Shown in pieces: positions 1-64,000 of a stretch of 64,000 nt of DNA. Source of the DNA: Akkermansia muciniphila (GTDB lineage Bacteria > Verrucomicrobiota > Verrucomicrobiia > Verrucomicrobiales > Akkermansiaceae); the NCBI GenBank assembly GCA_945890645.1, contig CAMDCV010000003.1:1-64000 (forward strand), given 5' to 3'. The translations under genes and the position numbers were made by a program. Position 1 is the stretch's first letter, and each line of letters starts with the position of its first letter. The notes beneath the pieces are model-generated. The model made no database searches. It saw only the letters and a list, made by a program, of their open reading frames with translations, and was not told the origin of the DNA.

Positions 1-142
1 AGCTGGGCGATGCCACCCAGCGCCCAAGCAAAGAAAGAGTATGCACACGAATCATTTCCATCAACGTCACCCAGGCCGCAGAGCCAGAAAAATCTAAATT
101 GCTCACTATGCTGAAATCGGTTTTAAACTTTTTCAGCAAGCC
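1..142. other. edge segment, no supported gene
   Basis: Short stretch between the window edge and the stop of the STAND gene. On the minus strand a frame stays open from just after that stop to the edge, but it has no convincing start or family signature. It could be the beginning of the next gene or untranslated DNA. Nothing else is recognisable. Confidence 0.3.
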
Positions 143-3100
143 TTACTTAGTGGTTCGTTTAAGAGCTTTAATGGCTTCTTCATACCCATTTTCCGCCGCA
201 CGGCGATACAACTCTCGGCCTTTGACTGGATCTTTTTCCACGCCTTTACCGAGAATGTAGCGCACCCCAAGATTATACTCAGCCTCGGCAAAGCCTTGTG
301 CGGCGGCCTTTTGATACCATGCCACGGCAAGTTCCTGATTCTGCGCCACTCCTTTGCCAAGGGCATAGCAAACGCCTAGCTTGTGCTGTGCTCTGGCGTA
401 TCCCTTCTCTGCGGCGATGCGAAAATGCTTTGCGGCAAGCTGCGGATTTTCCTCCCGATCCTCGCCGTTGAAATAAGCCTCGGCTTCGGCATAATGTTTG
501 AACTCTGTCCACTCTTCTTGTGCACTATCGTCATCACTCATTTGCCCCTTTTTCTCCGCCAAGGTCTCCATTGCTTCGCGAATGTAGGCAGCAGCAGCTT
601 CTTCTGACTGAGCTGTCGGCGTTTTTATATCAGGATTCGTTCGCGAGATGGGCCAGCCTGTGTAACCTTTCACTGGCGCTTCATAATGTTTGATATCAAG
701 CGAGAAAAACTTTGATAAAAAGTCCGCCCACGGATCTTTAGCGGCTGATCCGGCTGTAAGCGATGAACGAAGGCTTGACCAACGCTGCTGCGTCGTCAGT
801 CGCACTAATCCACCATCTTCGGCGATTTTCATGCCGCCGAGAGCCTCTGCAAAATCAGCAAGCCACGATGGCACTGACGAATCATTTTGTAGAAGTGGTA
901 AGACTAATCCCTCTGTACCTTCACCACCCTCAGCCACAACTTGTTTTCCATCTCCGCTCAAGTGCATCCCTACCGTATCTACAGAATACAGAATAAACCC
1001 ATGATCGGGATCGATGACGCTAAGATCGCCACCGCCCGCCCCAGCATCACTTGCTTTTACTAATAGTAAATGCCCCTCTGGGTGAAATATAGCATCAGCT
1101 CCCGAGCCCATTGCTTTGCAAAAATAAGACCATAAAGGCGAATTATTTTGCCATGGTTCATTTCGTAGCTCCAAGCGAGTGTTTTTCCCCTCACTGAAGA
1201 ATAAAAGAACGGCATCACGTTTGGGATGTCGCACCAATTGCCAAGGTTGGTTCTCCGATTGTCCCGCTTGTTTTAGTTGTTCCGGCTTGCTGTATAGATA
1301 GCCGTCGATTTGTGCGCCCTCGGAACTAACCATCGCTTCTGCTTGCTTTGATGCCTTGAAAGAGATTTCGCTCAGAGATTGCCCCATTTCCTTGCGGATT
1401 TTTTTCGCAATCTGAAAATGCATCGTATCGCCCTCACTCAACCACACCAGCGAACCCGTGTGTAATCCCTGATTCGGATCTTCATGCTCAAATTCATCGA
1501 TCAAGCGTGCTCCACCGTGCTCACCCAATACAAACAATTGCAATATGTCAGAATCAACCATTAGCAATGTCCCATTGGGGGAAAATGAAATCGGCGTAGC
1601 CAATTGTGCATCATACTCTTGTACGGCAATTGGCCCACCGGACGAACTCAGATCATAAACAAACAATGTGCTTGAGGAACCGTATTCGTTGCTACTAGAT
1701 TCAACTATAGCAAATCTTCTTAGGTCGTCAGAGAAAACAGGGCCATGGAGCGGCATAGAAGAGGGTACCACATAGATTTTTCGAATGATGTTGCCGTCTT
1801 CCTGTTTGCAATAAATCGTCACTTGCGTTGTTCCGGAATCACTGAAGAGCTCAGAGTGGCTTGCCTGCCAACGCCCCTTGGGGTCCCGTTCAACCCAGTC
1901 AAGATCATTGAGATCGGCGGGTGTCGCGGTGGTCGCCTGTTGTTCTAATGGCATAAAATATCCGCCTTCGGCAAGTCGATGAATGAGCAACCGACCCGCG
2001 GAAAGCTGCGTAGGATCATTGCGCACGGAGCGAGCGAGATAAGCCAATGCCTCGGCTCGCGACGGCGGGGCATTCCGGACGGCGGCCTTTTGCAGATCTG
2101 CCAGCGCGAGTTGACGCATGGCTTTTTGCCCTTCGGCTTGGGCTCGTTGTGTCTGCCTGACAGCCACTCCGCCGCCAACGACCGACAGGAGCGTCAAAGT
2201 GGTAAGGCCCACCATCACAAGTCGGCGTTTCTTTTCCGCACGAAGGCGCAGATTTTCCTCATTACGACAACTCAACTCAATAAAATCACGCTGCTCTGGG
2301 GAGAAACCTTCGCGATGAGTAGCCAGGAAAATCTTTGCCTGATCTAGCAAGGGATCACCCGCTAGTAAGGGACTTCCATCTTTGATGCGCGCTGCGATGC
2401 GCGCACGGGTGCGCAGAAAATCGAAGTTATGATTTTTCCATTCGACTGCGCGCCACCATACTCGGAGTAAGCTCTCGTGAGCCACTGAGACCACAGCGGT
2501 CCCGCTTACATCATCTCGCGTACTGCTGAATAACCGTGCTGTTACGAACTGCTCTACCAAGAGCATGGCACCCGGTTTGTCGGCAAAAGACGATATGGCT
2601 GCACGCTGTCTCACGGGCTTCTCTTGCTCATCATCGCCGCCTAATGTCACCAACGCCTGCAACACACTATCGAGAGCCGCGCGTGACTCCGCCGGTAACT
2701 GCTCGAACACTTCCCCGGCTCTTTTTGCCAAAGCTCCTTCTACGCCACCGAGCGCCTCGTAAGTAGCGAAGGTCATTATGCGTTCATCGCCACTGTTTTC
2801 ATAAAGCTCCCTCAGCACGAATTCCACTAGAGGCAAAAGTTCCGCATGTGCAGCCGCATCGTTGAGGATCCTGTGCGCGAGCGATTGACCATCGCGCTGC
2901 TCATAACGCAGACCTGACACCCGTGCCGGTTCCTCGATCAATCGCTGGAGAGCATCCGTTTGCGGAGCTAGTACATCAAACATCCCTGCACCTTCCTTCA
3001 TACGGACGAGAGCAGGCTCCGTTTGCAAAAGTTGATAAAAGTCGCTGCGCATGGTAGCAACTACCCACACAGAACCACTGCGAGCCGCGGTTTCTAAAAA

Positions 3101-4297
3101 ATTGAGAAAAGAAGTGCGCGATTCAGGCGAGAGATCCGCCATCGTAAAAAGTTCTTCCAATTGATCAATCACCAACAATAACCGACCTTGTGCGCCTTGA
3201 AGGGTTGAAAGTTTTTCGATTGCGCTCTGTATCGTATAGCGGAAAACCTGACGCGAGCCAAGGCGCAGGTCTCTCACTAGCTCGTCCACTGTCGCATCTG
3301 ACTGTAACAATTCGGGCAGCACATCCTCTCCTGTCATCAATTTGACAAGCGAGGCAATCGGGTCAGGGCCGAGAGTTGACGGAGTTACGACTAGCGAACG
3401 CCACTCCGTGGCATGAGGTTCATCCTCTGCATTCGCCGGTGAGGATGAAGCTCGCACAATGGCGGGCAGCAATCCAGCAAGTGCTAAAGAAGATTTCCCA
3501 CTGCCACTGGCGCCAGAAAGCAGCAGAAACGCACAGCCTTCCGAAGCTTTTTGTTTCAAGGCGTGCAAGGCTTCGAGGATTTCTTCTTCGCGCCCAAAAA
3601 ACACATCTGCATGTTCAGATTGAAAAGATTCCAAGCCTAAAAAAGGTGGCCCCTGCTTGCCGATATCCCAAATTACCTCAGCCATCCCGCCCACCATGCG
3701 ATCAAGAATCTCTTGTAAATGGACTCTCAAACGCTGTGTAAAAGTCAAAGGCCGATCAAAGGGGAAAAACGCTCCTACATTAGTTTTACTTTCTGCATCG
3801 TGAAATGTTTCTTGAATAAAATTCTCTACTAATTCTTTTTGATAGAGTAATTTTTTCTGATCCTCCGTTGTACGTGCTGATCGCAGTGCCTCAGCAAAAC
3901 TGGCGTCATCTTGACGTGTGTACACCAGAATTTCTGGGCGTGACTTCCCCTCACGGTCTAGCGTCTGTGTCCGCGCCTTCAACATCAAATCGAGCTCGCG
4001 CTCCGTGCCGGATCTGTATTCTCCGCCATCATCCTTCAGTATGCGCTTGCCGGTAGGGGATCCTAAACGCGACCATAAAATAAAGATGGCGATGTCGGCA
4101 CCCTTGTCAGATAGGATCACATCGATGCCCTGTTGAAAACTCGCATCTGGCTGCAGTGGTAAATCTTCCCACAACACAGGCTTGAGATGAAACGCACGGA
4201 CATACCGTCTGCGCAAGCTCTCAACAACCTCGCGCGCACGCTCGCGCTCTATGGCTACATCTCCGGGACTACTAATGAAAATACGGATGGTCTGCAT
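143..4297 (-). CDS. STAND-type NTPase with DUF4062-like N-terminus and C-terminal Sel1 repeats
   Basis: A 1384-residue multidomain protein. Residues 1-110 begin IFISSPGDVAIERERA, the typical start of the DUF4062/TIR-like module found at the head of signalling NTPases. Residues about 233-690 form an nSTAND NTPase: FFGREEE entry motif, Walker A GASGSGKSS (262-270, Lys268), Walker B LLLVIDQLEELF (Asp378), and the later VAHESLLRVWW motif typical of these ATPases. A membrane segment follows at about 693-713. Residues about 760-1200 are beta-rich and resemble a degenerate propeller. The last roughly 110 residues hold Sel1-type repeats (LGVCYALGKGV, LGVRYILGKGV). STAND proteins are ligand-triggered switches used in defence, cell death and signalling. 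The layout (N-terminal output, NTPase, C-terminal repeat sensor) fits that, but the trigger and output are not visible. The gene is transcribed alone, with no toxin or nuclease neighbour. Confidence 0.85.
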   Translation of the reverse strand: MQTIRIFISSPGDVAIERERAREVVESLRRRYVRAFHLKPVLWEDLPLQPDASFQQGIDVILSDKGADIAIFILWSRLGSPTGKRILKDDGGEYRSGTERELDLMLKARTQTLDREGKSRPEILVYTRQDDASFAEALRSARTTEDQKKLLYQKELVENFIQETFHDAESKTNVGAFFPFDRPLTFTQRLRVHLQEILDRMVGGMAEVIWDIGKQGPPFLGLESFQSEHADVFFGREEEILEALHALKQKASEGCAFLLLSGASGSGKSSLALAGLLPAIVRASSSPANAEDEPHATEWRSLVVTPSTLGPDPIASLVKLMTGEDVLPELLQSDATVDELVRDLRLGSRQVFRYTIQSAIEKLSTLQGAQGRLLLVIDQLEELFTMADLSPESRTSFLNFLETAARSGSVWVVATMRSDFYQLLQTEPALVRMKEGAGMFDVLAPQTDALQRLIEEPARVSGLRYEQRDGQSLAHRILNDAAAHAELLPLVEFVLRELYENSGDERIMTFATYEALGGVEGALAKRAGEVFEQLPAESRAALDSVLQALVTLGGDDEQEKPVRQRAAISSFADKPGAMLLVEQFVTARLFSSTRDDVSGTAVVSVAHESLLRVWWRAVEWKNHNFDFLRTRARIAARIKDGSPLLAGDPLLDQAKIFLATHREGFSPEQRDFIELSCRNEENLRLRAEKKRRLVMVGLTTLTLLSVVGGGVAVRQTQRAQAEGQKAMRQLALADLQKAAVRNAPPSRAEALAYLARSVRNDPTQLSAGRLLIHRLAEGGYFMPLEQQATTATPADLNDLDWVERDPKGRWQASHSELFSDSGTTQVTIYCKQEDGNIIRKIYVVPSSMPLHGPVFSDDLRRFAIVESSSNEYGSSSTLFVYDLSSSGGPIAVQEYDAQLATPISFSPNGTLLMVDSDILQLFVLGEHGGARLIDEFEHEDPNQGLHTGSLVWLSEGDTMHFQIAKKIRKEMGQSLSEISFKASKQAEAMVSSEGAQIDGYLYSKPEQLKQAGQSENQPWQLVRHPKRDAVLLFFSEGKNTRLELRNEPWQNNSPLWSYFCKAMGSGADAIFHPEGHLLLVKASDAGAGGGDLSVIDPDHGFILYSVDTVGMHLSGDGKQVVAEGGEGTEGLVLPLLQNDSSVPSWLADFAEALGGMKIAEDGGLVRLTTQQRWSSLRSSLTAGSAAKDPWADFLSKFFSLDIKHYEAPVKGYTGWPISRTNPDIKTPTAQSEEAAAAYIREAMETLAEKKGQMSDDDSAQEEWTEFKHYAEAEAYFNGEDREENPQLAAKHFRIAAEKGYARAQHKLGVCYALGKGVAQNQELAVAWYQKAAAQGFAEAEYNLGVRYILGKGVEKDPVKGRELYRRAAENGYEEAIKALKRTTK

Positions 4298-4507
4298 GAA
4301 TCGAAGTTGCTAAAGTTAAGCACTAAATTTTTGTTAAGGGAATATGAAAGATCGCTGTCATTTCTGTCAAGCTTAGCCATTAATTTCACAAATTACCAAT
4401 CATGCATACTTGTAACTGAGCACCGACATTATCCCTTCATAATGACGTATCTTGTTAGTGGCCGACTTGCTCAAGATCGGTAGCCAATTGATAGAGTGTG
4501 AGCGCAT

Positions 4508-6811
4508 TCAAAACGTCGCTTCGTCTTCGCCGATGATTTTCACTTCCATTTCCATTTCGATGCCGCGTTCGCTTCGTGCTTTGTCGCGGATTTCTTCGAC
4601 CAAGGCAAGGATGTCGCTCGTCTGTGCGCCGCCGGTGTTGACGATGAAATTGCCATGCACGGTCGAGACTTCCGCCTTGCCGTGGTTTGCACCTTTCAGC
4701 CCGAGTTCATCGACCAATTTCCCCGCGGGCACGAGTTCGGGATTTTTGAACATACAGCCGGCGCTGGCGGCGACGGGTTGCGAGGTGCGACGCTTGTTGC
4801 GCGAAGCATCCCAGCGCTCTTGAATGCGCTCTGCCGTGTCGGGCGGTCCGGTGAGTGTGACTTGCAAGGCGAAATTGCGGCGCAGCTCGGCGACATTGCG
4901 ATACTCGACTTCGATCTCATCGCGATTGCGAGTGCGGATTTCTCCATCCTCATCGAGGAAAGTCACGCTGACGACTTGATCAAACATCTCGATGCCCATC
5001 GCCCCGGCATTCATTCGCAGCGCGCCGCCGACGTTGCCCGGAATGCCTTCCATCCATTCGAAGCCACCAAGCCCCGCAGCCTGCGCGACGCTGGCGACTT
5101 TTTTCAATCGCGCCCCGGCTCCGGCAATGACCGTGCCATTTTCCGCACGCACTTGCGAAAACACGCCACCACTCGGATGGATCACCGCACCGCGGATGCC
5201 GCCATCGCGCACTAACAGATTCGAACCGCGCCCGACCACTCGCAAGGGAATGCCGCGCTCGCGACAATAACCGACCGCCTCTGCAAAGGCGCGGAAACTG
5301 TGCGGCTCTAACCAAAATTGCGCCGGTCCACCGACAAGCATCGTCGTATGCCGACGCATCGGCTCATAAAGCTTGCCGGACATTTCCTCATCGGGCACGA
5401 GCCGCAACATTTCCTCTAAAATTTTCAAATCCTCGGCGATGCGCGTGCCGGCTTCGTGAACGTTGCCCGCGCCGAGTGTGATCAGCAGGTCGCCCGGCTC
5501 CAAGGCATTGCCGACCTCGTAATGCGCGCTGGCGACGAGTGGTGTGTATTTCACGCGGGTCTCGCCGTGGCGTTTCATCGCCTCGACCAAAGTCATGCCG
5601 CTGATGCCATCGATGGGCTTTTCACTCGCGGCATAGACATCGGTGAGAAACACGAGATCCGCCGCTTGCAGCACTTTGCCGAAATCTTCTGCCAGCGCTT
5701 GCGTGCGCGAGTAGCGGTGCGGTTGGAACAAGACCACCACTCGACTGGGCTTGAGCGAGCGCGCCGTTTGTAAGGTGGCAGCGAGCTCAGTGGGGTGATG
5801 ACCGTAGTCATCGACGATGCGAAAATCGCGCGACAGATACTTCGTTTCGAAACGACGTTTCGCCCCAGCAAAAGTGGACAGTGCCCGCGCGATGAGTGGG
5901 AAACTCGCGCCCACGCCATCGGCTAGGGCAATCGCGCCGAGAGCATTCAGCACGTTATGCCGACCCGGAATGCCGAGCTCGATGTTGCCTAACAACTCGC
6001 CATCACGCATCACGGCAAAGGCTGTGGAGCCCCGCAGTTCCCGCAGATCAGCAGCGACATAATTCGCATCGCTCCAGCCATAGGAAACAGCATTGGCACG
6101 ACCGCTTTGCAAACGCGTCGCCACCGGGCATTCCTTGCAATAAACGATACGGCCACGGGTTTGATCTAACAGTTTTTTAAAGACTTCGCAAATGTGATCG
6201 AGATCGCGGTAGTAATCGAGATGCTCGGCTTCGACGTTGAGCACGATCGAACATTCGGGTTCATAGAGCGCCAGTGTGCCATCGCTTTCATCGCCCTCTG
6301 CGACCATGTAGCTGCCCTCTTCTTCCCATCGGGCGTTGCTGCCCAGCACGGGGATTTCTGCGCCGACATAGTGGCTGGGTCGGATGCCCGCTTCGCGCAA
6401 AATGTGTGCGGTCATCGAAGACGTCGTCGTTTTTCCATGCGTGCCGGAAATGACGATGCCCTTCTTGGTATGCAAAATCGCCGCCAGACATTCCGCGCGT
6501 CGGAGCAGAGGAATGGCAGCGGATGCCGCAGCCGCGTAGGCCGGATTTTCGGGTCGGATCGCCGAGCTATAAACTACTAGGTCCACGCCCTCGACCGCTT
6601 CCGCGCTGTGTGGTGAGGAAAATTGCAAACCCACTCCTTGCAGTCGCTCCGTTTCTGAGCTGGTCACGCGATCCGAGCCACTCACCCGATGCCCCATACC
6701 GAGCAACAGCAAGGCTAAGCCACTCATGCCAGAACCCGCGACGCCGATGAGATGAACACGCAATGCTTGATCTTTCCGCGTAAGCCGATCGCTCCAGTCC
6801 TTAATGTTCAT
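4508..6811 (-). CDS. murCB: MurC-MurB fusion: UDP-N-acetylmuramate--alanine ligase / UDP-N-acetylenolpyruvoylglucosamine reductase
   Basis: Bifunctional cytoplasmic peptidoglycan-precursor enzyme. The N-terminal half (about 1-465) is MurC, with a GVAGSGMSGLA nucleotide-binding start and the Mur-ligase ATP loop GTHGKTTTSS at about residues 123-132. It adds L-alanine to UDP-MurNAc. The C-terminal half (about 467-767) is MurB, with GRGSNLLVRDGG and IPGNVGGALRMNAGAMG FAD/substrate motifs, reducing enolpyruvyl-UDP-GlcNAc to UDP-MurNAc. In SAGCMFKNPE a Cys stands where E. coli MurB has its proton-donating Ser; Ser/Cys variation here occurs in the family. I chose the ATG giving MNIKDWSDRL at 6811. 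The frame extends 18 codons further upstream, but that stretch looks untranslated. No other mur, ddl or fts gene is adjacent, so it lies outside a classical dcw cluster. Confidence 0.95.
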   Translation of the reverse strand: MNIKDWSDRLTRKDQALRVHLIGVAGSGMSGLALLLLGMGHRVSGSDRVTSSETERLQGVGLQFSSPHSAEAVEGVDLVVYSSAIRPENPAYAAAASAAIPLLRRAECLAAILHTKKGIVISGTHGKTTTSSMTAHILREAGIRPSHYVGAEIPVLGSNARWEEEGSYMVAEGDESDGTLALYEPECSIVLNVEAEHLDYYRDLDHICEVFKKLLDQTRGRIVYCKECPVATRLQSGRANAVSYGWSDANYVAADLRELRGSTAFAVMRDGELLGNIELGIPGRHNVLNALGAIALADGVGASFPLIARALSTFAGAKRRFETKYLSRDFRIVDDYGHHPTELAATLQTARSLKPSRVVVLFQPHRYSRTQALAEDFGKVLQAADLVFLTDVYAASEKPIDGISGMTLVEAMKRHGETRVKYTPLVASAHYEVGNALEPGDLLITLGAGNVHEAGTRIAEDLKILEEMLRLVPDEEMSGKLYEPMRRHTTMLVGGPAQFWLEPHSFRAFAEAVGYCRERGIPLRVVGRGSNLLVRDGGIRGAVIHPSGGVFSQVRAENGTVIAGAGARLKKVASVAQAAGLGGFEWMEGIPGNVGGALRMNAGAMGIEMFDQVVSVTFLDEDGEIRTRNRDEIEVEYRNVAELRRNFALQVTLTGPPDTAERIQERWDASRNKRRTSQPVAASAGCMFKNPELVPAGKLVDELGLKGANHGKAEVSTVHGNFIVNTGGAQTSDILALVEEIRDKARSERGIEMEMEVKIIGEDEATF

Positions 6812-7022
6812 CGTGACTAAAATGGGGAATAATGGGTTGTGCCCAAGCAACGGGTCGAGAGACAATGGAGTAGTTAACCTTCATGAAGTGATAAAACGGA
6901 TACAAATGCATGGATATTCTTGTCTCCATGCATCGTTCCACATGTGTAGAGCTAAATACGATAAAGACTGCCGATTTATCTATCATCCCTTCTATAAAAC
7001 AGCAAGCTTAAACCATTTCTAA

Positions 7023-7196
7023 CAGTTCAAGCCAAAGACTGGGCTCGAGCGGGGTGACAGCATGCTTCTCTCCGCAGGCGTCCGCTGGGGTGTCGCAGAT
7101 TGCACCACCATCGATATCGGCTACCGCGGCGAATTCGCCATGGATGACGGTGTTGACTCCAACGGTGGCAACATCGGTGTGAACTACACGTTCTAA
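7023..7196 (+). pseudogene. remnant C-terminus of an autotransporter-like outer-membrane beta-barrel
   Basis: An open stretch of 57 codons after an in-frame stop at 7020-7022 encodes SAGVRWGVADCTTIDIGYRG and ends in GVNYTF followed by TAA. Alternating hydrophobic residues and a C-terminal Phe are the closing strands of an autotransporter or porin barrel. No start codon, signal peptide or upstream barrel is present, so this is the 3' relic of a lost gene. It is followed by a terminator-like hairpin at 7227-7258. The rest of the 6812-7270 gap shows nothing recognisable. Confidence 0.65.
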
Positions 7197-7226
7197 TCCG
7201 TTAGCTTCGCTCGACTCCAACTTACG

Positions 7227-7258
7227 AGCCCCTCTCTCGCACCACGCGGGGAGGGGCT
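7227..7258 (+). terminator. hairpin terminator behind the barrel remnant
   Basis: AGCCCCTC (7227-7234) pairs with GAGGGGCT (7251-7258) across a 16-base loop and is followed by a T-rich stretch. It probably terminated the now-lost beta-barrel gene. Confidence 0.6.
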
Positions 7259-7330
7259 ATTCTTTTCCCTGTGCATGTGTTGGAGACATTTCACGGGGAT
7301 TTGACACTGGCAATCGTTTCGACTGCGTCT

Positions 7331-8137
7331 ATGCTCGTGTCTGTGCACGAAGTATTCTTTGAATTGCAAAAGGTCAATGTCTGGCGCGGGGAAAAGTGCG
7401 TGCTGCGCGACTTTTCGCTAACTCTCCGTCGTGGAGAAAGCGTGGCAATTCTTGGTCCCAACGGTTCGGGTAAAAGCACACTCGTGCAATTGCTCACGGG
7501 CGATCTCGCCGCTGAATTTTCTCATGATCGCGTCTGTCGGTTGTTTGGTGAGGAACTCTGGTCGCTCCAAGACCTGCGTCATAAAATTGGCTTTGTCTCT
7601 CCAGAACAAGCAAGACACTTCGACGACAACGAAAGTACGATAGATGTAGTACTTTCTGCGCTACGTGGCGCGAACGGTCGCACGCGGGAGATGCGCTTTT
7701 CGCGCGCAGAAAAAGAGGCGGCTCAAGCGGCGATGGAAATGACGGGAGTATCATCATTGGCACAGCGTGAAATCGGCAGCTTGTCGTCGGGCGAAAAGAG
7801 GCGATTACTCATCGCGCGGGCACTCGTGCATCAACCGGGTGTGCTGGTCATGGATGAGCCCACCACTGCGCTTGACTTTGCTGGCTCGCAGCAATTGATG
7901 CAGGCGCTGCGTCAAGCGATGGCCAATGGCTGCACGGTCATTCTCGTGACCCATCATCCGGAAGAAATAGCGCCGGAGATTGGCCGAGTCATTTTGCTCA
8001 AAGACGGCGCGGTGCTGGCGGATGGAGAGAAGCGCAAGGTGCTTCACGCAAAAAGTTTATCGGCACTCTACGAAATACCCATTGAGGTCCATTGGCGAAA
8101 GGGCTGGTGCCATGCGAAGGCGGCAGGGTTTGTTTAA
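7331..8137 (+). CDS. ABC transporter ATP-binding protein (YlmA/ModF-like)
   Basis: Single-domain ABC ATPase of about 268 residues. Walker A GPNGSGKST, signature LSSGEKRRLLIARAL, Walker B VLVMDEPTTALD and the switch His in VTHHPEE are all intact, so it should hydrolyse ATP. I prefer the ATG at 7331 (MLVSVHEVFF); the frame is open from 7271, but the extra 20 residues do not match the ABC fold. No permease or binding protein is adjacent, as is usual for this YlmA-type group, so substrate and even transport function are unknown. It is followed by thiE after about 77 bp. Confidence 0.85.
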   Translation: MLVSVHEVFFELQKVNVWRGEKCVLRDFSLTLRRGESVAILGPNGSGKSTLVQLLTGDLAAEFSHDRVCRLFGEELWSLQDLRHKIGFVSPEQARHFDDNESTIDVVLSALRGANGRTREMRFSRAEKEAAQAAMEMTGVSSLAQREIGSLSSGEKRRLLIARALVHQPGVLVMDEPTTALDFAGSQQLMQALRQAMANGCTVILVTHHPEEIAPEIGRVILLKDGAVLADGEKRKVLHAKSLSALYEIPIEVHWRKGWCHAKAAGFV

Positions 8138-8214
8138 ACTAGGATGCGAGCGCACCACCATCACGTTACTGCTTTTCGATTGACGATTGAGCATCGTTGG
8201 CGAAGGTTGCGGCT

Positions 8215-8853
8215 ATGCACCCGCGTCTTGCTCAAGCTCAACTCTACGGCATCCTCGACCTTGGTTATGTCGCTGCGGATCAACTATTGGCTGTGGCGGA
8301 GGAACTATGCCGCGGCGGAGTGGATCTGCTGCAACTTCGCGCCAAGGGATTCGCGGCTGAGGAGGTTGAATATATGGCGCGAGTGGTTAAGCCACTTTTG
8401 TTAGAACACGATGTGCCTCTCATCATCAATGATTTTCCCGAGGTCGCTCGTGCGATAGGAGCGGATGGCGTGCACATCGGTCAGGATGATGGCTCGCTCG
8501 CCGACGCGCGTGTCATTGTCGGCGAAAGCATGTGGGTGGGTCGTTCCACGCATTCACCGGCACAGGCGCAGGCAGCCCTAGACGAAGGCTTTGACTACAT
8601 TGGTTTTGGTCCCTTGTTCCCCACGCCTACGAAACTGGGTCGTCCTGGCATTGGTCTGGAAAAAATCGCATTAGTGGAGCAGAGTGTCGGCTCTCACATT
8701 CCGGTTTTTTGCATTGGTGGTATTACTTTTACGACATTGCCGCAAGTGATCGCATCGGGCGCTCGTCGGGTTGTGATCGTTTCGGCTTTATTGCAAAGCC
8801 CAGATATCGCCGCTGCTGTGCGTGAAGTGAAAGCACAACTGACTCATGGATAA
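8215..8853 (+). CDS. thiE: thiamine-phosphate synthase
   Basis: TIM-barrel enzyme joining HMP-pyrophosphate and thiazole-phosphate to thiamine phosphate, in the cytoplasm. Family motifs in order: GVDLLQLRAKG, PLIINDFPEVA, ADGVHIGQDD, VGRSTHSPAQA, YIGFGPLFPTPTK, and the phosphate-binding FCIGGIT and GARRVVIVSALL. The length of about 212 residues is normal. A TTG at 8197 would add six residues; the ATG at 8215 (MHPRLAQAQ) is preferred. No TPP riboswitch elements were seen upstream and no other thi gene is nearby. Confidence 0.93.
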   Translation: MHPRLAQAQLYGILDLGYVAADQLLAVAEELCRGGVDLLQLRAKGFAAEEVEYMARVVKPLLLEHDVPLIINDFPEVARAIGADGVHIGQDDGSLADARVIVGESMWVGRSTHSPAQAQAALDEGFDYIGFGPLFPTPTKLGRPGIGLEKIALVEQSVGSHIPVFCIGGITFTTLPQVIASGARRVVIVSALLQSPDIAAAVREVKAQLTHG

Positions 8854-8892
8854 TTGGGTTGCGTAAAATCGTTGCCGCGCTCAGCATGCGGC

Positions 8893-9738
8893 ATGGCATC
8901 CTTGGGAGAACGTTGCACCCTGCGCATCGTGAAATCGCGCAACGTCGGATTCTATCTGGATGCCGGCGATCTCGGCGAAGTGCTCTTGCCGGGCACGGAG
9001 TTTACTTCCGAACTGCACGTTGGTGTCGATGTGGAGGTATTTCTCTACCTCGATTCTGCCGATCGTCCCATCGCCACTCGCAAGATGCCTTTGGCGATGC
9101 CAGGCGATATTGCCTTGTTGACCTGCTCCGCCACGAACGACACCGGTGCCTTTCTCGACTGGGGACTGCCGAAAGAACTGCTAGTGCCCTATCGCGAACA
9201 GAGCAAAGCAATGATTCCAGGCCGGCATTACGTGGTGAAAATTCTCATCGATGAAAAAAGTGGTCGCTTTATCGGCAGTCAGCGTATCGCCCGGCATTTT
9301 CGCAGTGCCGCCGCGATCTATCGTGATGGCGACGCCGTGCAAGGTCTGCTGTGGGGCAAAACGGATCTGGGCTACAAAGTCATTGTCGATGGCAAGTACA
9401 ACGGTTTGCTTTTCGCCAACGAAGTTTTCCAAAAACTCGACTACGGGCAAATCATCACCGCCTACGTTCGCGAGACACGCAGCGATGGAAAACTCGACCT
9501 GACCCTCACACCGCAAGGGCGAAAGAAAATTTCTCCCTTCGCGCAACAGTTGTTAGAGAAACTGCAAGCGGTCGGCTCATTGCCATTGCACGACAACAGC
9601 CCCGCTGAGGAAATTAAAGCACAGTTGCAGATGAGCAAAAAATCCTTCAAGCAAGTGATCGGGCAACTTTACAAGCAAAAGAAAATCATCATCGAGCCGG
9701 AGCGCATCGTATTGGTTGGTTACACAGGCAAAGCCTAG
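8893..9738 (+). CDS. cvfB: CvfB/YitL-like S1-domain RNA-binding protein
   Basis: About 281 residues, beginning with S1-like beta-barrel domains. Typical strings are VGFYLDAGDLGEVLLPG and DTGAFLDWGLPKELLVPY. A further S1-like domain (YNGLLFANEVFQ) and a C-terminal winged-helix region (PAEEIKAQLQMSKKSFKQVI) complete the CvfB architecture. Family members bind RNA and influence expression of surface or virulence genes in Firmicutes; the role here is unknown. A TTG at 8854 abuts the thiE stop and would add 13 residues. The ATG at 8893 fits the domain start better. It lies in an apparent RNA-metabolism group with the beta-CASP protein and rnpB. Confidence 0.85.
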   Translation: MASLGERCTLRIVKSRNVGFYLDAGDLGEVLLPGTEFTSELHVGVDVEVFLYLDSADRPIATRKMPLAMPGDIALLTCSATNDTGAFLDWGLPKELLVPYREQSKAMIPGRHYVVKILIDEKSGRFIGSQRIARHFRSAAAIYRDGDAVQGLLWGKTDLGYKVIVDGKYNGLLFANEVFQKLDYGQIITAYVRETRSDGKLDLTLTPQGRKKISPFAQQLLEKLQAVGSLPLHDNSPAEEIKAQLQMSKKSFKQVIGQLYKQKKIIIEPERIVLVGYTGKA

Positions 9739-9791
9739 GCACTGTCGATTTGCTACTTGTCAGTATCAGACATCACGCTTACAAGTAGGCA

Positions 9792-11192
9792 ATGAAAATT
9801 ACTTTTTGCGGAGCTGCGGGAACAACCACCGGCTCGCAGCATTTGCTGCACATCAATGGCCAAACAATTTTACTCGATTGCGGACTCTACCAAGGGCATC
9901 GCGAGAAAGGCTATGAGATCAATTGCTGCTTCCCTTATTTTGAACCTTCCCAAATCGACGTCGTAGTTCTTTCCCACGCGCACATCGATCATGCGGGTAA
10001 CTTGCCGAACCTGTGCCGCAAAGGATTCAGTGGCAATATTTTTTCCACTTTTGCTACGCGGGACCTATGTCAGATCATGCTGGCCGACTCTGCGCGCATC
10101 CAAGAAAGCGACGTCGAATGGCTGAACAAGCATAACAAGCGCAAAGGATTGCCGCCGGTGGAACCGCTCTATTCCGAACAAGATGCCGAGCGCTGTCTGC
10201 GGCAGTTTGTGACCATCAACTACGAACGCCCCATGCTCATCGCACCAGGGGTGAAAATGTCATTTCTCGATGCCGGCCACATCCTTGGCAGTGCTCAGAT
10301 TTTGTTAGAGATTGATGATGAAGAAGACGGGAAGCACAAACGCTTGTTGTTTTCCGGGGACGTTGGTCGAGGCAACAATGATTTGTTGAACGATCCCGTG
10401 ATTGCGGAAAACATCGACATCCTCATCATGGAAAGCACTTATGGCGGGCGCGAGCATGAAGTGCCCGCAGGAGTCGATGCTCATATTGGCACGGTCATCA
10501 ACGAAGCCCTGCGCCGCAAAGGGAAAATTTTTATCCCAGCCTTCGCGGTCGAGCGTACGCAGCAGATTTTGTATGTGCTGCACAAATTGTTTGAGAACAA
10601 TGAGATTCCCGATGTGCCGGTGTTTGTGGATAGCCCCTTAGCGGTGAGTGCGACGGAAATTTTCCGCCTGCATCCGGAAGGCTTCAACCGTCATGTTTAT
10701 GAAGATTTATTTGAACGCGAGAATCCCTTCGGTTTTGAAAATCTTACGCTGATCCGCGCGGTGAAGGCATCGAAGGAGCTCAATAACTTGGACGGCACGG
10801 CGATTATCATCGCGGCTTCCGGCATGTGCGAAGCCGGTCGTATTTTGCATCATTTGAAAAACGGCATCGGCGATCCGAAAAATACGGTGCTCTTTGTCGG
10901 CTATTGTGCCGAGAATACGCTGGGCCGAAAAATCCGCAATGGCGACAAAGAAGTGCCGATCCTCGGGGAACGTTACCAGGTCCGTGCCCATATCGAAAAA
11001 ATCGACAGCTTTTCCGGGCACGCGGATCACTCAGAATTGTTAGATTATTTTGCACGCATGACTGGTTCGAAAGAGCATGTATTTCTCGTGCATGGCGAGC
11101 CCGATAGCGCGGCGAAATTGAAAGAAGCTCTCGATACGCAGCACCAAGGACGCATCGAAATTGCGGTGCAGGGGAGAGAAGTCATACTGTAA
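9792..11192 (+). CDS. beta-CASP metallo-beta-lactamase-fold RNA-processing hydrolase
   Basis: A 466-residue cytoplasmic protein of the YSH1/CPSF73-like branch. The zinc motif SHAHIDHAG, the later DAGHILGSAQ and SGDVGRG motifs, the beta-CASP insert (FIPAFAVERTQQILY, VFVDSPLAV, IAASGMCEAGR) and the C-terminal RNA-specificity motif FSGHADHSELLDYF with VHGEPDSA are all present. Such proteins cut RNA as endo- or exonucleases. The start ATG at 9792 gives the canonical MKITFCGAAGTTTGS. The next gene starts 5 bp after its stop, so the two are probably co-transcribed. Confidence 0.92.
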   Translation: MKITFCGAAGTTTGSQHLLHINGQTILLDCGLYQGHREKGYEINCCFPYFEPSQIDVVVLSHAHIDHAGNLPNLCRKGFSGNIFSTFATRDLCQIMLADSARIQESDVEWLNKHNKRKGLPPVEPLYSEQDAERCLRQFVTINYERPMLIAPGVKMSFLDAGHILGSAQILLEIDDEEDGKHKRLLFSGDVGRGNNDLLNDPVIAENIDILIMESTYGGREHEVPAGVDAHIGTVINEALRRKGKIFIPAFAVERTQQILYVLHKLFENNEIPDVPVFVDSPLAVSATEIFRLHPEGFNRHVYEDLFERENPFGFENLTLIRAVKASKELNNLDGTAIIIAASGMCEAGRILHHLKNGIGDPKNTVLFVGYCAENTLGRKIRNGDKEVPILGERYQVRAHIEKIDSFSGHADHSELLDYFARMTGSKEHVFLVHGEPDSAAKLKEALDTQHQGRIEIAVQGREVIL

Positions 11193-11197
11193 TATTT

Positions 11198-11971
11198 ATG
11201 TCAGAATATCGTCATTCGGTTTGTCGTTGGTGCTTCGGAGAAGTGCCGTTGGAAGAGCTTTGCGAGCAAGTGAGGCAGTTAGGTTATGAATCCATCGAGC
11301 TAACTGGTCCCGCAGAATGGCCGGTATTGAGTGAACACGGGTTGACCTGTGCGATTGCGACGTTTCCACAAGGCCCCGATGGTATCGGCACGATCGAAAA
11401 GGCCTTCAATCGACCCGAGCATCACGATGTGCTGGAAGACATCTATCGGGAAATGATTCCTCAAGTCGCGGCGGCGGGCATTCATCAGTTGATCCTGTTT
11501 TCCGGGAATCGAGATGGGATGGACGATGCCACGGGCTTGCAACATTGTGCGGCAGGCATACGTCGCATTTTACCTTATGCGATGGAGCACGGCGTGATTC
11601 TGGTGATGGAATTGCTGAATTCTAAAGTCGATCACCCCGACTATATGTGCGACCACAGCGAGTGGGGCGCGGCCTTGGTCGATGAGATCGACTCACCCTT
11701 TTTCCGATTGCTCTACGACATCTATCACATGCAAATCATGGAAGGAGATGTGATCGCTACGATCCGTAAGCATCATGCGCGCATCTCGCATTTCCACACG
11801 GCGGGCGTGCCGGGTCGGCATGAGCTGGATGATACACAAGAGCTGAATTATAAGGCGATTTGTGCCTGTCTGCATGAAGTGGGATACAACGGGTGGCTCG
11901 GGCAAGAATTCACACCGCGTGTGAAACCGGGCTACGATGCCCTCAAAGCAGCGATCGAGCTGTGCCGTTAA
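11198..11971 (+). CDS. hydroxypyruvate isomerase-like TIM-barrel protein
   Basis: A 257-residue member of the xylose-isomerase-like TIM-barrel superfamily. The central VILVMELLNSK, LLYDIYHMQIMEGD and ISHFHTAGVPGRHELDD strings are characteristic of hydroxypyruvate isomerase (Hyi)-like proteins and carry the metal-ligand Glu/Asp/His residues. The true substrate could be another small ketose or hydroxy-acid. It lies 5 bp after the beta-CASP gene and 67 bp before rnpB. Confidence 0.85.
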   Translation: MSEYRHSVCRWCFGEVPLEELCEQVRQLGYESIELTGPAEWPVLSEHGLTCAIATFPQGPDGIGTIEKAFNRPEHHDVLEDIYREMIPQVAAAGIHQLILFSGNRDGMDDATGLQHCAAGIRRILPYAMEHGVILVMELLNSKVDHPDYMCDHSEWGAALVDEIDSPFFRLLYDIYHMQIMEGDVIATIRKHHARISHFHTAGVPGRHELDDTQELNYKAICACLHEVGYNGWLGQEFTPRVKPGYDALKAAIELCR

Positions 11972-12038
11972 AAAGTCGAAGCCGATGCAGGAAAAAATCT
12001 CCTCGCTTCTTGGTCTTATCTGTCCTATTTTTTCCCTG

Positions 12039-12427
12039 CCGTTTCCTGGACGGTCGCAGTTCGGCGCGAGTTGAGCTGAGGAAAGTCCGGACACCGCAGG
12101 GTAACGTGCCTCGTGAAAAGTGAGGACAGGGAAATCGCGAGAGATTCCTGATGGAAAGTGCCGCAGAAAATACACCGCCGATGGTCCCGCTTGCGGGAAT
12201 CAGGTAAGGTTGAAATGGTGGAGTAAGAGCCCACCGCGCCGAAGGTAACGGAGGTGGCAGGGCAAACCCCACGTGGTGCAAGACAGAACAGGGGAGAGCG
12301 ACCCGCTCATATCTCCGGGTAATAGTCGCACTCCGCGCAAGCGGGGTCCTACGCAAGTGGGAAGAGAAATGACCGTCGATGGGTGCCGCAAGGTGCTCGG
12401 GACAGAATCCGGCTTACAGGGAAACGG
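12039..12427 (+). ncRNA. rnpB: RNase P RNA, bacterial class A
   Basis: Catalytic RNA that removes 5' leaders from tRNA precursors. Conserved blocks are present in order: GAGGAAAGTCCGG (12078-12090), AGAGCCCACCGC (from about 12227), AGAGAAATGACCG (from about 12363) and ACAGAATCCGGCTTAC (12402-12417). P1 ends pair perfectly: CCGTTTCC (12039-12046) with GGAAACGG (12420-12427), which sets both boundaries. Length about 389 nt is normal. Several short reading frames on both strands across it are artefacts. Confidence 0.96.
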
Positions 12428-12455
12428 CCCCCCTTTTTCTTCATCGGAAAGGGGC

Positions 12456-12487
12456 AAAAAAAACAGGCGGCCCCCATGGACCGCCTG
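12456..12487 (-). terminator. intrinsic terminator of the prepilin gene
   Basis: On the minus strand CAGGCGG (12487-12481) pairs with CCGCCTG (12470-12464) and is followed by eight T residues (12463-12456). It lies 24 bp beyond the prepilin stop. It also separates that gene from convergent rnpB. A weaker GC/AT stem at about 12428-12454 directly follows rnpB. Confidence 0.85.
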
Positions 12488-12510
12488 TGGAAAAAAGGAA
12501 ACCGTTTGGA

Positions 12511-13227
12511 TTATTGAGGCAGATAAACGGTAGGAGTCACAGCGCTGTCGCCTTCACCCCACACCGTGCCAGTGCCGGTTTGGAACAGAGTTTTTCCGCC
12601 ACCAATTTTGATCTTGTTGTCGGTTGTGTTGAGGCGCTCCGAACGAGCCGAGCCATCAACGCGCAGATAAACACCACGGCTGTCATAGGGATCGGGCTTG
12701 AAAGTAGGCTCAGCACCACCAGCGGCAACGGGTGCCATGATGATGGGAATGCCACCGTTGTCCGAGGTGCTCAGACCACGAAGGCCGGATGAGGCGCCTG
12801 TCACGTTGATGTAGGCAAAGCCACACTCACCTGCTTCGAGAATTTTACCAACGGGGCTGATCACGTCGTCTGGTTTTTGGTTTCCGGATGGGTTACCGCC
12901 CTTGGCGAAGAAGATTTCTTCCGACTTGGTATAACCACCAGCGATCAACTGACCGAGCAATTTGTTGGATTGCGTGCCAGTGAATGACGCGAGTTCATCA
13001 CTTTCTCCTGCGGTGTTGGCATCGGGGAAGTTCCCCATGTCGGATTCGAAGTCCATCAGAATCAAGTAAACTTGTTTCGAGTTACTGATGGCTTGTGTCA
13101 TGTCCATCTTCTTGCGTTGCTTGAGGATGGCAGGGGTTGCGAGAGCCGCAAGCGCAACGATAATTGCGATTACGACGAGGAGTTCCACAAGTGTGAAACC
13201 CTTACGAGTCCATGTTTTGGTTTTCAT
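12511..13227 (-). CDS. type IV pilin/GspG-like prepilin protein
   Basis: A 238-residue protein with the class III signal KGFTLVELLVVIAIIVALAA near the N-terminus. A prepilin peptidase would cut after Gly10, and Glu at mature position 5 supports assembly into a pseudopilus or pilus. The C-terminal part is a Gly/Ser/Thr-rich globular domain containing VYLRVDGSARSER. Proteins of this kind occur in many copies in Verrucomicrobia and Planctomycetes, usually as isolated genes with unknown roles. No assembly ATPase, secretin or peptidase gene is nearby. Confidence 0.88.
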   Translation of the reverse strand: MKTKTWTRKGFTLVELLVVIAIIVALAALATPAILKQRKKMDMTQAISNSKQVYLILMDFESDMGNFPDANTAGESDELASFTGTQSNKLLGQLIAGGYTKSEEIFFAKGGNPSGNQKPDDVISPVGKILEAGECGFAYINVTGASSGLRGLSTSDNGGIPIIMAPVAAGGAEPTFKPDPYDSRGVYLRVDGSARSERLNTTDNKIKIGGGKTLFQTGTGTVWGEGDSAVTPTVYLPQ

Positions 13228-13401
13228 ATGCGTATTTGTTTGGTTTTGTATATTGGAGCAGAACTCCGGGTTATAATAGCCGACGTCATGTGTCGGTTGA
13301 GGAAATGTAGGTCCCGCCCCCGGGAAAGCAAGGGGAAAAGTGGGAATTTCGGCGCTCTGGGAAAGTATTTTTTCACCCGTGCCATTCCTGAGGCAGCGGT
13401 G

Positions 13402-16602
<3,201 letters not shown>

Positions 16603-16800
16603 AAATCGGGCGTGTCAGGTGTAAACTCGCAGGGATTTGGCAGTTACCAGCGGATTTGTAAAGGATTGGATGCAGAAATTGCAAATTTTCTTGCTGGTCG
16701 GCGTTAGGCATTGGCTCAACTGTGACAATCCTGCGATATGCTCCGCAAATCTTGTAATTCCATTGCAGATTGTTGGCACAAATGATGCAATGCCAGCGTT

Positions 16801-18636
16801 ATGACAGCTCCTACCACGCATGCCGGACTCTTGAAATGGGTCGGTGAAATGACCGAACTTTGCAGCCCCGATGCCGTTCAATGGTGCGACGGCTCACAAG
16901 ATGAATGGAACACCCTCACGGAGTTGCTTGTCAACCAAGGCACCTTCCTGCGTCTCAATCCGGAAAAACGCCCGAATTCGTTTCTCGCCCGCTCAAAGCC
17001 ATCGGATGTCGCCCGTGTCGAGGACCGCACCTACATTTGCGTGAAGCGCCCGGATGAAGCGGGTCCCACCAACAACTGGGCCGACCCTGCAGAAATGAAA
17101 GAGCTGCTCAAAGGAAAATTCCGCGGCTCGATGAAAGGGCGCACGATGTATGTGATACCCTTTTGCATGGGACCACTCGACTCACCTCTCGCGAAGATCG
17201 GGGTGGAAATTTCCGACAGTGCCTACGTGGTGGTGAACATGCGCATCATGTGCCACATGGGATCCCATGTCCTGAAGCGTTTGGAAGATGAAGCCAGCGG
17301 CGTAATCCCGAAAAAACGCGATGGTCATGGTCATTTTATCCCCAGCGCGCACACCGTCGGCGTGCCCTTGGCTGCGGGTGATGTCGATTCTTCATGGCCT
17401 TGCAACGACGACAAATACATCTGCCATTTCCCCGACACGCGAGAGATTTGGTCGTATGGTTCGGGCTACGGTGGCAATGCCTTGTTAGGAAAAAAATGCC
17501 TCGCCCTGCGGATCGCGTCGAACATCGCCCGCGAGCACAAGTGGATGGCAGAGCACATGCTCATTACTGGTCTGCACTCGCCCGATGGCACCGTCACGTA
17601 TGTGGCCGCAGCGTTTCCTTCGGCCTGTGGCAAGACCAACATGGCGATGCTCGTGCCGCCACCGCAGTATGTGGAAGCTGGTTGGAAAACCTCTGTCGTC
17701 GGCGATGACATCGCTTGGCTATGGCCACACGAAGATGGCAAACTCCATGCGATCAATCCGGAGACGGGCTTCTTCGGTGTCGCGCCCGGCACTTCTTACG
17801 ATACGAATCCCATCGCGATGGATTCGATGAAAGCGAATAGCATTTTCACCAACGTAGCGCTCACCGATGACGGCGATGTTTGGTGGGAAGGCATGACCAA
17901 AGAGCTGCCCGCGCATTTGATCGACTGGACCGGTCAAGACTGGACACCCGATTGCGGACGCGCTTCTTCTCATGCAAACTCACGCTTCACCGCTCCCGCT
18001 TCGCAGTGCCCCACCATTGATCCGAACTGGCAAAATCCTGATGGTGTGCCCATCGATGCGATCATCTTCGGTGGTCGTCGCGCCACTACTATGCCCTTAG
18101 TATTTCAAGCCTTCAACTGGGGCCACGGTGTCTATCTCGGTGCCACCATGGGTTCCGAAATGACTGCCGCCGCCGCGGGAACCATTGGCAAAGTGCGCCG
18201 CGATCCGATGGCGATGCTCCCCTTCTGTGGCTACAACATGGGGGCCTACTTTGCTCACTGGTTAGAAATGCGCCGCTACCTCACGCACCTGCCGCGCTTT
18301 TTCCACGTCAACTGGTTCCGCAAGAGCGACGAAGGAAAATTCCTATGGCCCGGATTCGGCGACAACATGCGCGTGCTCGAGTGGATCGTGCGCCGTTGCA
18401 AAGGGGAAGCCGCCGGACATGAGACGCAGATCGGTTGGACGCCTTCGTTTGATAATTTCAACGTCGAAGGACTCGAGGGATTCACCGAGAAAAACTTCGA
18501 TGCCTGCATGGCCTTTGACCGCAAAGAATGGAAAACCGAGTTGGTGAGCCAAGCCGAGTTCTTCATCGAACTTTACGACCATCTTCCCAAGGAGCTTCTG
18601 TTCCAACGCGAGTTGTTAGCAGCGAGGTTGGTTTAA
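16801..18636 (+). CDS. pckG: phosphoenolpyruvate carboxykinase (GTP)
   Basis: A 611-residue cytoplasmic enzyme interconverting oxaloacetate and PEP with GTP/GDP. The kinase-1a P-loop appears as [13 protein letters not shown] (Cys276 is the reactive cysteine of the GTP family, Lys278 binds phosphate). Other family motifs are [33 protein letters not shown] and the C-terminal [17 protein letters not shown]. Length matches the GTP-dependent class rather than the ATP-dependent one. It diverges from carB and converges with cobB, with only 17 bp between stops. Confidence 0.97.
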
Positions 18637-18653
18637 CCGCCGATGCGCCAGAG

Positions 18654-19349
18654 TCAGGCTTGATCTAACAGTTCCTCCACCCAACGTGGCACTTCCGTGC
18701 CGGCGTTGCCTTGGATTTGTTCCGCAAAGTGGTGGGCGTTTTGTGTGAGGTTGGGATTAATCTCGATGGTTTTGGCACCTTGTAGGTGGGCGATTTGCAC
18801 GAAGCCTGCCGCGGGATACACTGCGCCACTCGTGCCGATCGAAACGAAGACATCACACGCCACTAGGGCCGCTTCGATTTCTTCGAGGTGATAGGGCATT
18901 TCGCCGAACCAGACGATTGCGGGACGCACGAGACCCATGGCTTTGCAAAAGGGGCATTTGCTGCTGACTGTCATGATTCCCTGCCAGTGAAACGGCTCGC
19001 GACAGCTCGTGCACGTTGCTCGCAGTAAGGAGCCATGCATGTGAAGCACGCGCTTGCTGCCTCCGCGCTCGTGAAGGTCATCCACGTTCTGGGTGATCAA
19101 GGTAAGATCATTTCCCAAGTGCTGCTCAAGTTTCGCTAAGGCGCGATGGGCGGGATTCGGCTCCACTTGATGAAGATGGGCGCGTCGCATGTTGTAGAAT
19201 TCGTGAACGAGGCCGGGATTGCGCTCATAGCCCTCGGGTGTGGCCACGTCTTCGATGCGATGCCCCTCCCACAATCCATCGGAGGCGCGGAAAGTGGGGA
19301 CCCCTGATTCCGCAGAAATTCCCGCTCCAGTCAGTATCACGATTTTCAT
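18654..19349 (-). CDS. cobB: NAD-dependent protein deacylase, sirtuin class III
   Basis: A 231-residue Sir2 enzyme removing acyl groups from lysines using NAD. Motifs: GAGISAESGVPTFR, TQNVDDLHERGG, catalytic His105 in VLHMHGSL, and four zinc cysteines (Cys113, 116, 132, 135). Tyr52 and Arg55 in FYNMRR match the Tyr-x-x-Arg pair that lets SIRT5-like enzymes accept succinyl and malonyl lysine, so desuccinylation is likely. The start codon overlaps the stop of an upstream remnant frame by four bases. Confidence 0.94.
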   Translation of the reverse strand: MKIVILTGAGISAESGVPTFRASDGLWEGHRIEDVATPEGYERNPGLVHEFYNMRRAHLHQVEPNPAHRALAKLEQHLGNDLTLITQNVDDLHERGGSKRVLHMHGSLLRATCTSCREPFHWQGIMTVSSKCPFCKAMGLVRPAIVWFGEMPYHLEEIEAALVACDVFVSIGTSGAVYPAAGFVQIAHLQGAKTIEINPNLTQNAHHFAEQIQGNAGTEVPRWVEELLDQA

Positions 19350-19585
19350 AATGTAAAAGTATCATAGTATTTAAACGATTCATTGCAACTTCTTATGTGA
19401 TAGCCGATAGACATGGTGGCCATGCCTTGATAGACGACGACCAAGCTGGGCGAGCTACCGACTTCCCAGCCGCTGGTGCTGTTGATTTTGATCGCACAGA
19501 TGCTATACATGGCGGATTTCGCTTCGAGACCGATATGCCACTTGCCAAAGTGTTCGGTGTGGTAGCCTAGTTTTTTTAATAGGTT
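19346..19585 (-). pseudogene. chimeric remnant: sulfatase motif joined in frame to a SYLF (Ysc84) fragment
   Basis: An 80-codon frame opens after a TGA at 19586-19588 and ends in the cobB start. Its first part reads LLKKLGYHTEHFGKWHIG, the sulfatase motif seen intact as LKDAGYSTAIIGKWHLG in the gene at 20728. Then, in the same frame, it reads INSTSGWEVGSSPSLVVV, identical to the SYLF protein at 23686. At DNA level, 19415-19486 matches 23806-23877 at 70 of 72 positions by my alignment. No start codon, signal or complete domain is present. The remainder of the 19350-19657 gap holds nothing else I can name. Confidence 0.8.
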
Positions 19586-19657
19586 TCATGATAGTGATGC
19601 GTACATAAATAAGGACAGAGTAATGCGAGACGGGGAGTAATCGCCCTTAGAATGAAT

Positions 19658-20644
19658 CTAACGTATAATTGTAGTGGCTTGTTTTCTTAGAGTTGTCGAA
19701 GGTTTTTCTCCGAATAGTCGATAGTAGTTCGATGAGAAGCGCCCAAGATGAGTAATACCGTGATCGAGAGCGATGTCTGAAACGGAGCAACTCAATTGAT
19801 TGCTACAGCGTAATACGCGATAGATGGCATTGAGTCGCAATTTATTGAGATATTCTTGAGGTCCGCAATCAAAAGCGGTTTTGAAGGCGTATTCTAGTTC
19901 GCGCCTGCTAATTCGCAATCGGAGACAAAGATCTGTCACTTGAATTTGATCCGCGAGATGATCACGTAGCCAGTTCTCAGCGCGATGGGCGAGTCGCATG
20001 CGATTGCGATAGGAGTCTGGGGGCCGCGGTTTGGTTGTTGCTGATTCCCATGCGCTTGCAGCGATGTGCATGACAAAATCTGTGGCATTGGCCATGACCT
20101 CTTGCTGATAATTGGCTGTGGAATAAGCATCGCGCAATTCATTTTGGAGTTTAAGGAGACGTTGTTCGATCCTCGAGTAAGAGTCGGGCGTGAGTTGAAG
20201 CGCGGCAAATCGATCAAAGCTGACATTCTCCCCACCTGCCAGTTGCTGGGCTCTCTCCCATACATCCGCTGGGAAACTTACGGCAAGGCAGGAAAAACCG
20301 GGTGTAATGCTACCGTCGATTGGCTCCCCGGGTGGATTGCACAAAAGTGTTCCTTTCGTGACTTCGCATCCATACCAAGAGGAAAAAGCGGCATTGCGGA
20401 TTAAGCCAATCGACACCCAGCGGGGAGGTAAGAGGCCGTGTACGCGAGCTTTTACCTGTGCTTCTTGAAAATCCAGCGCCCAAGTGGAGGACTGAAACTG
20501 TTCGACCCGCGTGGGCAATCGTTTGGGAGTAAGGAAATCGGCTACTAGTTGCACACCCGAGAGTGCCTTTTCAAAGTCATCAGGAACATGAATAAGATGC
20601 TCAGTATGGAGCATCGATAGTCGTGTCTGAGAGAGTCGATTCAT
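19658..20644 (-). CDS. AraC-family transcriptional regulator, divergent from a sulfatase
   Basis: About 328 residues. The C-terminal third carries the double helix-turn-helix of the AraC family: VTDLCLRLRISRRELEYAFK, then CGPQEYLNKLRL and DIALDHGITHLGRFSSNYYRLFGEKPS. The N-terminal part is a sensor domain weakly like that of the regulator at 42538 (both carry a PPG turn followed by similar spacing), so the two are probably paralogs. I use the ATG at 20644; a GTG 11 codons upstream also exists. It faces the sulfatase at 20728, which it probably controls, together with itself. Confidence 0.88.
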   Translation of the reverse strand: MNRLSQTRLSMLHTEHLIHVPDDFEKALSGVQLVADFLTPKRLPTRVEQFQSSTWALDFQEAQVKARVHGLLPPRWVSIGLIRNAAFSSWYGCEVTKGTLLCNPPGEPIDGSITPGFSCLAVSFPADVWERAQQLAGGENVSFDRFAALQLTPDSYSRIEQRLLKLQNELRDAYSTANYQQEVMANATDFVMHIAASAWESATTKPRPPDSYRNRMRLAHRAENWLRDHLADQIQVTDLCLRLRISRRELEYAFKTAFDCGPQEYLNKLRLNAIYRVLRCSNQLSCSVSDIALDHGITHLGRFSSNYYRLFGEKPSTTLRKQATTIIR

Positions 20645-20727
20645 GACAGATTGTGCGCAAAGTGGATAGACGCACACCGTGTTTTTCTATATTGCTAGCT
20701 CTGTTACGTCAAGGCACACACAGTCGT
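20645..20727. promoter_or_regulatory. shared control region of AraC gene and sulfatase
   Basis: The 83 bp between two divergent starts must hold both promoters and probably the regulator's sites. GCACAC occurs twice in the same orientation (20672-20677 and 20714-20719), 42 bp or about four helical turns apart, a spacing AraC-type proteins can use. This is only a suggestion; such short repeats can arise by chance. Confidence 0.3.
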
Positions 20728-22218
20728 ATGAACACAATATTCATTATCTCTTCATTCGTTTTCTCCCTTCTGGGAGGAATTGTTTCCCGGCTCCATGCCA
20801 CGCCATTAAAACCCAATATCATTCATATCGTCGCAGATGATCTTGGTTGGATGGACGTCGGATTTAATGGGTGCACTGATATTAAAACGCCGAATATTGA
20901 CGCGCTAGCCACTGGCGGCGCAAAATTTTCTCAGTTCTATGTTCAGCCGATGTGTACGCCCACACGTGCCGCCCTGATGACGGGCCGCTATCCATTTCGT
21001 TACGGCCTTCAAACCATCGTTATTCCGGGGCCTGCGGGCTATGGGCTCGACACCAATGAGTTCCTGATGCCGCAGTGCCTGAAAGACGCTGGTTATAGCA
21101 CGGCGATCATCGGCAAGTGGCACCTCGGTCACGCGGATATGAAGTACTGGCCGAAGCAGCGCGGCTTCGATTACCAATACGGCGCGATGATCGGCGAGCT
21201 GGATTACCATACTCACAGTGACGCAGGCGTGCTCGATTGGTTCCGCAACAACAAACCTGTCACCGAAGAAGGTTATACCACTCAACTACTTGGCAAAGAT
21301 GCCGTGAAATACATTGGCGAACAAAGTAAGGACAAACCCTTCTACCTCTACCTCACCTTCAATGCCCCGCACACACCCTATCAAGCGCCGCAAGATTACA
21401 TCGACCGCTATAAAAACATTCAGGAGCCCACTCGCCGCATTTACGCAGGCATGGTGACTTGTCTTGACGACGAGATCGGCAAGGTCGTGGCTGCACTTGA
21501 GAAGAAAGGCTTGCGGGAAAACACGCTGATCCTTTTCCACAGCGACAACGGTGGCACGACGAATGCGATGTTTGCGGGGCAAATGGCGGATCTTTCCAAG
21601 ACGAAACTGCCTTGCGACAACGGACCCTATCGCGATGGCAAGGGCACGCTCTACGAAGGCGGCTGTCGAGTTGCCGCCTGCGCGAATTGGCCGGGCCAAA
21701 TCAAGGCGCAGTCCGTGGATGGCATCATACACGCCGTGGACATCTATCCTACGCTCGCTGCACTGGCAGGAGCTTCCACCGCTAAGTGCAAGCCGCTCGA
21801 TGGAGTGGATGTCTGGCCCACCATCGCTGAAGGAAAAACCTCAGCGCGCACCGAGGTCATTTATAACGTTGAGCCCTTCCGCGGTGCCGTGCGTCAGGGA
21901 GATTGGAAGCTCATCTGGCGAACACTGATTCCCACAAGCGCGGATCTTTATAATCTTGCCGAGGATCCTTATGAAAAAAACAACATCGCCGCTGCCCATC
22001 CTGACAAAGTTGCTGCGATGCAGGAGCGACTCAATTCGCTTGGCAAGGAGTCAGCCAAACCTCTCGCGTTGATTTACGTCGCCAGCGTAGGTCTCGCGCA
22101 TGGCAAACCACTTATCGCATCCGAGGACGGAAAAGAACGTGCATCGGTCGAGAACCATGGTCCGTCGATTACTGATGAGGGAATCGACACAAGTAAGAGT
22201 TTGACCGCTCCCAAATAA
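20728..22218 (+). CDS. exported sulfatase, arylsulfatase B-like
   Basis: About 496 residues with an N-terminal signal peptide (MNTIFIISSFVFSLLGG). Metal-binding ADDLGWMDVG is followed by the formylglycine motif CTPTRAALMTGR, with Cys76 as the residue to be oxidised, then IIGKWHLGH and LFHSDNGG. It should hydrolyse sulfate esters in the periplasm or at the surface; the natural substrate cannot be told. The frame is open from 20653, but that would overlap the divergent AraC gene, so the ATG at 20728 before the signal peptide is used. No formylglycine-generating enzyme is present in the window. A small membrane protein follows. Confidence 0.93.
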   Translation: MNTIFIISSFVFSLLGGIVSRLHATPLKPNIIHIVADDLGWMDVGFNGCTDIKTPNIDALATGGAKFSQFYVQPMCTPTRAALMTGRYPFRYGLQTIVIPGPAGYGLDTNEFLMPQCLKDAGYSTAIIGKWHLGHADMKYWPKQRGFDYQYGAMIGELDYHTHSDAGVLDWFRNNKPVTEEGYTTQLLGKDAVKYIGEQSKDKPFYLYLTFNAPHTPYQAPQDYIDRYKNIQEPTRRIYAGMVTCLDDEIGKVVAALEKKGLRENTLILFHSDNGGTTNAMFAGQMADLSKTKLPCDNGPYRDGKGTLYEGGCRVAACANWPGQIKAQSVDGIIHAVDIYPTLAALAGASTAKCKPLDGVDVWPTIAEGKTSARTEVIYNVEPFRGAVRQGDWKLIWRTLIPTSADLYNLAEDPYEKNNIAAAHPDKVAAMQERLNSLGKESAKPLALIYVASVGLAHGKPLIASEDGKERASVENHGPSITDEGIDTSKSLTAPK

Positions 22219-22257
22219 AGAGTGTAGATGGCTTGAATCTAACATGGCAAAAGAATC

Positions 22258-22737
22258 ATGAGCAATGCAACCACCCCATCGAAATCACTCAGGTCGCGAC
22301 AAAGTATCTATTGGCTGTTGTTAGCCATACAATCGGTGGGTGCGCTCATCGTGCTGGCTAAGGGTGTGCCATTTTACCGGCAACTGGAGAGTGATTTTGC
22401 CAATCACCAGCCACACTCCGGCATCATATGGTGGGGAGTTGCTTCCTGCATGCTCATACAGGGGGGCTATTGGTTGCGTGTTTGGCTGAATTCTCCATTT
22501 CCTTCACTCAAAAATATCGTTCTCGGCCATGTGATCGCATTCATAGCCCAACTGAGTTTCATTTTGGCTAGCTCAGTGTTTGCGGTCGTTTTCTTCGTGC
22601 ACTTCGACAAGCTGTCGCTGCCATTTCATCGGACTTGCATGATGATGATTTTGCTGTTTTCTTTGTATTGTTGGTCGCAGGAGTTGGAGAGGTTAGCCAA
22701 CTCAATGCGATCAAAGGAGGATGAAAGACAACACTAA
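22258..22737 (+). CDS. small four-helix membrane protein, unknown
   Basis: 159 residues with about four hydrophobic helices (around 18-36, 55-72, 86-108 and 118-140) and a charged C-terminal tail. No family recognised. It lies 39 bp after the sulfatase on the same strand and may be co-transcribed with it. Confidence 0.6.
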   Translation: MSNATTPSKSLRSRQSIYWLLLAIQSVGALIVLAKGVPFYRQLESDFANHQPHSGIIWWGVASCMLIQGGYWLRVWLNSPFPSLKNIVLGHVIAFIAQLSFILASSVFAVVFFVHFDKLSLPFHRTCMMMILLFSLYCWSQELERLANSMRSKEDERQH

Positions 22738-22825
22738 AATCCTTTCGCTTAACGAAATGCATTGTTATTGCTCCCACTAGTTTTATCACCATTGTTCATA
22801 CTCTCTGAGAAAGTTAACGATCACC

Positions 22826-23575
22826 ATGAAAAAAACAATCCTGTGTACATTTCTATCAAGTGTCACACTAGCAAACGCTGGCTCAATTACCACCGAACCA
22901 ACCTCAACCATTGCGGATTGGGAAATCCGAACCGCCCTCTACGGATGGGCATCTGCGCTTGATGGTAACGTCACGCTACGTGGCAACCAAGCTCCGGTCG
23001 ATGTTGGCTTTGATGATGTTCTTGAAAATCTCGACCTTGCCCTCATGGGCGCAGTGGAAATTTCCCGCGGAAAATGGAGCGTTCTTGCTGATGTATTTTA
23101 TGCGGAACTCAGCACGGGAAATCAAAACGGAAATCGCAGCTTTGATAGCGAATTAGAACAGTTTATGGGAAACTTTGTGATATCTCGCAATCTGATCATT
23201 GAACCACGAACTAAATTTGACATCTTCGCAGGTGCTCGGGTGATGTCACTAAAGACGGAACTTGAGATCGATACCAATCTCGTTAATACATTTACTGGCT
23301 CCGAAAGTGCGTCATGGGTAGATCCGATTATCGGCTTTCGCTTCGAGCAGGAATTATCCGATCATTTCTTTTTCCGTGCCCTGGGCGATATTGGAGGCTT
23401 TGGGGTTTCATCTGATCTCACTTGGCAGGCGCTTGCAGGCATCGGCTATCGCATCAACGATTCGTCATCCTTGCTACTTGGTTACCGTGGTATCGGCACA
23501 GATTATGAAAAAGGTGATTTCGGATACGATGTCATTAGCCACGGCGTTTTGCTCGGCTGGGAATGCAAATTTTGA
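22826..23575 (+). CDS. outer-membrane beta-barrel protein, paralog of the one at 27371
   Basis: 249 residues with a signal peptide (MKKTILCTFLSSVTLANA) and a C-terminal strand ending in Phe (LLGWECKF), the usual barrel-assembly signal. WEIRTALYGWASALDG, VDVGFDDVLENLDLALMG and SVLADVFYAELS align closely with the protein at 27371. A small 8-12 strand barrel is likely. No ligand can be assigned. Confidence 0.8.
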   Translation: MKKTILCTFLSSVTLANAGSITTEPTSTIADWEIRTALYGWASALDGNVTLRGNQAPVDVGFDDVLENLDLALMGAVEISRGKWSVLADVFYAELSTGNQNGNRSFDSELEQFMGNFVISRNLIIEPRTKFDIFAGARVMSLKTELEIDTNLVNTFTGSESASWVDPIIGFRFEQELSDHFFFRALGDIGGFGVSSDLTWQALAGIGYRINDSSSLLLGYRGIGTDYEKGDFGYDVISHGVLLGWECKF

Positions 23576-23630
23576 TCTTGGCGGACAAACAGAGATCACC
23601 TGCAGTTGGCAACATTGATTGAGAGCAAAG

Positions 23631-23664
23631 AAAAAAGGGCGCGGACGAAATGCTCGCCGCGCCC
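23631..23664 (-). terminator. intrinsic terminator of the SYLF gene
   Basis: On the minus strand GGGCGCGG (23664-23657) pairs with CCGCGCCC (23644-23637), followed by six T residues (23636-23631). It lies 22 bp beyond the SYLF gene stop and also separates it from the convergent barrel gene. Confidence 0.9.
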
Positions 23665-23685
23665 AGGGGTTTGAATCTGTTAGAG

Positions 23686-24276
23686 TTATTGTGCGGGGTT
23701 GATACGGGTGATTTTGCTGCCTTGCAGACCAAGCCCGCCCATCAGACCACGTTGATTGAAGAAGAAGGCGTAGGTGCTCTTGTTCATTGTGGTGGTGGTG
23801 AGGGAGGTGGCCATGCCTTGATCAACGACGACCAAGCTGGGCGAGCTACCGACTTCCCAGCCGCTGGTGCTGTTGATGTTTCGGAACGCGCTGTTGTCCA
23901 TCAGGAAGAGTGCGTAGCCGTATTGTTGCACACCGGCTTGCAAGCCATAGGACGCACCTGCGGTTTGGTAGTAGCCGCCGATCGAGCCATCGTTGCGAAT
24001 TAGGGCACCGTTGCCGCCTTGGGCGCCGACCATGAGGCCACCTTTCACGACGTGTGGGAAAACGAGCACACCCTTGGCGCGTTGGCCGAGTGCGCGTGCG
24101 CCGGCATTTTGTCGATAGAGTGAACGCAGAGCTGCGCGGGAGTCGCTAGCGATTTGCGAGGAGCTGGCACCAGCGGCGTTGGTTTGCGCGATGGGTCCGT
24201 TCGCGCAACTGGGCACGAAAGCGAGGGTCGCGAGTGAAGCCATGGCGAGGGCGATGAGTTTGGATGTTTTGTTCAT
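23686..24276 (-). CDS. SYLF-domain (Ysc84-like) lipoprotein
   Basis: 196 residues. The signal sequence ends in the lipobox FVPSC (Cys24), so the protein is lipid-anchored in the envelope. The rest is a SYLF/Ysc84 domain: AKGVLVFPHVVKGGLMVGAQ, GGYYQTAGASYGLQAG, and the conserved GWEVGSSPSLVVVDQG. In eukaryotes the domain binds phosphoinositides; bacterial copies are envelope proteins of unknown function. A fragment of this gene is duplicated at 19415-19486. It lies downstream of an alpha/beta-hydrolase lipoprotein on the same strand and ends at a clear terminator. Confidence 0.88.
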   Translation of the reverse strand: MNKTSKLIALAMASLATLAFVPSCANGPIAQTNAAGASSSQIASDSRAALRSLYRQNAGARALGQRAKGVLVFPHVVKGGLMVGAQGGNGALIRNDGSIGGYYQTAGASYGLQAGVQQYGYALFLMDNSAFRNINSTSGWEVGSSPSLVVVDQGMATSLTTTTMNKSTYAFFFNQRGLMGGLGLQGSKITRINPAQ

Positions 24277-24314
24277 ATGGTTGTTGTTTTGTTGGGAGAA
24301 GATGGTGGAGAGAT

Positions 24315-25916
24315 TTAGCGCTTATTACCTTGTTCTTTGAGATGAAGATGCAGGATGCGTTGGAGTTCAGCGATCGTTTCAGGCATTTCACAGGCCCCGT
24401 GGGGACCGGGCACGATTTTTTCGGATTGGGCACTTCGCATTGACGAACTCCAGTAATCGACCACGCCATCCGAGCTTTGTGGGGTGTCTCCCTTGCCGCG
24501 GTCACCGATAATGCTGTGATGTGGAACAGTGATCGGGCGGCTATCGAGTACTTTGAGAGTCGGGTTATTGGGGGAAAGTCCGCTGACGCTGTTAGGCAAT
24601 CGTTTTCCGGTTCCAGCGAACATTCCCACGGACTCACCAACGGCACTAGTGATTTGTGCCGTGAGATTGGCAGGTAGAGCAATCAGGCGCATGCCGAGTT
24701 CTCCCACGGTACTGATCGCCATCTTACTGCCACGGTGAGGTGTGCATATAAAGATGACGCGGTCGATGTTAGGATTGGCCTGAAAAATAACCGCACGATT
24801 GACAAGGCTATCCTCGGGCACGGTGTTAAAAAACTGTTGAGCTTTCTTCTTGCCGATCACATTCCATGCGTGGCGATCGATGTTTTTGACCTGCATTTGA
24901 GAGAGTAATCCGCCCATGCTGTGGCCGACGAGAACGTAGTCGCGCGAATTGGGGTAACGCTGTTTCACCTTGGCCAATTCCTCGCGTAAGCGCAGTGCGG
25001 AATAGGCCGGAGGATTTCCTGTAGGATAGCCAAAGACCCAACACTGGTAGCGCCCGCGAAGCGTGGGATCGCGTTCGATATCATTGATGACAGTACGCCA
25101 CATGCGGGCGGTGGAGATAAGGCCATGAACAAAGACCAGAGGGATTTTATCAGGATCGTAGGGCTGCAGCATATACAAGCCAGTCTGATTCATAAATTGT
25201 TCCACGCGGATGGCTCCCATCAGGCCATTCCAGAGTTCGGACTCGTGGGGGTAATAATCAAGAGGCGCAGTGAAATCGGCGGCAACTGGTTGTTGCATGC
25301 GTTCCACGGTGGTGTGCATGTTTTTGGTGGGATCAATCAATCGCAACGTTACGTCAGAGCCTTGGAAATCTAACAGTGCGGTCACCGCAGCGGTCACGCC
25401 AACTTTGGGGGCGAACTGTTGCTGCGGACTCAATTGCTGCACGCCCACCAGAGTGCCGCCGATGCCTTGGATTTCATTGCGGCTTTTCATTTTCTTATGC
25501 GTCACATCGCTTGCAGGAGTGAAAGAGGTGAAGGTATTGGGATCCCACAGACCCTCGCGTGAGGCGGGGGCGAAGCGCAGGCGATAGACTTTTCCGTTGT
25601 GTGTAAGCGTCTGGGGACGATTCCACATCTTACCATCATCCGCGGAGCGTAAAAGCATGGTGAGATGTGAGGCCGCCTCGTTATATACGAGCATGTTGTC
25701 GGCCCGTGTGTCCGCCTGCTTCATGCCGTTGAGTGCGGTTTGTGCAGAATCGAGATACCAAACGGCGCGCTGTTGTGGGCTCTGGGTAAGGTCGTTGCCT
25801 TGTTTAAACGCAGCAATCGCGGGGCGATTTTGATCCGTCTCGGGAATTTTGTGAGTGTGAACGCAACTGACGAGTGCGACGAAGGCGATCGATGCAAGAG
25901 AGATAATGAATTTCAT
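24315..25916 (-). CDS. alpha/beta-hydrolase lipoprotein, lipase-like (copy 1)
   Basis: 533 residues. Signal peptide and lipobox LVSC (Cys18) indicate a membrane-anchored lipoprotein. The C-terminal half is an alpha/beta-hydrolase: oxyanion region VFVHGLISTARMW, nucleophile elbow VGHSMGG (Ser333), with acid and base candidates in SSDGVVDYW and PGPHGACEM. This resembles PGAP1/lipase-type esterases acting on envelope lipids. It is a clear paralog of the gene at 30246 across WVFGYPTGNPPAYSALRLREEL and GDRGKGDTPQSSDGVV. The N-terminal 200 residues are unassigned. Confidence 0.85.
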   Translation of the reverse strand: MKFIISLASIAFVALVSCVHTHKIPETDQNRPAIAAFKQGNDLTQSPQQRAVWYLDSAQTALNGMKQADTRADNMLVYNEAASHLTMLLRSADDGKMWNRPQTLTHNGKVYRLRFAPASREGLWDPNTFTSFTPASDVTHKKMKSRNEIQGIGGTLVGVQQLSPQQQFAPKVGVTAAVTALLDFQGSDVTLRLIDPTKNMHTTVERMQQPVAADFTAPLDYYPHESELWNGLMGAIRVEQFMNQTGLYMLQPYDPDKIPLVFVHGLISTARMWRTVINDIERDPTLRGRYQCWVFGYPTGNPPAYSALRLREELAKVKQRYPNSRDYVLVGHSMGGLLSQMQVKNIDRHAWNVIGKKKAQQFFNTVPEDSLVNRAVIFQANPNIDRVIFICTPHRGSKMAISTVGELGMRLIALPANLTAQITSAVGESVGMFAGTGKRLPNSVSGLSPNNPTLKVLDSRPITVPHHSIIGDRGKGDTPQSSDGVVDYWSSSMRSAQSEKIVPGPHGACEMPETIAELQRILHLHLKEQGNKR

Positions 25917-25943
25917 TTTATAAACTAGGTAATCAAATCATAA

Positions 25944-26303
25944 TTATTCTGCCTGCAACCAAGCATAAGCAGATTCTGTTAGGCCGCTTTCAAAGAATGC
26001 AATGGGGAAGGGTCGATAGCCTTGGCCGGTGAATGCCATCGCCATGTCTTTCCACTGAAGTTCGCCGATGATCGCCATCTTGCGCAAGAGAGAATCGGCG
26101 GCCATTTGAAATGTGTTATCGCTCCAGTCGCCATCGGCCCAACCCTCAAACTCTTCACAGAGAAACAGAATCGATCCACCGCCCCACGTTTGTAGGTGGT
26201 GGAGGGCATCCTTCTGCACGGAAGCCAAAGTGGTGGGACTAATTTTTCCTTTGATTTCGATAGTCAAGATGCCGTCGGCGGCATTGAGAAGGGTGGCGCT
26301 CAT
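25944..26303 (-). CDS. SpoIIAA-like (STAS-related) protein
   Basis: 119 residues matching the SpoIIAA-like family. It has a DGILTIEIKGKIS first strand, the EEFEGWADGDW loop and a helix-rich C-terminus (MAIIGELQWKDMAMAF). No signal peptide, so probably cytoplasmic. The function of this family is not established. It is surrounded by envelope genes on the same strand. Confidence 0.75.
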   Translation of the reverse strand: MSATLLNAADGILTIEIKGKISPTTLASVQKDALHHLQTWGGGSILFLCEEFEGWADGDWSDNTFQMAADSLLRKMAIIGELQWKDMAMAFTGQGYRPFPIAFFESGLTESAYAWLQAE

Positions 26304-26351
26304 GTTGTTAGGATAGTGAATTGATTACTTTGTTATACTAGGAAAATCGGC

Positions 26352-27335
26352 TCACCATGGCAAGCCCGCACGAATTTCTTGTGTGAATGTTTGCTCAGAT
26401 TGACTCTTTTGCGCCGCCGCATTGATATGAGAACGGCGTTTTAATTCGGCGAAATCCAAGCCGCCTTTTAAGATGTAGTTGCGTTCGTAGAGCATTTCAT
26501 CGCCTTTACCATTTAAGAGTATGCGCCAGTCGAAAGGCATACGCTTCTTGGCATTGCGCTGTTGCCGAATAGCCGTGGTGCAGTTAGTTGTGATTGCATT
26601 ATACCAACGCGGTTTATCATGCAATCGGTTAATGGAAATCAGATATTCGAGAAAACGTTCGCGCGCGTGTTCGGGAGTAATGTTGAGGCGATAGAGATAC
26701 ACATCTTCACCCTTGCGGATGTTGGTGCGCAGGCGCATCACATCGGATTCCTCGGCGACGGTGTAGACTAATGTGAATTGGCGATAAAGGCCACCGATGG
26801 CAGAATAGGTTTGGCCTTTTTTCTTTCTCGTCTCGATCGATACACAGAGGGGCGGTGCATCAGCAAACTGAAAACTCACAATGGGATGAGCCATCCAAGG
26901 GGAGCCCCAGTAATTCACAGCCATATCAATGCCCGTAATTTGCGATAGGCGCACTGTGCGCGTTTTCCACTGCGGGGTAAAATCTTGGGCTGTGCGATAG
27001 TTAAAGGAGCGCACATTGTGAAATGTCACGACATCACCATCGATGTCCGCGTAGGCAAGTTCCGCGACATCTTGTTGCCACTCCCCTTCATTGCTCGGCT
27101 TTTGGCAGAGCCAGTACATCAGAATCAACGAGAACCACGTGGTGAATGCGACTAGTTTCTTTTTCCATGGTTTTACGTAGAAAAATCCCACGATGACCGC
27201 GACCGCATTGAACCCGGCCAGTGCTGGTGAATTTCCATCGTAGTAAAGGGCACCGACAGCCCAAGCAAATGCGATGAGCATGACAAGGCTGATGATGACC
27301 TTTCCGAGTAGGCGGAGGAGTTTCATTGCAATCAC
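26352..27335 (-). CDS. membrane-anchored DUF4105 (Lnb_N-like) protein
   Basis: 327 residues. Two or three N-terminal hydrophobic helices (about 10-30, 38-55 and 62-78) are followed by a periplasmic domain of the DUF4105/Lnb_N type. Supporting strings: DGDVVTFHNVRSFNYR, PLCVSIETRKKKGQTYS and the putative catalytic WYNAITTNCTTAIR, with a Cys in an NCT motif. This is a papain-like/NlpC-type fold region proposed to act on lipoproteins or peptidoglycan. An in-frame Met at residue 4 is an alternative start. Confidence 0.78.
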   Translation of the reverse strand: MIAMKLLRLLGKVIISLVMLIAFAWAVGALYYDGNSPALAGFNAVAVIVGFFYVKPWKKKLVAFTTWFSLILMYWLCQKPSNEGEWQQDVAELAYADIDGDVVTFHNVRSFNYRTAQDFTPQWKTRTVRLSQITGIDMAVNYWGSPWMAHPIVSFQFADAPPLCVSIETRKKKGQTYSAIGGLYRQFTLVYTVAEESDVMRLRTNIRKGEDVYLYRLNITPEHARERFLEYLISINRLHDKPRWYNAITTNCTTAIRQQRNAKKRMPFDWRILLNGKGDEMLYERNYILKGGLDFAELKRRSHINAAAQKSQSEQTFTQEIRAGLPW

Positions 27336-27370
27336 TTATTCAATGACGAACTGGGACAGTATACGCAATA

Positions 27371-28156
27371 CTAGAACGTGAAATTAACACCGATCAGCGC
27401 CCCAGACTGAGCAACATCGTAAATGAAATTGTTTTCAGAATAATCCGTGTCGAAGTAGCGATACCCCACTTCGAGCGATACGGACTCATTGAATCGATAG
27501 CCGAGGCTGGCTTGAACATTCCATGTCAAGTCGGAATCGACACCAAAGCCGCCGATGTCGCCTCTTCCGACAAAATACCATTGATCGTTGATGTCCCATT
27601 GAGTCCGAATCCCGATGATGGGATCAGTCCAGCTCTTGTCTCCGGAGCGAGTATCTTTGCGATCTAGAATCGGTCCATCCGACGTTGCTTCCAACTCAAG
27701 TGTGAGGGAATTATGACGAATACCCGCGTAGAGATCGACATAGCTTTCCGCTGATTCAGAGACACGGTAGAAGGCAACTAACTCTCCGAGGAATTGCTCA
27801 AAATCGAGATTAACATTCGTTTCAAGTGGACCTGGCAAAGTGCCGGAGGTTCCGAGCTCCGCATAAAAAGCGTCAGCGATGATGCCCCACCGGCCTTTGC
27901 GTGCTTCGAATTGAAGAGCGGCGGCCATTTCAAGAATGTCGAAAATATCATCGAATCCGGCATCGATCTCTGCGGGAAATCCTTGCGGTCCCGTGGTGCC
28001 ATCGATCGCGGTGAGCCACCCATAAGGTTGCAAACGGAATTCCCACGGGCTCTCTGTTGTAGTAAAGCTGGCGGGAGCTGGGTCGTTAGCGACAGATCCC
28101 GCCATGGCGAGAAGTGAGGTTGCGCAGAGTAAAGAAGGTATGAGGATGCGTTTCAT
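27371..28156 (-). CDS. outer-membrane beta-barrel protein, paralog of the one at 22826
   Basis: About 261 residues from the ATG that starts the signal peptide (MKRILIPSLLCATSLLAMAG). It ends GALIGVNFTF, a barrel-type C-terminus. WEFRLQPYGWLTAIDG, EIDAGFDDIFDILEMAAALQ and IIADAFYAELG align with the barrel at 22826, with moderate identity, so the duplication is old. It sits directly downstream of mscS on the same strand. Confidence 0.8.
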   Translation of the reverse strand: MKRILIPSLLCATSLLAMAGSVANDPAPASFTTTESPWEFRLQPYGWLTAIDGTTGPQGFPAEIDAGFDDIFDILEMAAALQFEARKGRWGIIADAFYAELGTSGTLPGPLETNVNLDFEQFLGELVAFYRVSESAESYVDLYAGIRHNSLTLELEATSDGPILDRKDTRSGDKSWTDPIIGIRTQWDINDQWYFVGRGDIGGFGVDSDLTWNVQASLGYRFNESVSLEVGYRYFDTDYSENNFIYDVAQSGALIGVNFTF

Positions 28157-28194
28157 AGGATGTTTGTTCGTATGTTTCATAGTACTTGTTCTTT

Positions 28195-30243
28195 TTATGT
28201 GTGAACTAACGGATTGCTTGCTAGTTCTACTCGTATCGGATTGTCGGGGTCGAATTGGATGTAGCGTTGAGGAGATGCGATCACAATGCCTGCTTCCGCA
28301 AAGGCCTTGTCGATCATAAATCGAAGATCACTGCCAAGAGTATCTCGGCTGACCATGTTCGTGTCTAGCCAGAAGAGCAGACGAAATACCAGTGCCTTAT
28401 CGCCGAAATCTTCGAAACGCACTTCAGGTTCCGGATTTTTGAGAATTTGCCCGTGTTCTTTTGCGATGGCGAGCAAGGCATTCGAAACTTCACGGGTAGG
28501 AGTTCCATAATCAACACCCACGCTGATGGAGTGACGAAGTAGGCTGTCCGTAAGGTTCCAGTTGGTCACTTTATTTTCCAATAAAGTGCTATTGGGAATA
28601 AGCGTGTCGATGCCGTTTCCGTGCCTTATGATCGATGCCCGTATACCAATGCTGTGTATGGTGCCTGTAACGCCTTCGATTTCCACGGAGTCGCCTACTT
28701 TGAGAGGGCGCTCGAAGATCAGAATAATCCCGCTGATGAAATTTTTAAGTAGTGTTTGGGTGCCGAAGCCGACGCCGATGGCGAGTGCACCACCGAGGAA
28801 AGCGAATACGGTGAGGGGGATGTGAACGGTATTCATCCCGTAGATGACCAATAGTGCGAGCCCTGAAATAAATCCTGCTTTTCTGATGATTCCTGCGGCG
28901 CTTTCTGAGAGCTTCAGCTTATGAGAAGCTAGCTTGTCGAAGCGGCGCATAAGAAAGCGGAGAATTAACCAGCCGACAGTAAGTATGCAGGCTAGGCGCA
29001 TGAGCTTGCCTATCGTGATGGAGCGGTAGGTGGGGACTTTTTTTCCGTCGATGATTTCGGTTTCCTCGGCGAGATAGAGCTCCATATTCCAAAATGATAC
29101 CAGACCTGAGGAGATGCGATCCATCATTGGTGTGCCTCGTTTGTCGCCTGTGAGGTCATCCATGGAGAATGAAATGAGGCGCTCCAAAGCTTCAACGCGC
29201 TGAAGCGAATTCCGCAGGCTTGTGGGGTCGATCTGATCCACTGCAGCAGTGGTCCCACCTTCGAGTCGAATTCGTGCGATACCGATCCAATCATCGACAC
29301 GTTTTTTTAATTCCGCGAGTGTCGTAAGCGATTGTTTCCGGATTGATGGATCCTCGGTATTAAAACTTTCAAAGCGTGATTCCCAAAAGGATTTTTCCAG
29401 GTTGAGAAATTCGACTTTCCACAGCAACAATGGGTCAGATTGATCGGTAGCGGGGGAATTAGACTTGAGTAGAGTCAATGCCTCCGTTCGTTCATTGGCG
29501 ATGCGTTTAAGAACGGAGTCGAGGTCGGCTTGCGAGAAGTTGACTTGACCAGAGATTGCCTTGAGCTGGAGTTCTGCCAATTGTGATTGCGCTTGGATCA
29601 TGTCCAACTCCGCTTGTTCCGCTTCGAGGCGTAGATTCAGCCGCGCGACGAGTTCCGCAGCGATGCGTGAGGAAACTTGTTCCGTTATCCTGTTGCGTTG
29701 CGCGGCTAATCTTTCTTCCGGCGTGCCCGTGTTAGTGGCATCGAGAAATCGCCGTTCAGACTGTTGGTGTTCGAGTAGTTGATTGCGTGCATTTTCAAGA
29801 TCCGCCCCAAAGATGCGCCGTTGCGTATCACCAGCTTTCTTAGCCTTGGCAAGTCGAGCGAGATTTTCTCGAACTTCGTCTAACAAAATGACAGAATAGG
29901 GAGGCGTCTGTGCAAAGCCACGCCATGAGGTTGTGGATAGGGTCGCGGCATCGCGGGCTAATTTTGCTTTGTTCGCAATATCGAGGGAGGCGAGATGTTG
30001 TTGGCAGGCAAATTCCAAGAGCTGAAGGCGGTCACGAAGGGCGTGGTCCGCATCCGCAGGCAGTGCCTGCATCTCAGCGCGGGCCGCGGCGAGACGTTGC
30101 TCGATTGCACTTGGAGAGGAAAAGTCATCGGTGGCGGCATCTTGGGCTGAGAGCGATGGCGTGAACGCAAGCAATGCGGCACATAGCGACCCGCGTAGGG
30201 AAGCGGGTATTGCAAAAGCGTTGAATCGGTGAATGATTGACAC
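28195..30243 (-). CDS. MscS-family mechanosensitive channel with long periplasmic domain
   Basis: 682 residues. Signal peptide (to about residue 34), then roughly 330 residues of charged coiled-coil-like helices as in MscK/MscM-type channels. Several membrane helices follow around 400-520. The pore helix and beta domain carry GALAIGVGFGTQTLLKNFIS and IFERPLKVGDSVEIEGVTG, and RASIIRHGNGIDTLIPNS is the canonical MscS signature. It should open on membrane tension after osmotic downshock. Its start lies 2 bp after the stop of the second hydrolase lipoprotein, so the two are translationally close. Confidence 0.92.
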   Translation of the reverse strand: MSIIHRFNAFAIPASLRGSLCAALLAFTPSLSAQDAATDDFSSPSAIEQRLAAARAEMQALPADADHALRDRLQLLEFACQQHLASLDIANKAKLARDAATLSTTSWRGFAQTPPYSVILLDEVRENLARLAKAKKAGDTQRRIFGADLENARNQLLEHQQSERRFLDATNTGTPEERLAAQRNRITEQVSSRIAAELVARLNLRLEAEQAELDMIQAQSQLAELQLKAISGQVNFSQADLDSVLKRIANERTEALTLLKSNSPATDQSDPLLLWKVEFLNLEKSFWESRFESFNTEDPSIRKQSLTTLAELKKRVDDWIGIARIRLEGGTTAAVDQIDPTSLRNSLQRVEALERLISFSMDDLTGDKRGTPMMDRISSGLVSFWNMELYLAEETEIIDGKKVPTYRSITIGKLMRLACILTVGWLILRFLMRRFDKLASHKLKLSESAAGIIRKAGFISGLALLVIYGMNTVHIPLTVFAFLGGALAIGVGFGTQTLLKNFISGIILIFERPLKVGDSVEIEGVTGTIHSIGIRASIIRHGNGIDTLIPNSTLLENKVTNWNLTDSLLRHSISVGVDYGTPTREVSNALLAIAKEHGQILKNPEPEVRFEDFGDKALVFRLLFWLDTNMVSRDTLGSDLRFMIDKAFAEAGIVIASPQRYIQFDPDNPIRVELASNPLVHT

Positions 30244-30245
30244 GG

Positions 30246-31832
30246 TTATTTCAAATGAAGATGAAGGATGCGGCGCGCCTCAGCGATACCTTCCGGATGC
30301 TCGTGTGAGCCGTGGCCGGAGGGGACAATTTTTTCGGAATCGGCACCATGCAAATGCGAACTCCAGTAGGCAACGACACCGTCCGAGGAGTTCGGAGTGT
30401 CACCCTTGCCTCGATCTCCTACGATACTGTGAAAGGGAACTCGCGGGGCGATGGGAAGTTTATTGATCTCTACAACGAACGGATTTGTCGGCGAAAGTGT
30501 GCCGATGCTATTTGGTGCGTTTTGCATTGCCAGACCGGCCACATCAGCTGTGGCAGCCGAGATAGCGACGTTGCGAACATCAGCAATCAATCCCGGTGCC
30601 TTGATGAGACGTGTGGCGATGCTGCCGACCCAATTGGTAGCGAGAACGGATCCTCGGTGAGGACCGGAAAAAAATATGGCACGGTCGATTTCTTTACGGT
30701 CTTCAAATACCAGCGAATTGAGCAAAAGCTCCTTGCTGTTACCTGTAAATGACGTTTGCGCAGGGGAACGTCCGAAGGCCTTGATCCATAACTTGTCGCC
30801 AGCATCAGTGACCATGAGGCGGCTGATGAGGCTACCCATGCTGTGACCAATGATGACCATGTTCTTATGGCCGGGGAACTCTTGTTTGACTTCATCTAGT
30901 TCTCGACGGAGCAGTGAAGCGGAATAGGGATATGGATAACCACTCGGATAACTGAACACCCAAAACTGGTAGCGTTTTCTGAGTTGCGGATCTTGCAAGA
31001 GTTGGAAATACATCGGAGCAAAAGTGGCCGGTGTGCTGTCGAGACCGTGGACCATGAGGACGGGAATCCGCTTGGGGTCGTAGGGCTGTGTGAAGTTGAG
31101 ATTCGCGGTGTCGTTGTAGCGAGAGGGATGAAGCAGGCGGGCGAGGCCTAGTTTATCGATGCGGGCTTTTGAGAGTCCAAGCATCATTGCCGCACCGAAG
31201 TCGGCTGCGAGTGGGCGGGTTTTACCGGCGAGGGAAACGGTGTCCACCTGATAAGGATCAAGGAGTTCCAGGATGGCAGAGTTACCCTCGAAGCTTACCA
31301 CGGCTGTGAAGTTGCGGAGCGGGATTTGCGCGCGCATTTCCTTATGGCCGATGCCATCAAAGGATGTCACCAATACGATTGGCGCACCAATTCCTTCGGT
31401 CTTGAACTGATGTTCTGCATACTTGCCCTCAAAGGCTAAGGTGTCTGCGGGAAAGATTTGAGCATTTTGCGGAGCGATTCCAGCAGGAGCGCGGCCTTTA
31501 AGACTCGTGATGCCTGCCGCGTCAGAGATCGTCAGGGAATTCCTCCACGGATTGGCTCCACTCGTGCCAAGTTTTTCCACCAAGCGCGCGACAGAGTAGT
31601 TGTAGGTGGGAACAGCGGATGCGTCCCCGCGCAGCATTAGTTCTTGGGATTTTCGGATTGCCGTCAGATGATGCTCAATGCCAGCGCTGGTATCTGGAGC
31701 AAGAGCGGGGGCAATTGGTTTCGCCGTATGTACGGATACCGGCGCGGAACAGTGGGATAGGAAGACCACGCCAAGTAACAATCCGAACGAGCGGAGCAGG
31801 GTGGTGGAGCGGATTTTTTGCTGTCGTATCAT
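30246..31832 (-). CDS. alpha/beta-hydrolase lipoprotein, lipase-like (copy 2)
   Basis: 528 residues with a signal peptide and lipobox LSHC (Cys28). Paralog of the gene at 24315: LMVHGLDSTPATF, WVFSYPSGYPYPYSASLLR, nucleophile elbow IIGHSMGS (Ser331), then SIVGDRGKGDTPNSSDGVV and PSGHGSHEHPEG with candidate acid and His. It is immediately upstream of mscS (2 bp), which suggests a shared envelope-stress or lipid-turnover role; that is inference. Confidence 0.85.
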   Translation of the reverse strand: MIRQQKIRSTTLLRSFGLLLGVVFLSHCSAPVSVHTAKPIAPALAPDTSAGIEHHLTAIRKSQELMLRGDASAVPTYNYSVARLVEKLGTSGANPWRNSLTISDAAGITSLKGRAPAGIAPQNAQIFPADTLAFEGKYAEHQFKTEGIGAPIVLVTSFDGIGHKEMRAQIPLRNFTAVVSFEGNSAILELLDPYQVDTVSLAGKTRPLAADFGAAMMLGLSKARIDKLGLARLLHPSRYNDTANLNFTQPYDPKRIPVLMVHGLDSTPATFAPMYFQLLQDPQLRKRYQFWVFSYPSGYPYPYSASLLRRELDEVKQEFPGHKNMVIIGHSMGSLISRLMVTDAGDKLWIKAFGRSPAQTSFTGNSKELLLNSLVFEDRKEIDRAIFFSGPHRGSVLATNWVGSIATRLIKAPGLIADVRNVAISAATADVAGLAMQNAPNSIGTLSPTNPFVVEINKLPIAPRVPFHSIVGDRGKGDTPNSSDGVVAYWSSHLHGADSEKIVPSGHGSHEHPEGIAEARRILHLHLK

Positions 31833-31851
31833 AATCAGTGGATGAATCGTG

Positions 31852-32655
31852 TTAGAAATGCCAAGCTATTCCAGAAATCAGCTTGTAATCGAGATTCTCG
31901 GGTACCAGTGGTACTTCGATACTAAAAGATAGGGCAAATTGTTTTTCTGAACCCCACACGCGGGTGGCTCCGAGTTCGATGCGGTGGCGGTCTGATTCGT
32001 TGAGAAAATTCCAGCGTGGTTTGTAACTTACTGTGCCGGACCAATGACTGCTGATCTTGAAAACAAGGGGAAATTTTAGTTCAAACGAGGAGACGTCATT
32101 TTCTCTTTCTTCCATCGGAGTGAAGCTGTATTCGATGTTGATTCCGAAATTAATGGAATCATTCGCATCGTAGCGGAGTGCAAAAATCGGGCGCAGTATC
32201 AGTGCATTATCGCTGAGAACGGGATCTTCGGCCGTATCGAATGCCGCGTTTACACCAGCGCCCCATCGCAAGGTAGGCGAGATGCGACCAACGAAACCGC
32301 TTCGTAGTTCCAGATCTCCTATACCGGAAGCATTTGAAGTGGAAGTCTCATTCCATTTTATGGGAACCATCAATTGCAAACCAAGCGCGAGATTCTCTGA
32401 GATCGCAAATCCACTGCGTAGGGAATTTTCGATTTTCCAGAAATCTCCGTCGTCGCCATGATTCTCGTAGCTGAGTTCGGTGAACGCACGGCGGCTGATG
32501 AGGGTGGTATCGTAAGGCAGGAGCCAAGAATTCTTTGTGCTATGCTCGAACCACTGCGGGGAGACATCTGAATCAGTTGACTGAGCGCAGAGCGACCACG
32601 GTAAGAGGTTCGCCGCTGCGAGGCAACTTAGATAAGTGGTCAGAGATGATGTCAT
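31852..32655 (-). CDS. exported outer-membrane beta-barrel protein, unknown
   Basis: 267 residues with a signal peptide (to about residue 25, LPWSLCAQ). Alternating-residue strands follow (DLELRSGFVGRI, LRWGAGVNAAFD, GTVSYKPRWNF), ending in SGIAWHF, a barrel C-terminus. No specific family recognised; aromatic-compound transporter-like barrels are one possibility. Same strand and close spacing with both neighbours. Confidence 0.7.
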   Translation of the reverse strand: MTSSLTTYLSCLAAANLLPWSLCAQSTDSDVSPQWFEHSTKNSWLLPYDTTLISRRAFTELSYENHGDDGDFWKIENSLRSGFAISENLALGLQLMVPIKWNETSTSNASGIGDLELRSGFVGRISPTLRWGAGVNAAFDTAEDPVLSDNALILRPIFALRYDANDSINFGINIEYSFTPMEERENDVSSFELKFPLVFKISSHWSGTVSYKPRWNFLNESDRHRIELGATRVWGSEKQFALSFSIEVPLVPENLDYKLISGIAWHF

Positions 32656-32670
32656 AAACGAATACTTTTT

Positions 32671-33468
32671 TTATGATTGTGGGAACAAGAAAGTGAGACC
32701 CATGCGCAGACCCCACTCGGGACCTTGGTCGGGTTTTTCTACGTAGTAGCGGGCACCAATAAATGCCTGAACTGGTTGATCGCCGATTTTAAAGAGCTGA
32801 CTGACGACAAGATTCACCGGCACAGTCCATTGTTCGTTATACCAATCATACGTGCTCTCCGTGTTTAGTGAAAACGTAGTCTTAGTGGGAGTAATATAGG
32901 AAACGAAAGGCTGGAGAAATGTGGCACTGATAGAGTCACGCGAATCGTCACCGGAGACGTCCCAGATGTGATTGGCGAGCACGCCATAGGTCCAAGGTCC
33001 ATCTTGCTTTAAGAGAACTGCGGTAGGGCCCATGCCGAATTTTTCTGAACCGAGAAGAGGATCGGTGGCCGTAGGAATGAGAAATACAGGACCCACTCCC
33101 CAGATCAGCGAGCTATCTTTTGGCGAAAAGAAAAAACTCTGCACGGTGTCGCCGAGTCCGAACTCATCGAGCGAGTCTCCTGCGGGTGCAAAACCTTCTT
33201 GATCGATGATGGGCAAAATTGTGCGCGAGATGAGGTTGACATCCTTATTGAAATCAAAAGGAATCACAGGCTGAATATTGGTAGTCCATTTAGTGCCATC
33301 GCCTGGGCCAATGCCAAAATCCATATTGCTTTGAATCGGTATGCTAATGAGATCGGCAATCGGGTTGGCGAGTTTTTTAGCGAGATCAGTTTCCTCTGCG
33401 GATAGGAACTCTGCGGATAGGAATGCCGTTGAGAGAACAAGGGATACTGTGATTGATTTGGTTTTCAT
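32671..33468 (-). CDS. exported barrel-type transporter-like protein ('neuromedin U' misnomer family)
   Basis: 265 residues with a signal peptide. The strings LAKKLANPIADLISIPIQ, NIQPVIPFDFNKDVNLIS and RTILPIIDQ are typical of a bacterial outer-membrane family often mislabelled neuromedin U. It probably forms a barrel; the substrate is unknown. It is 15 bp upstream of the preceding barrel gene, so they form a pair. Confidence 0.78.
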   Translation of the reverse strand: MKTKSITVSLVLSTAFLSAEFLSAEETDLAKKLANPIADLISIPIQSNMDFGIGPGDGTKWTTNIQPVIPFDFNKDVNLISRTILPIIDQEGFAPAGDSLDEFGLGDTVQSFFFSPKDSSLIWGVGPVFLIPTATDPLLGSEKFGMGPTAVLLKQDGPWTYGVLANHIWDVSGDDSRDSISATFLQPFVSYITPTKTTFSLNTESTYDWYNEQWTVPVNLVVSQLFKIGDQPVQAFIGARYYVEKPDQGPEWGLRMGLTFLFPQS

Positions 33469-33516
33469 AGGGTATGTTGATTCTTATGTTTCAAAATTCT
33501 TTAGGCAATTCTTGAG

Positions 33517-35949
33517 TTAGCGACGTGATCGACCACCGCCACCGCTGCTTCTACTAGTTCCGCTACTGCGCGAGGAGCTTTGGAACGATTGGGTGCGTTG
33601 TGTCTGTGTGTTGCCACGGGCGCGGGAACTCGACATGGAGTCAAGCGATTGGCGGTCAGTGGTTTGCGGACTGGCGGCTGGGCGGGTCGGTTGAGTTGAG
33701 GGCTGCGGACGAGTAGCAGGACGGGTCGGTTGAGTCGAGGGCTGTGGGCGAGTCGTCGGGTTTTGCGGTTGTGCCGCGGGTTTTGTCTGTGGCTTTTCTA
33801 CAGGTTGAAAGCCGCCACCGCCTCCGGTGTTGCTAGACCAGTTGCCGTCAGAGTCTTTTTTGTAAACGTTGCCATTGCGCGCGGCATAGACATTGTCGTT
33901 ACGGGTTTTTGCCACAGCGCCTTGGCCGTTTTTAGTGTCCCAAGCGGCAGCGCCGGTACCTTCGGTGGTGCGGATGGCGGCGGCGCTGCCATTGGCTCCC
34001 GATACTCCGCCAGCGACGGCGCCTTTACCAGTGTAGGGATTGTAGGCGGCGGCGCGACCTGCCGAACCATAGGCGGTACTGACGCGCCCCCCAGCAGCGC
34101 TGGTTCCGGTGTAAGGATTGTAGGCGCGACCTGCGGTGGCAGTACCGTAGGGAGTGGCGCGATAACCTTGGGCGGCGTAGCCCCCCGTGTAGGGGTTGTA
34201 GGCGGAGCGGTATCCGGCGCTACCGTAGGGGCCATAGGCATACGCACTACGGGAATAAATACCAGTGGCGGGATTGTAGGCGGCGGCGTATCCCGCACCT
34301 CCGTAGGGTCCATAGACACGGCCTGCTGCTCCGTAGTAACCGCCGTATCCATAGTGATAGACCGCGCCGCAGCCATAGGAATACCAGGCAGCGGGAGGGT
34401 AGCAGTAGTGATCGTTATTCTCGTTGATGATCGCACCAACGATCATTCCCATTCCAAACATCAATACGCCATTGGCAGCGACGTACTCGCCGCTGTAGCC
34501 GGCGGTCTGATTGTAAATGACGGTGTCCGGCGTGGATTCCTTGATGGTGACATAGGTTACGTTGTGCGCGGGGCTGGTGGGCGGGATGGTGTAAATGGCA
34601 GGCGGTACGGAGGTGGACCAGGCCCACGGACCAGTGGCGGTTTTTGCGGAAAACCAGACACCTTGATCGCAGCAGTAGTAACCGTTATCGACGAGGAAAA
34701 CGGAGAAGGGCGAGTTGACGGCGTATTTAACGCTGGTGCTGGGGATGGGTTGGAAATTCGGTTCGCCCTTGTAAGTTACTTCGAGAGTCGGCGGTTTGGA
34801 GGAATCGACAAAGGTGGATTGCGGCACGGAGGCCAGTAGTACGGCATCCGCCGCTTCATCGGTGCCGGGCACGGTGGCTTTTATAAATGCGAGAGAATGG
34901 TCATCAGGGATTTTTGTAAAATCTTCTGGAAGATCGGCGCTGGCGGCGCTCCAAGGACCATCGAGTTTCTGCGCACGAAACCAACGACCGGCGACTTGGT
35001 AGTAAAATTTACCACCAGCCGAATCGAGCAGGAGCAGACTTTCGGTATTGGTGATCTCTAGCAATTTTGTGTTAGGGATCGGTGAATATTCTGGCTCACC
35101 AGTGGTCAGCAGGAGCTCGGCGGGTAGTGTGCTGGCATAAACGTGCTCAGCAACGTCGGACTTTTTGGCGGGGATGTTTTTACGCACTTCTGCCCAGTTT
35201 TCGTCAGCGGGAAGCTTGTTGAGTTTATCGGGGAGTTGCGTGGCGACTGTCCATGGGCCTTCGGCAGAGGTGGCGGTTAGCCAGTGATCTTCGTTGAGTA
35301 AGTAATACGCTTTCGTCGATGGCTGATAGAAAACATCCCAGTTGGTGTTGAGGGCAAACATCAGATCAGGATCGGAGGCGACGACTGGCTTGAACTGCGG
35401 CTCGCCCATGAAGATGACTAGCACGGCGGGTTTGTTGCTGTAGAAAATTTTCGGCGGATCAAGATTCACGGCCACTTGTTTTTGGACAGCGGCGGATTCG
35501 GCATCGAGGCAAGTGAGCACGCGGTCGAGCGAGACGGTGATGAGTCGCTCGGGTGGGCTGAGCACATTGAGGGCTGCGATGAGGGCTTTCTCGTCATCAC
35601 CAGAGAGACCCGCGAAGCGATAGTCGCGCTTCGTGGTGAAAACTTTGACGAGACGCGTTGTTTGATCGACGAGTGTCCTTGCCTCAATCTCGGCGACGCC
35701 AAAGGTGGGGTCCTTGAGCACTCCCTCCACTTCGATCGCGCAGCGGAAACGCATAGTGGTGTGATCTTTCCACTCATCGATCTGTGGCTGATAGACGGTG
35801 AGTTTTTTATTTTCCAAAACATGCTCGCGCGGCCAACCAGGATCGGCAGGCGGCTGTGTTGTTGTGGCGGGAGCGTTTTGTTGCGCAAACATCGGCAGTG
35901 GAGCCGTTAGGATGGCAACGAGTGACAGAAGGCGGAGTTGTGATTTCAT
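33517..35949 (-). CDS. large exported protein with Tyr/Asn/Pro/Gly repeats and Arg/Ser-rich tail
   Basis: About 810 residues. Signal peptide MKSQLRLLSLVAILTAPLPM followed by a region (about 30-560) with several repeated beta modules of the form WFRAQKLDGPWSAAS and WFSAKTATGPWAW. Residues about 570-700 are repeats built on AYNPYTG and YGPYGSAGY. The C-terminus is low complexity (TRPQPSTQPTRPA, then Ser/Arg/Gly). Proteins of this layout are annotated in other bacteria as carbohydrate-binding family V/XII-like, which is unproven. The frame is open to 36111, but the ATG before the signal peptide at 35949 is chosen. Its signal peptide resembles that of the gene at 38902. Confidence 0.75.
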   Translation of the reverse strand: MKSQLRLLSLVAILTAPLPMFAQQNAPATTTQPPADPGWPREHVLENKKLTVYQPQIDEWKDHTTMRFRCAIEVEGVLKDPTFGVAEIEARTLVDQTTRLVKVFTTKRDYRFAGLSGDDEKALIAALNVLSPPERLITVSLDRVLTCLDAESAAVQKQVAVNLDPPKIFYSNKPAVLVIFMGEPQFKPVVASDPDLMFALNTNWDVFYQPSTKAYYLLNEDHWLTATSAEGPWTVATQLPDKLNKLPADENWAEVRKNIPAKKSDVAEHVYASTLPAELLLTTGEPEYSPIPNTKLLEITNTESLLLLDSAGGKFYYQVAGRWFRAQKLDGPWSAASADLPEDFTKIPDDHSLAFIKATVPGTDEAADAVLLASVPQSTFVDSSKPPTLEVTYKGEPNFQPIPSTSVKYAVNSPFSVFLVDNGYYCCDQGVWFSAKTATGPWAWSTSVPPAIYTIPPTSPAHNVTYVTIKESTPDTVIYNQTAGYSGEYVAANGVLMFGMGMIVGAIINENNDHYCYPPAAWYSYGCGAVYHYGYGGYYGAAGRVYGPYGGAGYAAAYNPATGIYSRSAYAYGPYGSAGYRSAYNPYTGGYAAQGYRATPYGTATAGRAYNPYTGTSAAGGRVSTAYGSAGRAAAYNPYTGKGAVAGGVSGANGSAAAIRTTEGTGAAAWDTKNGQGAVAKTRNDNVYAARNGNVYKKDSDGNWSSNTGGGGGFQPVEKPQTKPAAQPQNPTTRPQPSTQPTRPATRPQPSTQPTRPAASPQTTDRQSLDSMSSSRARGNTQTQRTQSFQSSSRSSGTSRSSGGGGRSRR

Positions 35950-36016
35950 TTTTTGCCGTGTTTTGTTTGTAGGAGCGGTTTGTTGATAAATTTCTGTGTC
36001 AAGGGGATTTGCTAGT

Positions 36017-36952
36017 TCACCACTGCAAGGAGCAGCCGATGGTAAATGTGTTGTTGTCAGACCCGGTGTTTTCCCGAGTACGAATACCGATGTAGGCGAT
36101 CTTGAAACCAAAATCGCGGGTGATTGAAATGCCGGTGCTCACACCAAAGCCGAGATTGCCTTTGATGTCGTTGGCCGATGCATGATTGATCGTGGACTCC
36201 CCACCGTAACCATAGCCGCCGCTGACCCCCACCCATAGACCGGGCATGAAAGTGTAGATGAGATGAGCTTGGCCGATCAGGTAGGGATCTTCTTTGTGTT
36301 CCACGCCACCAAAAAACTCATCGTTGTCGGTGTAGAATGTCACCGAGGAGGAAAGCTCCATCGTCCATTTGCCGAGCGTGTGGACAACCCCGAACTGGGG
36401 AGTGAAGGTGTATCGGTTCGTGCCGAGATTGATCAGCTTGTCCTCAAAATATTCGCCCGTGGGTAAGGTCATCACAAAACCCATGCCGACGATGGTCTCG
36501 GTGTTGGTGGCTTTGCGGTAATCGATAAATTCTTGTCCGTAAAGCGGCGGGGCACCATAGAGATTGACTGCGAAGCGCAGCGCTGTGTCCGTCCAGCCGT
36601 CGCGTTCCGTGGCGGCGGGGGATCCATTCAGCAAACCGCTCCAAGAACCGCTTTGATAGTTTTGGGTGATATCCACGCGGGCCGATTTGCCGCAGAATTT
36701 AAAGGCGTGGATGTATTTAATGGCCGCCGTGTGCAATTCAAATTCACCATCCTCAATGCGTAGCACTGGGTTGAGGGTGATATCGCCCTCGGTGTAGGCG
36801 TAGGCCAAGCCGCCGAAATTGCCGCCCAGCGGCAGATGGCTCCAACGGCGCGGTTCGATGTCCTGCGCGAGGCAGGGTTGCGCGAGGATGAAGCAAGCGA
36901 GTGCAACGCATCTACTAGTGAGCCATTGGCCGGGTTGATTGGTTTTAGTCAT
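36017..36952 (-). CDS. outer-membrane transporter-like barrel, phenol MetA-pathway family
   Basis: About 311 residues from the ATG giving MTKTNQPGQWLTSR. The signal peptide ends near ACFILAQPCLAQ. Barrel strings such as LPLGGNFGGLAYAYTEGDI, VGMGFVMTLPTGEY and VGVSGGYGYGG are typical of the MetA/SphA-like family of hydrophobic-compound transporters. It ends TIGCSLQW. Its start overlaps the stop of the upstream membrane protein by 8 bp, so they are co-transcribed. Confidence 0.78.
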   Translation of the reverse strand: MTKTNQPGQWLTSRCVALACFILAQPCLAQDIEPRRWSHLPLGGNFGGLAYAYTEGDITLNPVLRIEDGEFELHTAAIKYIHAFKFCGKSARVDITQNYQSGSWSGLLNGSPAATERDGWTDTALRFAVNLYGAPPLYGQEFIDYRKATNTETIVGMGFVMTLPTGEYFEDKLINLGTNRYTFTPQFGVVHTLGKWTMELSSSVTFYTDNDEFFGGVEHKEDPYLIGQAHLIYTFMPGLWVGVSGGYGYGGESTINHASANDIKGNLGFGVSTGISITRDFGFKIAYIGIRTRENTGSDNNTFTIGCSLQW

Positions 36953-37448
36953 GCTTCTTCGGTGAGAGGAATACTCCGGCCAGCCCACCGCTTCCGAGGT
37001 GACGCTTAAGCGCAGAGAGCAGGTTGTAAAACAACAAGGCACCTGTCACGCAGATCGTGTTCGCCCAGATGTGCGGCATGTCGCGGTGCTGAAAAACATT
37101 CATCAAGGCGGGGCCGAAGCCTCCCTGCTCATGCCGCGACTCCAAGCTCTTTTCTAACAGCAACACTACCAGTGTTCCGGACGCATAGAGCAAAGTGCGC
37201 CACACCACATCCACCAGCACTGGTTGGTTCCGCACCCATGCGCCCAGCGGGACATGTTCTAGAATCAGCACGACCTTGGCGAGAATCAAAGCGCCGATCA
37301 GCACTGCGGAGAAACTACCAAAACGGATCTGATAGTCCTCAAGGATGAGGACCTTGAGGACCATGAAGACTCCCAGCCAAGCGGCGAAAAACAGCGTCAC
37401 CAAGACTACCGCCTTCATCTCGTGTTTGAGTTTTTCCTGAACGCTCAT
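36945..37448 (-). CDS. small four-helix membrane protein, unknown
   Basis: 167 residues starting MSVQEKLKHEMKAVVL, with about four hydrophobic helices (12-33, 43-66, 78-98 and 122-142) and a basic C-terminus. No family recognised. It lies between a DUF1254 gene and a MetA-like barrel gene in the same train. A 13-codon relic with nearly the same N-terminus (MSIQEKLKHELKA) lies at 39693-39734. Confidence 0.7.
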   Translation of the reverse strand: MSVQEKLKHEMKAVVLVTLFFAAWLGVFMVLKVLILEDYQIRFGSFSAVLIGALILAKVVLILEHVPLGAWVRNQPVLVDVVWRTLLYASGTLVVLLLEKSLESRHEQGGFGPALMNVFQHRDMPHIWANTICVTGALLFYNLLSALKRHLGSGGLAGVFLSPKKHD

Positions 37449-37458
37449 GTTGGATGAT

Positions 37459-38886
37459 TTAAGGTTTGGAAAGCTGAATGGCTGGAGGAGTCCACGTGCC
37501 AGCACCGGGTGGCAGGATGGAAGGCGATTCGGTCTGCGGCCAGTACAGTCGCATGACCAGATAGACCGGGCCATCCGGCGCGGGAAGCCAGTTGCTTTCC
37601 TTGTCGGCGCCGGGGCTGTCTTTCCGGATGTGTAACGTGATCGAGCCGTCGCCATTCTTCTTCATGCCGGGCAGCATGGGGGAATTGATCAGGTAGCGGT
37701 TGATCGGGTTCTTGATCAGCAATTGGCTTTTTCCGTCATAGATCGTGACCGACCAGAACGCCTTTGCCGGCGGAAATTTTCCTGCGGGAAAGGTGATCTC
37801 GTAATTGTTTTCCGAGGTATCGATCACTTCGCCATCGGGCAGCCAACGGGTCATCGGATACACGGCTTCCTCGGCGTTGTTGCCGAAGATGCCGGCCTGC
37901 GCGGCGGCGGTGCGGAGCAGCCAGTCGCCCTTGTAGAAATCGCGGTTGCCGAAGGCGGAGCCGACCTGCCAGCCGTTGATGCGTTTGCCGATGCTACCCA
38001 TGCGTTCCTGGACTTTCGCCATGCCGGCTTTCACGCCTTCGAGCGCTGCGGCCTTGTGAGTCTGCGGGAGGTCTTTGAAATCGAACTTCTTCTCGGCACC
38101 CACGCCGATGCGTGCGAGCTTGGCGCGGATTTCCTTTTCCTCAGGGCCGGGCGGCGCGACTTGCATCACGAATTCCAGCAATCCGAAAAAATTCTCCTTC
38201 GCGAGCTGGGCGTTCGCTTTGGGAAAATCAATCGCCGCCGTAGTGGGCGGCGCTGCTTGCTTGAGAAACGCCGAGAGCGGGCGCAACTGATAGCCGTCCT
38301 GGATTTTCGCCACGTTTTTCATGTCGTCCGGCCCGAACAACTGCGTGCGGATGATGGAGATGCAGAACTGCGAAGACGAACGCAGCACGCCCTTGATCCC
38401 AACGGGTGCTTCGCCCTTCCAATCCGGTCCGGCGACAAGGAAATCACCCGCGCCGTTACCCGTGGCGCGACTGCCGATGTAGCCGAAGTTGAAGGTGTTC
38501 CAATCGACCAACTGCACGGAGAAATAGCGCATTTTCTCGACTTCCGGCACGGAAATCACCCACGGCTCGGCGCGCAGATCGAGGCAGGCGAAGGAATACG
38601 GGGTGTCGCTGTTAGGCACAATGACAGCCGTGTCCTCGTAGGTGAAGACGCGGCGGCTGTGAACAAGCTCGTTCATCGGGCTCTTGTATTGCGACGAGGA
38701 TTTGTCCAACCAGAACTCATAGCTCGCGGTGTAGGCCATGACCAGCGGCAGACCATAAATGTAGGCATCTTCGGCGACCGCCTTCACCTCCTCTGCCGTC
38801 GGCGCGTCAGATTGGGCGGTGCAAGGATGGATCGTAGCGGTGAACGAGGCGATGGTCGCCGCCAGCAGAAAGCTCATACGATTCAT
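37459..38886 (-). CDS. exported DUF1254/DUF1214 protein (copy 1)
   Basis: 475 residues with a signal peptide (to about residue 24). The DUF1254 part reads AEDAYIYGLPLVMAYTA and VIVPNSDTPYSFACLDLRAEP. The C-terminal DUF1214 part reads AFWSVTIYDGKSQLLIKNP and SNWLPAPDGPVYLVMRLYWP. The family has known structures but no settled reaction. It is closely related to the gene at 48342. Neighbours are a sulfatase, a MetA-like barrel and unknown membrane and exported proteins, all on the same strand. Confidence 0.92.
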   Translation of the reverse strand: MNRMSFLLAATIASFTATIHPCTAQSDAPTAEEVKAVAEDAYIYGLPLVMAYTASYEFWLDKSSSQYKSPMNELVHSRRVFTYEDTAVIVPNSDTPYSFACLDLRAEPWVISVPEVEKMRYFSVQLVDWNTFNFGYIGSRATGNGAGDFLVAGPDWKGEAPVGIKGVLRSSSQFCISIIRTQLFGPDDMKNVAKIQDGYQLRPLSAFLKQAAPPTTAAIDFPKANAQLAKENFFGLLEFVMQVAPPGPEEKEIRAKLARIGVGAEKKFDFKDLPQTHKAAALEGVKAGMAKVQERMGSIGKRINGWQVGSAFGNRDFYKGDWLLRTAAAQAGIFGNNAEEAVYPMTRWLPDGEVIDTSENNYEITFPAGKFPPAKAFWSVTIYDGKSQLLIKNPINRYLINSPMLPGMKKNGDGSITLHIRKDSPGADKESNWLPAPDGPVYLVMRLYWPQTESPSILPPGAGTWTPPAIQLSKP

Positions 38887-38901
38887 TGTGTCATCAGTGG
38901 C

Positions 38902-39696
38902 TTATGGTTTGTAGTTGCTCATGCCCGGCCCTGTCTTGTCATAGACGTTGAAAAATTCATCCGCCATGATCGTCGCTACGCCGCCTTCCGGCTTTTCGAT
39001 CAAATCCTTCTCGAGTGTGACAATCCGGAACTTCCAGCCGTCAGGCAGCTTCTTGAACTGTCCGCCCCCTGCGGCAAGGAATTCATCGTAGGTGTGTTGC
39101 GGTTTGAGCCCCAGCTGGAAACCTTTCATGATCCAGGTATTGCCCTCCGCATCGTCGAGCAAGGCAACCATGGTTCCCTTGTCCCAGCCCAGACCGCTCT
39201 TCCGCGCGATTGTCACGGGTTTGTAGGGCGTGGTTTCCCCCACACCGCCCTTGTTGTCGCCCATGTTCAGCTGGGCGACCCAGATGGCCTTGATGCCATT
39301 GAAGTCCCGCTCCACGCCGGTTTCGATTTCGGTCCAATTGGGCAGCCAAAGTTTCGGGCCGTTCAACGATGCGTTCAAGACACCGAATTCTGTTTTCATT
39401 TTACCAAAGTCGAGGCCCTCAACCAACGCCTGCGGGGCGGTGTCTTTCGAGGCAGGGATGCCAGTGGGTGTGAACAACGTGTTGTAGCAGGCGGCGACCA
39501 AGTTCCCTGTTTTCGCATCGCGGGCGGCGAGGAAGATTTCGATAAACCGTGCCTGGTGCAGGTTATCGACGCGCTTGGATTTGGCATCCGCTCCGTCGGC
39601 GAGCACCTTGGGTTCGGCGGGTGCAGGTTCGGCGAGGACGGGCAATGTGGCAGCGAGGAAGGCTGCGGCGGATAGGAGGCGGAGTTGGTGTTTCAT
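38902..39696 (-). CDS. exported protein of unknown function
   Basis: 264 residues with a cleavable signal peptide (MKHQLRLLSAAAFLAATLPV). Internal strings such as ARFIEIFLAARDAKTGNLVAA and WLPNWTEIETGVERDFNGIK match no family I recognise. A periplasmic location is likely. It is placed between the 782-aa sulfatase and DUF1254 copy 1, with 15 bp to the latter, so it is probably part of the same pathway. Its ATG overlaps the TGA of a 13-codon relic frame. Confidence 0.7.
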   Translation of the reverse strand: MKHQLRLLSAAAFLAATLPVLAEPAPAEPKVLADGADAKSKRVDNLHQARFIEIFLAARDAKTGNLVAACYNTLFTPTGIPASKDTAPQALVEGLDFGKMKTEFGVLNASLNGPKLWLPNWTEIETGVERDFNGIKAIWVAQLNMGDNKGGVGETTPYKPVTIARKSGLGWDKGTMVALLDDAEGNTWIMKGFQLGLKPQHTYDEFLAAGGGQFKKLPDGWKFRIVTLEKDLIEKPEGGVATIMADEFFNVYDKTGPGMSNYKP

Positions 39697-39734
39697 GCTT
39701 TCAGTTCGTGTTTCAGTTTTTCTTGGATGCTCAT
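39693..39734 (-). pseudogene. 13-codon relic of a membrane-protein start (or leader peptide)
   Basis: The frame MSIQEKLKHELKA then TGA copies the first 13 residues of the intact protein at 36945 (MSVQEKLKHEMKA), with mostly synonymous DNA differences. Its TGA overlaps the ATG of the exported protein at 38902-39696. It is either debris left when the rest of a second copy was deleted, or a retained leader that couples translation to the next gene. Confidence 0.6.
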
Positions 39735-39768
39735 TGAATTAGACAAATGGCTTCTCGTCCCGCGTCCC

Positions 39769-42117
39769 CTATTTCTGTGAGACCGTGACTTTCACAATCT
39801 TCCCTGCAAAGGCGCTGGGCGGGCCGGGTTGGTAGTCGTTGGAGACGTTCGTCTCGCCGTCGATGCCCACGTCGGCGCCTTCATCAGCGGAAAATGCGAA
39901 GGGTTGGGTTTTCGGGATCTGGCCTTCGGCGACCTTCTTCCCGTTCACACTGAGGATGGATTTGCCGCCGGTGCCGGGTTTCTGGGCATCGGGGATGAAC
40001 TCGTAGGAGATCGTGTGCTTACCGGGTGCGAGTGGTGTGTCGCTGCCGACGTTCGTGCGTTCGAGACCGAAGAAGTTGTATTCGTGATGGGCCTTGCCGT
40101 CTTTCATGTAGAGCACCCAACCGCCGAAGCAACCGGCCTGCGCGATGATCACACCGTTGGTTTTGTCATCCGACACCTCGACCTCGGCGGTGATGGTGTG
40201 GGCCACGCTTTTCACGTTGATGAAGGCGTTCTCCAAAAGGCCGGTCATTCCGGGGTAAACCGTGAGCGTCTTACGCCCGCCGAGCAGGTCGGGGCGTCCG
40301 GCGATGGACGCGACGAACCGCTCGACGCGGCGGTCGTCGATGGGGAAAACGTGATTGCGCTCAGCTTCCTTGTCGAAGACGGCCTGGAGCTCCTTGAGCT
40401 TCGCGGGATTCTTGGCGGCGAGGTTCTCCGCCTGGCTGAAATCTTCGTCCACTTTATAAAGCTCCCACACATCGTCTTTCACCGAGGGGAGCGGCGCCAT
40501 CAGCCACGGGATCGAGTGCCGAGTCGCGGCGACCCATCCGTCGTGGTAGATGGCGCGGTTGCCGAACATCTCAAAATATTGCGTCGTGCGCTGGTCGGCG
40601 GCTTTCGGCGCATCGGCGGAGTAAATCATCGAGACACCATCCATCGGGCGCTGCGCGATGCCATCGACGGTCTTCGGCTGCGGTATCTTCGTCGCCTCGA
40701 GCGCGGTCGGCGCAACATCAATGACGTGATGAAACTGGCTGCGGATTTCGCCCTTCGCCTTGATGCCCTTAGGCCAGTGCATGACCATGCCGTTGCGGGT
40801 GCCGCCGAAGTGACTGGCGACCTGCTTGGTCCACTGGAAGGGTGTATTCGTCGCCCACGCCCAGCCGATGGCGTAGTGTGGGAACGTCGTCGGACCGCCC
40901 CAGTCCTCGATGTGTGACATCATCTGGTCGGCTTTGCCGACGATGCCGTTGAGCGCCATCATCTCGTTGTAGGTGCCCTCGGGGCCACCCTCGGCGCTCG
41001 CGCCGTTGTCGCCAACGATGTAGAAAAATAGCGTGTTATCGAGTTCGCCGATGGCTTCGAGCTGTGCGACGAGGCGACCGACTTCGTTGTCCGTGTGCTC
41101 GGCGAATCCAGCGAAAGTTTCCATCTGCCGCTCGAACAATCTTTTTTGATCCGCGCTCATATCGGCCCATGCGGGGATCTCCTTCGGGCGCTCGGTGAGC
41201 TTGGTGTTCGCGGGGATGATGCCCATCTTCTTCTGCCGCTCAAAGGTTTCCTCGCGCAGCTTGTCCCAGCCGCCGCTGAACTGACTCTTGTATTTTGCAA
41301 TCCATTCCTTCGGTGCATGATGCGGCGCGTGCGTCGCACCCGGAGCGAAATACATGTAGAAGGGCTTATCCGGAGTGAGCGACTGTTGTGCGCTGACCCA
41401 GCGGATCGCCTGATCCGTCATGTCTGTGGTGAAGTGATAGTCGGGTGAAATCCGGTGCTCGACACGGGTCACCCCGTCGAAAATCGCAGGTGCCCACTGG
41501 TTCGTCTCGCCGCCGATGAAGCCGTAAAACTTGTCGAAGCCCGAGCCCGTCGGCCAGCGGTCGAAAGGGCCCGAGACCGAGACTTCCCACGGTGGCGTTT
41601 CATGGTATTTACCGAACATTCCGGTGCTGAAGCCATTTTGCCGGAGTATCTGTGCGAGTGGGGTAATTTCGCGCGGACGGATGCCGGTGTTACCGGGAAA
41701 GGCCGTCGCGAGTTCCATGATCGCACCAGCATTGTTCGCATGGTGGTTGTGACCGGTCAGAAGAGCCGTGCGCGTCGGACTACAAAGTGCCGTGGTGTGA
41801 AAGCGATTGTAGCGCAAACCAGCTGCCGCCATTTTGTCCAATGTCGGCATCTTGATGGGCCCGCCAAATGCGCTGCTCGCTCCGAAGCCAATGTCATCAA
41901 TGAGCACGATGACCACGTTCGGAGCACCATCGGGCGCTTTCACTTCGAAACGCGGCGGTGCCTTTGCGTCGCGCGCGTCAAGCGTGGTGATGGACTTTGG
42001 TTTCGGCTCCGGGATGGGTAGCGAGGTGCGGTCGAGCTTGTCTTGTGCAGAGGCCGACGCGGCAAATACCGTACCGAGCGCGAGGCTTAGAAGGACGAGA
42101 CTGGTGTTTGGTTTCAT
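39769..42117 (-). CDS. exported sulfatase, large arylsulfatase type
   Basis: 782 residues with a signal peptide (to about residue 24). After the linker LDARDAKAPPRFEVKAP come metal-binding VIVLIDDIGFG, the formylglycine motif CSPTRTALLTGHNHH (Cys112), GMFGKYHE, APGATHAPHH and VGDNGASAEGG. The C-terminus ends in a beta module (AFAGKIVKVTVSQK). Large enzymes of this type act on aryl or alkyl sulfates; the substrate here is unknown. It heads the first sulfatase/DUF1254 gene train and faces the AraC regulator at 42538 across a truncated sulfatase fragment. Confidence 0.94.
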   Translation of the reverse strand: MKPNTSLVLLSLALGTVFAASASAQDKLDRTSLPIPEPKPKSITTLDARDAKAPPRFEVKAPDGAPNVVIVLIDDIGFGASSAFGGPIKMPTLDKMAAAGLRYNRFHTTALCSPTRTALLTGHNHHANNAGAIMELATAFPGNTGIRPREITPLAQILRQNGFSTGMFGKYHETPPWEVSVSGPFDRWPTGSGFDKFYGFIGGETNQWAPAIFDGVTRVEHRISPDYHFTTDMTDQAIRWVSAQQSLTPDKPFYMYFAPGATHAPHHAPKEWIAKYKSQFSGGWDKLREETFERQKKMGIIPANTKLTERPKEIPAWADMSADQKRLFERQMETFAGFAEHTDNEVGRLVAQLEAIGELDNTLFFYIVGDNGASAEGGPEGTYNEMMALNGIVGKADQMMSHIEDWGGPTTFPHYAIGWAWATNTPFQWTKQVASHFGGTRNGMVMHWPKGIKAKGEIRSQFHHVIDVAPTALEATKIPQPKTVDGIAQRPMDGVSMIYSADAPKAADQRTTQYFEMFGNRAIYHDGWVAATRHSIPWLMAPLPSVKDDVWELYKVDEDFSQAENLAAKNPAKLKELQAVFDKEAERNHVFPIDDRRVERFVASIAGRPDLLGGRKTLTVYPGMTGLLENAFINVKSVAHTITAEVEVSDDKTNGVIIAQAGCFGGWVLYMKDGKAHHEYNFFGLERTNVGSDTPLAPGKHTISYEFIPDAQKPGTGGKSILSVNGKKVAEGQIPKTQPFAFSADEGADVGIDGETNVSNDYQPGPPSAFAGKIVKVTVSQK

Positions 42118-42183
42118 GGTGGATGGTGTGTATGAAGAGGGGAGATGCTGAGAAAATTGATTTGCCTACTTCGCTAGCGAGTA

Positions 42184-42390
42184 TCAGATGGGCGATGGGT
42201 AGGCGCGTTCGGTGACAGTCATCTTCGTGTCAGGGAGCGGCTTGGCATTGCGGGCATCGGTTTCCGAATACGCCGGACGCGCTGGTGGAAGAATCGGCAA
42301 AATTGTGCGATCAAGCTCTGCGGTTTGTGCCGTTAGGTATGCGCTACAGGTGATGCCTGTAATACGCAGCGAGTGGTATAAAAACTTCAT
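42184..42390 (-). pseudogene. truncated N-terminus of a second large sulfatase
   Basis: 68 codons: a hydrophobic leader (MKFLYHSLRITGITCSAYL), then AELDRTILPILPPARPAY and TDARNAKPLPD. These align with the linker LDRTSLPIPEPK...LDARDAKAPP of the intact sulfatase at 39769. The frame stops shortly afterwards, before any catalytic motif. It sits directly between the intact sulfatase and the AraC regulator, so it now occupies the promoter-proximal position. It could still be translated as a short secreted peptide. Confidence 0.7.
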
Positions 42391-42537
42391 AGGATAGGTA
42401 TTGGTCGATACTGATAGTAACAAATAATCTATAAGCAGTTTCTAAAGAAATTTGTGGCAGATATCAAGTGACAAATCTATCCGAAAAACGCAGTAAATTT
42501 CTTGGCATACCTAGTGGGTTGCGATAGAGTTACGTAA
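42391..42537. promoter_or_regulatory. divergent control region between sulfatase train and AraC regulator
   Basis: This 147-bp AT-rich gap separates the leftward sulfatase side from the rightward AraC gene and must hold both promoters. No operator repeat stands out by eye. The position mirrors the AraC-sulfatase gap at 20645-20727. Confidence 0.4.
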
Positions 42538-43509
42538 ATGCTTCAACATGAATTGATCATTTCGCAGCATGTGATCATGCCTGAGGATCTTGCTGCGGCG
42601 ATTCATCAAGCGAAGTTGGTGCCCCATCAAGTTCGCGCGAAATCCTCACCTAGTAAACTTGTTCGCGTGCTCTGTGAAAGTCTTTGTCTTGATTTTGCAT
42701 CTCTCAGTCCCGCGATGTTGTTTACTGGCGCTATGCCGGAAGATTATTACACTTTGGTTTTTGTCACGAATTGTCAGCAAAAAGGGCGCTCCTTTAATTT
42801 TGCGATCGAGCACAATGATGGTTACATGGGGTTTTTCCCGCCAGGTGGCACGGTCGATGCCTATACGCCAGAGGGTTATGAAAATGCGACATTGACAGTT
42901 CCCACAGCAATTTTTTTGCATGCGATTGAAAGATCATTCCCCGACTTGCCAGAGAATGTTTTGCAGAACGGAATAGGTATCCGGATTGGAATAGACGAAC
43001 AGTTGAAGTTGCGTGAGTTGTTGCGGATGGTTTTGGCCATTGCCGAGAATCCGATAGACTCAGTATGTTTTTCTACCGTGCGGAGTCAGCTTGAGTCCGA
43101 TTTGCTTGAGGCATTTCTTTCAGCACTTGCTGATGGATGCCAATTCGCGAATCATAAACCAAATATGCGAACCGAGCGAAGACAGCGTAAGCTGCGGCAA
43201 GCTCGGGACTATTTGTTTGATCATTGCCATAGGCCGATTCAATTAGAGAGTCTCTGCGCGGAGCTTGCTATGTCGAAACGAGGAGTTGAGATGTTATTTC
43301 AAGATTTGTTGGGTGTTAGCCCAAACGCGTATATCCGAAACCAACGTCTGCATGGGGTGCGCCAAGCACTCCGAGAGGCGGTGGCTACACCAGGAATTGT
43401 AAAGCGCACAGCCTATCAATGGGGATTTTGGCACTTAGGTCATTTCTCGCGCGAGTACCAGTTGCTGTTTGGCGAACTGCCAACTTCGACAGTGCTCCGG
43501 CAACCGTAA
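42538..43509 (+). CDS. AraC-family transcriptional regulator (second copy)
   Basis: 323 residues. The C-terminal AraC-type double helix-turn-helix includes RPIQLESLCAELAMSKRGVE, LGVSPNAYIRNQRL and WGFWHLGHFSREYQLLFGELPT. The N-terminal sensor begins with a MPEDLAAAIHQAKLV segment resembling VPDDFEKALSGVQLV of the regulator at 19658. The two are therefore paralogs, each divergent from a sulfatase locus. The ligand is unknown; a sulfated compound or its product is a reasonable guess. Confidence 0.88.
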   Translation: MLQHELIISQHVIMPEDLAAAIHQAKLVPHQVRAKSSPSKLVRVLCESLCLDFASLSPAMLFTGAMPEDYYTLVFVTNCQQKGRSFNFAIEHNDGYMGFFPPGGTVDAYTPEGYENATLTVPTAIFLHAIERSFPDLPENVLQNGIGIRIGIDEQLKLRELLRMVLAIAENPIDSVCFSTVRSQLESDLLEAFLSALADGCQFANHKPNMRTERRQRKLRQARDYLFDHCHRPIQLESLCAELAMSKRGVEMLFQDLLGVSPNAYIRNQRLHGVRQALREAVATPGIVKRTAYQWGFWHLGHFSREYQLLFGELPTSTVLRQP

Positions 43510-43539
43510 AAAGGATTACTGATTGCCGAAGCGATCTGC

Positions 43540-45525
43540 TCAGCCCTTGGTGAACTCTAAACCAGGATCCCCATCGGGGGCGCCGATGATCGTGAACTTC
43601 ATGTTTTTGTCATCCTTGCGAATGAGTTCTACAATCATCTGCGTGTCATCGGTGGTCATGACGAGAAGACCATTGTCGTTAATCGAGTAGGTGCCATTCA
43701 TGTCGGTCTTACGACCTTCATTTAGGTAACTCCAAGTGTAAGCGCCATCGGCTTTCAATTCAAAAGTGATTTTCCCTTCCTTGCCGCGATCGCTGACCCA
43801 CAGACCAGGCAGTTGGGTCTGTGTCATCAAGTCTGGTTTGGAAGCTGGCGCGCTATCGGGCTCGCTGGCGTCGGGAATCGAGGATTTCGTTAGATCGCGC
43901 AACTGCCGTGAAATACTATCGGCGGGTTGTAGTTCGCTGGCTTTGGAAAATTCTAGGTTGGCTTCCTTCATGTGGCCGCAGACCATGTAGTGATAGCCTA
44001 ACAAAAACCGTGCGTCTGCCTTGGTGGGGGCGGACTTGGTGTAGTCCTCAAGCTTGCGCAATTGTTGGTTGTAGGCATCGGGATTTTTATAGAATCCTAT
44101 CATCGTCTCCCAACCCCAGCCGGGGCCCGAGGCGAGTACGGGATTGAGGACGCCGGCAGCATCGGAGAATTTTCCGAGTGCAAAGAAAATCAACGAACGA
44201 TATTCGTGCAAAGTCACATCTCCGGGAGTGGCGGCAATTGCTTCGTCGAGTGCCTTTGAGGCCGTTACGTAATCGCCCTTGGCAAAAGCATCGCGGGAAC
44301 GTTGGGAAGCTTCGTTCGATTTTGCTTCGGCGGATGTGACTGTCGCTTCATCTCCCGGCGGATGGGCCGCTGCTGCGACCGATACGGGTTGATTGTAGGT
44401 GACATAGGTATTTTGAACAACAGGAGCGGGATACGGGTTGCTGTAACTTTGATAACCCATGTTATAGATCAGGTTGCCGAAACTCCACACGCCGATGCCC
44501 CACATGAAGCCTTTTGCAAAATCGTCATCATCGCACCACCAGTGGTGGTGATAGTAGCTGCTGCTATAACCGTAGCCCCAGTGACCGTGGTGCCAGCTAT
44601 GACAATTGCTCGCGCCCCACCAAGGTCGATCGCCCCAGTGATCGGGTCGATGAGAATAGTTGTAGTTGTTGCTGAAGTTGTTATTGATCTTGATATTGAC
44701 GTTATTGTTGTTGCCCCAAACGCCGTGATTACCACCCCATTTGTTGTTGTCCCATCGGCCATTATTGGAAGGCAGGGTCGAGGGGCGATTCAAATTGCCA
44801 GGACGATTGCCGCTGTTGCCATAGCCGGGGCGGTTACCGCTGTTGCCCATGCCGGGACGATTGGGATAGGTCACCATGCCGGGTAAGGTGCTCGGGCGGT
44901 TGCCGGTGGGGCGGTTGATGCTGGGACGATTGTCTGCCGGCAATGTCGTGGGACGATTCCCCGCACCGATGCCCGAACCTTGACCAGGACGGTTTCCAAC
45001 TCCGGTATCGGGACGATTTCCCGAACCTTGACCAGGACGATCCCCGATCCCTGAACCTGAGCCCGGGCGATTTCCCGAACCTTGACCGGGACGATCTCCG
45101 ATCCCTGAACCTGAACCGGGACGATTTCCCGAACCCGGCAAATCTATGCCAGGGGCGGGTTTCGTGCTGGGCAGAGTCGTAGGACGTTGCACTGATGGCT
45201 TGGTGGCAGGAAGTGTGCTCGGACGAGAGCTAGGAGCGGAAGGTCGGCTGCTCGGTGTCGAAGGACGCGTCGTCGGTGCGGATGGTCGTGTGCTTGGACG
45301 ACTCAGTGAAGAACCTGTGGTGGGATTGCGAGAACCACTGCTAGGGCGAGTCACACTGCTGGGGCGCGAAACGCTGCTGCTGCTGGAGCGGTTGCCTCCG
45401 CTGAAGCTACTACTGCCGCCTCGCGACCCGCCGCCGCCACCACGATTGCCGCCACGGGCAAAAGCATCGGGTGCGGTTAATACCACGCCTAACAGAAGGG
45501 TAATGCATAAATTCCAATGTTTCAT
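43540..45525 (-). CDS. exported repeat protein with Gly/Arg/Pro-rich N-terminus and TPR-like domain
   Basis: 661 residues. A signal peptide is followed by a low-complexity stretch (about 25-290): RGGNRGGGGGSRGG, SRPSTRPSAPTTRP, and tandem GNRPGSGSGIGDRPGQGS units. Residues about 290-360 are Asn/His/Trp-rich with a short hydrophobic segment. A TPR-like region follows (DAFAKGDYVTASKALDEAIA, LHEYRSLIFFALGKFSDAAG). The C-terminal 80 residues form a small beta domain (GLWVSDRGKEGKITFELKADG). No catalytic motif. It pairs with the gene at 45543 (17 bp upstream). Confidence 0.7.
   Translation of the reverse strand: MKHWNLCITLLLGVVLTAPDAFARGGNRGGGGGSRGGSSSFSGGNRSSSSSVSRPSSVTRPSSGSRNPTTGSSLSRPSTRPSAPTTRPSTPSSRPSAPSSRPSTLPATKPSVQRPTTLPSTKPAPGIDLPGSGNRPGSGSGIGDRPGQGSGNRPGSGSGIGDRPGQGSGNRPDTGVGNRPGQGSGIGAGNRPTTLPADNRPSINRPTGNRPSTLPGMVTYPNRPGMGNSGNRPGYGNSGNRPGNLNRPSTLPSNNGRWDNNKWGGNHGVWGNNNNVNIKINNNFSNNYNYSHRPDHWGDRPWWGASNCHSWHHGHWGYGYSSSYYHHHWWCDDDDFAKGFMWGIGVWSFGNLIYNMGYQSYSNPYPAPVVQNTYVTYNQPVSVAAAAHPPGDEATVTSAEAKSNEASQRSRDAFAKGDYVTASKALDEAIAATPGDVTLHEYRSLIFFALGKFSDAAGVLNPVLASGPGWGWETMIGFYKNPDAYNQQLRKLEDYTKSAPTKADARFLLGYHYMVCGHMKEANLEFSKASELQPADSISRQLRDLTKSSIPDASEPDSAPASKPDLMTQTQLPGLWVSDRGKEGKITFELKADGAYTWSYLNEGRKTDMNGTYSINDNGLLVMTTDDTQMIVELIRKDDKNMKFTIIGAPDGDPGLEFTKG
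45014..45121. repeat. 54-bp tandem repeat inside the Gly/Pro-rich gene
   Basis: Two successive 54-bp units start at 45014 and 45068, with a partial third from 45122. Each encodes the 18-residue unit GNRPGSGSGIGDRPGQGS. The units differ at only a few bases, so the expansion is recent and copy number may vary between strains. Confidence 0.85.
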
Positions 45526-45542
45526 AATTTTGTCTGGTTTGA

Positions 45543-46439
45543 TTATTGTTCCGCAGGTTCTGGGGCTTGGCGCACAATGCGGAGGGTGATATCAGGCGCT
45601 TTTTTGCCATCGATCACTCGATTGGATGATGTCCAGATGAGAGTGTCTTGGCCTTCCGTTGTAAGTTTTTGGCTCATGGTGATCATTTCGCCATCGGCGG
45701 TAGTTCCTTCTGAGCGCAGTTCCCATCCCTCGTCATTCGCTGTCCAAACTCCCTCAATCACCCCGCCGCGGGCATCAAATACCCAGGAAATAATGGACTT
45801 TTTCGCGGCATTCCAACCGATACGCATACTGCCGGTTTGAGGCTCTGTGTCAGACTTAGTCGTTAGAATTTCACCCAATAAGAACTTGCCTGTTGGATCC
45901 CAACCGAAGGCGTAATCAACCTCAACTCCATCGATTTGGGTAGTCCATTCACCACTGATGACTTGCTCCAAATCCGCCAGATGTCCAGCGGGATCGGTGA
46001 CATCGGCCACATCGCGACTACTCGCAATTTGCCACGTGCCTTTATCATTTTTCAGCATCACGGCGGTATAGGCGGTCGAACGCGGTGGGGCGTTCTCATC
46101 ATCGGGAGGGGAAATATGATAGATTCCCTCCTCGATCGCTACGGACGGAGCCACAATACGAACGTCAGAGACTTCGATCGCGATCTGTCGCGGGTCGCCA
46201 GAGAAGATGCTTTCATAGCGAGCCTGAATTTCTTTGCGACCCGAAGTCACGCCATCGCTCTCGACGATTTCTCCCTGTTCGGTGAAGAGAAGTGAGACAG
46301 CCACGGCATCTTTTTTGTTATAAGCTGTGACAAAGTCCGCAGCGGATTGGCGCAAGCCAGCGATCTCGGGGCTTGGTTCCTCGGCAAGGGCAGGCATGGC
46401 GCAAGCTAGAAGGCTGCAGAGCAGAAGTGGTTTTTTCAT
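45543..46439 (-). CDS. exported SnoaL-like (SgcJ/EcaC-type) protein
   Basis: About 298 residues. A signal peptide (MKKPLLLCSLLACAMPALA) is followed by a SnoaL/NTF2-like domain: GLRQSAADFVTAYNKKDAVA, SDGVTSGRKEIQARYESIF, and YTAVMLKNDKGTWQIASSRD. The C-terminal 150 residues form a second beta-rich module (GEWTTQIDGVEVDYAFGWD). Such proteins are labelled oxidoreductase-like in databases without demonstrated activity. The ATG at 46439 is used because the signal peptide begins there. Co-oriented with the repeat protein downstream. Confidence 0.75.
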   Translation of the reverse strand: MKKPLLLCSLLACAMPALAEEPSPEIAGLRQSAADFVTAYNKKDAVAVSLLFTEQGEIVESDGVTSGRKEIQARYESIFSGDPRQIAIEVSDVRIVAPSVAIEEGIYHISPPDDENAPPRSTAYTAVMLKNDKGTWQIASSRDVADVTDPAGHLADLEQVISGEWTTQIDGVEVDYAFGWDPTGKFLLGEILTTKSDTEPQTGSMRIGWNAAKKSIISWVFDARGGVIEGVWTANDEGWELRSEGTTADGEMITMSQKLTTEGQDTLIWTSSNRVIDGKKAPDITLRIVRQAPEPAEQ

Positions 46440-46526
46440 AAAATTTACGTTAGTGTTTTTTGGTGTCATCCATGCGTTCTCAGGGTCCGAGCGGAGAATA
46501 GACATTGATGGATTAAATCTAAGTCG

Positions 46527-47252
46527 TTATTGATCTTTTTTTCCAGCAAGCAGAGGGTAGACGATGCCTGCAAGAATCGCGCCTACGATCGGAGCAAGCC
46601 AGAATAACCACAGCTGCTGAATCGCCCAACCGCCGACAAACAGTGCTGGCCCAGTGCTGCGCGCGGGGTTGACGGAAAGGTTGGTAACGGGGATGCCGAT
46701 GAGGTGAATCAAGGTCAGACCGAGGCCGATCGCGATCGGTGCCATGCCCTGCGGCGCGCGTTTGTCCGTGGCGCCGAGAATGATCAGCAAGAAGAAAAAG
46801 GTCAGCACGACTTCCGCGACGAGTGCCGACACCATGGAATAGCCTCCGGGAGAGTGATCAGCAAAACCATTGGACGCAAAACCGCCTGCAGTCGAGAAAC
46901 CTGTTTTGCCACTAGCGATGAGATACAACACGCCTGCCCCAGCGATGCCACCGAGCACTTGCGTGAGGATATAGGGAAACATTTCGGATGCGGGATGACG
47001 ACCACCCACCACCAAGCCCACGGTCACCGCCGGGTTCAAATGGCAACCGGAAATGTGACCAATCGCGTACGCCATCGTGAGCACGGTCAAGCCGAAGGCG
47101 AGAGATACCCCGACAAAGCCGATGCCGAGTTGCGTGGGTGAGTCTCCCTCAGTGAGGAATAAAGCAGCCAGCACCGCGCTGCCGCAGCCGCCGAATACGA
47201 GCCAGAACGTTCCGAAAAATTCGGCCATCAATTTTTGTTTCAATGTGATCAT
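46527..47252 (-). CDS. aqpZ: aquaporin Z-like water channel
   Basis: 241 residues, six membrane helices and the two half-helix loops [10 protein letters not shown] and [12 protein letters not shown] with both NPA motifs. The Arg after the second NPA and the [11 protein letters not shown] first helix are typical of water-selective channels in the inner membrane. It is the most downstream gene of the second sulfatase train, 50 bp after the HAD phosphatase gene. Confidence 0.95.
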
Positions 47253-47302
47253 GATAGAATGTGTTTGTGTTGAGCAGGGGGTTTACGGGGAGAATTTGCC
47301 TG

Positions 47303-48295
47303 TCAGGGGGTGATGGGAAAAATGGTCTGCCAATCATTTTTCATATCAACAACAGTCCAAATTTTTTCGTTAGCTTCGTCAAGCCCTTTATCGAGTTTGC
47401 CGATGGATGATTGACGGTCGTAGGCCCATTCACGAGCGGCGTCGGTATGATGAACATAGAGACAAAAGCTCGGACGGGTGCCTGCGGCGGTCCATTGGAG
47501 CATTTGCAGGTCGCCGTCGGAATTGCCGGCGGCGAAAATCGGGCGACGGCCGATGTGGCGCTGGATGCCTACGGGCTTGCCGTCTTTGTCGTCGTTGTGA
47601 AAAATTTCTGGCAGCTTGATGAGGACGGGTTTGCCGTCGCGGATTTCGTATTTTAGCCCGCCACTGCTGCCGATGACTTGTTCGGGAGGGATGCCATATG
47701 TTTTCTCCACCCAAGGGCGCATGAACTCGATGCCGCCGCCGGAGACAATGTAGGTTTTGAATCCGTTGGAGCGGAGGTAGCTGAGGAGTTCGAGCATCGG
47801 CTGATAGACCATTTCGGTGTAAAGTTTGCCGGTTTTCGGGTGCTTGGCGGTGGTGATCCAGTCGGCAACGATTTTTTCGAACTCTTCGGTTGTTAGACCC
47901 GCGTGGGTGGCCATGACGATCTGGGCGAGGGCGTGCTCGCCTCCCGCCAGCGCGGCCTTGACATCACCCTTGAGGAGCGAGGCGAAGGGTTCTTTCTCTT
48001 TCCACTCCGGATGCTGTGGTGCAAGCGCCTTGATGCGGTCGAGCGCGAAGAAGAGCTGGAAATACATCGGCTGCTCAGCCCAGAGCGTGCCGTCGTTGTC
48101 GAAGCAGGCGATGCGTTCGGCCACGGGAACAAAGTCGGCAGAGCCTTCTTTGGCGACCTTTTCGACGTAGGCGGTGATGGATTGCTTGGACTTGCCGTCG
48201 TTCCAGGATGGAAGCGGGTCGGCAGCATGGGCGATGGCGGTGATGAAAGCCAGCATGCAGGCGAGCGCGGCGAGTGGTTGGTTGATCATGATCAT
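47303..48295 (-). CDS. exported HAD-family phosphatase
   Basis: 330 residues with a signal peptide (to about residue 24, AIAHA). HAD motif I is CFDNDGTLW (Asp66 and Asp68), with the later YIVSGGGIEFMRP and motif IV GNSDGDLQML. It is of the phosphoserine-phosphatase-like subtype and would hydrolyse phosphate esters in the periplasm. ATGs at 48295 and 48289 are both possible starts. A truncated paralog lies at 51240-51485. It belongs to the second sulfatase/DUF1254 train. Confidence 0.87.
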   Translation of the reverse strand: MIMINQPLAALACMLAFITAIAHAADPLPSWNDGKSKQSITAYVEKVAKEGSADFVPVAERIACFDNDGTLWAEQPMYFQLFFALDRIKALAPQHPEWKEKEPFASLLKGDVKAALAGGEHALAQIVMATHAGLTTEEFEKIVADWITTAKHPKTGKLYTEMVYQPMLELLSYLRSNGFKTYIVSGGGIEFMRPWVEKTYGIPPEQVIGSSGGLKYEIRDGKPVLIKLPEIFHNDDKDGKPVGIQRHIGRRPIFAAGNSDGDLQMLQWTAAGTRPSFCLYVHHTDAAREWAYDRQSSIGKLDKGLDEANEKIWTVVDMKNDWQTIFPITP

Positions 48296-48341
48296 GTTGT
48301 TATGTGTTTGGGCGCTTTTGGTAGTTGGTGGACAGATCCGG

Positions 48342-49727
48342 TTAGTTTGCTTGCTGCAGTTTCGGTTGCTTCCATTCCCCGTTGAAGACTGCGGGCTTCG
48401 GCAAATAGATACGCATGATGCAGTAAAACGGCCCGTTCGGCGCGGGCAGCCAGTTGGATTCCATGTCTTCGCCCGGTGATTCTTTTTGCAAGTAAATCGT
48501 AAGCGAACCGTCGGCGGCTAACTTGAATGACTTAAGCATCGGAGAGTTGACGAGGTAGCGCTGCAGCGGATTAGCCACGAGCAACTGCGATTTGCCGTCA
48601 TACATTGTGAGCGACCAGAACGCACCTGCGGGCGGAAGCTGTTCTTTCTCGAAACGCAGCGTGTAATTGTGCTTCGATGCATCGGGTTTGTTGCCTTCCG
48701 CGTCCACGAAATACGGTGGATAGATGGCTTCCTCGCGCGAGTTTCCGTAGATACCCAGTTTCGCGCCGAGGAAACGATACGGATAATTATTCTTTAGGAA
48801 CTCGCGAGTCCCAAAAAGGTCGGCGCTGCCCAATTCACCGCCATTGATTCGCTTCATCATCGCGGCGAAATCATTCTGCCAGACTTCAGCGATGCCTTCT
48901 TCGATGGGCTTCGGTTGCTCGGATTGGAATGTCTTGCCCGCGCCGATGCCGAGCTTCGCAAAGCGGGCCATCAGTTCATTCTCAGAGGGGTGCGCGGGGC
49001 AAAACTGGAGCAGGAAATTCAGATAGCCGAACATTTCCGGCGTTTCCGTCATGTCCTTCGTGGGCTTGGGCCAGTCAATGGCCGAGGCGGCGGGCGGCGT
49101 GGCTTTGCCGAGAAACTTCGACATTGTCTGAACCTGATAGCCGTCTTGAATTTTCCTGACGTTGCCAATGTCATCCGCGTTGAAAAGCTGGGTGCGGAAC
49201 AGAACATAAAACAGCTCCGTCTCGCAGGGGATGACGGCCTTGATGCCGTTCGGAACTTCGCCTTTCCAGCCCGGTCCGGTGATGAGGAAATCACCGCCTT
49301 CGTTCCCGAACGCGCGCGTACCGAGGTAGGCGAAGTTGTGGGTGTAAAGGTCGATCATCTGCCCGGAATAGTAGCGTTCGCTCTCGATCTTCGGCATGGT
49401 GATGACCAGCGGCTCGGCTCGGAGGTCACCCCACAAATACGAATACGGCGTATCGGAGTTCGGTGTGACAAATTGCTTGTCGTCCGGCGTTGCCGCGTTG
49501 CGGGAGTGGCCGAGTTGGTTGAAAGGCGCTTTAAAGTCCGGCCCGCCGGTGTCAACGGCCTGCTTGTAGAGCGTCTTGTAGCCTTCGACAAACGGGAAGC
49601 CATAAATGTAGGCTTCCCTGGCAATGGCGCTAACCTCGGCCGGAGCGATGTCCGCAGCGCGGGCGTTCGTGAGCGCGAGCAGACCGGCAAGGATGAGGTG
49701 GAGGAGTGACGTTTTCAGAAGGTTCAT
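48342..49727 (-). CDS. exported DUF1254/DUF1214 protein (copy 2)
   Basis: 461 residues with a signal peptide (to about residue 24). IAREAYIYGFPFVEGYKTLY and FVTPNSDTPYSYLWGDLRAEP mark the DUF1254 part. AFWSLTMYDGKSQLLVANP and SNWLPAPNGPFYCIMRIYLP mark DUF1214. It is clearly a paralog of the protein at 37459, sharing even inter-motif text such as KIQDGYQ. It lies 25 bp after DUF1254 copy 3. Confidence 0.92.
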   Translation of the reverse strand: MNLLKTSLLHLILAGLLALTNARAADIAPAEVSAIAREAYIYGFPFVEGYKTLYKQAVDTGGPDFKAPFNQLGHSRNAATPDDKQFVTPNSDTPYSYLWGDLRAEPLVITMPKIESERYYSGQMIDLYTHNFAYLGTRAFGNEGGDFLITGPGWKGEVPNGIKAVIPCETELFYVLFRTQLFNADDIGNVRKIQDGYQVQTMSKFLGKATPPAASAIDWPKPTKDMTETPEMFGYLNFLLQFCPAHPSENELMARFAKLGIGAGKTFQSEQPKPIEEGIAEVWQNDFAAMMKRINGGELGSADLFGTREFLKNNYPYRFLGAKLGIYGNSREEAIYPPYFVDAEGNKPDASKHNYTLRFEKEQLPPAGAFWSLTMYDGKSQLLVANPLQRYLVNSPMLKSFKLAADGSLTIYLQKESPGEDMESNWLPAPNGPFYCIMRIYLPKPAVFNGEWKQPKLQQAN

Positions 49728-49752
49728 TTCGTGAATCCAGTTTCTTTAGTTG

Positions 49753-51219
49753 TTACGTTACGAGTTCAATATCCGGCAGCACCCAGGTGCGTTCGAAATA
49801 GGGCTGAGTGGGACCGTAGAGACGGAAGTAGGTGAACCAGCCTTTGCCCGGGATCGTCTTGATCCAGTTGCTTTCCGGTTTTCCGGCAGGTGCCTGCGGG
49901 CCAAAGTAAAGGTCCACGGAGCCGTCATCGTTCTTCACGATCTTGTCGCGCGAGGAGCGGTCTGGCGGAACCCCGGTGTCCACGAAACAGCGCGTTTCAT
50001 TATCATAGACCGTAAACGACCAGAACTGTGCGACCGGAGCATTCGGCGGGACGTGGAGTTGATAGGTCTTGCTCCCGTCAAGCCACTGGCCGGTGCTGTC
50101 CTTGGAGGATTCCAGATAGACCTGACCGAAGCCAACTGTCCTGCCCATCATGCCGACTGAAACGCCTACGGCTTCAAAGAACCAGGAGGCACGTTCGTCG
50201 AACTCGGTGTGGTGCGGGGCTTCCTGGTTGGTTTCCTTGAGGAAAAGCGAGATTTCCCACTTTTTGCCGGGCCAGACCGTCACGCCTTTGAAGCGTTTTT
50301 CGAAGGCGATGGTGCGAGCCATGATTTCACCCGTTTGGGCAGCGTCGATGAGGATTTGCTTCTGGCGATCGTCAGGGTTGAAAGGTTTGCCCTTTTCAAT
50401 GCCAAGCGGTTGGAGCATTCCCATCATCAGGCGGTCGCGTTCGATCACCGGTTCCTGGTTGATGATGTTCGAAAGACCCTCCCAAAAAGCCAGGCCGCGG
50501 GGTTGTTCGCCGGACCATTTCCGACCATCCGGCGAGACGTGGCGCGTCGGCGGCGGATTGTCGCGCTGGCTGTACGGATAGATTTTCAACGCCGCGATGG
50601 TCGCCTTCGCTTTTGCCGGATCTGGATCGAGCGCGCGTTGGCCGGACCAGATGTTCACGGTGGGGGAATGGACGATGTAGTATCCCTCCGGCTTGATGTC
50701 CGGGTCATTCGGGCCGAGCACGAGATATTTTCCGCCAGCGCCTTTGTCCGGCCCGGTCTGGCCGCAGTCGGTCAGGGGACGTTGCCAGAAGTCCAGGATG
50801 CCGCCGGCCACCGCACCGGGAGGGATTTCGATCACCAGTGGTCCCGTTTCCTTCATATTGGGAAATGCCATGACGTAGGGCGTCGTGGCGTTTGCCGTTA
50901 GCAGGCCCAGCTTGTCCTGAAAGGTGAGGTAGTCCACGTAGTCCAGATTGCCGGTGCCGAACTTGGTGATGTGTTCCTGCTGCCACTGCTGCATGGCCAT
51001 GATTGGCAAGGCCCAGAGGTAGGCTTGGCAGGCGCGTTGAAAATCAATGTCGTCGTAGATCTTTTTTGCCGTCGACTCGGTGGGATAACCGTTTTCCAGT
51101 TCGAGTTTTCCAAGGCGCGATTCGACGCTGCCGGTGGTGGGGAGTTGCTGTGCCCGGGCATTGGGGATTGCCGCCGAGGATGCAATCACACTGGCGAGGA
51201 TGGTTGCTGCTAACTTCAT
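49753..51219 (-). CDS. exported DUF1254/DUF1214 protein (copy 3, divergent)
   Basis: 488 residues with a signal peptide ending near AIPNARAQ. More distant from the other two copies: CQAYLWALPIMAMQQWQ replaces the YIYG start and ATTPYVMAFPNMKETGPLV replaces the NSDTPY motif. The C-terminal DUF1214 module is clear (QFWSFTVYDNETRCFVDTG, SNWIKTIPGKGWFTYFRLYG). Divergent copies beside a canonical one suggest different subunits or substrates rather than simple redundancy. Confidence 0.9.
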   Translation of the reverse strand: MKLAATILASVIASSAAIPNARAQQLPTTGSVESRLGKLELENGYPTESTAKKIYDDIDFQRACQAYLWALPIMAMQQWQQEHITKFGTGNLDYVDYLTFQDKLGLLTANATTPYVMAFPNMKETGPLVIEIPPGAVAGGILDFWQRPLTDCGQTGPDKGAGGKYLVLGPNDPDIKPEGYYIVHSPTVNIWSGQRALDPDPAKAKATIAALKIYPYSQRDNPPPTRHVSPDGRKWSGEQPRGLAFWEGLSNIINQEPVIERDRLMMGMLQPLGIEKGKPFNPDDRQKQILIDAAQTGEIMARTIAFEKRFKGVTVWPGKKWEISLFLKETNQEAPHHTEFDERASWFFEAVGVSVGMMGRTVGFGQVYLESSKDSTGQWLDGSKTYQLHVPPNAPVAQFWSFTVYDNETRCFVDTGVPPDRSSRDKIVKNDDGSVDLYFGPQAPAGKPESNWIKTIPGKGWFTYFRLYGPTQPYFERTWVLPDIELVT

Positions 51220-51239
51220 GGTTCGGTGTTTCTATCTTT

Positions 51240-51485
51240 TCAGATTCTGTAGCTCCGTGGTGTCGATGGTGCCGTTGAAGGGAAATAGGGCCTTTGGTCG
51301 AAGGTGTCGAGCGAGACAGGGGTGACGAAATCGGAAGTGCCTTCCTTGGTGACCTTTTCAACAAAGGCGGTGATGGATTGCTTGGCATTGCCGTCGTTCC
51401 ACGAGGGGAGCGGGTCAGCGGCGTGGAGAGAAGATGCGACACAGAACAATGTGGCGCACCAGGCAGTGAAAGGTATCTGATTCAT
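51240..51485 (-). pseudogene. truncated N-terminus of a second exported HAD phosphatase
   Basis: 81 codons. The signal peptide and following region copy the intact protein at 47303: AADPLPSWNDGNAKQSITAF against AADPLPSWNDGKSKQSITAY. Identity ends just before the catalytic DNDGT motif. The remaining DNA in another frame reads FPFNGTIDTTELQNLK, which weakly resembles a sulfatase C-terminus, so a deletion may have joined two genes. It lies 20 bp before DUF1254 copy 3 within the operon. Confidence 0.8.
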
Positions 51486-51524
51486 TAAGTTAGGGCTCAT
51501 ATCCAACAAGTGCTTCGTGTCGCT

Positions 51525-53468
51525 TCAACGTACGCCGGGTCTGACCGTGGCCATGCTGCCCATCAGGTCGGTTACAAAGACGCATAGGCAGGTGTTGCAG
51601 CCGGGGGCGTCGCTTTCTTTCGGCACGGCGAGTCCGAGGTCGGTGAAGGGTTTGGCGCGCGCGGTGGCGAGCAGGGCGTTGGACAGGGATTCGATGCCCG
51701 GATGCTCCGGCCGGTTGCCGCTGGTCTCCTTTTTCCGTTCGGCATCAGACATGACGAAGACGGTGGCGCCTTCCTTGATGGTCTCGACGACCTTGAGCTG
51801 GTCGAGCGTCTCGGGATCCACGGCGGTCGGGTCCTTGTCGAGGATGATGAGATCGGCGAGCTTGCCGGTCTCGATGGAGCCTTTGGTCTTTTCCTCGAAG
51901 TGCTGCCAAGCGGCCCAGAGCGTCATCGCCTTGAGCGCGGTCATCACGTCCACCCGGTGCTGCGGACCGAGGATATCGCCGGAGCGGGTGCGGCGGGTGA
52001 CGGTGGCATCGAGCACGCGCATCGAGTTGGGAAACGCCACGGGCGCGTCGTGGTGGGACGTGAATTTCATCCCGCGTTTCATGCACCAGCCGGTGGGCGA
52101 GATGTTCTCCGCGAGCACGGGGCCGACGGTGTGATCGCGGTGCCAATCGCCCCAATAGAAGGTGTGCATGGGGAAGAGCGAGGGAAGGATTCCCAGGGTG
52201 TTGAGCGAATCCACCTGGTCTTCGCGGAGGAACTGCCCGTGGATCAGCACGGGCCGCCGGTCGCCTGCGCCATGCTTTTTCGCGGCCTCGCCGGTGAAGG
52301 CGATCAACTGATCGGATGCGGCCTCGCCGTTCGAGTGGGTGATGATCTGGATGTTGTTGGCGAATGCCCAGTCGATCGCGTCCCCCACTTGCTTTGTCTG
52401 GGCGGCGGGATAACCGGCGTAACCGGGCGGATAGTTGCCTACGGGCTTGTAATACGGCCGGTCGCGCCAGGCGGTGAATCCCTGCGGCGTGCCGTCGATC
52501 GTGAGTTTGGCCCCGGCGACGCGGAAGCGGTTCTTATACGTGGGGCTCTGGCTGTTCTTGATGATGTCTCGGTCCACCAAAACATCGGGATAGGTCGCGA
52601 CGTCGATCTTGAGCCCGCCCGAATCCGCGACGGCCTGCATGGCCTTGACCGTCGACGGGGTGGAACGGCCTTCCTGCGCGGTCGTGTAGCCGTAGCGCGC
52701 CCAGAGATCGGCGCCCGCGCGGACGAACTCCTGTGAAGCCTCCGGCCCTACACGGACGAACAGCTTCATCAACACGCTGTAGAAGGCGGTTTCCTCCAGC
52801 ACGCCGTTCGGCTCATCGGTTCCCTCGCGGCGCTGGATGACCCCGCCCGCGGGATTCGGCGTGCCGGCGGCGATGCCGACGATTTCGAGCGCCTTGGAAT
52901 TGACGGCGCAAAGGTGGCTGGACTGGTGGACGAGGATGATGGGCACGTCTTTGGAGACCGCGTCGAGGTCGTCGCGCGTCGGATGGCGCAACTCGGCGAG
53001 CTGCGAGTTGTCGTAGCCGAAACCGACAATAAGCTGGATCTTGTCCACCGCCTTCTGGTTTGCGGCGATCCAGTCTCGGAGCGTCTGCTGCAGGCTGGCG
53101 ATGTCCTTGACCTCCCCATCGGGCGGGGAGAGCAGGTTGGCGGAAAGGGCTTGGATCCCGCCGCCGAAGACGTGGCCGTGGGCATCGACGAAACCCGGCA
53201 ACATGGTCTTGCCCTCCAGATCCACAAGCTTGGTGGCGTCACCCTTGGTCTTGAGAACCTCGTCTTTTTTCCCCACGGCGATGATTTTGCCATCCTTGAC
53301 GGCCACGGCTTCGGCGCGTGGATTCGCGTCGTCGATGGTGATGATCGGGCCACCGTGGTAAATGGTGTCGGCTGTTTCGCTTTTGACCTGGTTATCGGCG
53401 CTGAAAAGCAGCGCGGTCGCGCAAAATGCGGCGGCGACAGCGAGAATCGGGATATATTCTGATTTCAT
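51525..53468 (-). CDS. exported amidohydrolase, YtcJ-like
   Basis: 647 residues with an N-terminal signal or anchor helix. Metal-dependent amidohydrolase: LPGFVDAHGHVFGGG (His97, His99), later HQSSHLCAVNSKALE, ITHSNGEAASDQLI, TGWCMKRGMKFTSHHDAPV and LGKLADLIILDKDP-like endings (GKLADLIILDKDP). YtcJ-like enzymes usually lack a leader, so export is notable. The substrate is probably an amide or lactone released in the envelope. Base composition looks more GC-rich than the first 35 kb, by eye. Confidence 0.9.
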   Translation of the reverse strand: MKSEYIPILAVAAAFCATALLFSADNQVKSETADTIYHGGPIITIDDANPRAEAVAVKDGKIIAVGKKDEVLKTKGDATKLVDLEGKTMLPGFVDAHGHVFGGGIQALSANLLSPPDGEVKDIASLQQTLRDWIAANQKAVDKIQLIVGFGYDNSQLAELRHPTRDDLDAVSKDVPIILVHQSSHLCAVNSKALEIVGIAAGTPNPAGGVIQRREGTDEPNGVLEETAFYSVLMKLFVRVGPEASQEFVRAGADLWARYGYTTAQEGRSTPSTVKAMQAVADSGGLKIDVATYPDVLVDRDIIKNSQSPTYKNRFRVAGAKLTIDGTPQGFTAWRDRPYYKPVGNYPPGYAGYPAAQTKQVGDAIDWAFANNIQIITHSNGEAASDQLIAFTGEAAKKHGAGDRRPVLIHGQFLREDQVDSLNTLGILPSLFPMHTFYWGDWHRDHTVGPVLAENISPTGWCMKRGMKFTSHHDAPVAFPNSMRVLDATVTRRTRSGDILGPQHRVDVMTALKAMTLWAAWQHFEEKTKGSIETGKLADLIILDKDPTAVDPETLDQLKVVETIKEGATVFVMSDAERKKETSGNRPEHPGIESLSNALLATARAKPFTDLGLAVPKESDAPGCNTCLCVFVTDLMGSMATVRPGVR

Positions 53469-53504
53469 ATGTATCGGGTTGCTTCGGATTTCAGATATCG
53501 GGAA

Positions 53505-54776
53505 TTACAAGTTGATGCTGGTGCGCAAACTCGCGACCCATGCGTCGGAAAAATCGCCGCGTGCGGGGTTGATCCATTGTAAATCCCCGGTGAGGCGGAG
53601 CCAACCGGTGACGGCGAGATTATAGTAGATTTCCACGCCCTGCTCGTCGTGGAGCCGTAGCGCTCTCGCCAGGGAGGATTGAAGGTCGTCGCTCAGATTG
53701 TAATAGTAGTATCCGATGCCGAAAACATCTTCCGGCCTGCCGGGGACGATGCCATGGCCTGCGAAGCCGCCGATCAGGGAAGCCTGGATCGGATTGGGAT
53801 TGCCATCCGCGACGGCGGCTTTGCCATAGATCCCGAGACCTTTTCCAGGGCTGGATGCAGACTCCAGCAGAAGATGGGAAAAGCCGAGCGCCACATTGAA
53901 AGAGCCTTCCTTCACGCCACCCTTGAGATCCGGCGGGAGCAGCAGCGATGAAAGATCCGCGCCGTCCTTGGTACTGTATGTGCCGGTTAGATTGATGCTG
54001 CTGGGACGGCTGGCGATTTCTCCGCTCCATGTGACACCGAGGGACAGATTGACTCCTTCCTGGAACAGCTCGTCGATCCAATAGTCGCGGGTGCGATCCT
54101 CGGAATCGAAGGCCATGAAAGTGAGAGTGAACGGGTCGAGTTTCTGGCTCAGCACCGCACCCATGATCGTCGGTGGCACGACACCGCTCGGCGGGGCGAC
54201 GAAGGCGATGTTGGTGAAGCGGTCGCGCGCCCAGCCGCCGAAAAAGGGATCCGCCGCGAGAAGATCCACCGCGTTGATCTTACCGATCAGCAGCGAGGTT
54301 TCGGTCGGAAAACGATGACTGTAGTAGATCGATGAGGCGACCACATCCCCGGGCGATCCGAGCGGCAATACTACGCCGGTGTTAAGCGGCCAGATGCCGC
54401 CGGAGCGAGGTTCCGCGCGATCCGCCGCCTCGCAGTATCGCGATTCCATGTGGAAATGAAAGCCGCCGCCGTCCCATAAGCCGAGCTTGCCGGTGTTGAG
54501 ATGGAGGAAGGCATCCGAACGACCGCCGAAATCAAAACTCTGATCGCCCACACCGCCGGAGAGAAGCCCGGAAAAGTAGCCTGTGGTCGAGAGTTCGGTG
54601 ACAATTCCTTTCTCAGCGAGCGAGCTGCGGACACCACCCCAGTCGCCCGTGAGCGAGTCACGAGTCCAGAAGGAATCTTGCGGAAGCGTGTCCGGCGTCT
54701 GCGCGAGATCCACGCCCTGAGCCCACATGAAGGGCGCAGCAAGTGCAAATGCGATGAGCGTGGTGGTACGCTTCAT
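53505..54776 (-). CDS. carbohydrate-selective porin, OprB family
   Basis: About 423 residues from the ATG giving MKRTTTLIAFALAAPFMWAQ, a signal peptide. SLTGDWGGVRSSLAEKGI is the OprB family start. GGRSDAFLHLNTGKLGLWDG, FAGHGIVPGRPEDVFGIGYY and HDEQGVEIYYNLAVTGWLRL are further family motifs. It is a passive outer-membrane channel for sugars or small solutes, probably supplying the exported enzymes of the operon. The frame continues to 54854, but the signal peptide sets the start. Confidence 0.92.
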   Translation of the reverse strand: MKRTTTLIAFALAAPFMWAQGVDLAQTPDTLPQDSFWTRDSLTGDWGGVRSSLAEKGIVTELSTTGYFSGLLSGGVGDQSFDFGGRSDAFLHLNTGKLGLWDGGGFHFHMESRYCEAADRAEPRSGGIWPLNTGVVLPLGSPGDVVASSIYYSHRFPTETSLLIGKINAVDLLAADPFFGGWARDRFTNIAFVAPPSGVVPPTIMGAVLSQKLDPFTLTFMAFDSEDRTRDYWIDELFQEGVNLSLGVTWSGEIASRPSSINLTGTYSTKDGADLSSLLLPPDLKGGVKEGSFNVALGFSHLLLESASSPGKGLGIYGKAAVADGNPNPIQASLIGGFAGHGIVPGRPEDVFGIGYYYYNLSDDLQSSLARALRLHDEQGVEIYYNLAVTGWLRLTGDLQWINPARGDFSDAWVASLRTSINL

Positions 54777-54818
54777 TGGCTTATCCTTTCTTTGATTCAT
54801 TTGCTTCGGTGGTGAATT

Positions 54819-54846
54819 CGCGGGCCGATCTCGCGACCGGCCCGCG
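54819..54846. other. strong GC-rich hairpin between sulfatase and porin
   Basis: CGCGGGCC (54819-54826) pairs with GGCCCGCG (54839-54846). No T run follows on the minus strand, so it is more likely a stabilising or attenuating structure than a simple intrinsic terminator. Confidence 0.45.
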
Positions 54847-54883
54847 TGTTTCACAATCGAAACAGATTGGACCTAACTTAATC

Positions 54884-56446
<1,563 letters not shown>

Positions 56447-56600
56447 AGTAGTATCAGGAATGGATTATAACCAATGTCTGCGGCCTAGGGGGAACGTGAC
56501 CTGCAGTCATTGACGATTTATGCCATCAAAGCCATGCACTAATTACTAGATGAGGCGAAAATTGAATAGTAAACTTTCGTATAACGCCGGAGCATGCGGT

Positions 56601-57215
56601 TCATTCTGCCGCAGACACGCCCAGCGATTGTGCGATGTGCACGAGATCGACGATCGACTTCGCCTGCATCTTGTGCATGACGCGCATGCGATGGATTTTC
56701 ACCGTCTGCTCGATGGTGCCCAGAGTAAAAGCGATTTGTTTGTTCGGCTTGCCCGAGATAACATGGGCCATCACTTCTTTCTCCCTCGATGTGAGTTGTG
56801 CATACAAGATTCGCAAGCGCTCCACTTCCTCTTGCTTCTGATCACTTTTCCCTAACAGATCCAATGCCGAATTCACTGCGCGAATCAGATCATCGCTTTG
56901 CACCGGCTTGGTAAGGAAATCCACAGCGCCGGATTTTATAGCGCGCACGCTCATGGGAATGTCACCGTGCCCTGTGAGGAAAATCACCGGCAAGTGAGAT
57001 CCCTTGGCCCGCAGCAGCCTCAGCACCTCCAAGCCATTCATTTCGGGCATAGCCACATCTAGGATCACGCAGCCGTGAGGTGTGGGTTCTGCGAGAAATG
57101 TTTTGGCGGAATCAAAGGACTTTACCGGAAACCCTTCCCCGCCTAACAGACGGGCGAGTGCCTTGAGCATTCCCGGCTCGTCATCCACAAGATAGACTAT
57201 GGCGGCATCTTTCAC
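56601..57215 (-). CDS. FixJ-type response regulator (REC + LuxR HTH)
   Basis: 204 residues. Receiver domain: acidic pair DD (11-12), phospho-acceptor Asp53 in ILDVAMPEMNG, Thr81 and Lys103 in LTKPVQ. The C-terminal LuxR-type helix-turn-helix reads LTSREKEVMAHVISGKPNKQ and GTIEQTVKIHRMRVMHKM. It overlaps the kinase stop by four bases (ATGA), so the pair is translationally coupled. It lies upstream of the sulfatase train on the same strand, making that train a plausible target. Confidence 0.95.
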   Translation of the reverse strand: MKDAAIVYLVDDEPGMLKALARLLGGEGFPVKSFDSAKTFLAEPTPHGCVILDVAMPEMNGLEVLRLLRAKGSHLPVIFLTGHGDIPMSVRAIKSGAVDFLTKPVQSDDLIRAVNSALDLLGKSDQKQEEVERLRILYAQLTSREKEVMAHVISGKPNKQIAFTLGTIEQTVKIHRMRVMHKMQAKSIVDLVHIAQSLGVSAAE

Positions 57216-58663
57216 GCCATCACCTCCTTCACTGGCAGCACCACATGAAATGTAGCGCCGCTTTGGGATTGCGCAGGCTCAGCCCAGAGCTGGCCCTGGT
57301 GGGCGGCGATGATGGAGCGGCAAATCGCAAGTCCCATGCCGAGTCCTTGATCTTTTGTGGTGTAATATGCGTGGAATATCGACTCCACATCCGCAGGCAA
57401 GCCTTGACCGTTATCAGTAACTTCTAGGCTCACTGATGCGCCATCGCTCTTTGTCTTGATATGCAATCTTCTCGTTTCCGAGGTCCCAGTTTCCATCGCC
57501 TCACAGGCATTCAGCATGAGATTAAGCAGAACTTGTTGGAGCTGGATGCGATCGGCAGAAATGTTTGGAAGCGAATGGGCGAGATCATGGCTCAAGCTCA
57601 CTTCACGACCGGCCATTTCGTTCTTCATCAGAAGAAAGACTTCCGTGACGACTTCATTCAGGTCAAGGATCTGGCTACTCACCTCGCCACGCTGCAATAG
57701 CGCACGGATGCGTTTGATCGTCTCGCTGGCCCTGAGATTTTCTTTTACGATTTCTCCGAGAATCTCTCCCATCTCCTCAAGATCGGGACTTTTATTATCT
57801 AACAATTTTTGCGCAGCCTGCGCATTGCTGAGGATGATTGCCAGAGGCTGATTCATTTCATGCGCCAGAGATACCGATAACTCGCCTAGTGCCGCCACCC
57901 TGCCGAGATGTGTCACCTCCTTATACTTGCTTTCCTGGGTGTCTCGCAATTCAACCTCCAAGATGGCCGCACGCTTTGTTTCCAAGCTGAGATCGAAAGC
58001 CATGAGAAGAATCATCCCCATAAAATAAAGACTGGCACTCAATGGAAACTCCACCACCTGCCATAGCGAAAGGATGGCACTCATCGTACTCATCGCGACA
58101 AAAAAACTGATACTGCCCCCCGTCAGCAGCACTCGCCTTTTTTCTCCCCGCCGCCATGCTTGGAGAGACGCATCCACAACAAAAATCAACAGCAGCAGCA
58201 GCGCGGCCTGTGCCGCTAGCATCATCGGATTCGGTCGGCCGATCGCCATCGCCGCTAACTCACCGAGATAGGAAACCTCGCGCAGTCCCGTGATCTCAAG
58301 ATAATTGATGTTCGGATCGAGCACAAAATTTACTCCTAAGGTCAGCGTGCGCAGACCGATGACAACGGCCGCCAGCCAGTAGCGACCCGTGCGCAAATAG
58401 ACGAGAACGAAGCCCACGATCGCGACAAAAATCAACCAAGTCGGCACATGAATCCAACGCAGTGCGGTGCCGAATGCCTCAGGCGTGTGGGCCTTCATCA
58501 TTACTAATTCGCAGAAGGCCAGACCCGCGATGCCTATCGTCATGAAAAAGAACCATAGCCGTTCCCGCTTTTCCCGATTCTGCCACCAGACTAGCAAGTG
58601 CACGAAACCCAGCGTGAGCGAGGTGGCGGCAATCATCGACCAAATGACAGTAATCAAACTCAT
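57212..58663 (-). CDS. membrane sensor histidine kinase
   Basis: About 483 residues from MSLITVIWSMIAATSL. The N-terminal half has about seven hydrophobic helices forming a membrane-embedded sensor with no large periplasmic domain. Then comes HisKA with SLAHEMNQPLAIIL (phospho-His about 268), and the ATPase boxes LLNLMLNACEAM, VTDNGQGLP and GLGMGLAICRSIIAAHQG. It should phosphorylate the FixJ-like regulator that overlaps it. The signal is unknown; a membrane-soluble compound would suit a 7TM sensor. The frame extends to 58702. Confidence 0.93.
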   Translation of the reverse strand: MSLITVIWSMIAATSLTLGFVHLLVWWQNREKRERLWFFFMTIGIAGLAFCELVMMKAHTPEAFGTALRWIHVPTWLIFVAIVGFVLVYLRTGRYWLAAVVIGLRTLTLGVNFVLDPNINYLEITGLREVSYLGELAAMAIGRPNPMMLAAQAALLLLLIFVVDASLQAWRRGEKRRVLLTGGSISFFVAMSTMSAILSLWQVVEFPLSASLYFMGMILLMAFDLSLETKRAAILEVELRDTQESKYKEVTHLGRVAALGELSVSLAHEMNQPLAIILSNAQAAQKLLDNKSPDLEEMGEILGEIVKENLRASETIKRIRALLQRGEVSSQILDLNEVVTEVFLLMKNEMAGREVSLSHDLAHSLPNISADRIQLQQVLLNLMLNACEAMETGTSETRRLHIKTKSDGASVSLEVTDNGQGLPADVESIFHAYYTTKDQGLGMGLAICRSIIAAHQGQLWAEPAQSQSGATFHVVLPVKEVMA

Positions 58664-58727
58664 GGTGCTGGAGACTGTGGGGTGAGCTGTTCCAAAATAC
58701 AAAAAAACAACTACACGCCTACTGACG

Positions 58728-59468
58728 TTACGAATGCGGCACGGCTCGCTCCAGAAGCTCCGGTGCGATGTGGATCACGCCATGGAAGGGTTGGTTAAGC
58801 TCTAAGATCAAGAAGATCGCCACGGCGACGGAGAGGGCGGAGACAATCAGAGAAAATGATGCGGTCGCATTACCGGGCGAAAATAAGCTGAATGAAAAAA
58901 AGATCACCACCAGCCAGAACACCACGGCAATGAGCAAAGGCCAAGTCATGGTTTTTTGTGCCTGCACCTGCATCAAAGTACGCAATTGTCCTACTTTTAA
59001 AAATGTGGTAATTGCCTGTGCTTTCAAATTCTCCTGAACCTCGTTATTAGGCTTGAGATGGAGTAATTCTATGTACAGTGCATCTCCCGCATGGGTATTT
59101 ATGATCTTTGTATGCGAGTCTGCCGCCCACATTTGTTGTGCGGTGGCTTTCGTGATGGCTCGGGTCTTAGTCTGCAAAGATGCAGCCTCGGGTCCATACA
59201 GAGATAGGATACGATCTATGAAACTGAACTCTGCCCCCAGTGTGATAACTTGGTTTTGCACGGTTTTATAAGAGTCTTGCGTGGAGCTGACTAACAGACC
59301 TAACAATAACGCTGACATCGTAGCAACCAGCCCCATGGCAATCTTGACGGTGTCCTTGCTCTCTGAGCACAGATGGTGCTCGGGCAATCGGCGCCGCACA
59401 TACAAACCGAGCCACACAGCCGTCATCAACGCCGCTGCGACCATGAGGGAAATCAGAGATGGATTCAT
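58728..59468 (-). CDS. DUF4239 (bestrophin-like) membrane protein
   Basis: 246 residues, four hydrophobic helices (about 8-24, 46-62, 174-195 and 203-221). GLVATMSALLLGLLVSSTQD and FFSFSLFSPGNATASFSLIV are typical of the DUF4239 family, distantly related to bestrophin-like channels. Function unknown. Transcribed alone or with the kinase gene. Confidence 0.8.
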   Translation of the reverse strand: MNPSLISLMVAAALMTAVWLGLYVRRRLPEHHLCSESKDTVKIAMGLVATMSALLLGLLVSSTQDSYKTVQNQVITLGAEFSFIDRILSLYGPEAASLQTKTRAITKATAQQMWAADSHTKIINTHAGDALYIELLHLKPNNEVQENLKAQAITTFLKVGQLRTLMQVQAQKTMTWPLLIAVVFWLVVIFFSFSLFSPGNATASFSLIVSALSVAVAIFLILELNQPFHGVIHIAPELLERAVPHS

Positions 59469-59574
59469 ATCGTATTAAATGCCAAACAAATTTATTCTTA
59501 GTTAGATACAATAACAAGATAAACAAGCAGATACTCTCACATACGATCTTGAGAGACCAGACTCCAACTGCCAA

Positions 59575-60207
59575 TTACTTGCGTCTCAGCTCTAACAGAT
59601 GCTGTGGATCATCGATCAGATGCGTGGGTTCGCTCGCGTGAAGGGAGTTGCGGGAATTAAAACCCCAAGTCACGGCGGCGACGGCGATGCCCGCTTTTTG
59701 GGAGGCTTTGACGTCGCGAATTTCATCGCCGACGTAAAGCATTTCGTTGGCTTGGAGTGAAAACGTTTTGCGTATTGCTTTGAGGTGTTTTGCTTTTCCC
59801 GTGAGCTTGGAAGTGGAGGAAACGAAAGTGAAATACTCGCGCAGGCCGTGGGTATCGAGGAAGAGATTGACGTTCTCGGTTGCGTTGGAGGTGAGGATGC
59901 CGAAGGTTTCGGTGCGGCTTCGCAACGCGGGTATGATTGCCGCAATGCCAGGAATGATGGGGATTTCCGCAATGCGCTCACGCAATAGTGCGGTTCCTCG
60001 CGTAAGGAGGGAGGGCACACGAAATTTGGAGATATCGAGGTGCTTGAGGAGATCGCTGAGGGAGAAATCGCGTAGGGTTTCGAGTTCGTGCGACTCGACA
60101 TGGCGCAGGCCATAGTCGGGTGCAAGTTGGTTGTAGATGCAGCGGGTTTGTTCGAGGGTATCGGCGAGGGTGCCGTCGAAGTCGAAGATGATGGCGCGGT
60201 AGTGCAT
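59575..60207 (-). CDS. HAD-family hydrolase, phosphoglycolate phosphatase-like
   Basis: 210 residues, cytoplasmic. Motif I FDFDGTLADTLEQT, motif II GILTSNATENV, Lys in STSKLTGKAKHLK, motif IV YVGDEIRDVKASQKAGIAVA. The helical cap between motifs I and II suits a phosphoglycolate or similar small-phosphate phosphatase. It follows the ABC ATPase gene by 8 bp. Confidence 0.9.
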   Translation of the reverse strand: MHYRAIIFDFDGTLADTLEQTRCIYNQLAPDYGLRHVESHELETLRDFSLSDLLKHLDISKFRVPSLLTRGTALLRERIAEIPIIPGIAAIIPALRSRTETFGILTSNATENVNLFLDTHGLREYFTFVSSTSKLTGKAKHLKAIRKTFSLQANEMLYVGDEIRDVKASQKAGIAVAAVTWGFNSRNSLHASEPTHLIDDPQHLLELRRK

Positions 60208-60215
60208 GGTTTTTA

Positions 60216-60977
60216 TTAGAGTTTGGTGCTGCTGGCGAAGGCGCTGTCGAGCAAGGTGGGGGTGAGAATTTCCTCTACCGTGCCAAAGCCCAGCGAACGT
60301 CGGTCGAGAAGAAGGGCTTCATTGAATAGCAAGGGAGCGGTGGTGAGATCATGGTGCGAGGCGATGATGAGTCGGCCTTCTTTTGCGAGTGATTCAAGGA
60401 GGTTGCTCAGGCGCAAGGAGGCGGTGCGGTCGAGGCCGGTAAACGGTTCGTCTAACAATAAGACATGCGCTTCTTGTGCGACAGCACGCGCGAGGAAAGC
60501 GCGTTGTTGTTGGCCGCCCGAAAGTTCGCGAATTTGGCGGTTTTGTAAGTCGGCTAGGTCGAGTGCGTGTAGGGCTTGATCGACGGCTACCTGATCTCCG
60601 GCACGATAGGGACGCCACCAACCGGTTTGCGGGTAGCGGCCCATTTCTACAAGTCCGCGTACGGTGATGGGAAATGACCAATCGACTTCTTCGCGCTGAG
60701 GTAGGTAGGCGAATTCGCGCGACCAGCGTTTGACCGGAGCCCCGCGCCATCGGATGCTTCCCGATTGTCGCGGCACAAGACCGGCGATGGCTTTCAGAAG
60801 GGTGGATTTTCCCGCGCCATTACGACCGACCAATGCCACGCGCGTGCCGCATGACGTGGCGAAGGAGACATTTTCTAATGCTGTAATTTTTCGATAGGCG
60901 ACGCTGAGATTTTCCACCACTAATTCGTGATGGTGATGATGGTGCGCACAGCAGTCGTGATGGGTGTGTTCTTTCAT
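60216..60977 (-). CDS. zinc/manganese-type ABC transporter ATP-binding protein
   Basis: About 253 residues. Begins MKEHTHHDCCAHHHHHHELV, a His/Cys-rich metal-binding tail, then a full ABC ATPase: GRNGAGKSTLLKAIAGL, the ELSGGQQQRAFLARAVAQE signature, and HVLLLDEPFTGLD. The Znu/Mnt group is the best match. The ATG at 60977 overlaps the upstream gene's stop (ATGA), favouring it over an ATG 12 bp earlier. No permease or binding protein is in the window. Confidence 0.88.
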   Translation of the reverse strand: MKEHTHHDCCAHHHHHHELVVENLSVAYRKITALENVSFATSCGTRVALVGRNGAGKSTLLKAIAGLVPRQSGSIRWRGAPVKRWSREFAYLPQREEVDWSFPITVRGLVEMGRYPQTGWWRPYRAGDQVAVDQALHALDLADLQNRQIRELSGGQQQRAFLARAVAQEAHVLLLDEPFTGLDRTASLRLSNLLESLAKEGRLIIASHHDLTTAPLLFNEALLLDRRSLGFGTVEEILTPTLLDSAFASSTKL

Positions 60978-61471
60978 GGCAACTCCCATAGGTCGTCGAG
61001 GTTAGTATTCGCATCGAATACATGCGTTAGAGTATCGCGGCCCGGAGGGTCGAGGCGCAATTTGGCAAAATAGCGCGGCGCTGGTGCGGCATCGGTCCAT
61101 ACGACTTCGATTTGCACACTGCGGGGCAAGCTCGGCCATGTGGCTTCAACTTCTGCGGCAATTATTCCCGATGATTCCCATAAAATTCTGCCATTTTCAT
61201 CACGCAGGATTACCTGTTTCGCTGATGCCGAGAGTTGCAGACCGAAGGGCACGGTCATCGTGGTGTTGTTGGTAGCTGGCGCGACAATATCGATTGGGAC
61301 CGTAGCCTTGGGCTGTGTCATGCGCCACAGAGGTAGCGCCGCGAGACCGAGGCACAACGCTATCAAAAAAGTCCGCAACAGGGGAGAACCTCGCACAGCA
61401 CTATGTTTGAACCATGTGCATTGAATGTGCAAGCCCGATGCGTGCGCCGTGGCATTTTGGGAAAAAATCAT
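60974..61471 (-). CDS. single-pass membrane protein, unknown
   Basis: 165 residues: one N-terminal membrane helix (TFLIALCLGLAALPLW, about 34-50) and an extracytoplasmic beta-rich domain (SASAKQVILRDENGRILWES, LPRSVQIEVVWTD). No family recognised. Co-transcribed with the metal ABC ATPase (four-base overlap), so a role in metal sensing or uptake is possible. Confidence 0.65.
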   Translation of the reverse strand: MIFSQNATAHASGLHIQCTWFKHSAVRGSPLLRTFLIALCLGLAALPLWRMTQPKATVPIDIVAPATNNTTMTVPFGLQLSASAKQVILRDENGRILWESSGIIAAEVEATWPSLPRSVQIEVVWTDAAPAPRYFAKLRLDPPGRDTLTHVFDANTNLDDLWELP

Positions 61472-61515
61472 TCGCCGTATGAAAAATTTGCGCTATAAGA
61501 AGCCACGAACACAGC

Positions 61516-63042
61516 ATGAGGGACAAAAAAGTGATCATTATTGGCGCAGGACCGGGCGGATTGACGTCTGGAATGATCCTCGCTCATCGCGGCTTTGACG
61601 TGACGATTGTAGAAAAACAAGGCCGTGTGGGTGGGCGCAATGCCGAGCTCAAGGTAGGAGATTTCTCCTTCGACACCGGTCCTACTTTTCTGCACCAAAA
61701 ATTCACGCTCGATGAAGTTTTCGCCGAAGCAGGTGCCAAGCCAGAGGATTTTATGGACTTGGTCCTACTCGATCCGATGACGCGCCTGACTTGGGGCGAC
61801 CTTTCGATGGAAACGACTTGCGATCGCGCGCTCATGGAAGCGAATGTGGAAACCGCATTTCCTGGACATGGCGAGGGCTACCGTCGATTCATGGCGGACC
61901 ATGCGGTCAAGCTCGCCGCGATTTACCCCTGCTTGCAGCGCCCTTATCACGAATTGAAATCCTTTCTCAGCACTACACTGATGAAGGCAATTCCTTATGT
62001 TGCCACCGGGAAAAGTGTCGTCGATGTGTTAGAAAATTATTTTGCCGATGACCGTCTCAAGCTCGCCTTTACGTTTCAGGCGAAATACCTCGGCATGTCG
62101 CCATGGCGCTGCCCCGCACTCTTCAGCATTCTTTCTTACATCGAATACCGCTACGGTATTTACCACGTGCAAGGCGGTCTGTGCAAAATCTCCGAAGGCA
62201 TGGCCAAACTTTTCACCAAAAACGGTGGCAAGCTACGTCTCAATACGGGCGTGAAAGAGCTGAAATTTACTGGCACACAATGCAATGGAGTTTATCTGGA
62301 TAACGGCGAATTGTTAGAGTGCGACGACATTATCATGAATGCCGACTACGCACACGCAGTCACGAACTTGCTCAACGGTCATTCGAAACCAGCGGCTCAG
62401 GTGGAGAAGAAAAAATTCTCCTGTTCGACCTTTATGCTCTACTTGGGCATCGATAAAATCTACCACGACGAACCGCATCACCACATCATCTTCGCCGATA
62501 ATTACCGCCACAACGTCGAGGACATCCAGAGCGAGAAAATCGTCTCCGATGATATGTCCGTCTATGTGCGTAATTCGTCGATCACCGATCCCTTCGTCGC
62601 GCCACCGGGCCAATCAGGACTCTACGTTCTCGTGCCGACGATCAACACGCGTCACGGCTTTGATTGGGAAACATACAAGCAGGAATACCGCGATAAAGTC
62701 ATCGCCCGCATTGAGGCCAAGACCGGCATGAAAGATTTGAGCCAGCACATCATTGCTGAGCGCATCCTCACTCCGCAGGACTGGCGTGATGAGGGTGACA
62801 TCTTTATGGGGGCTACATTCAACCTCGCGCATACACTCGATCAAATGCTCTATCTGCGTCCGCATAACCGCATGGAAGGATTTGATAATCTTTTCCTAGT
62901 AGGTGGAGGCACCCACCCCGGCAGCGGCTTGCCGACGATCTATGAAAGCGGTCGTATTTCGAGCAACTTGTTGTGCGATCGTCATAAAGTAGCGTATGAT
63001 CGCATCGATATGGCGCCCGCCTTCTTGAACTCAGCGGGCTAA
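61516..63042 (+). CDS. phytoene desaturase (CrtI/CrtN-like)
   Basis: 508 residues. FAD-binding KKVIIIGAGPGGLTSGMILA, the FDTGPTFLHQKF motif, QAKYLGMSPWRCPALFSIL, and the C-terminal NLFLVGGGTHPGSGLPTIYESG are all typical of carotenoid desaturases of the CrtI/CrtN type, which dehydrogenate phytoene or its C30 analogue. It diverges from the membrane protein at 60974 across 44 bp. No phytoene synthase is in the window. Confidence 0.92.
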   Translation: MRDKKVIIIGAGPGGLTSGMILAHRGFDVTIVEKQGRVGGRNAELKVGDFSFDTGPTFLHQKFTLDEVFAEAGAKPEDFMDLVLLDPMTRLTWGDLSMETTCDRALMEANVETAFPGHGEGYRRFMADHAVKLAAIYPCLQRPYHELKSFLSTTLMKAIPYVATGKSVVDVLENYFADDRLKLAFTFQAKYLGMSPWRCPALFSILSYIEYRYGIYHVQGGLCKISEGMAKLFTKNGGKLRLNTGVKELKFTGTQCNGVYLDNGELLECDDIIMNADYAHAVTNLLNGHSKPAAQVEKKKFSCSTFMLYLGIDKIYHDEPHHHIIFADNYRHNVEDIQSEKIVSDDMSVYVRNSSITDPFVAPPGQSGLYVLVPTINTRHGFDWETYKQEYRDKVIARIEAKTGMKDLSQHIIAERILTPQDWRDEGDIFMGATFNLAHTLDQMLYLRPHNRMEGFDNLFLVGGGTHPGSGLPTIYESGRISSNLLCDRHKVAYDRIDMAPAFLNSAG

Positions 63043-63050
63043 TTAAGACA

Positions 63051-63095
63051 GCCGAAGGCCTTGGGCTGCGCTGAGCATCACCGCTTTGCTTCGGC
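63051..63095 (+). terminator. possible hairpin behind the desaturase gene
   Basis: GCCGAAG (63051-63057) can pair with CTTCGGC (63089-63095), with a long internal loop and no clear T run. A weak candidate for a transcription end or mRNA-stabilising structure. Confidence 0.3.
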
Positions 63096-63227
63096 CTCAA
63101 CATTCTTCGTTTTCAAAGCACACGAATGATGCGCGAGCTGTGTCATCTCACAACAACGTCACAATCGAACGGTTGTTAGAAGGTTGACGGCAGACAAAGG
63201 TGACACGTCCGCCATGGACGCCACCTT

Positions 63228-64000
63228 ATGAAAACCACTCTGCATCGCATTCGCATGATATCACGCCTTATCCTCGGCGTATTGATTGCCACACAGGTCT
63301 ACGCCGCACCTTTCAAGAAGGGCAGTGTCGCCGTTCTTCAAGCAACGGCATCCGCTAATAACACCACTGCTTCGATCGTCGAAGTGAGTTCCACATCCAC
63401 CACGCCTTCGACTCCGTTGCAGACCATCGCAATTGATGGAACTACATTGCCGAACGCGTTGCGTTTTAGTGGCTCCGCGACAAGCACCGGATACCTTTCT
63501 TCTTCGGCGGACCGTAATTTGCTGACTTTCACGGGCCATAACTCGATCACCACAGGGGTTAATGCAAATACCCTCACTGCACGCGCCGTTGCCACCGTCG
63601 ATGGAAGTGGCACACTTGCACTCGCTAGTACCTACACAGGCTCTTCTGGCAATCAAACTCGTTCCGCCACCAGTCTTAATAATTCAAATTGGTTCATTGC
63701 TGATCAGGGTGGCATTTATACTAATTCTTCTAGCTCCGCCAGTCCCTCGGGTAACGTGCGCAGTATCAAAACGTTCGGTGGCACTGTTTATACTCTGCAA
63801 GCATCCGGAACCCTCACCAACATTGCCGTTAATACAATCTCCGCTAGCTCGGGTGGCACTATCACCGGCCTGCCAGGACTGACGAACAAATCCGCCGCGC
63901 AAGACTTTTACCTGATTTCCTCCGGTGCAACTCCAGGCGTCTTCGATGTATTGTATCTTCTCACTGCTACAACCAATACAGCGGGCATCATCGAAAAATA
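63228..64000 (+). CDS. start of a large exported Ser/Thr/Ala/Gly-rich protein (partial)
   Basis: From the ATG at 63228 the frame stays open for 257 codons to the window edge. A signal peptide (MISRLILGVLIATQVYAA region, residues about 10-27) is followed by a beta-rich, Ser/Thr-heavy sequence with short repeats such as ASGTLTNIAVNTISASSGG and VRSIKTFGGTVYTLQASG. The pattern recalls secreted beta-propeller or surface proteins of this phylum that carry C-terminal sorting signals. The 3' end lies outside the window. Confidence 0.7.
   Translation, partial: MKTTLHRIRMISRLILGVLIATQVYAAPFKKGSVAVLQATASANNTTASIVEVSSTSTTPSTPLQTIAIDGTTLPNALRFSGSATSTGYLSSSADRNLLTFTGHNSITTGVNANTLTARAVATVDGSGTLALASTYTGSSGNQTRSATSLNNSNWFIADQGGIYTNSSSSASPSGNVRSIKTFGGTVYTLQASGTLTNIAVNTISASSGGTITGLPGLTNKSAAQDFYLISSGATPGVFDVLYLLTATTNTAGIIEK

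Follow-up and report, generated by a model that had tools for sequence, protein, structure and literature searches.

The locus at bases 19346-19585 of a stretch of Akkermansia muciniphila DNA (64,000 nucleotides, hereafter the window) raises the question of whether an open frame joining pieces of two protein families is a gene or a chance product of debris and, if it is debris, how the pieces came to lie together. A sequence-only reading had described an 80-codon chimera of a sulfatase motif and a SYLF fragment. The chimeric frame is real and runs on the minus strand from 19585 to 19346, a strand that the earlier description did not give; its minus-strand translation is NLLKKLGYHTEHFGKWHIGLEAKSAMYSICAIKINSTSGWEVGSSPSLVVVYQGMATMSIGYHIRSCNESFKYYDTFTL*, and the plus strand of the same bases contains several stops in frame 1. 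The 80 codons correspond to 79 residues and a stop, but they form a stop-to-stop frame and not a startable ORF. The features of the locus are listed below.

18654 to 19349, minus strand: cobB-like SIR2 gene (Pfam SIR2, E 4e-49; ortholog in the sister genome G009 at 82%), whose ATGA gives the frame its stop.
19346 to 19585, minus strand: stop-to-stop frame of 79 codons and a stop, with no start codon before the sulfatase motif (translation, codon list).
19350 to 19414, minus strand: AT-rich cobB leader, with no detectable relation to the segment 19490-23880 (local alignment against shuffles).
19415 to 19489, minus strand: SYLF scrap of 75 bp, internal to the gene at about residues 133-157 of 196 (repeat D1, 96%; three-way comparison with G009).
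19490 to 19601, minus strand: sulfatase scrap of about 112 bp, with a +1 frameshift near an A7 run (tblastn, frameshift-aware alignment, own-genome search).
19658 to 20677, minus strand: AraC-family regulator (Pfam HTH_18), kept beside the sulfatase in relatives.
20653 to 22218, plus strand: intact sulfatase, divergent from the AraC gene (Pfam Sulfatase, E 7e-63; 65-79% in 11 relatives), not the source of the scrap.
23686 to 24276, minus strand: intact SYLF (Ysc84) gene (Pfam Ysc84, E 1.7e-8; G009 ortholog at 88%), which matches the scrap at 23806-23880.

The stretch 19346-19601 is taken to be debris and not a gene, with a probability of roughly 0.93. It is probably non-coding debris at a rearrangement joint, made up of the sulfatase piece of about 112 bp, the 75-bp SYLF piece, and the cobB leader. 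Within the frame, 31 sulfatase-like residues are followed by 25 SYLF-matching codons and then by the AT-rich leader, and one homology gives way to the other at about base 19490. The frame is immediately preceded by a TGA, and from there through the sulfatase motif the codon list holds no ATG, GTG, or TTG. An ATG occurs first at the M of AMYSIC, and the longest started ORF within the frame, at about 54 codons, does not include the sulfatase motif. Since 316 stop-to-stop frames in the window are as long, the length of the frame and the in-frame joining are unremarkable.

Neither piece represents a complete domain. Residues 2-32 of the frame, LLKKLGYHTEHFGKWHIGLEAKSAMYSICAI, match the sulfatase sequence LLKKQGYATGHFGKWHIGPESKPGTYGIDAI at 68% over 31 residues, the matches coming from genomes of another family in the same order, and the Pfam Sulfatase profile by itself reaches E 0.019 and 14.8 bits, under the cut-off of 25. 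Frameshift-aware alignment extends the sulfatase homology upstream to base 19601 in another frame, with RITIMK before the frameshift and LLKK after it; thus, the sulfatase piece was already broken. A complete catalytic domain (PF00884) is lacking from a piece of only about 30 residues that is itself frameshifted, and the 25 SYLF codons give no Pfam match in frame and fall short of a complete SYLF/Ysc84 domain (PF04366). The same alignment does not support an upstream active-site motif, DYSPSR, before 19601. The sulfatase part had been described as more diverged than the SYLF part, which is borne out, with the frameshift as an additional mark of decay.

The chimeric frame is absent at the DNA level from 57 genomes and at the protein level among the matches listed for 387 genomes of the order, which are separate sulfatase or SYLF matches; nor was the chimera found in the sister genome. 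This lack of conservation upholds the earlier suggestion of debris. A real small gene, encoding a chimeric or short protein upstream of cobB and possibly coupled with cobB by way of the ATGA overlap, would draw on the open frame, on that overlap, and on the internal ATG that yields the started ORF of about 54 codons. It is nevertheless very improbable, given the missing start before the sulfatase motif, the frameshift inside the homology, the incompleteness of both domains, and the absence from these relatives, and the ATGA belongs to cobB itself. The overlap of the frame's stop with the cobB start, to which the sequence-only reading had drawn attention, does exist, the stop being the TGA inside the cobB ATGAAA, but it is uninformative. 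Because cobB begins with ATGAAA both here and in the sister genome, any frame arriving in the matching phase stops at this TGA.

An assembly artefact could be suspected in a draft of 66 contigs that is possibly metagenome-derived, but such an origin is scarcely credible. Both ends of contig C4 and the first bases of contig C9 have 118-149 identical bases in common, and so these contigs break at a repeat. The 75-bp repeat is shorter than these identical ends and carries diverged bases, and the locus lies well inside a contig of 171 kb with unique flanks.

The SYLF scrap agrees with bases 23806-23880 at 72 of 75 positions (E about 1e-27), the intact gene lying 4.4 kb away, and no further copy of the scrap was found in the genome. 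Over the same 75 bases, the SYLF genes of this genome and of the sister differ at 12 positions. The scrap carries this genome's base at 11 of these 12 and the sister's base at one, where the intact SYLF gene seems to have changed; two other differences occur in the scrap alone. Because the scrap holds this genome's base at 11 of 12 positions, its separation from the local SYLF lineage is placed, on these base matches, well after the divergence from the sister, and the fragment is recent, as had been proposed. Its own differences fall at codon positions 1, 2, and 3 in the numbers 1, 0, and 2, and with n = 3 the codon-position test is without power.

The sulfatase scrap has no comparable source nearby. 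The neighboring sulfatase at 20653-22218 fits it poorly, and none of the other sulfatases of this genome that matched fits well. Its subfamily was not found in this genome, where the best matches reach 58% over 19 residues. The relic was also considered as a part of the AraC cassette; however, no consistent sulfatase occurs within the 5-7 kb that follow AraC downstream in the 11 relatives.

The AraC gene and its divergent sulfatase form a compact cassette, adjacent in 11 of the 11 relatives checked. A close AraC occurs in 16 of the 387 genomes of the order, a patchy distribution, and the gene was not found elsewhere in the genus. Such a distribution, with the pair side by side in all 11 relatives, points to horizontal spread. 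Some 4.3 kb, the cassette among them, separate the scrap from the intact SYLF gene; this segment is lineage-specific, and its ORFs encode the regulator, the sulfatase, membrane proteins, and OMP-like proteins. In the sister genome, SYLF, cobB, PEPCK, and carB lie on different contigs, with SYLF and cobB intact and a dehydroquinate-synthase-like gene upstream of cobB. Thus, both edges of the region from 19.35 to 23.69 kb are synteny breaks. A search of genome contigs by way of cobB returned no close relative. Elsewhere in the window, about 16 kb (27273-43540) are inserted relative to the sister, between blocks that are contiguous there, and a pair of related genes, DUF1254-like as judged by eye, lies side by side at 48342-51219, a third copy being located near 37530-38580.

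These pieces and their orientation, the frameshift, the missing start, the absence from the relatives searched, and the flanking synteny breaks are matters of observation, on which a history of displacement by incoming DNA may tentatively be built, at somewhat under even odds; its order of events and its recombination mechanism we infer. DNA bearing the AraC-sulfatase segment would have entered beside SYLF, with homology inside SYLF joining one of its ends and an illegitimate joint the other, and at the far border a fragment of the resident SYLF gene would have been left behind. The edge of the incoming DNA would be the broken sulfatase, and that its subfamily was not found in this genome is as expected for such an edge. 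A later deletion may then have brought the stranded debris up to cobB. Against this history, the SYLF scrap lacks the 3′ end expected of a simple displacement, so that an extra deletion must be assumed, and neither the donor nor the ancestral joint was seen. The open frame across the joint would be a matter of chance, at one in three. Homology-facilitated illegitimate recombination (HFIR) combines one homologous end with one illegitimate joint (PMC6382021) and would yield an anatomy like that of the SYLF locus. HFIR is known from transformation experiments.

The closest parallel is icdC beside prophage e14 in E. coli K-12, where a short direct fragment is likewise split from its intact gene by inserted DNA. 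In keeping with a displaced fragment of that kind, the SYLF scrap is in direct orientation and lineage-specific DNA lies between it and the intact gene. However, e14 is an integrase-bearing element and icdC is the 3′ end of its gene, whereas the SYLF fragment is internal and no integrase was seen between the copies; on these two grounds, duplication of an integrase attachment site was rejected. The inserted DNA is a single element in the case of icdC and e14, whereas the DNA inserted here may not be one element.

Further scraps show whether the locus stands alone. In 651 kb of this genome, about one sixth of it (contigs C2, C3, C4, and C9), five gene-to-intergenic scraps of 46-159 bp were kept; each is in direct orientation to its intact gene and lies 3.2-7.8 kb from it. 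Once the list had been seen, multi-copy palindromic families, tRNA repeats, and inverted repeats were removed from it by eye. The genes concerned are SYLF, a HAD-phosphatase-like gene, a sulfatase (C4), a peptidase-like gene (C9), and the 3′ end of a large gene (C2); the names HAD-like, peptidase-like, and cysH (below) come from reading translations. Two scraps were found in 382 kb of the sister and one in 390 kb of a third genome of the family, and 347 kb of E. coli K-12 gave icdC beside e14 together with known repeat classes. Direct orientation holds for eight of eight scraps (p 0.004), a descriptive value since the scraps were chosen by eye after the list had been seen. The second scrap in the window is the following.

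51325 to 51426, minus strand: scrap of the HAD-phosphatase-like gene, 102 bp, 83% identical to 48129-48230 within the gene 47303-48295 (self-comparison, six-frame reading, codon-position test).

This scrap matches the 5′ part of its gene, its 17 differences falling at third codon positions in 12 cases, and sits within about 6.6 kb that are missing from the sister. The sister has a cysH scrap of its own; the match in this genome stops at the gene, and the segment adjoining that scrap was not found beside the gene in this genome. On contig C4, an 86-bp scrap (85538-85623) is 95% identical to part of the sulfatase gene 78001-79470 and is flanked on one side by a GntR-like regulator and on the other by a large gene with a cytochrome-like CxxCH motif, an arrangement that resembles the AraC/cobB joint. 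On contig C9, a cargo at 85004-87160, comprising an XRE-like regulator, a second small gene, and a DUF5131-like gene, lies between the intact peptidase-like gene and its 159-bp 3′ scrap; genome G005 has part of this cargo at 90% identity.

Copies that have drifted neutrally since their duplication should show no third-position bias. Pooled over the five scraps, however, differences between scrap and gene fall at the three codon positions in the numbers 8, 3, and 30 (third position 30/41, p 2e-7), and the pooled scraps thereby share the bias of icd and icdC (1, 0, and 11). This argues that most of them are orphaned alleles or paralogues and not fresh copies, stranded plausibly when DNA was inserted beside the gene. 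The earlier proposal of ongoing local copy-and-join events is therefore supported in part, as other scraps exist and all are local and direct, but the third-position bias argues against most of them being new copies.

The same bias bears on tandem duplication followed by deletion, the ordinary route of pseudogene decay. Here, 4,391 bp from mid-SYLF to mid-sulfatase would have been duplicated head to tail, the sulfatase/SYLF junction being the novel joint, and the second copy would have been deleted except for 75 bp. Such a history accounts for the direct orientation, the locality, the abrupt joint, and the high identity of 72/75. However, it predicts neutral differences at all codon positions, whereas those of the five scraps lie mostly at the third, and the sulfatase gene must have been there beforehand. 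Local alignment against shuffles also found no trace of a second copy in the cobB leader. This route is thus possible but rather unlikely.

A templated patch is less probable again. In a single step, a break or replication gap within or next to a decayed sulfatase would have been filled with a copied SYLF stretch, through local template switching or short-patch double illegitimate recombination (SPDIR). SPDIR is described as placing a short patch of genomic DNA at another site and as having relaxed requirements for identity (PMC7192050). The short size, clean edges, and high identity of the scrap would suit a patch, and one event would be enough. Yet the sulfatase homology does not restart beyond the patch, and at neither edge could matching microhomology be made out in the present sequence. 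Filling by classical NHEJ is unlikely, since Ku (PF02735) had no match in this genome, which is 97.6% complete. SPDIR draws on ectopic DNA in general. No preference for nearby donors in the same orientation is expected of it, whereas the scraps kept are all local and direct. For the SYLF scrap, displacement by incoming DNA is accordingly preferred to tandem duplication with deletion, and the latter to a templated patch, with all three possible.

As a single locus, this joint is of little importance and is probably ordinary. It illustrates that an in-frame "fusion" of two families can be a chance joint of debris, startless and overlapping the next gene in a way that carries no information. Scraps that are local, direct, and biased toward third-position differences, some of them beside inserted DNA, could cheaply mark the borders of cassette insertions that lack an integrase. 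It is a speculative extension that cassette insertions in a Verrucomicrobia-like lineage repeatedly strand fragments of 50-200 bp of the neighboring resident gene without an integrase. If this were true, such scraps would allow allele-displacing insertions to be read back, together with the end through which each one came in.
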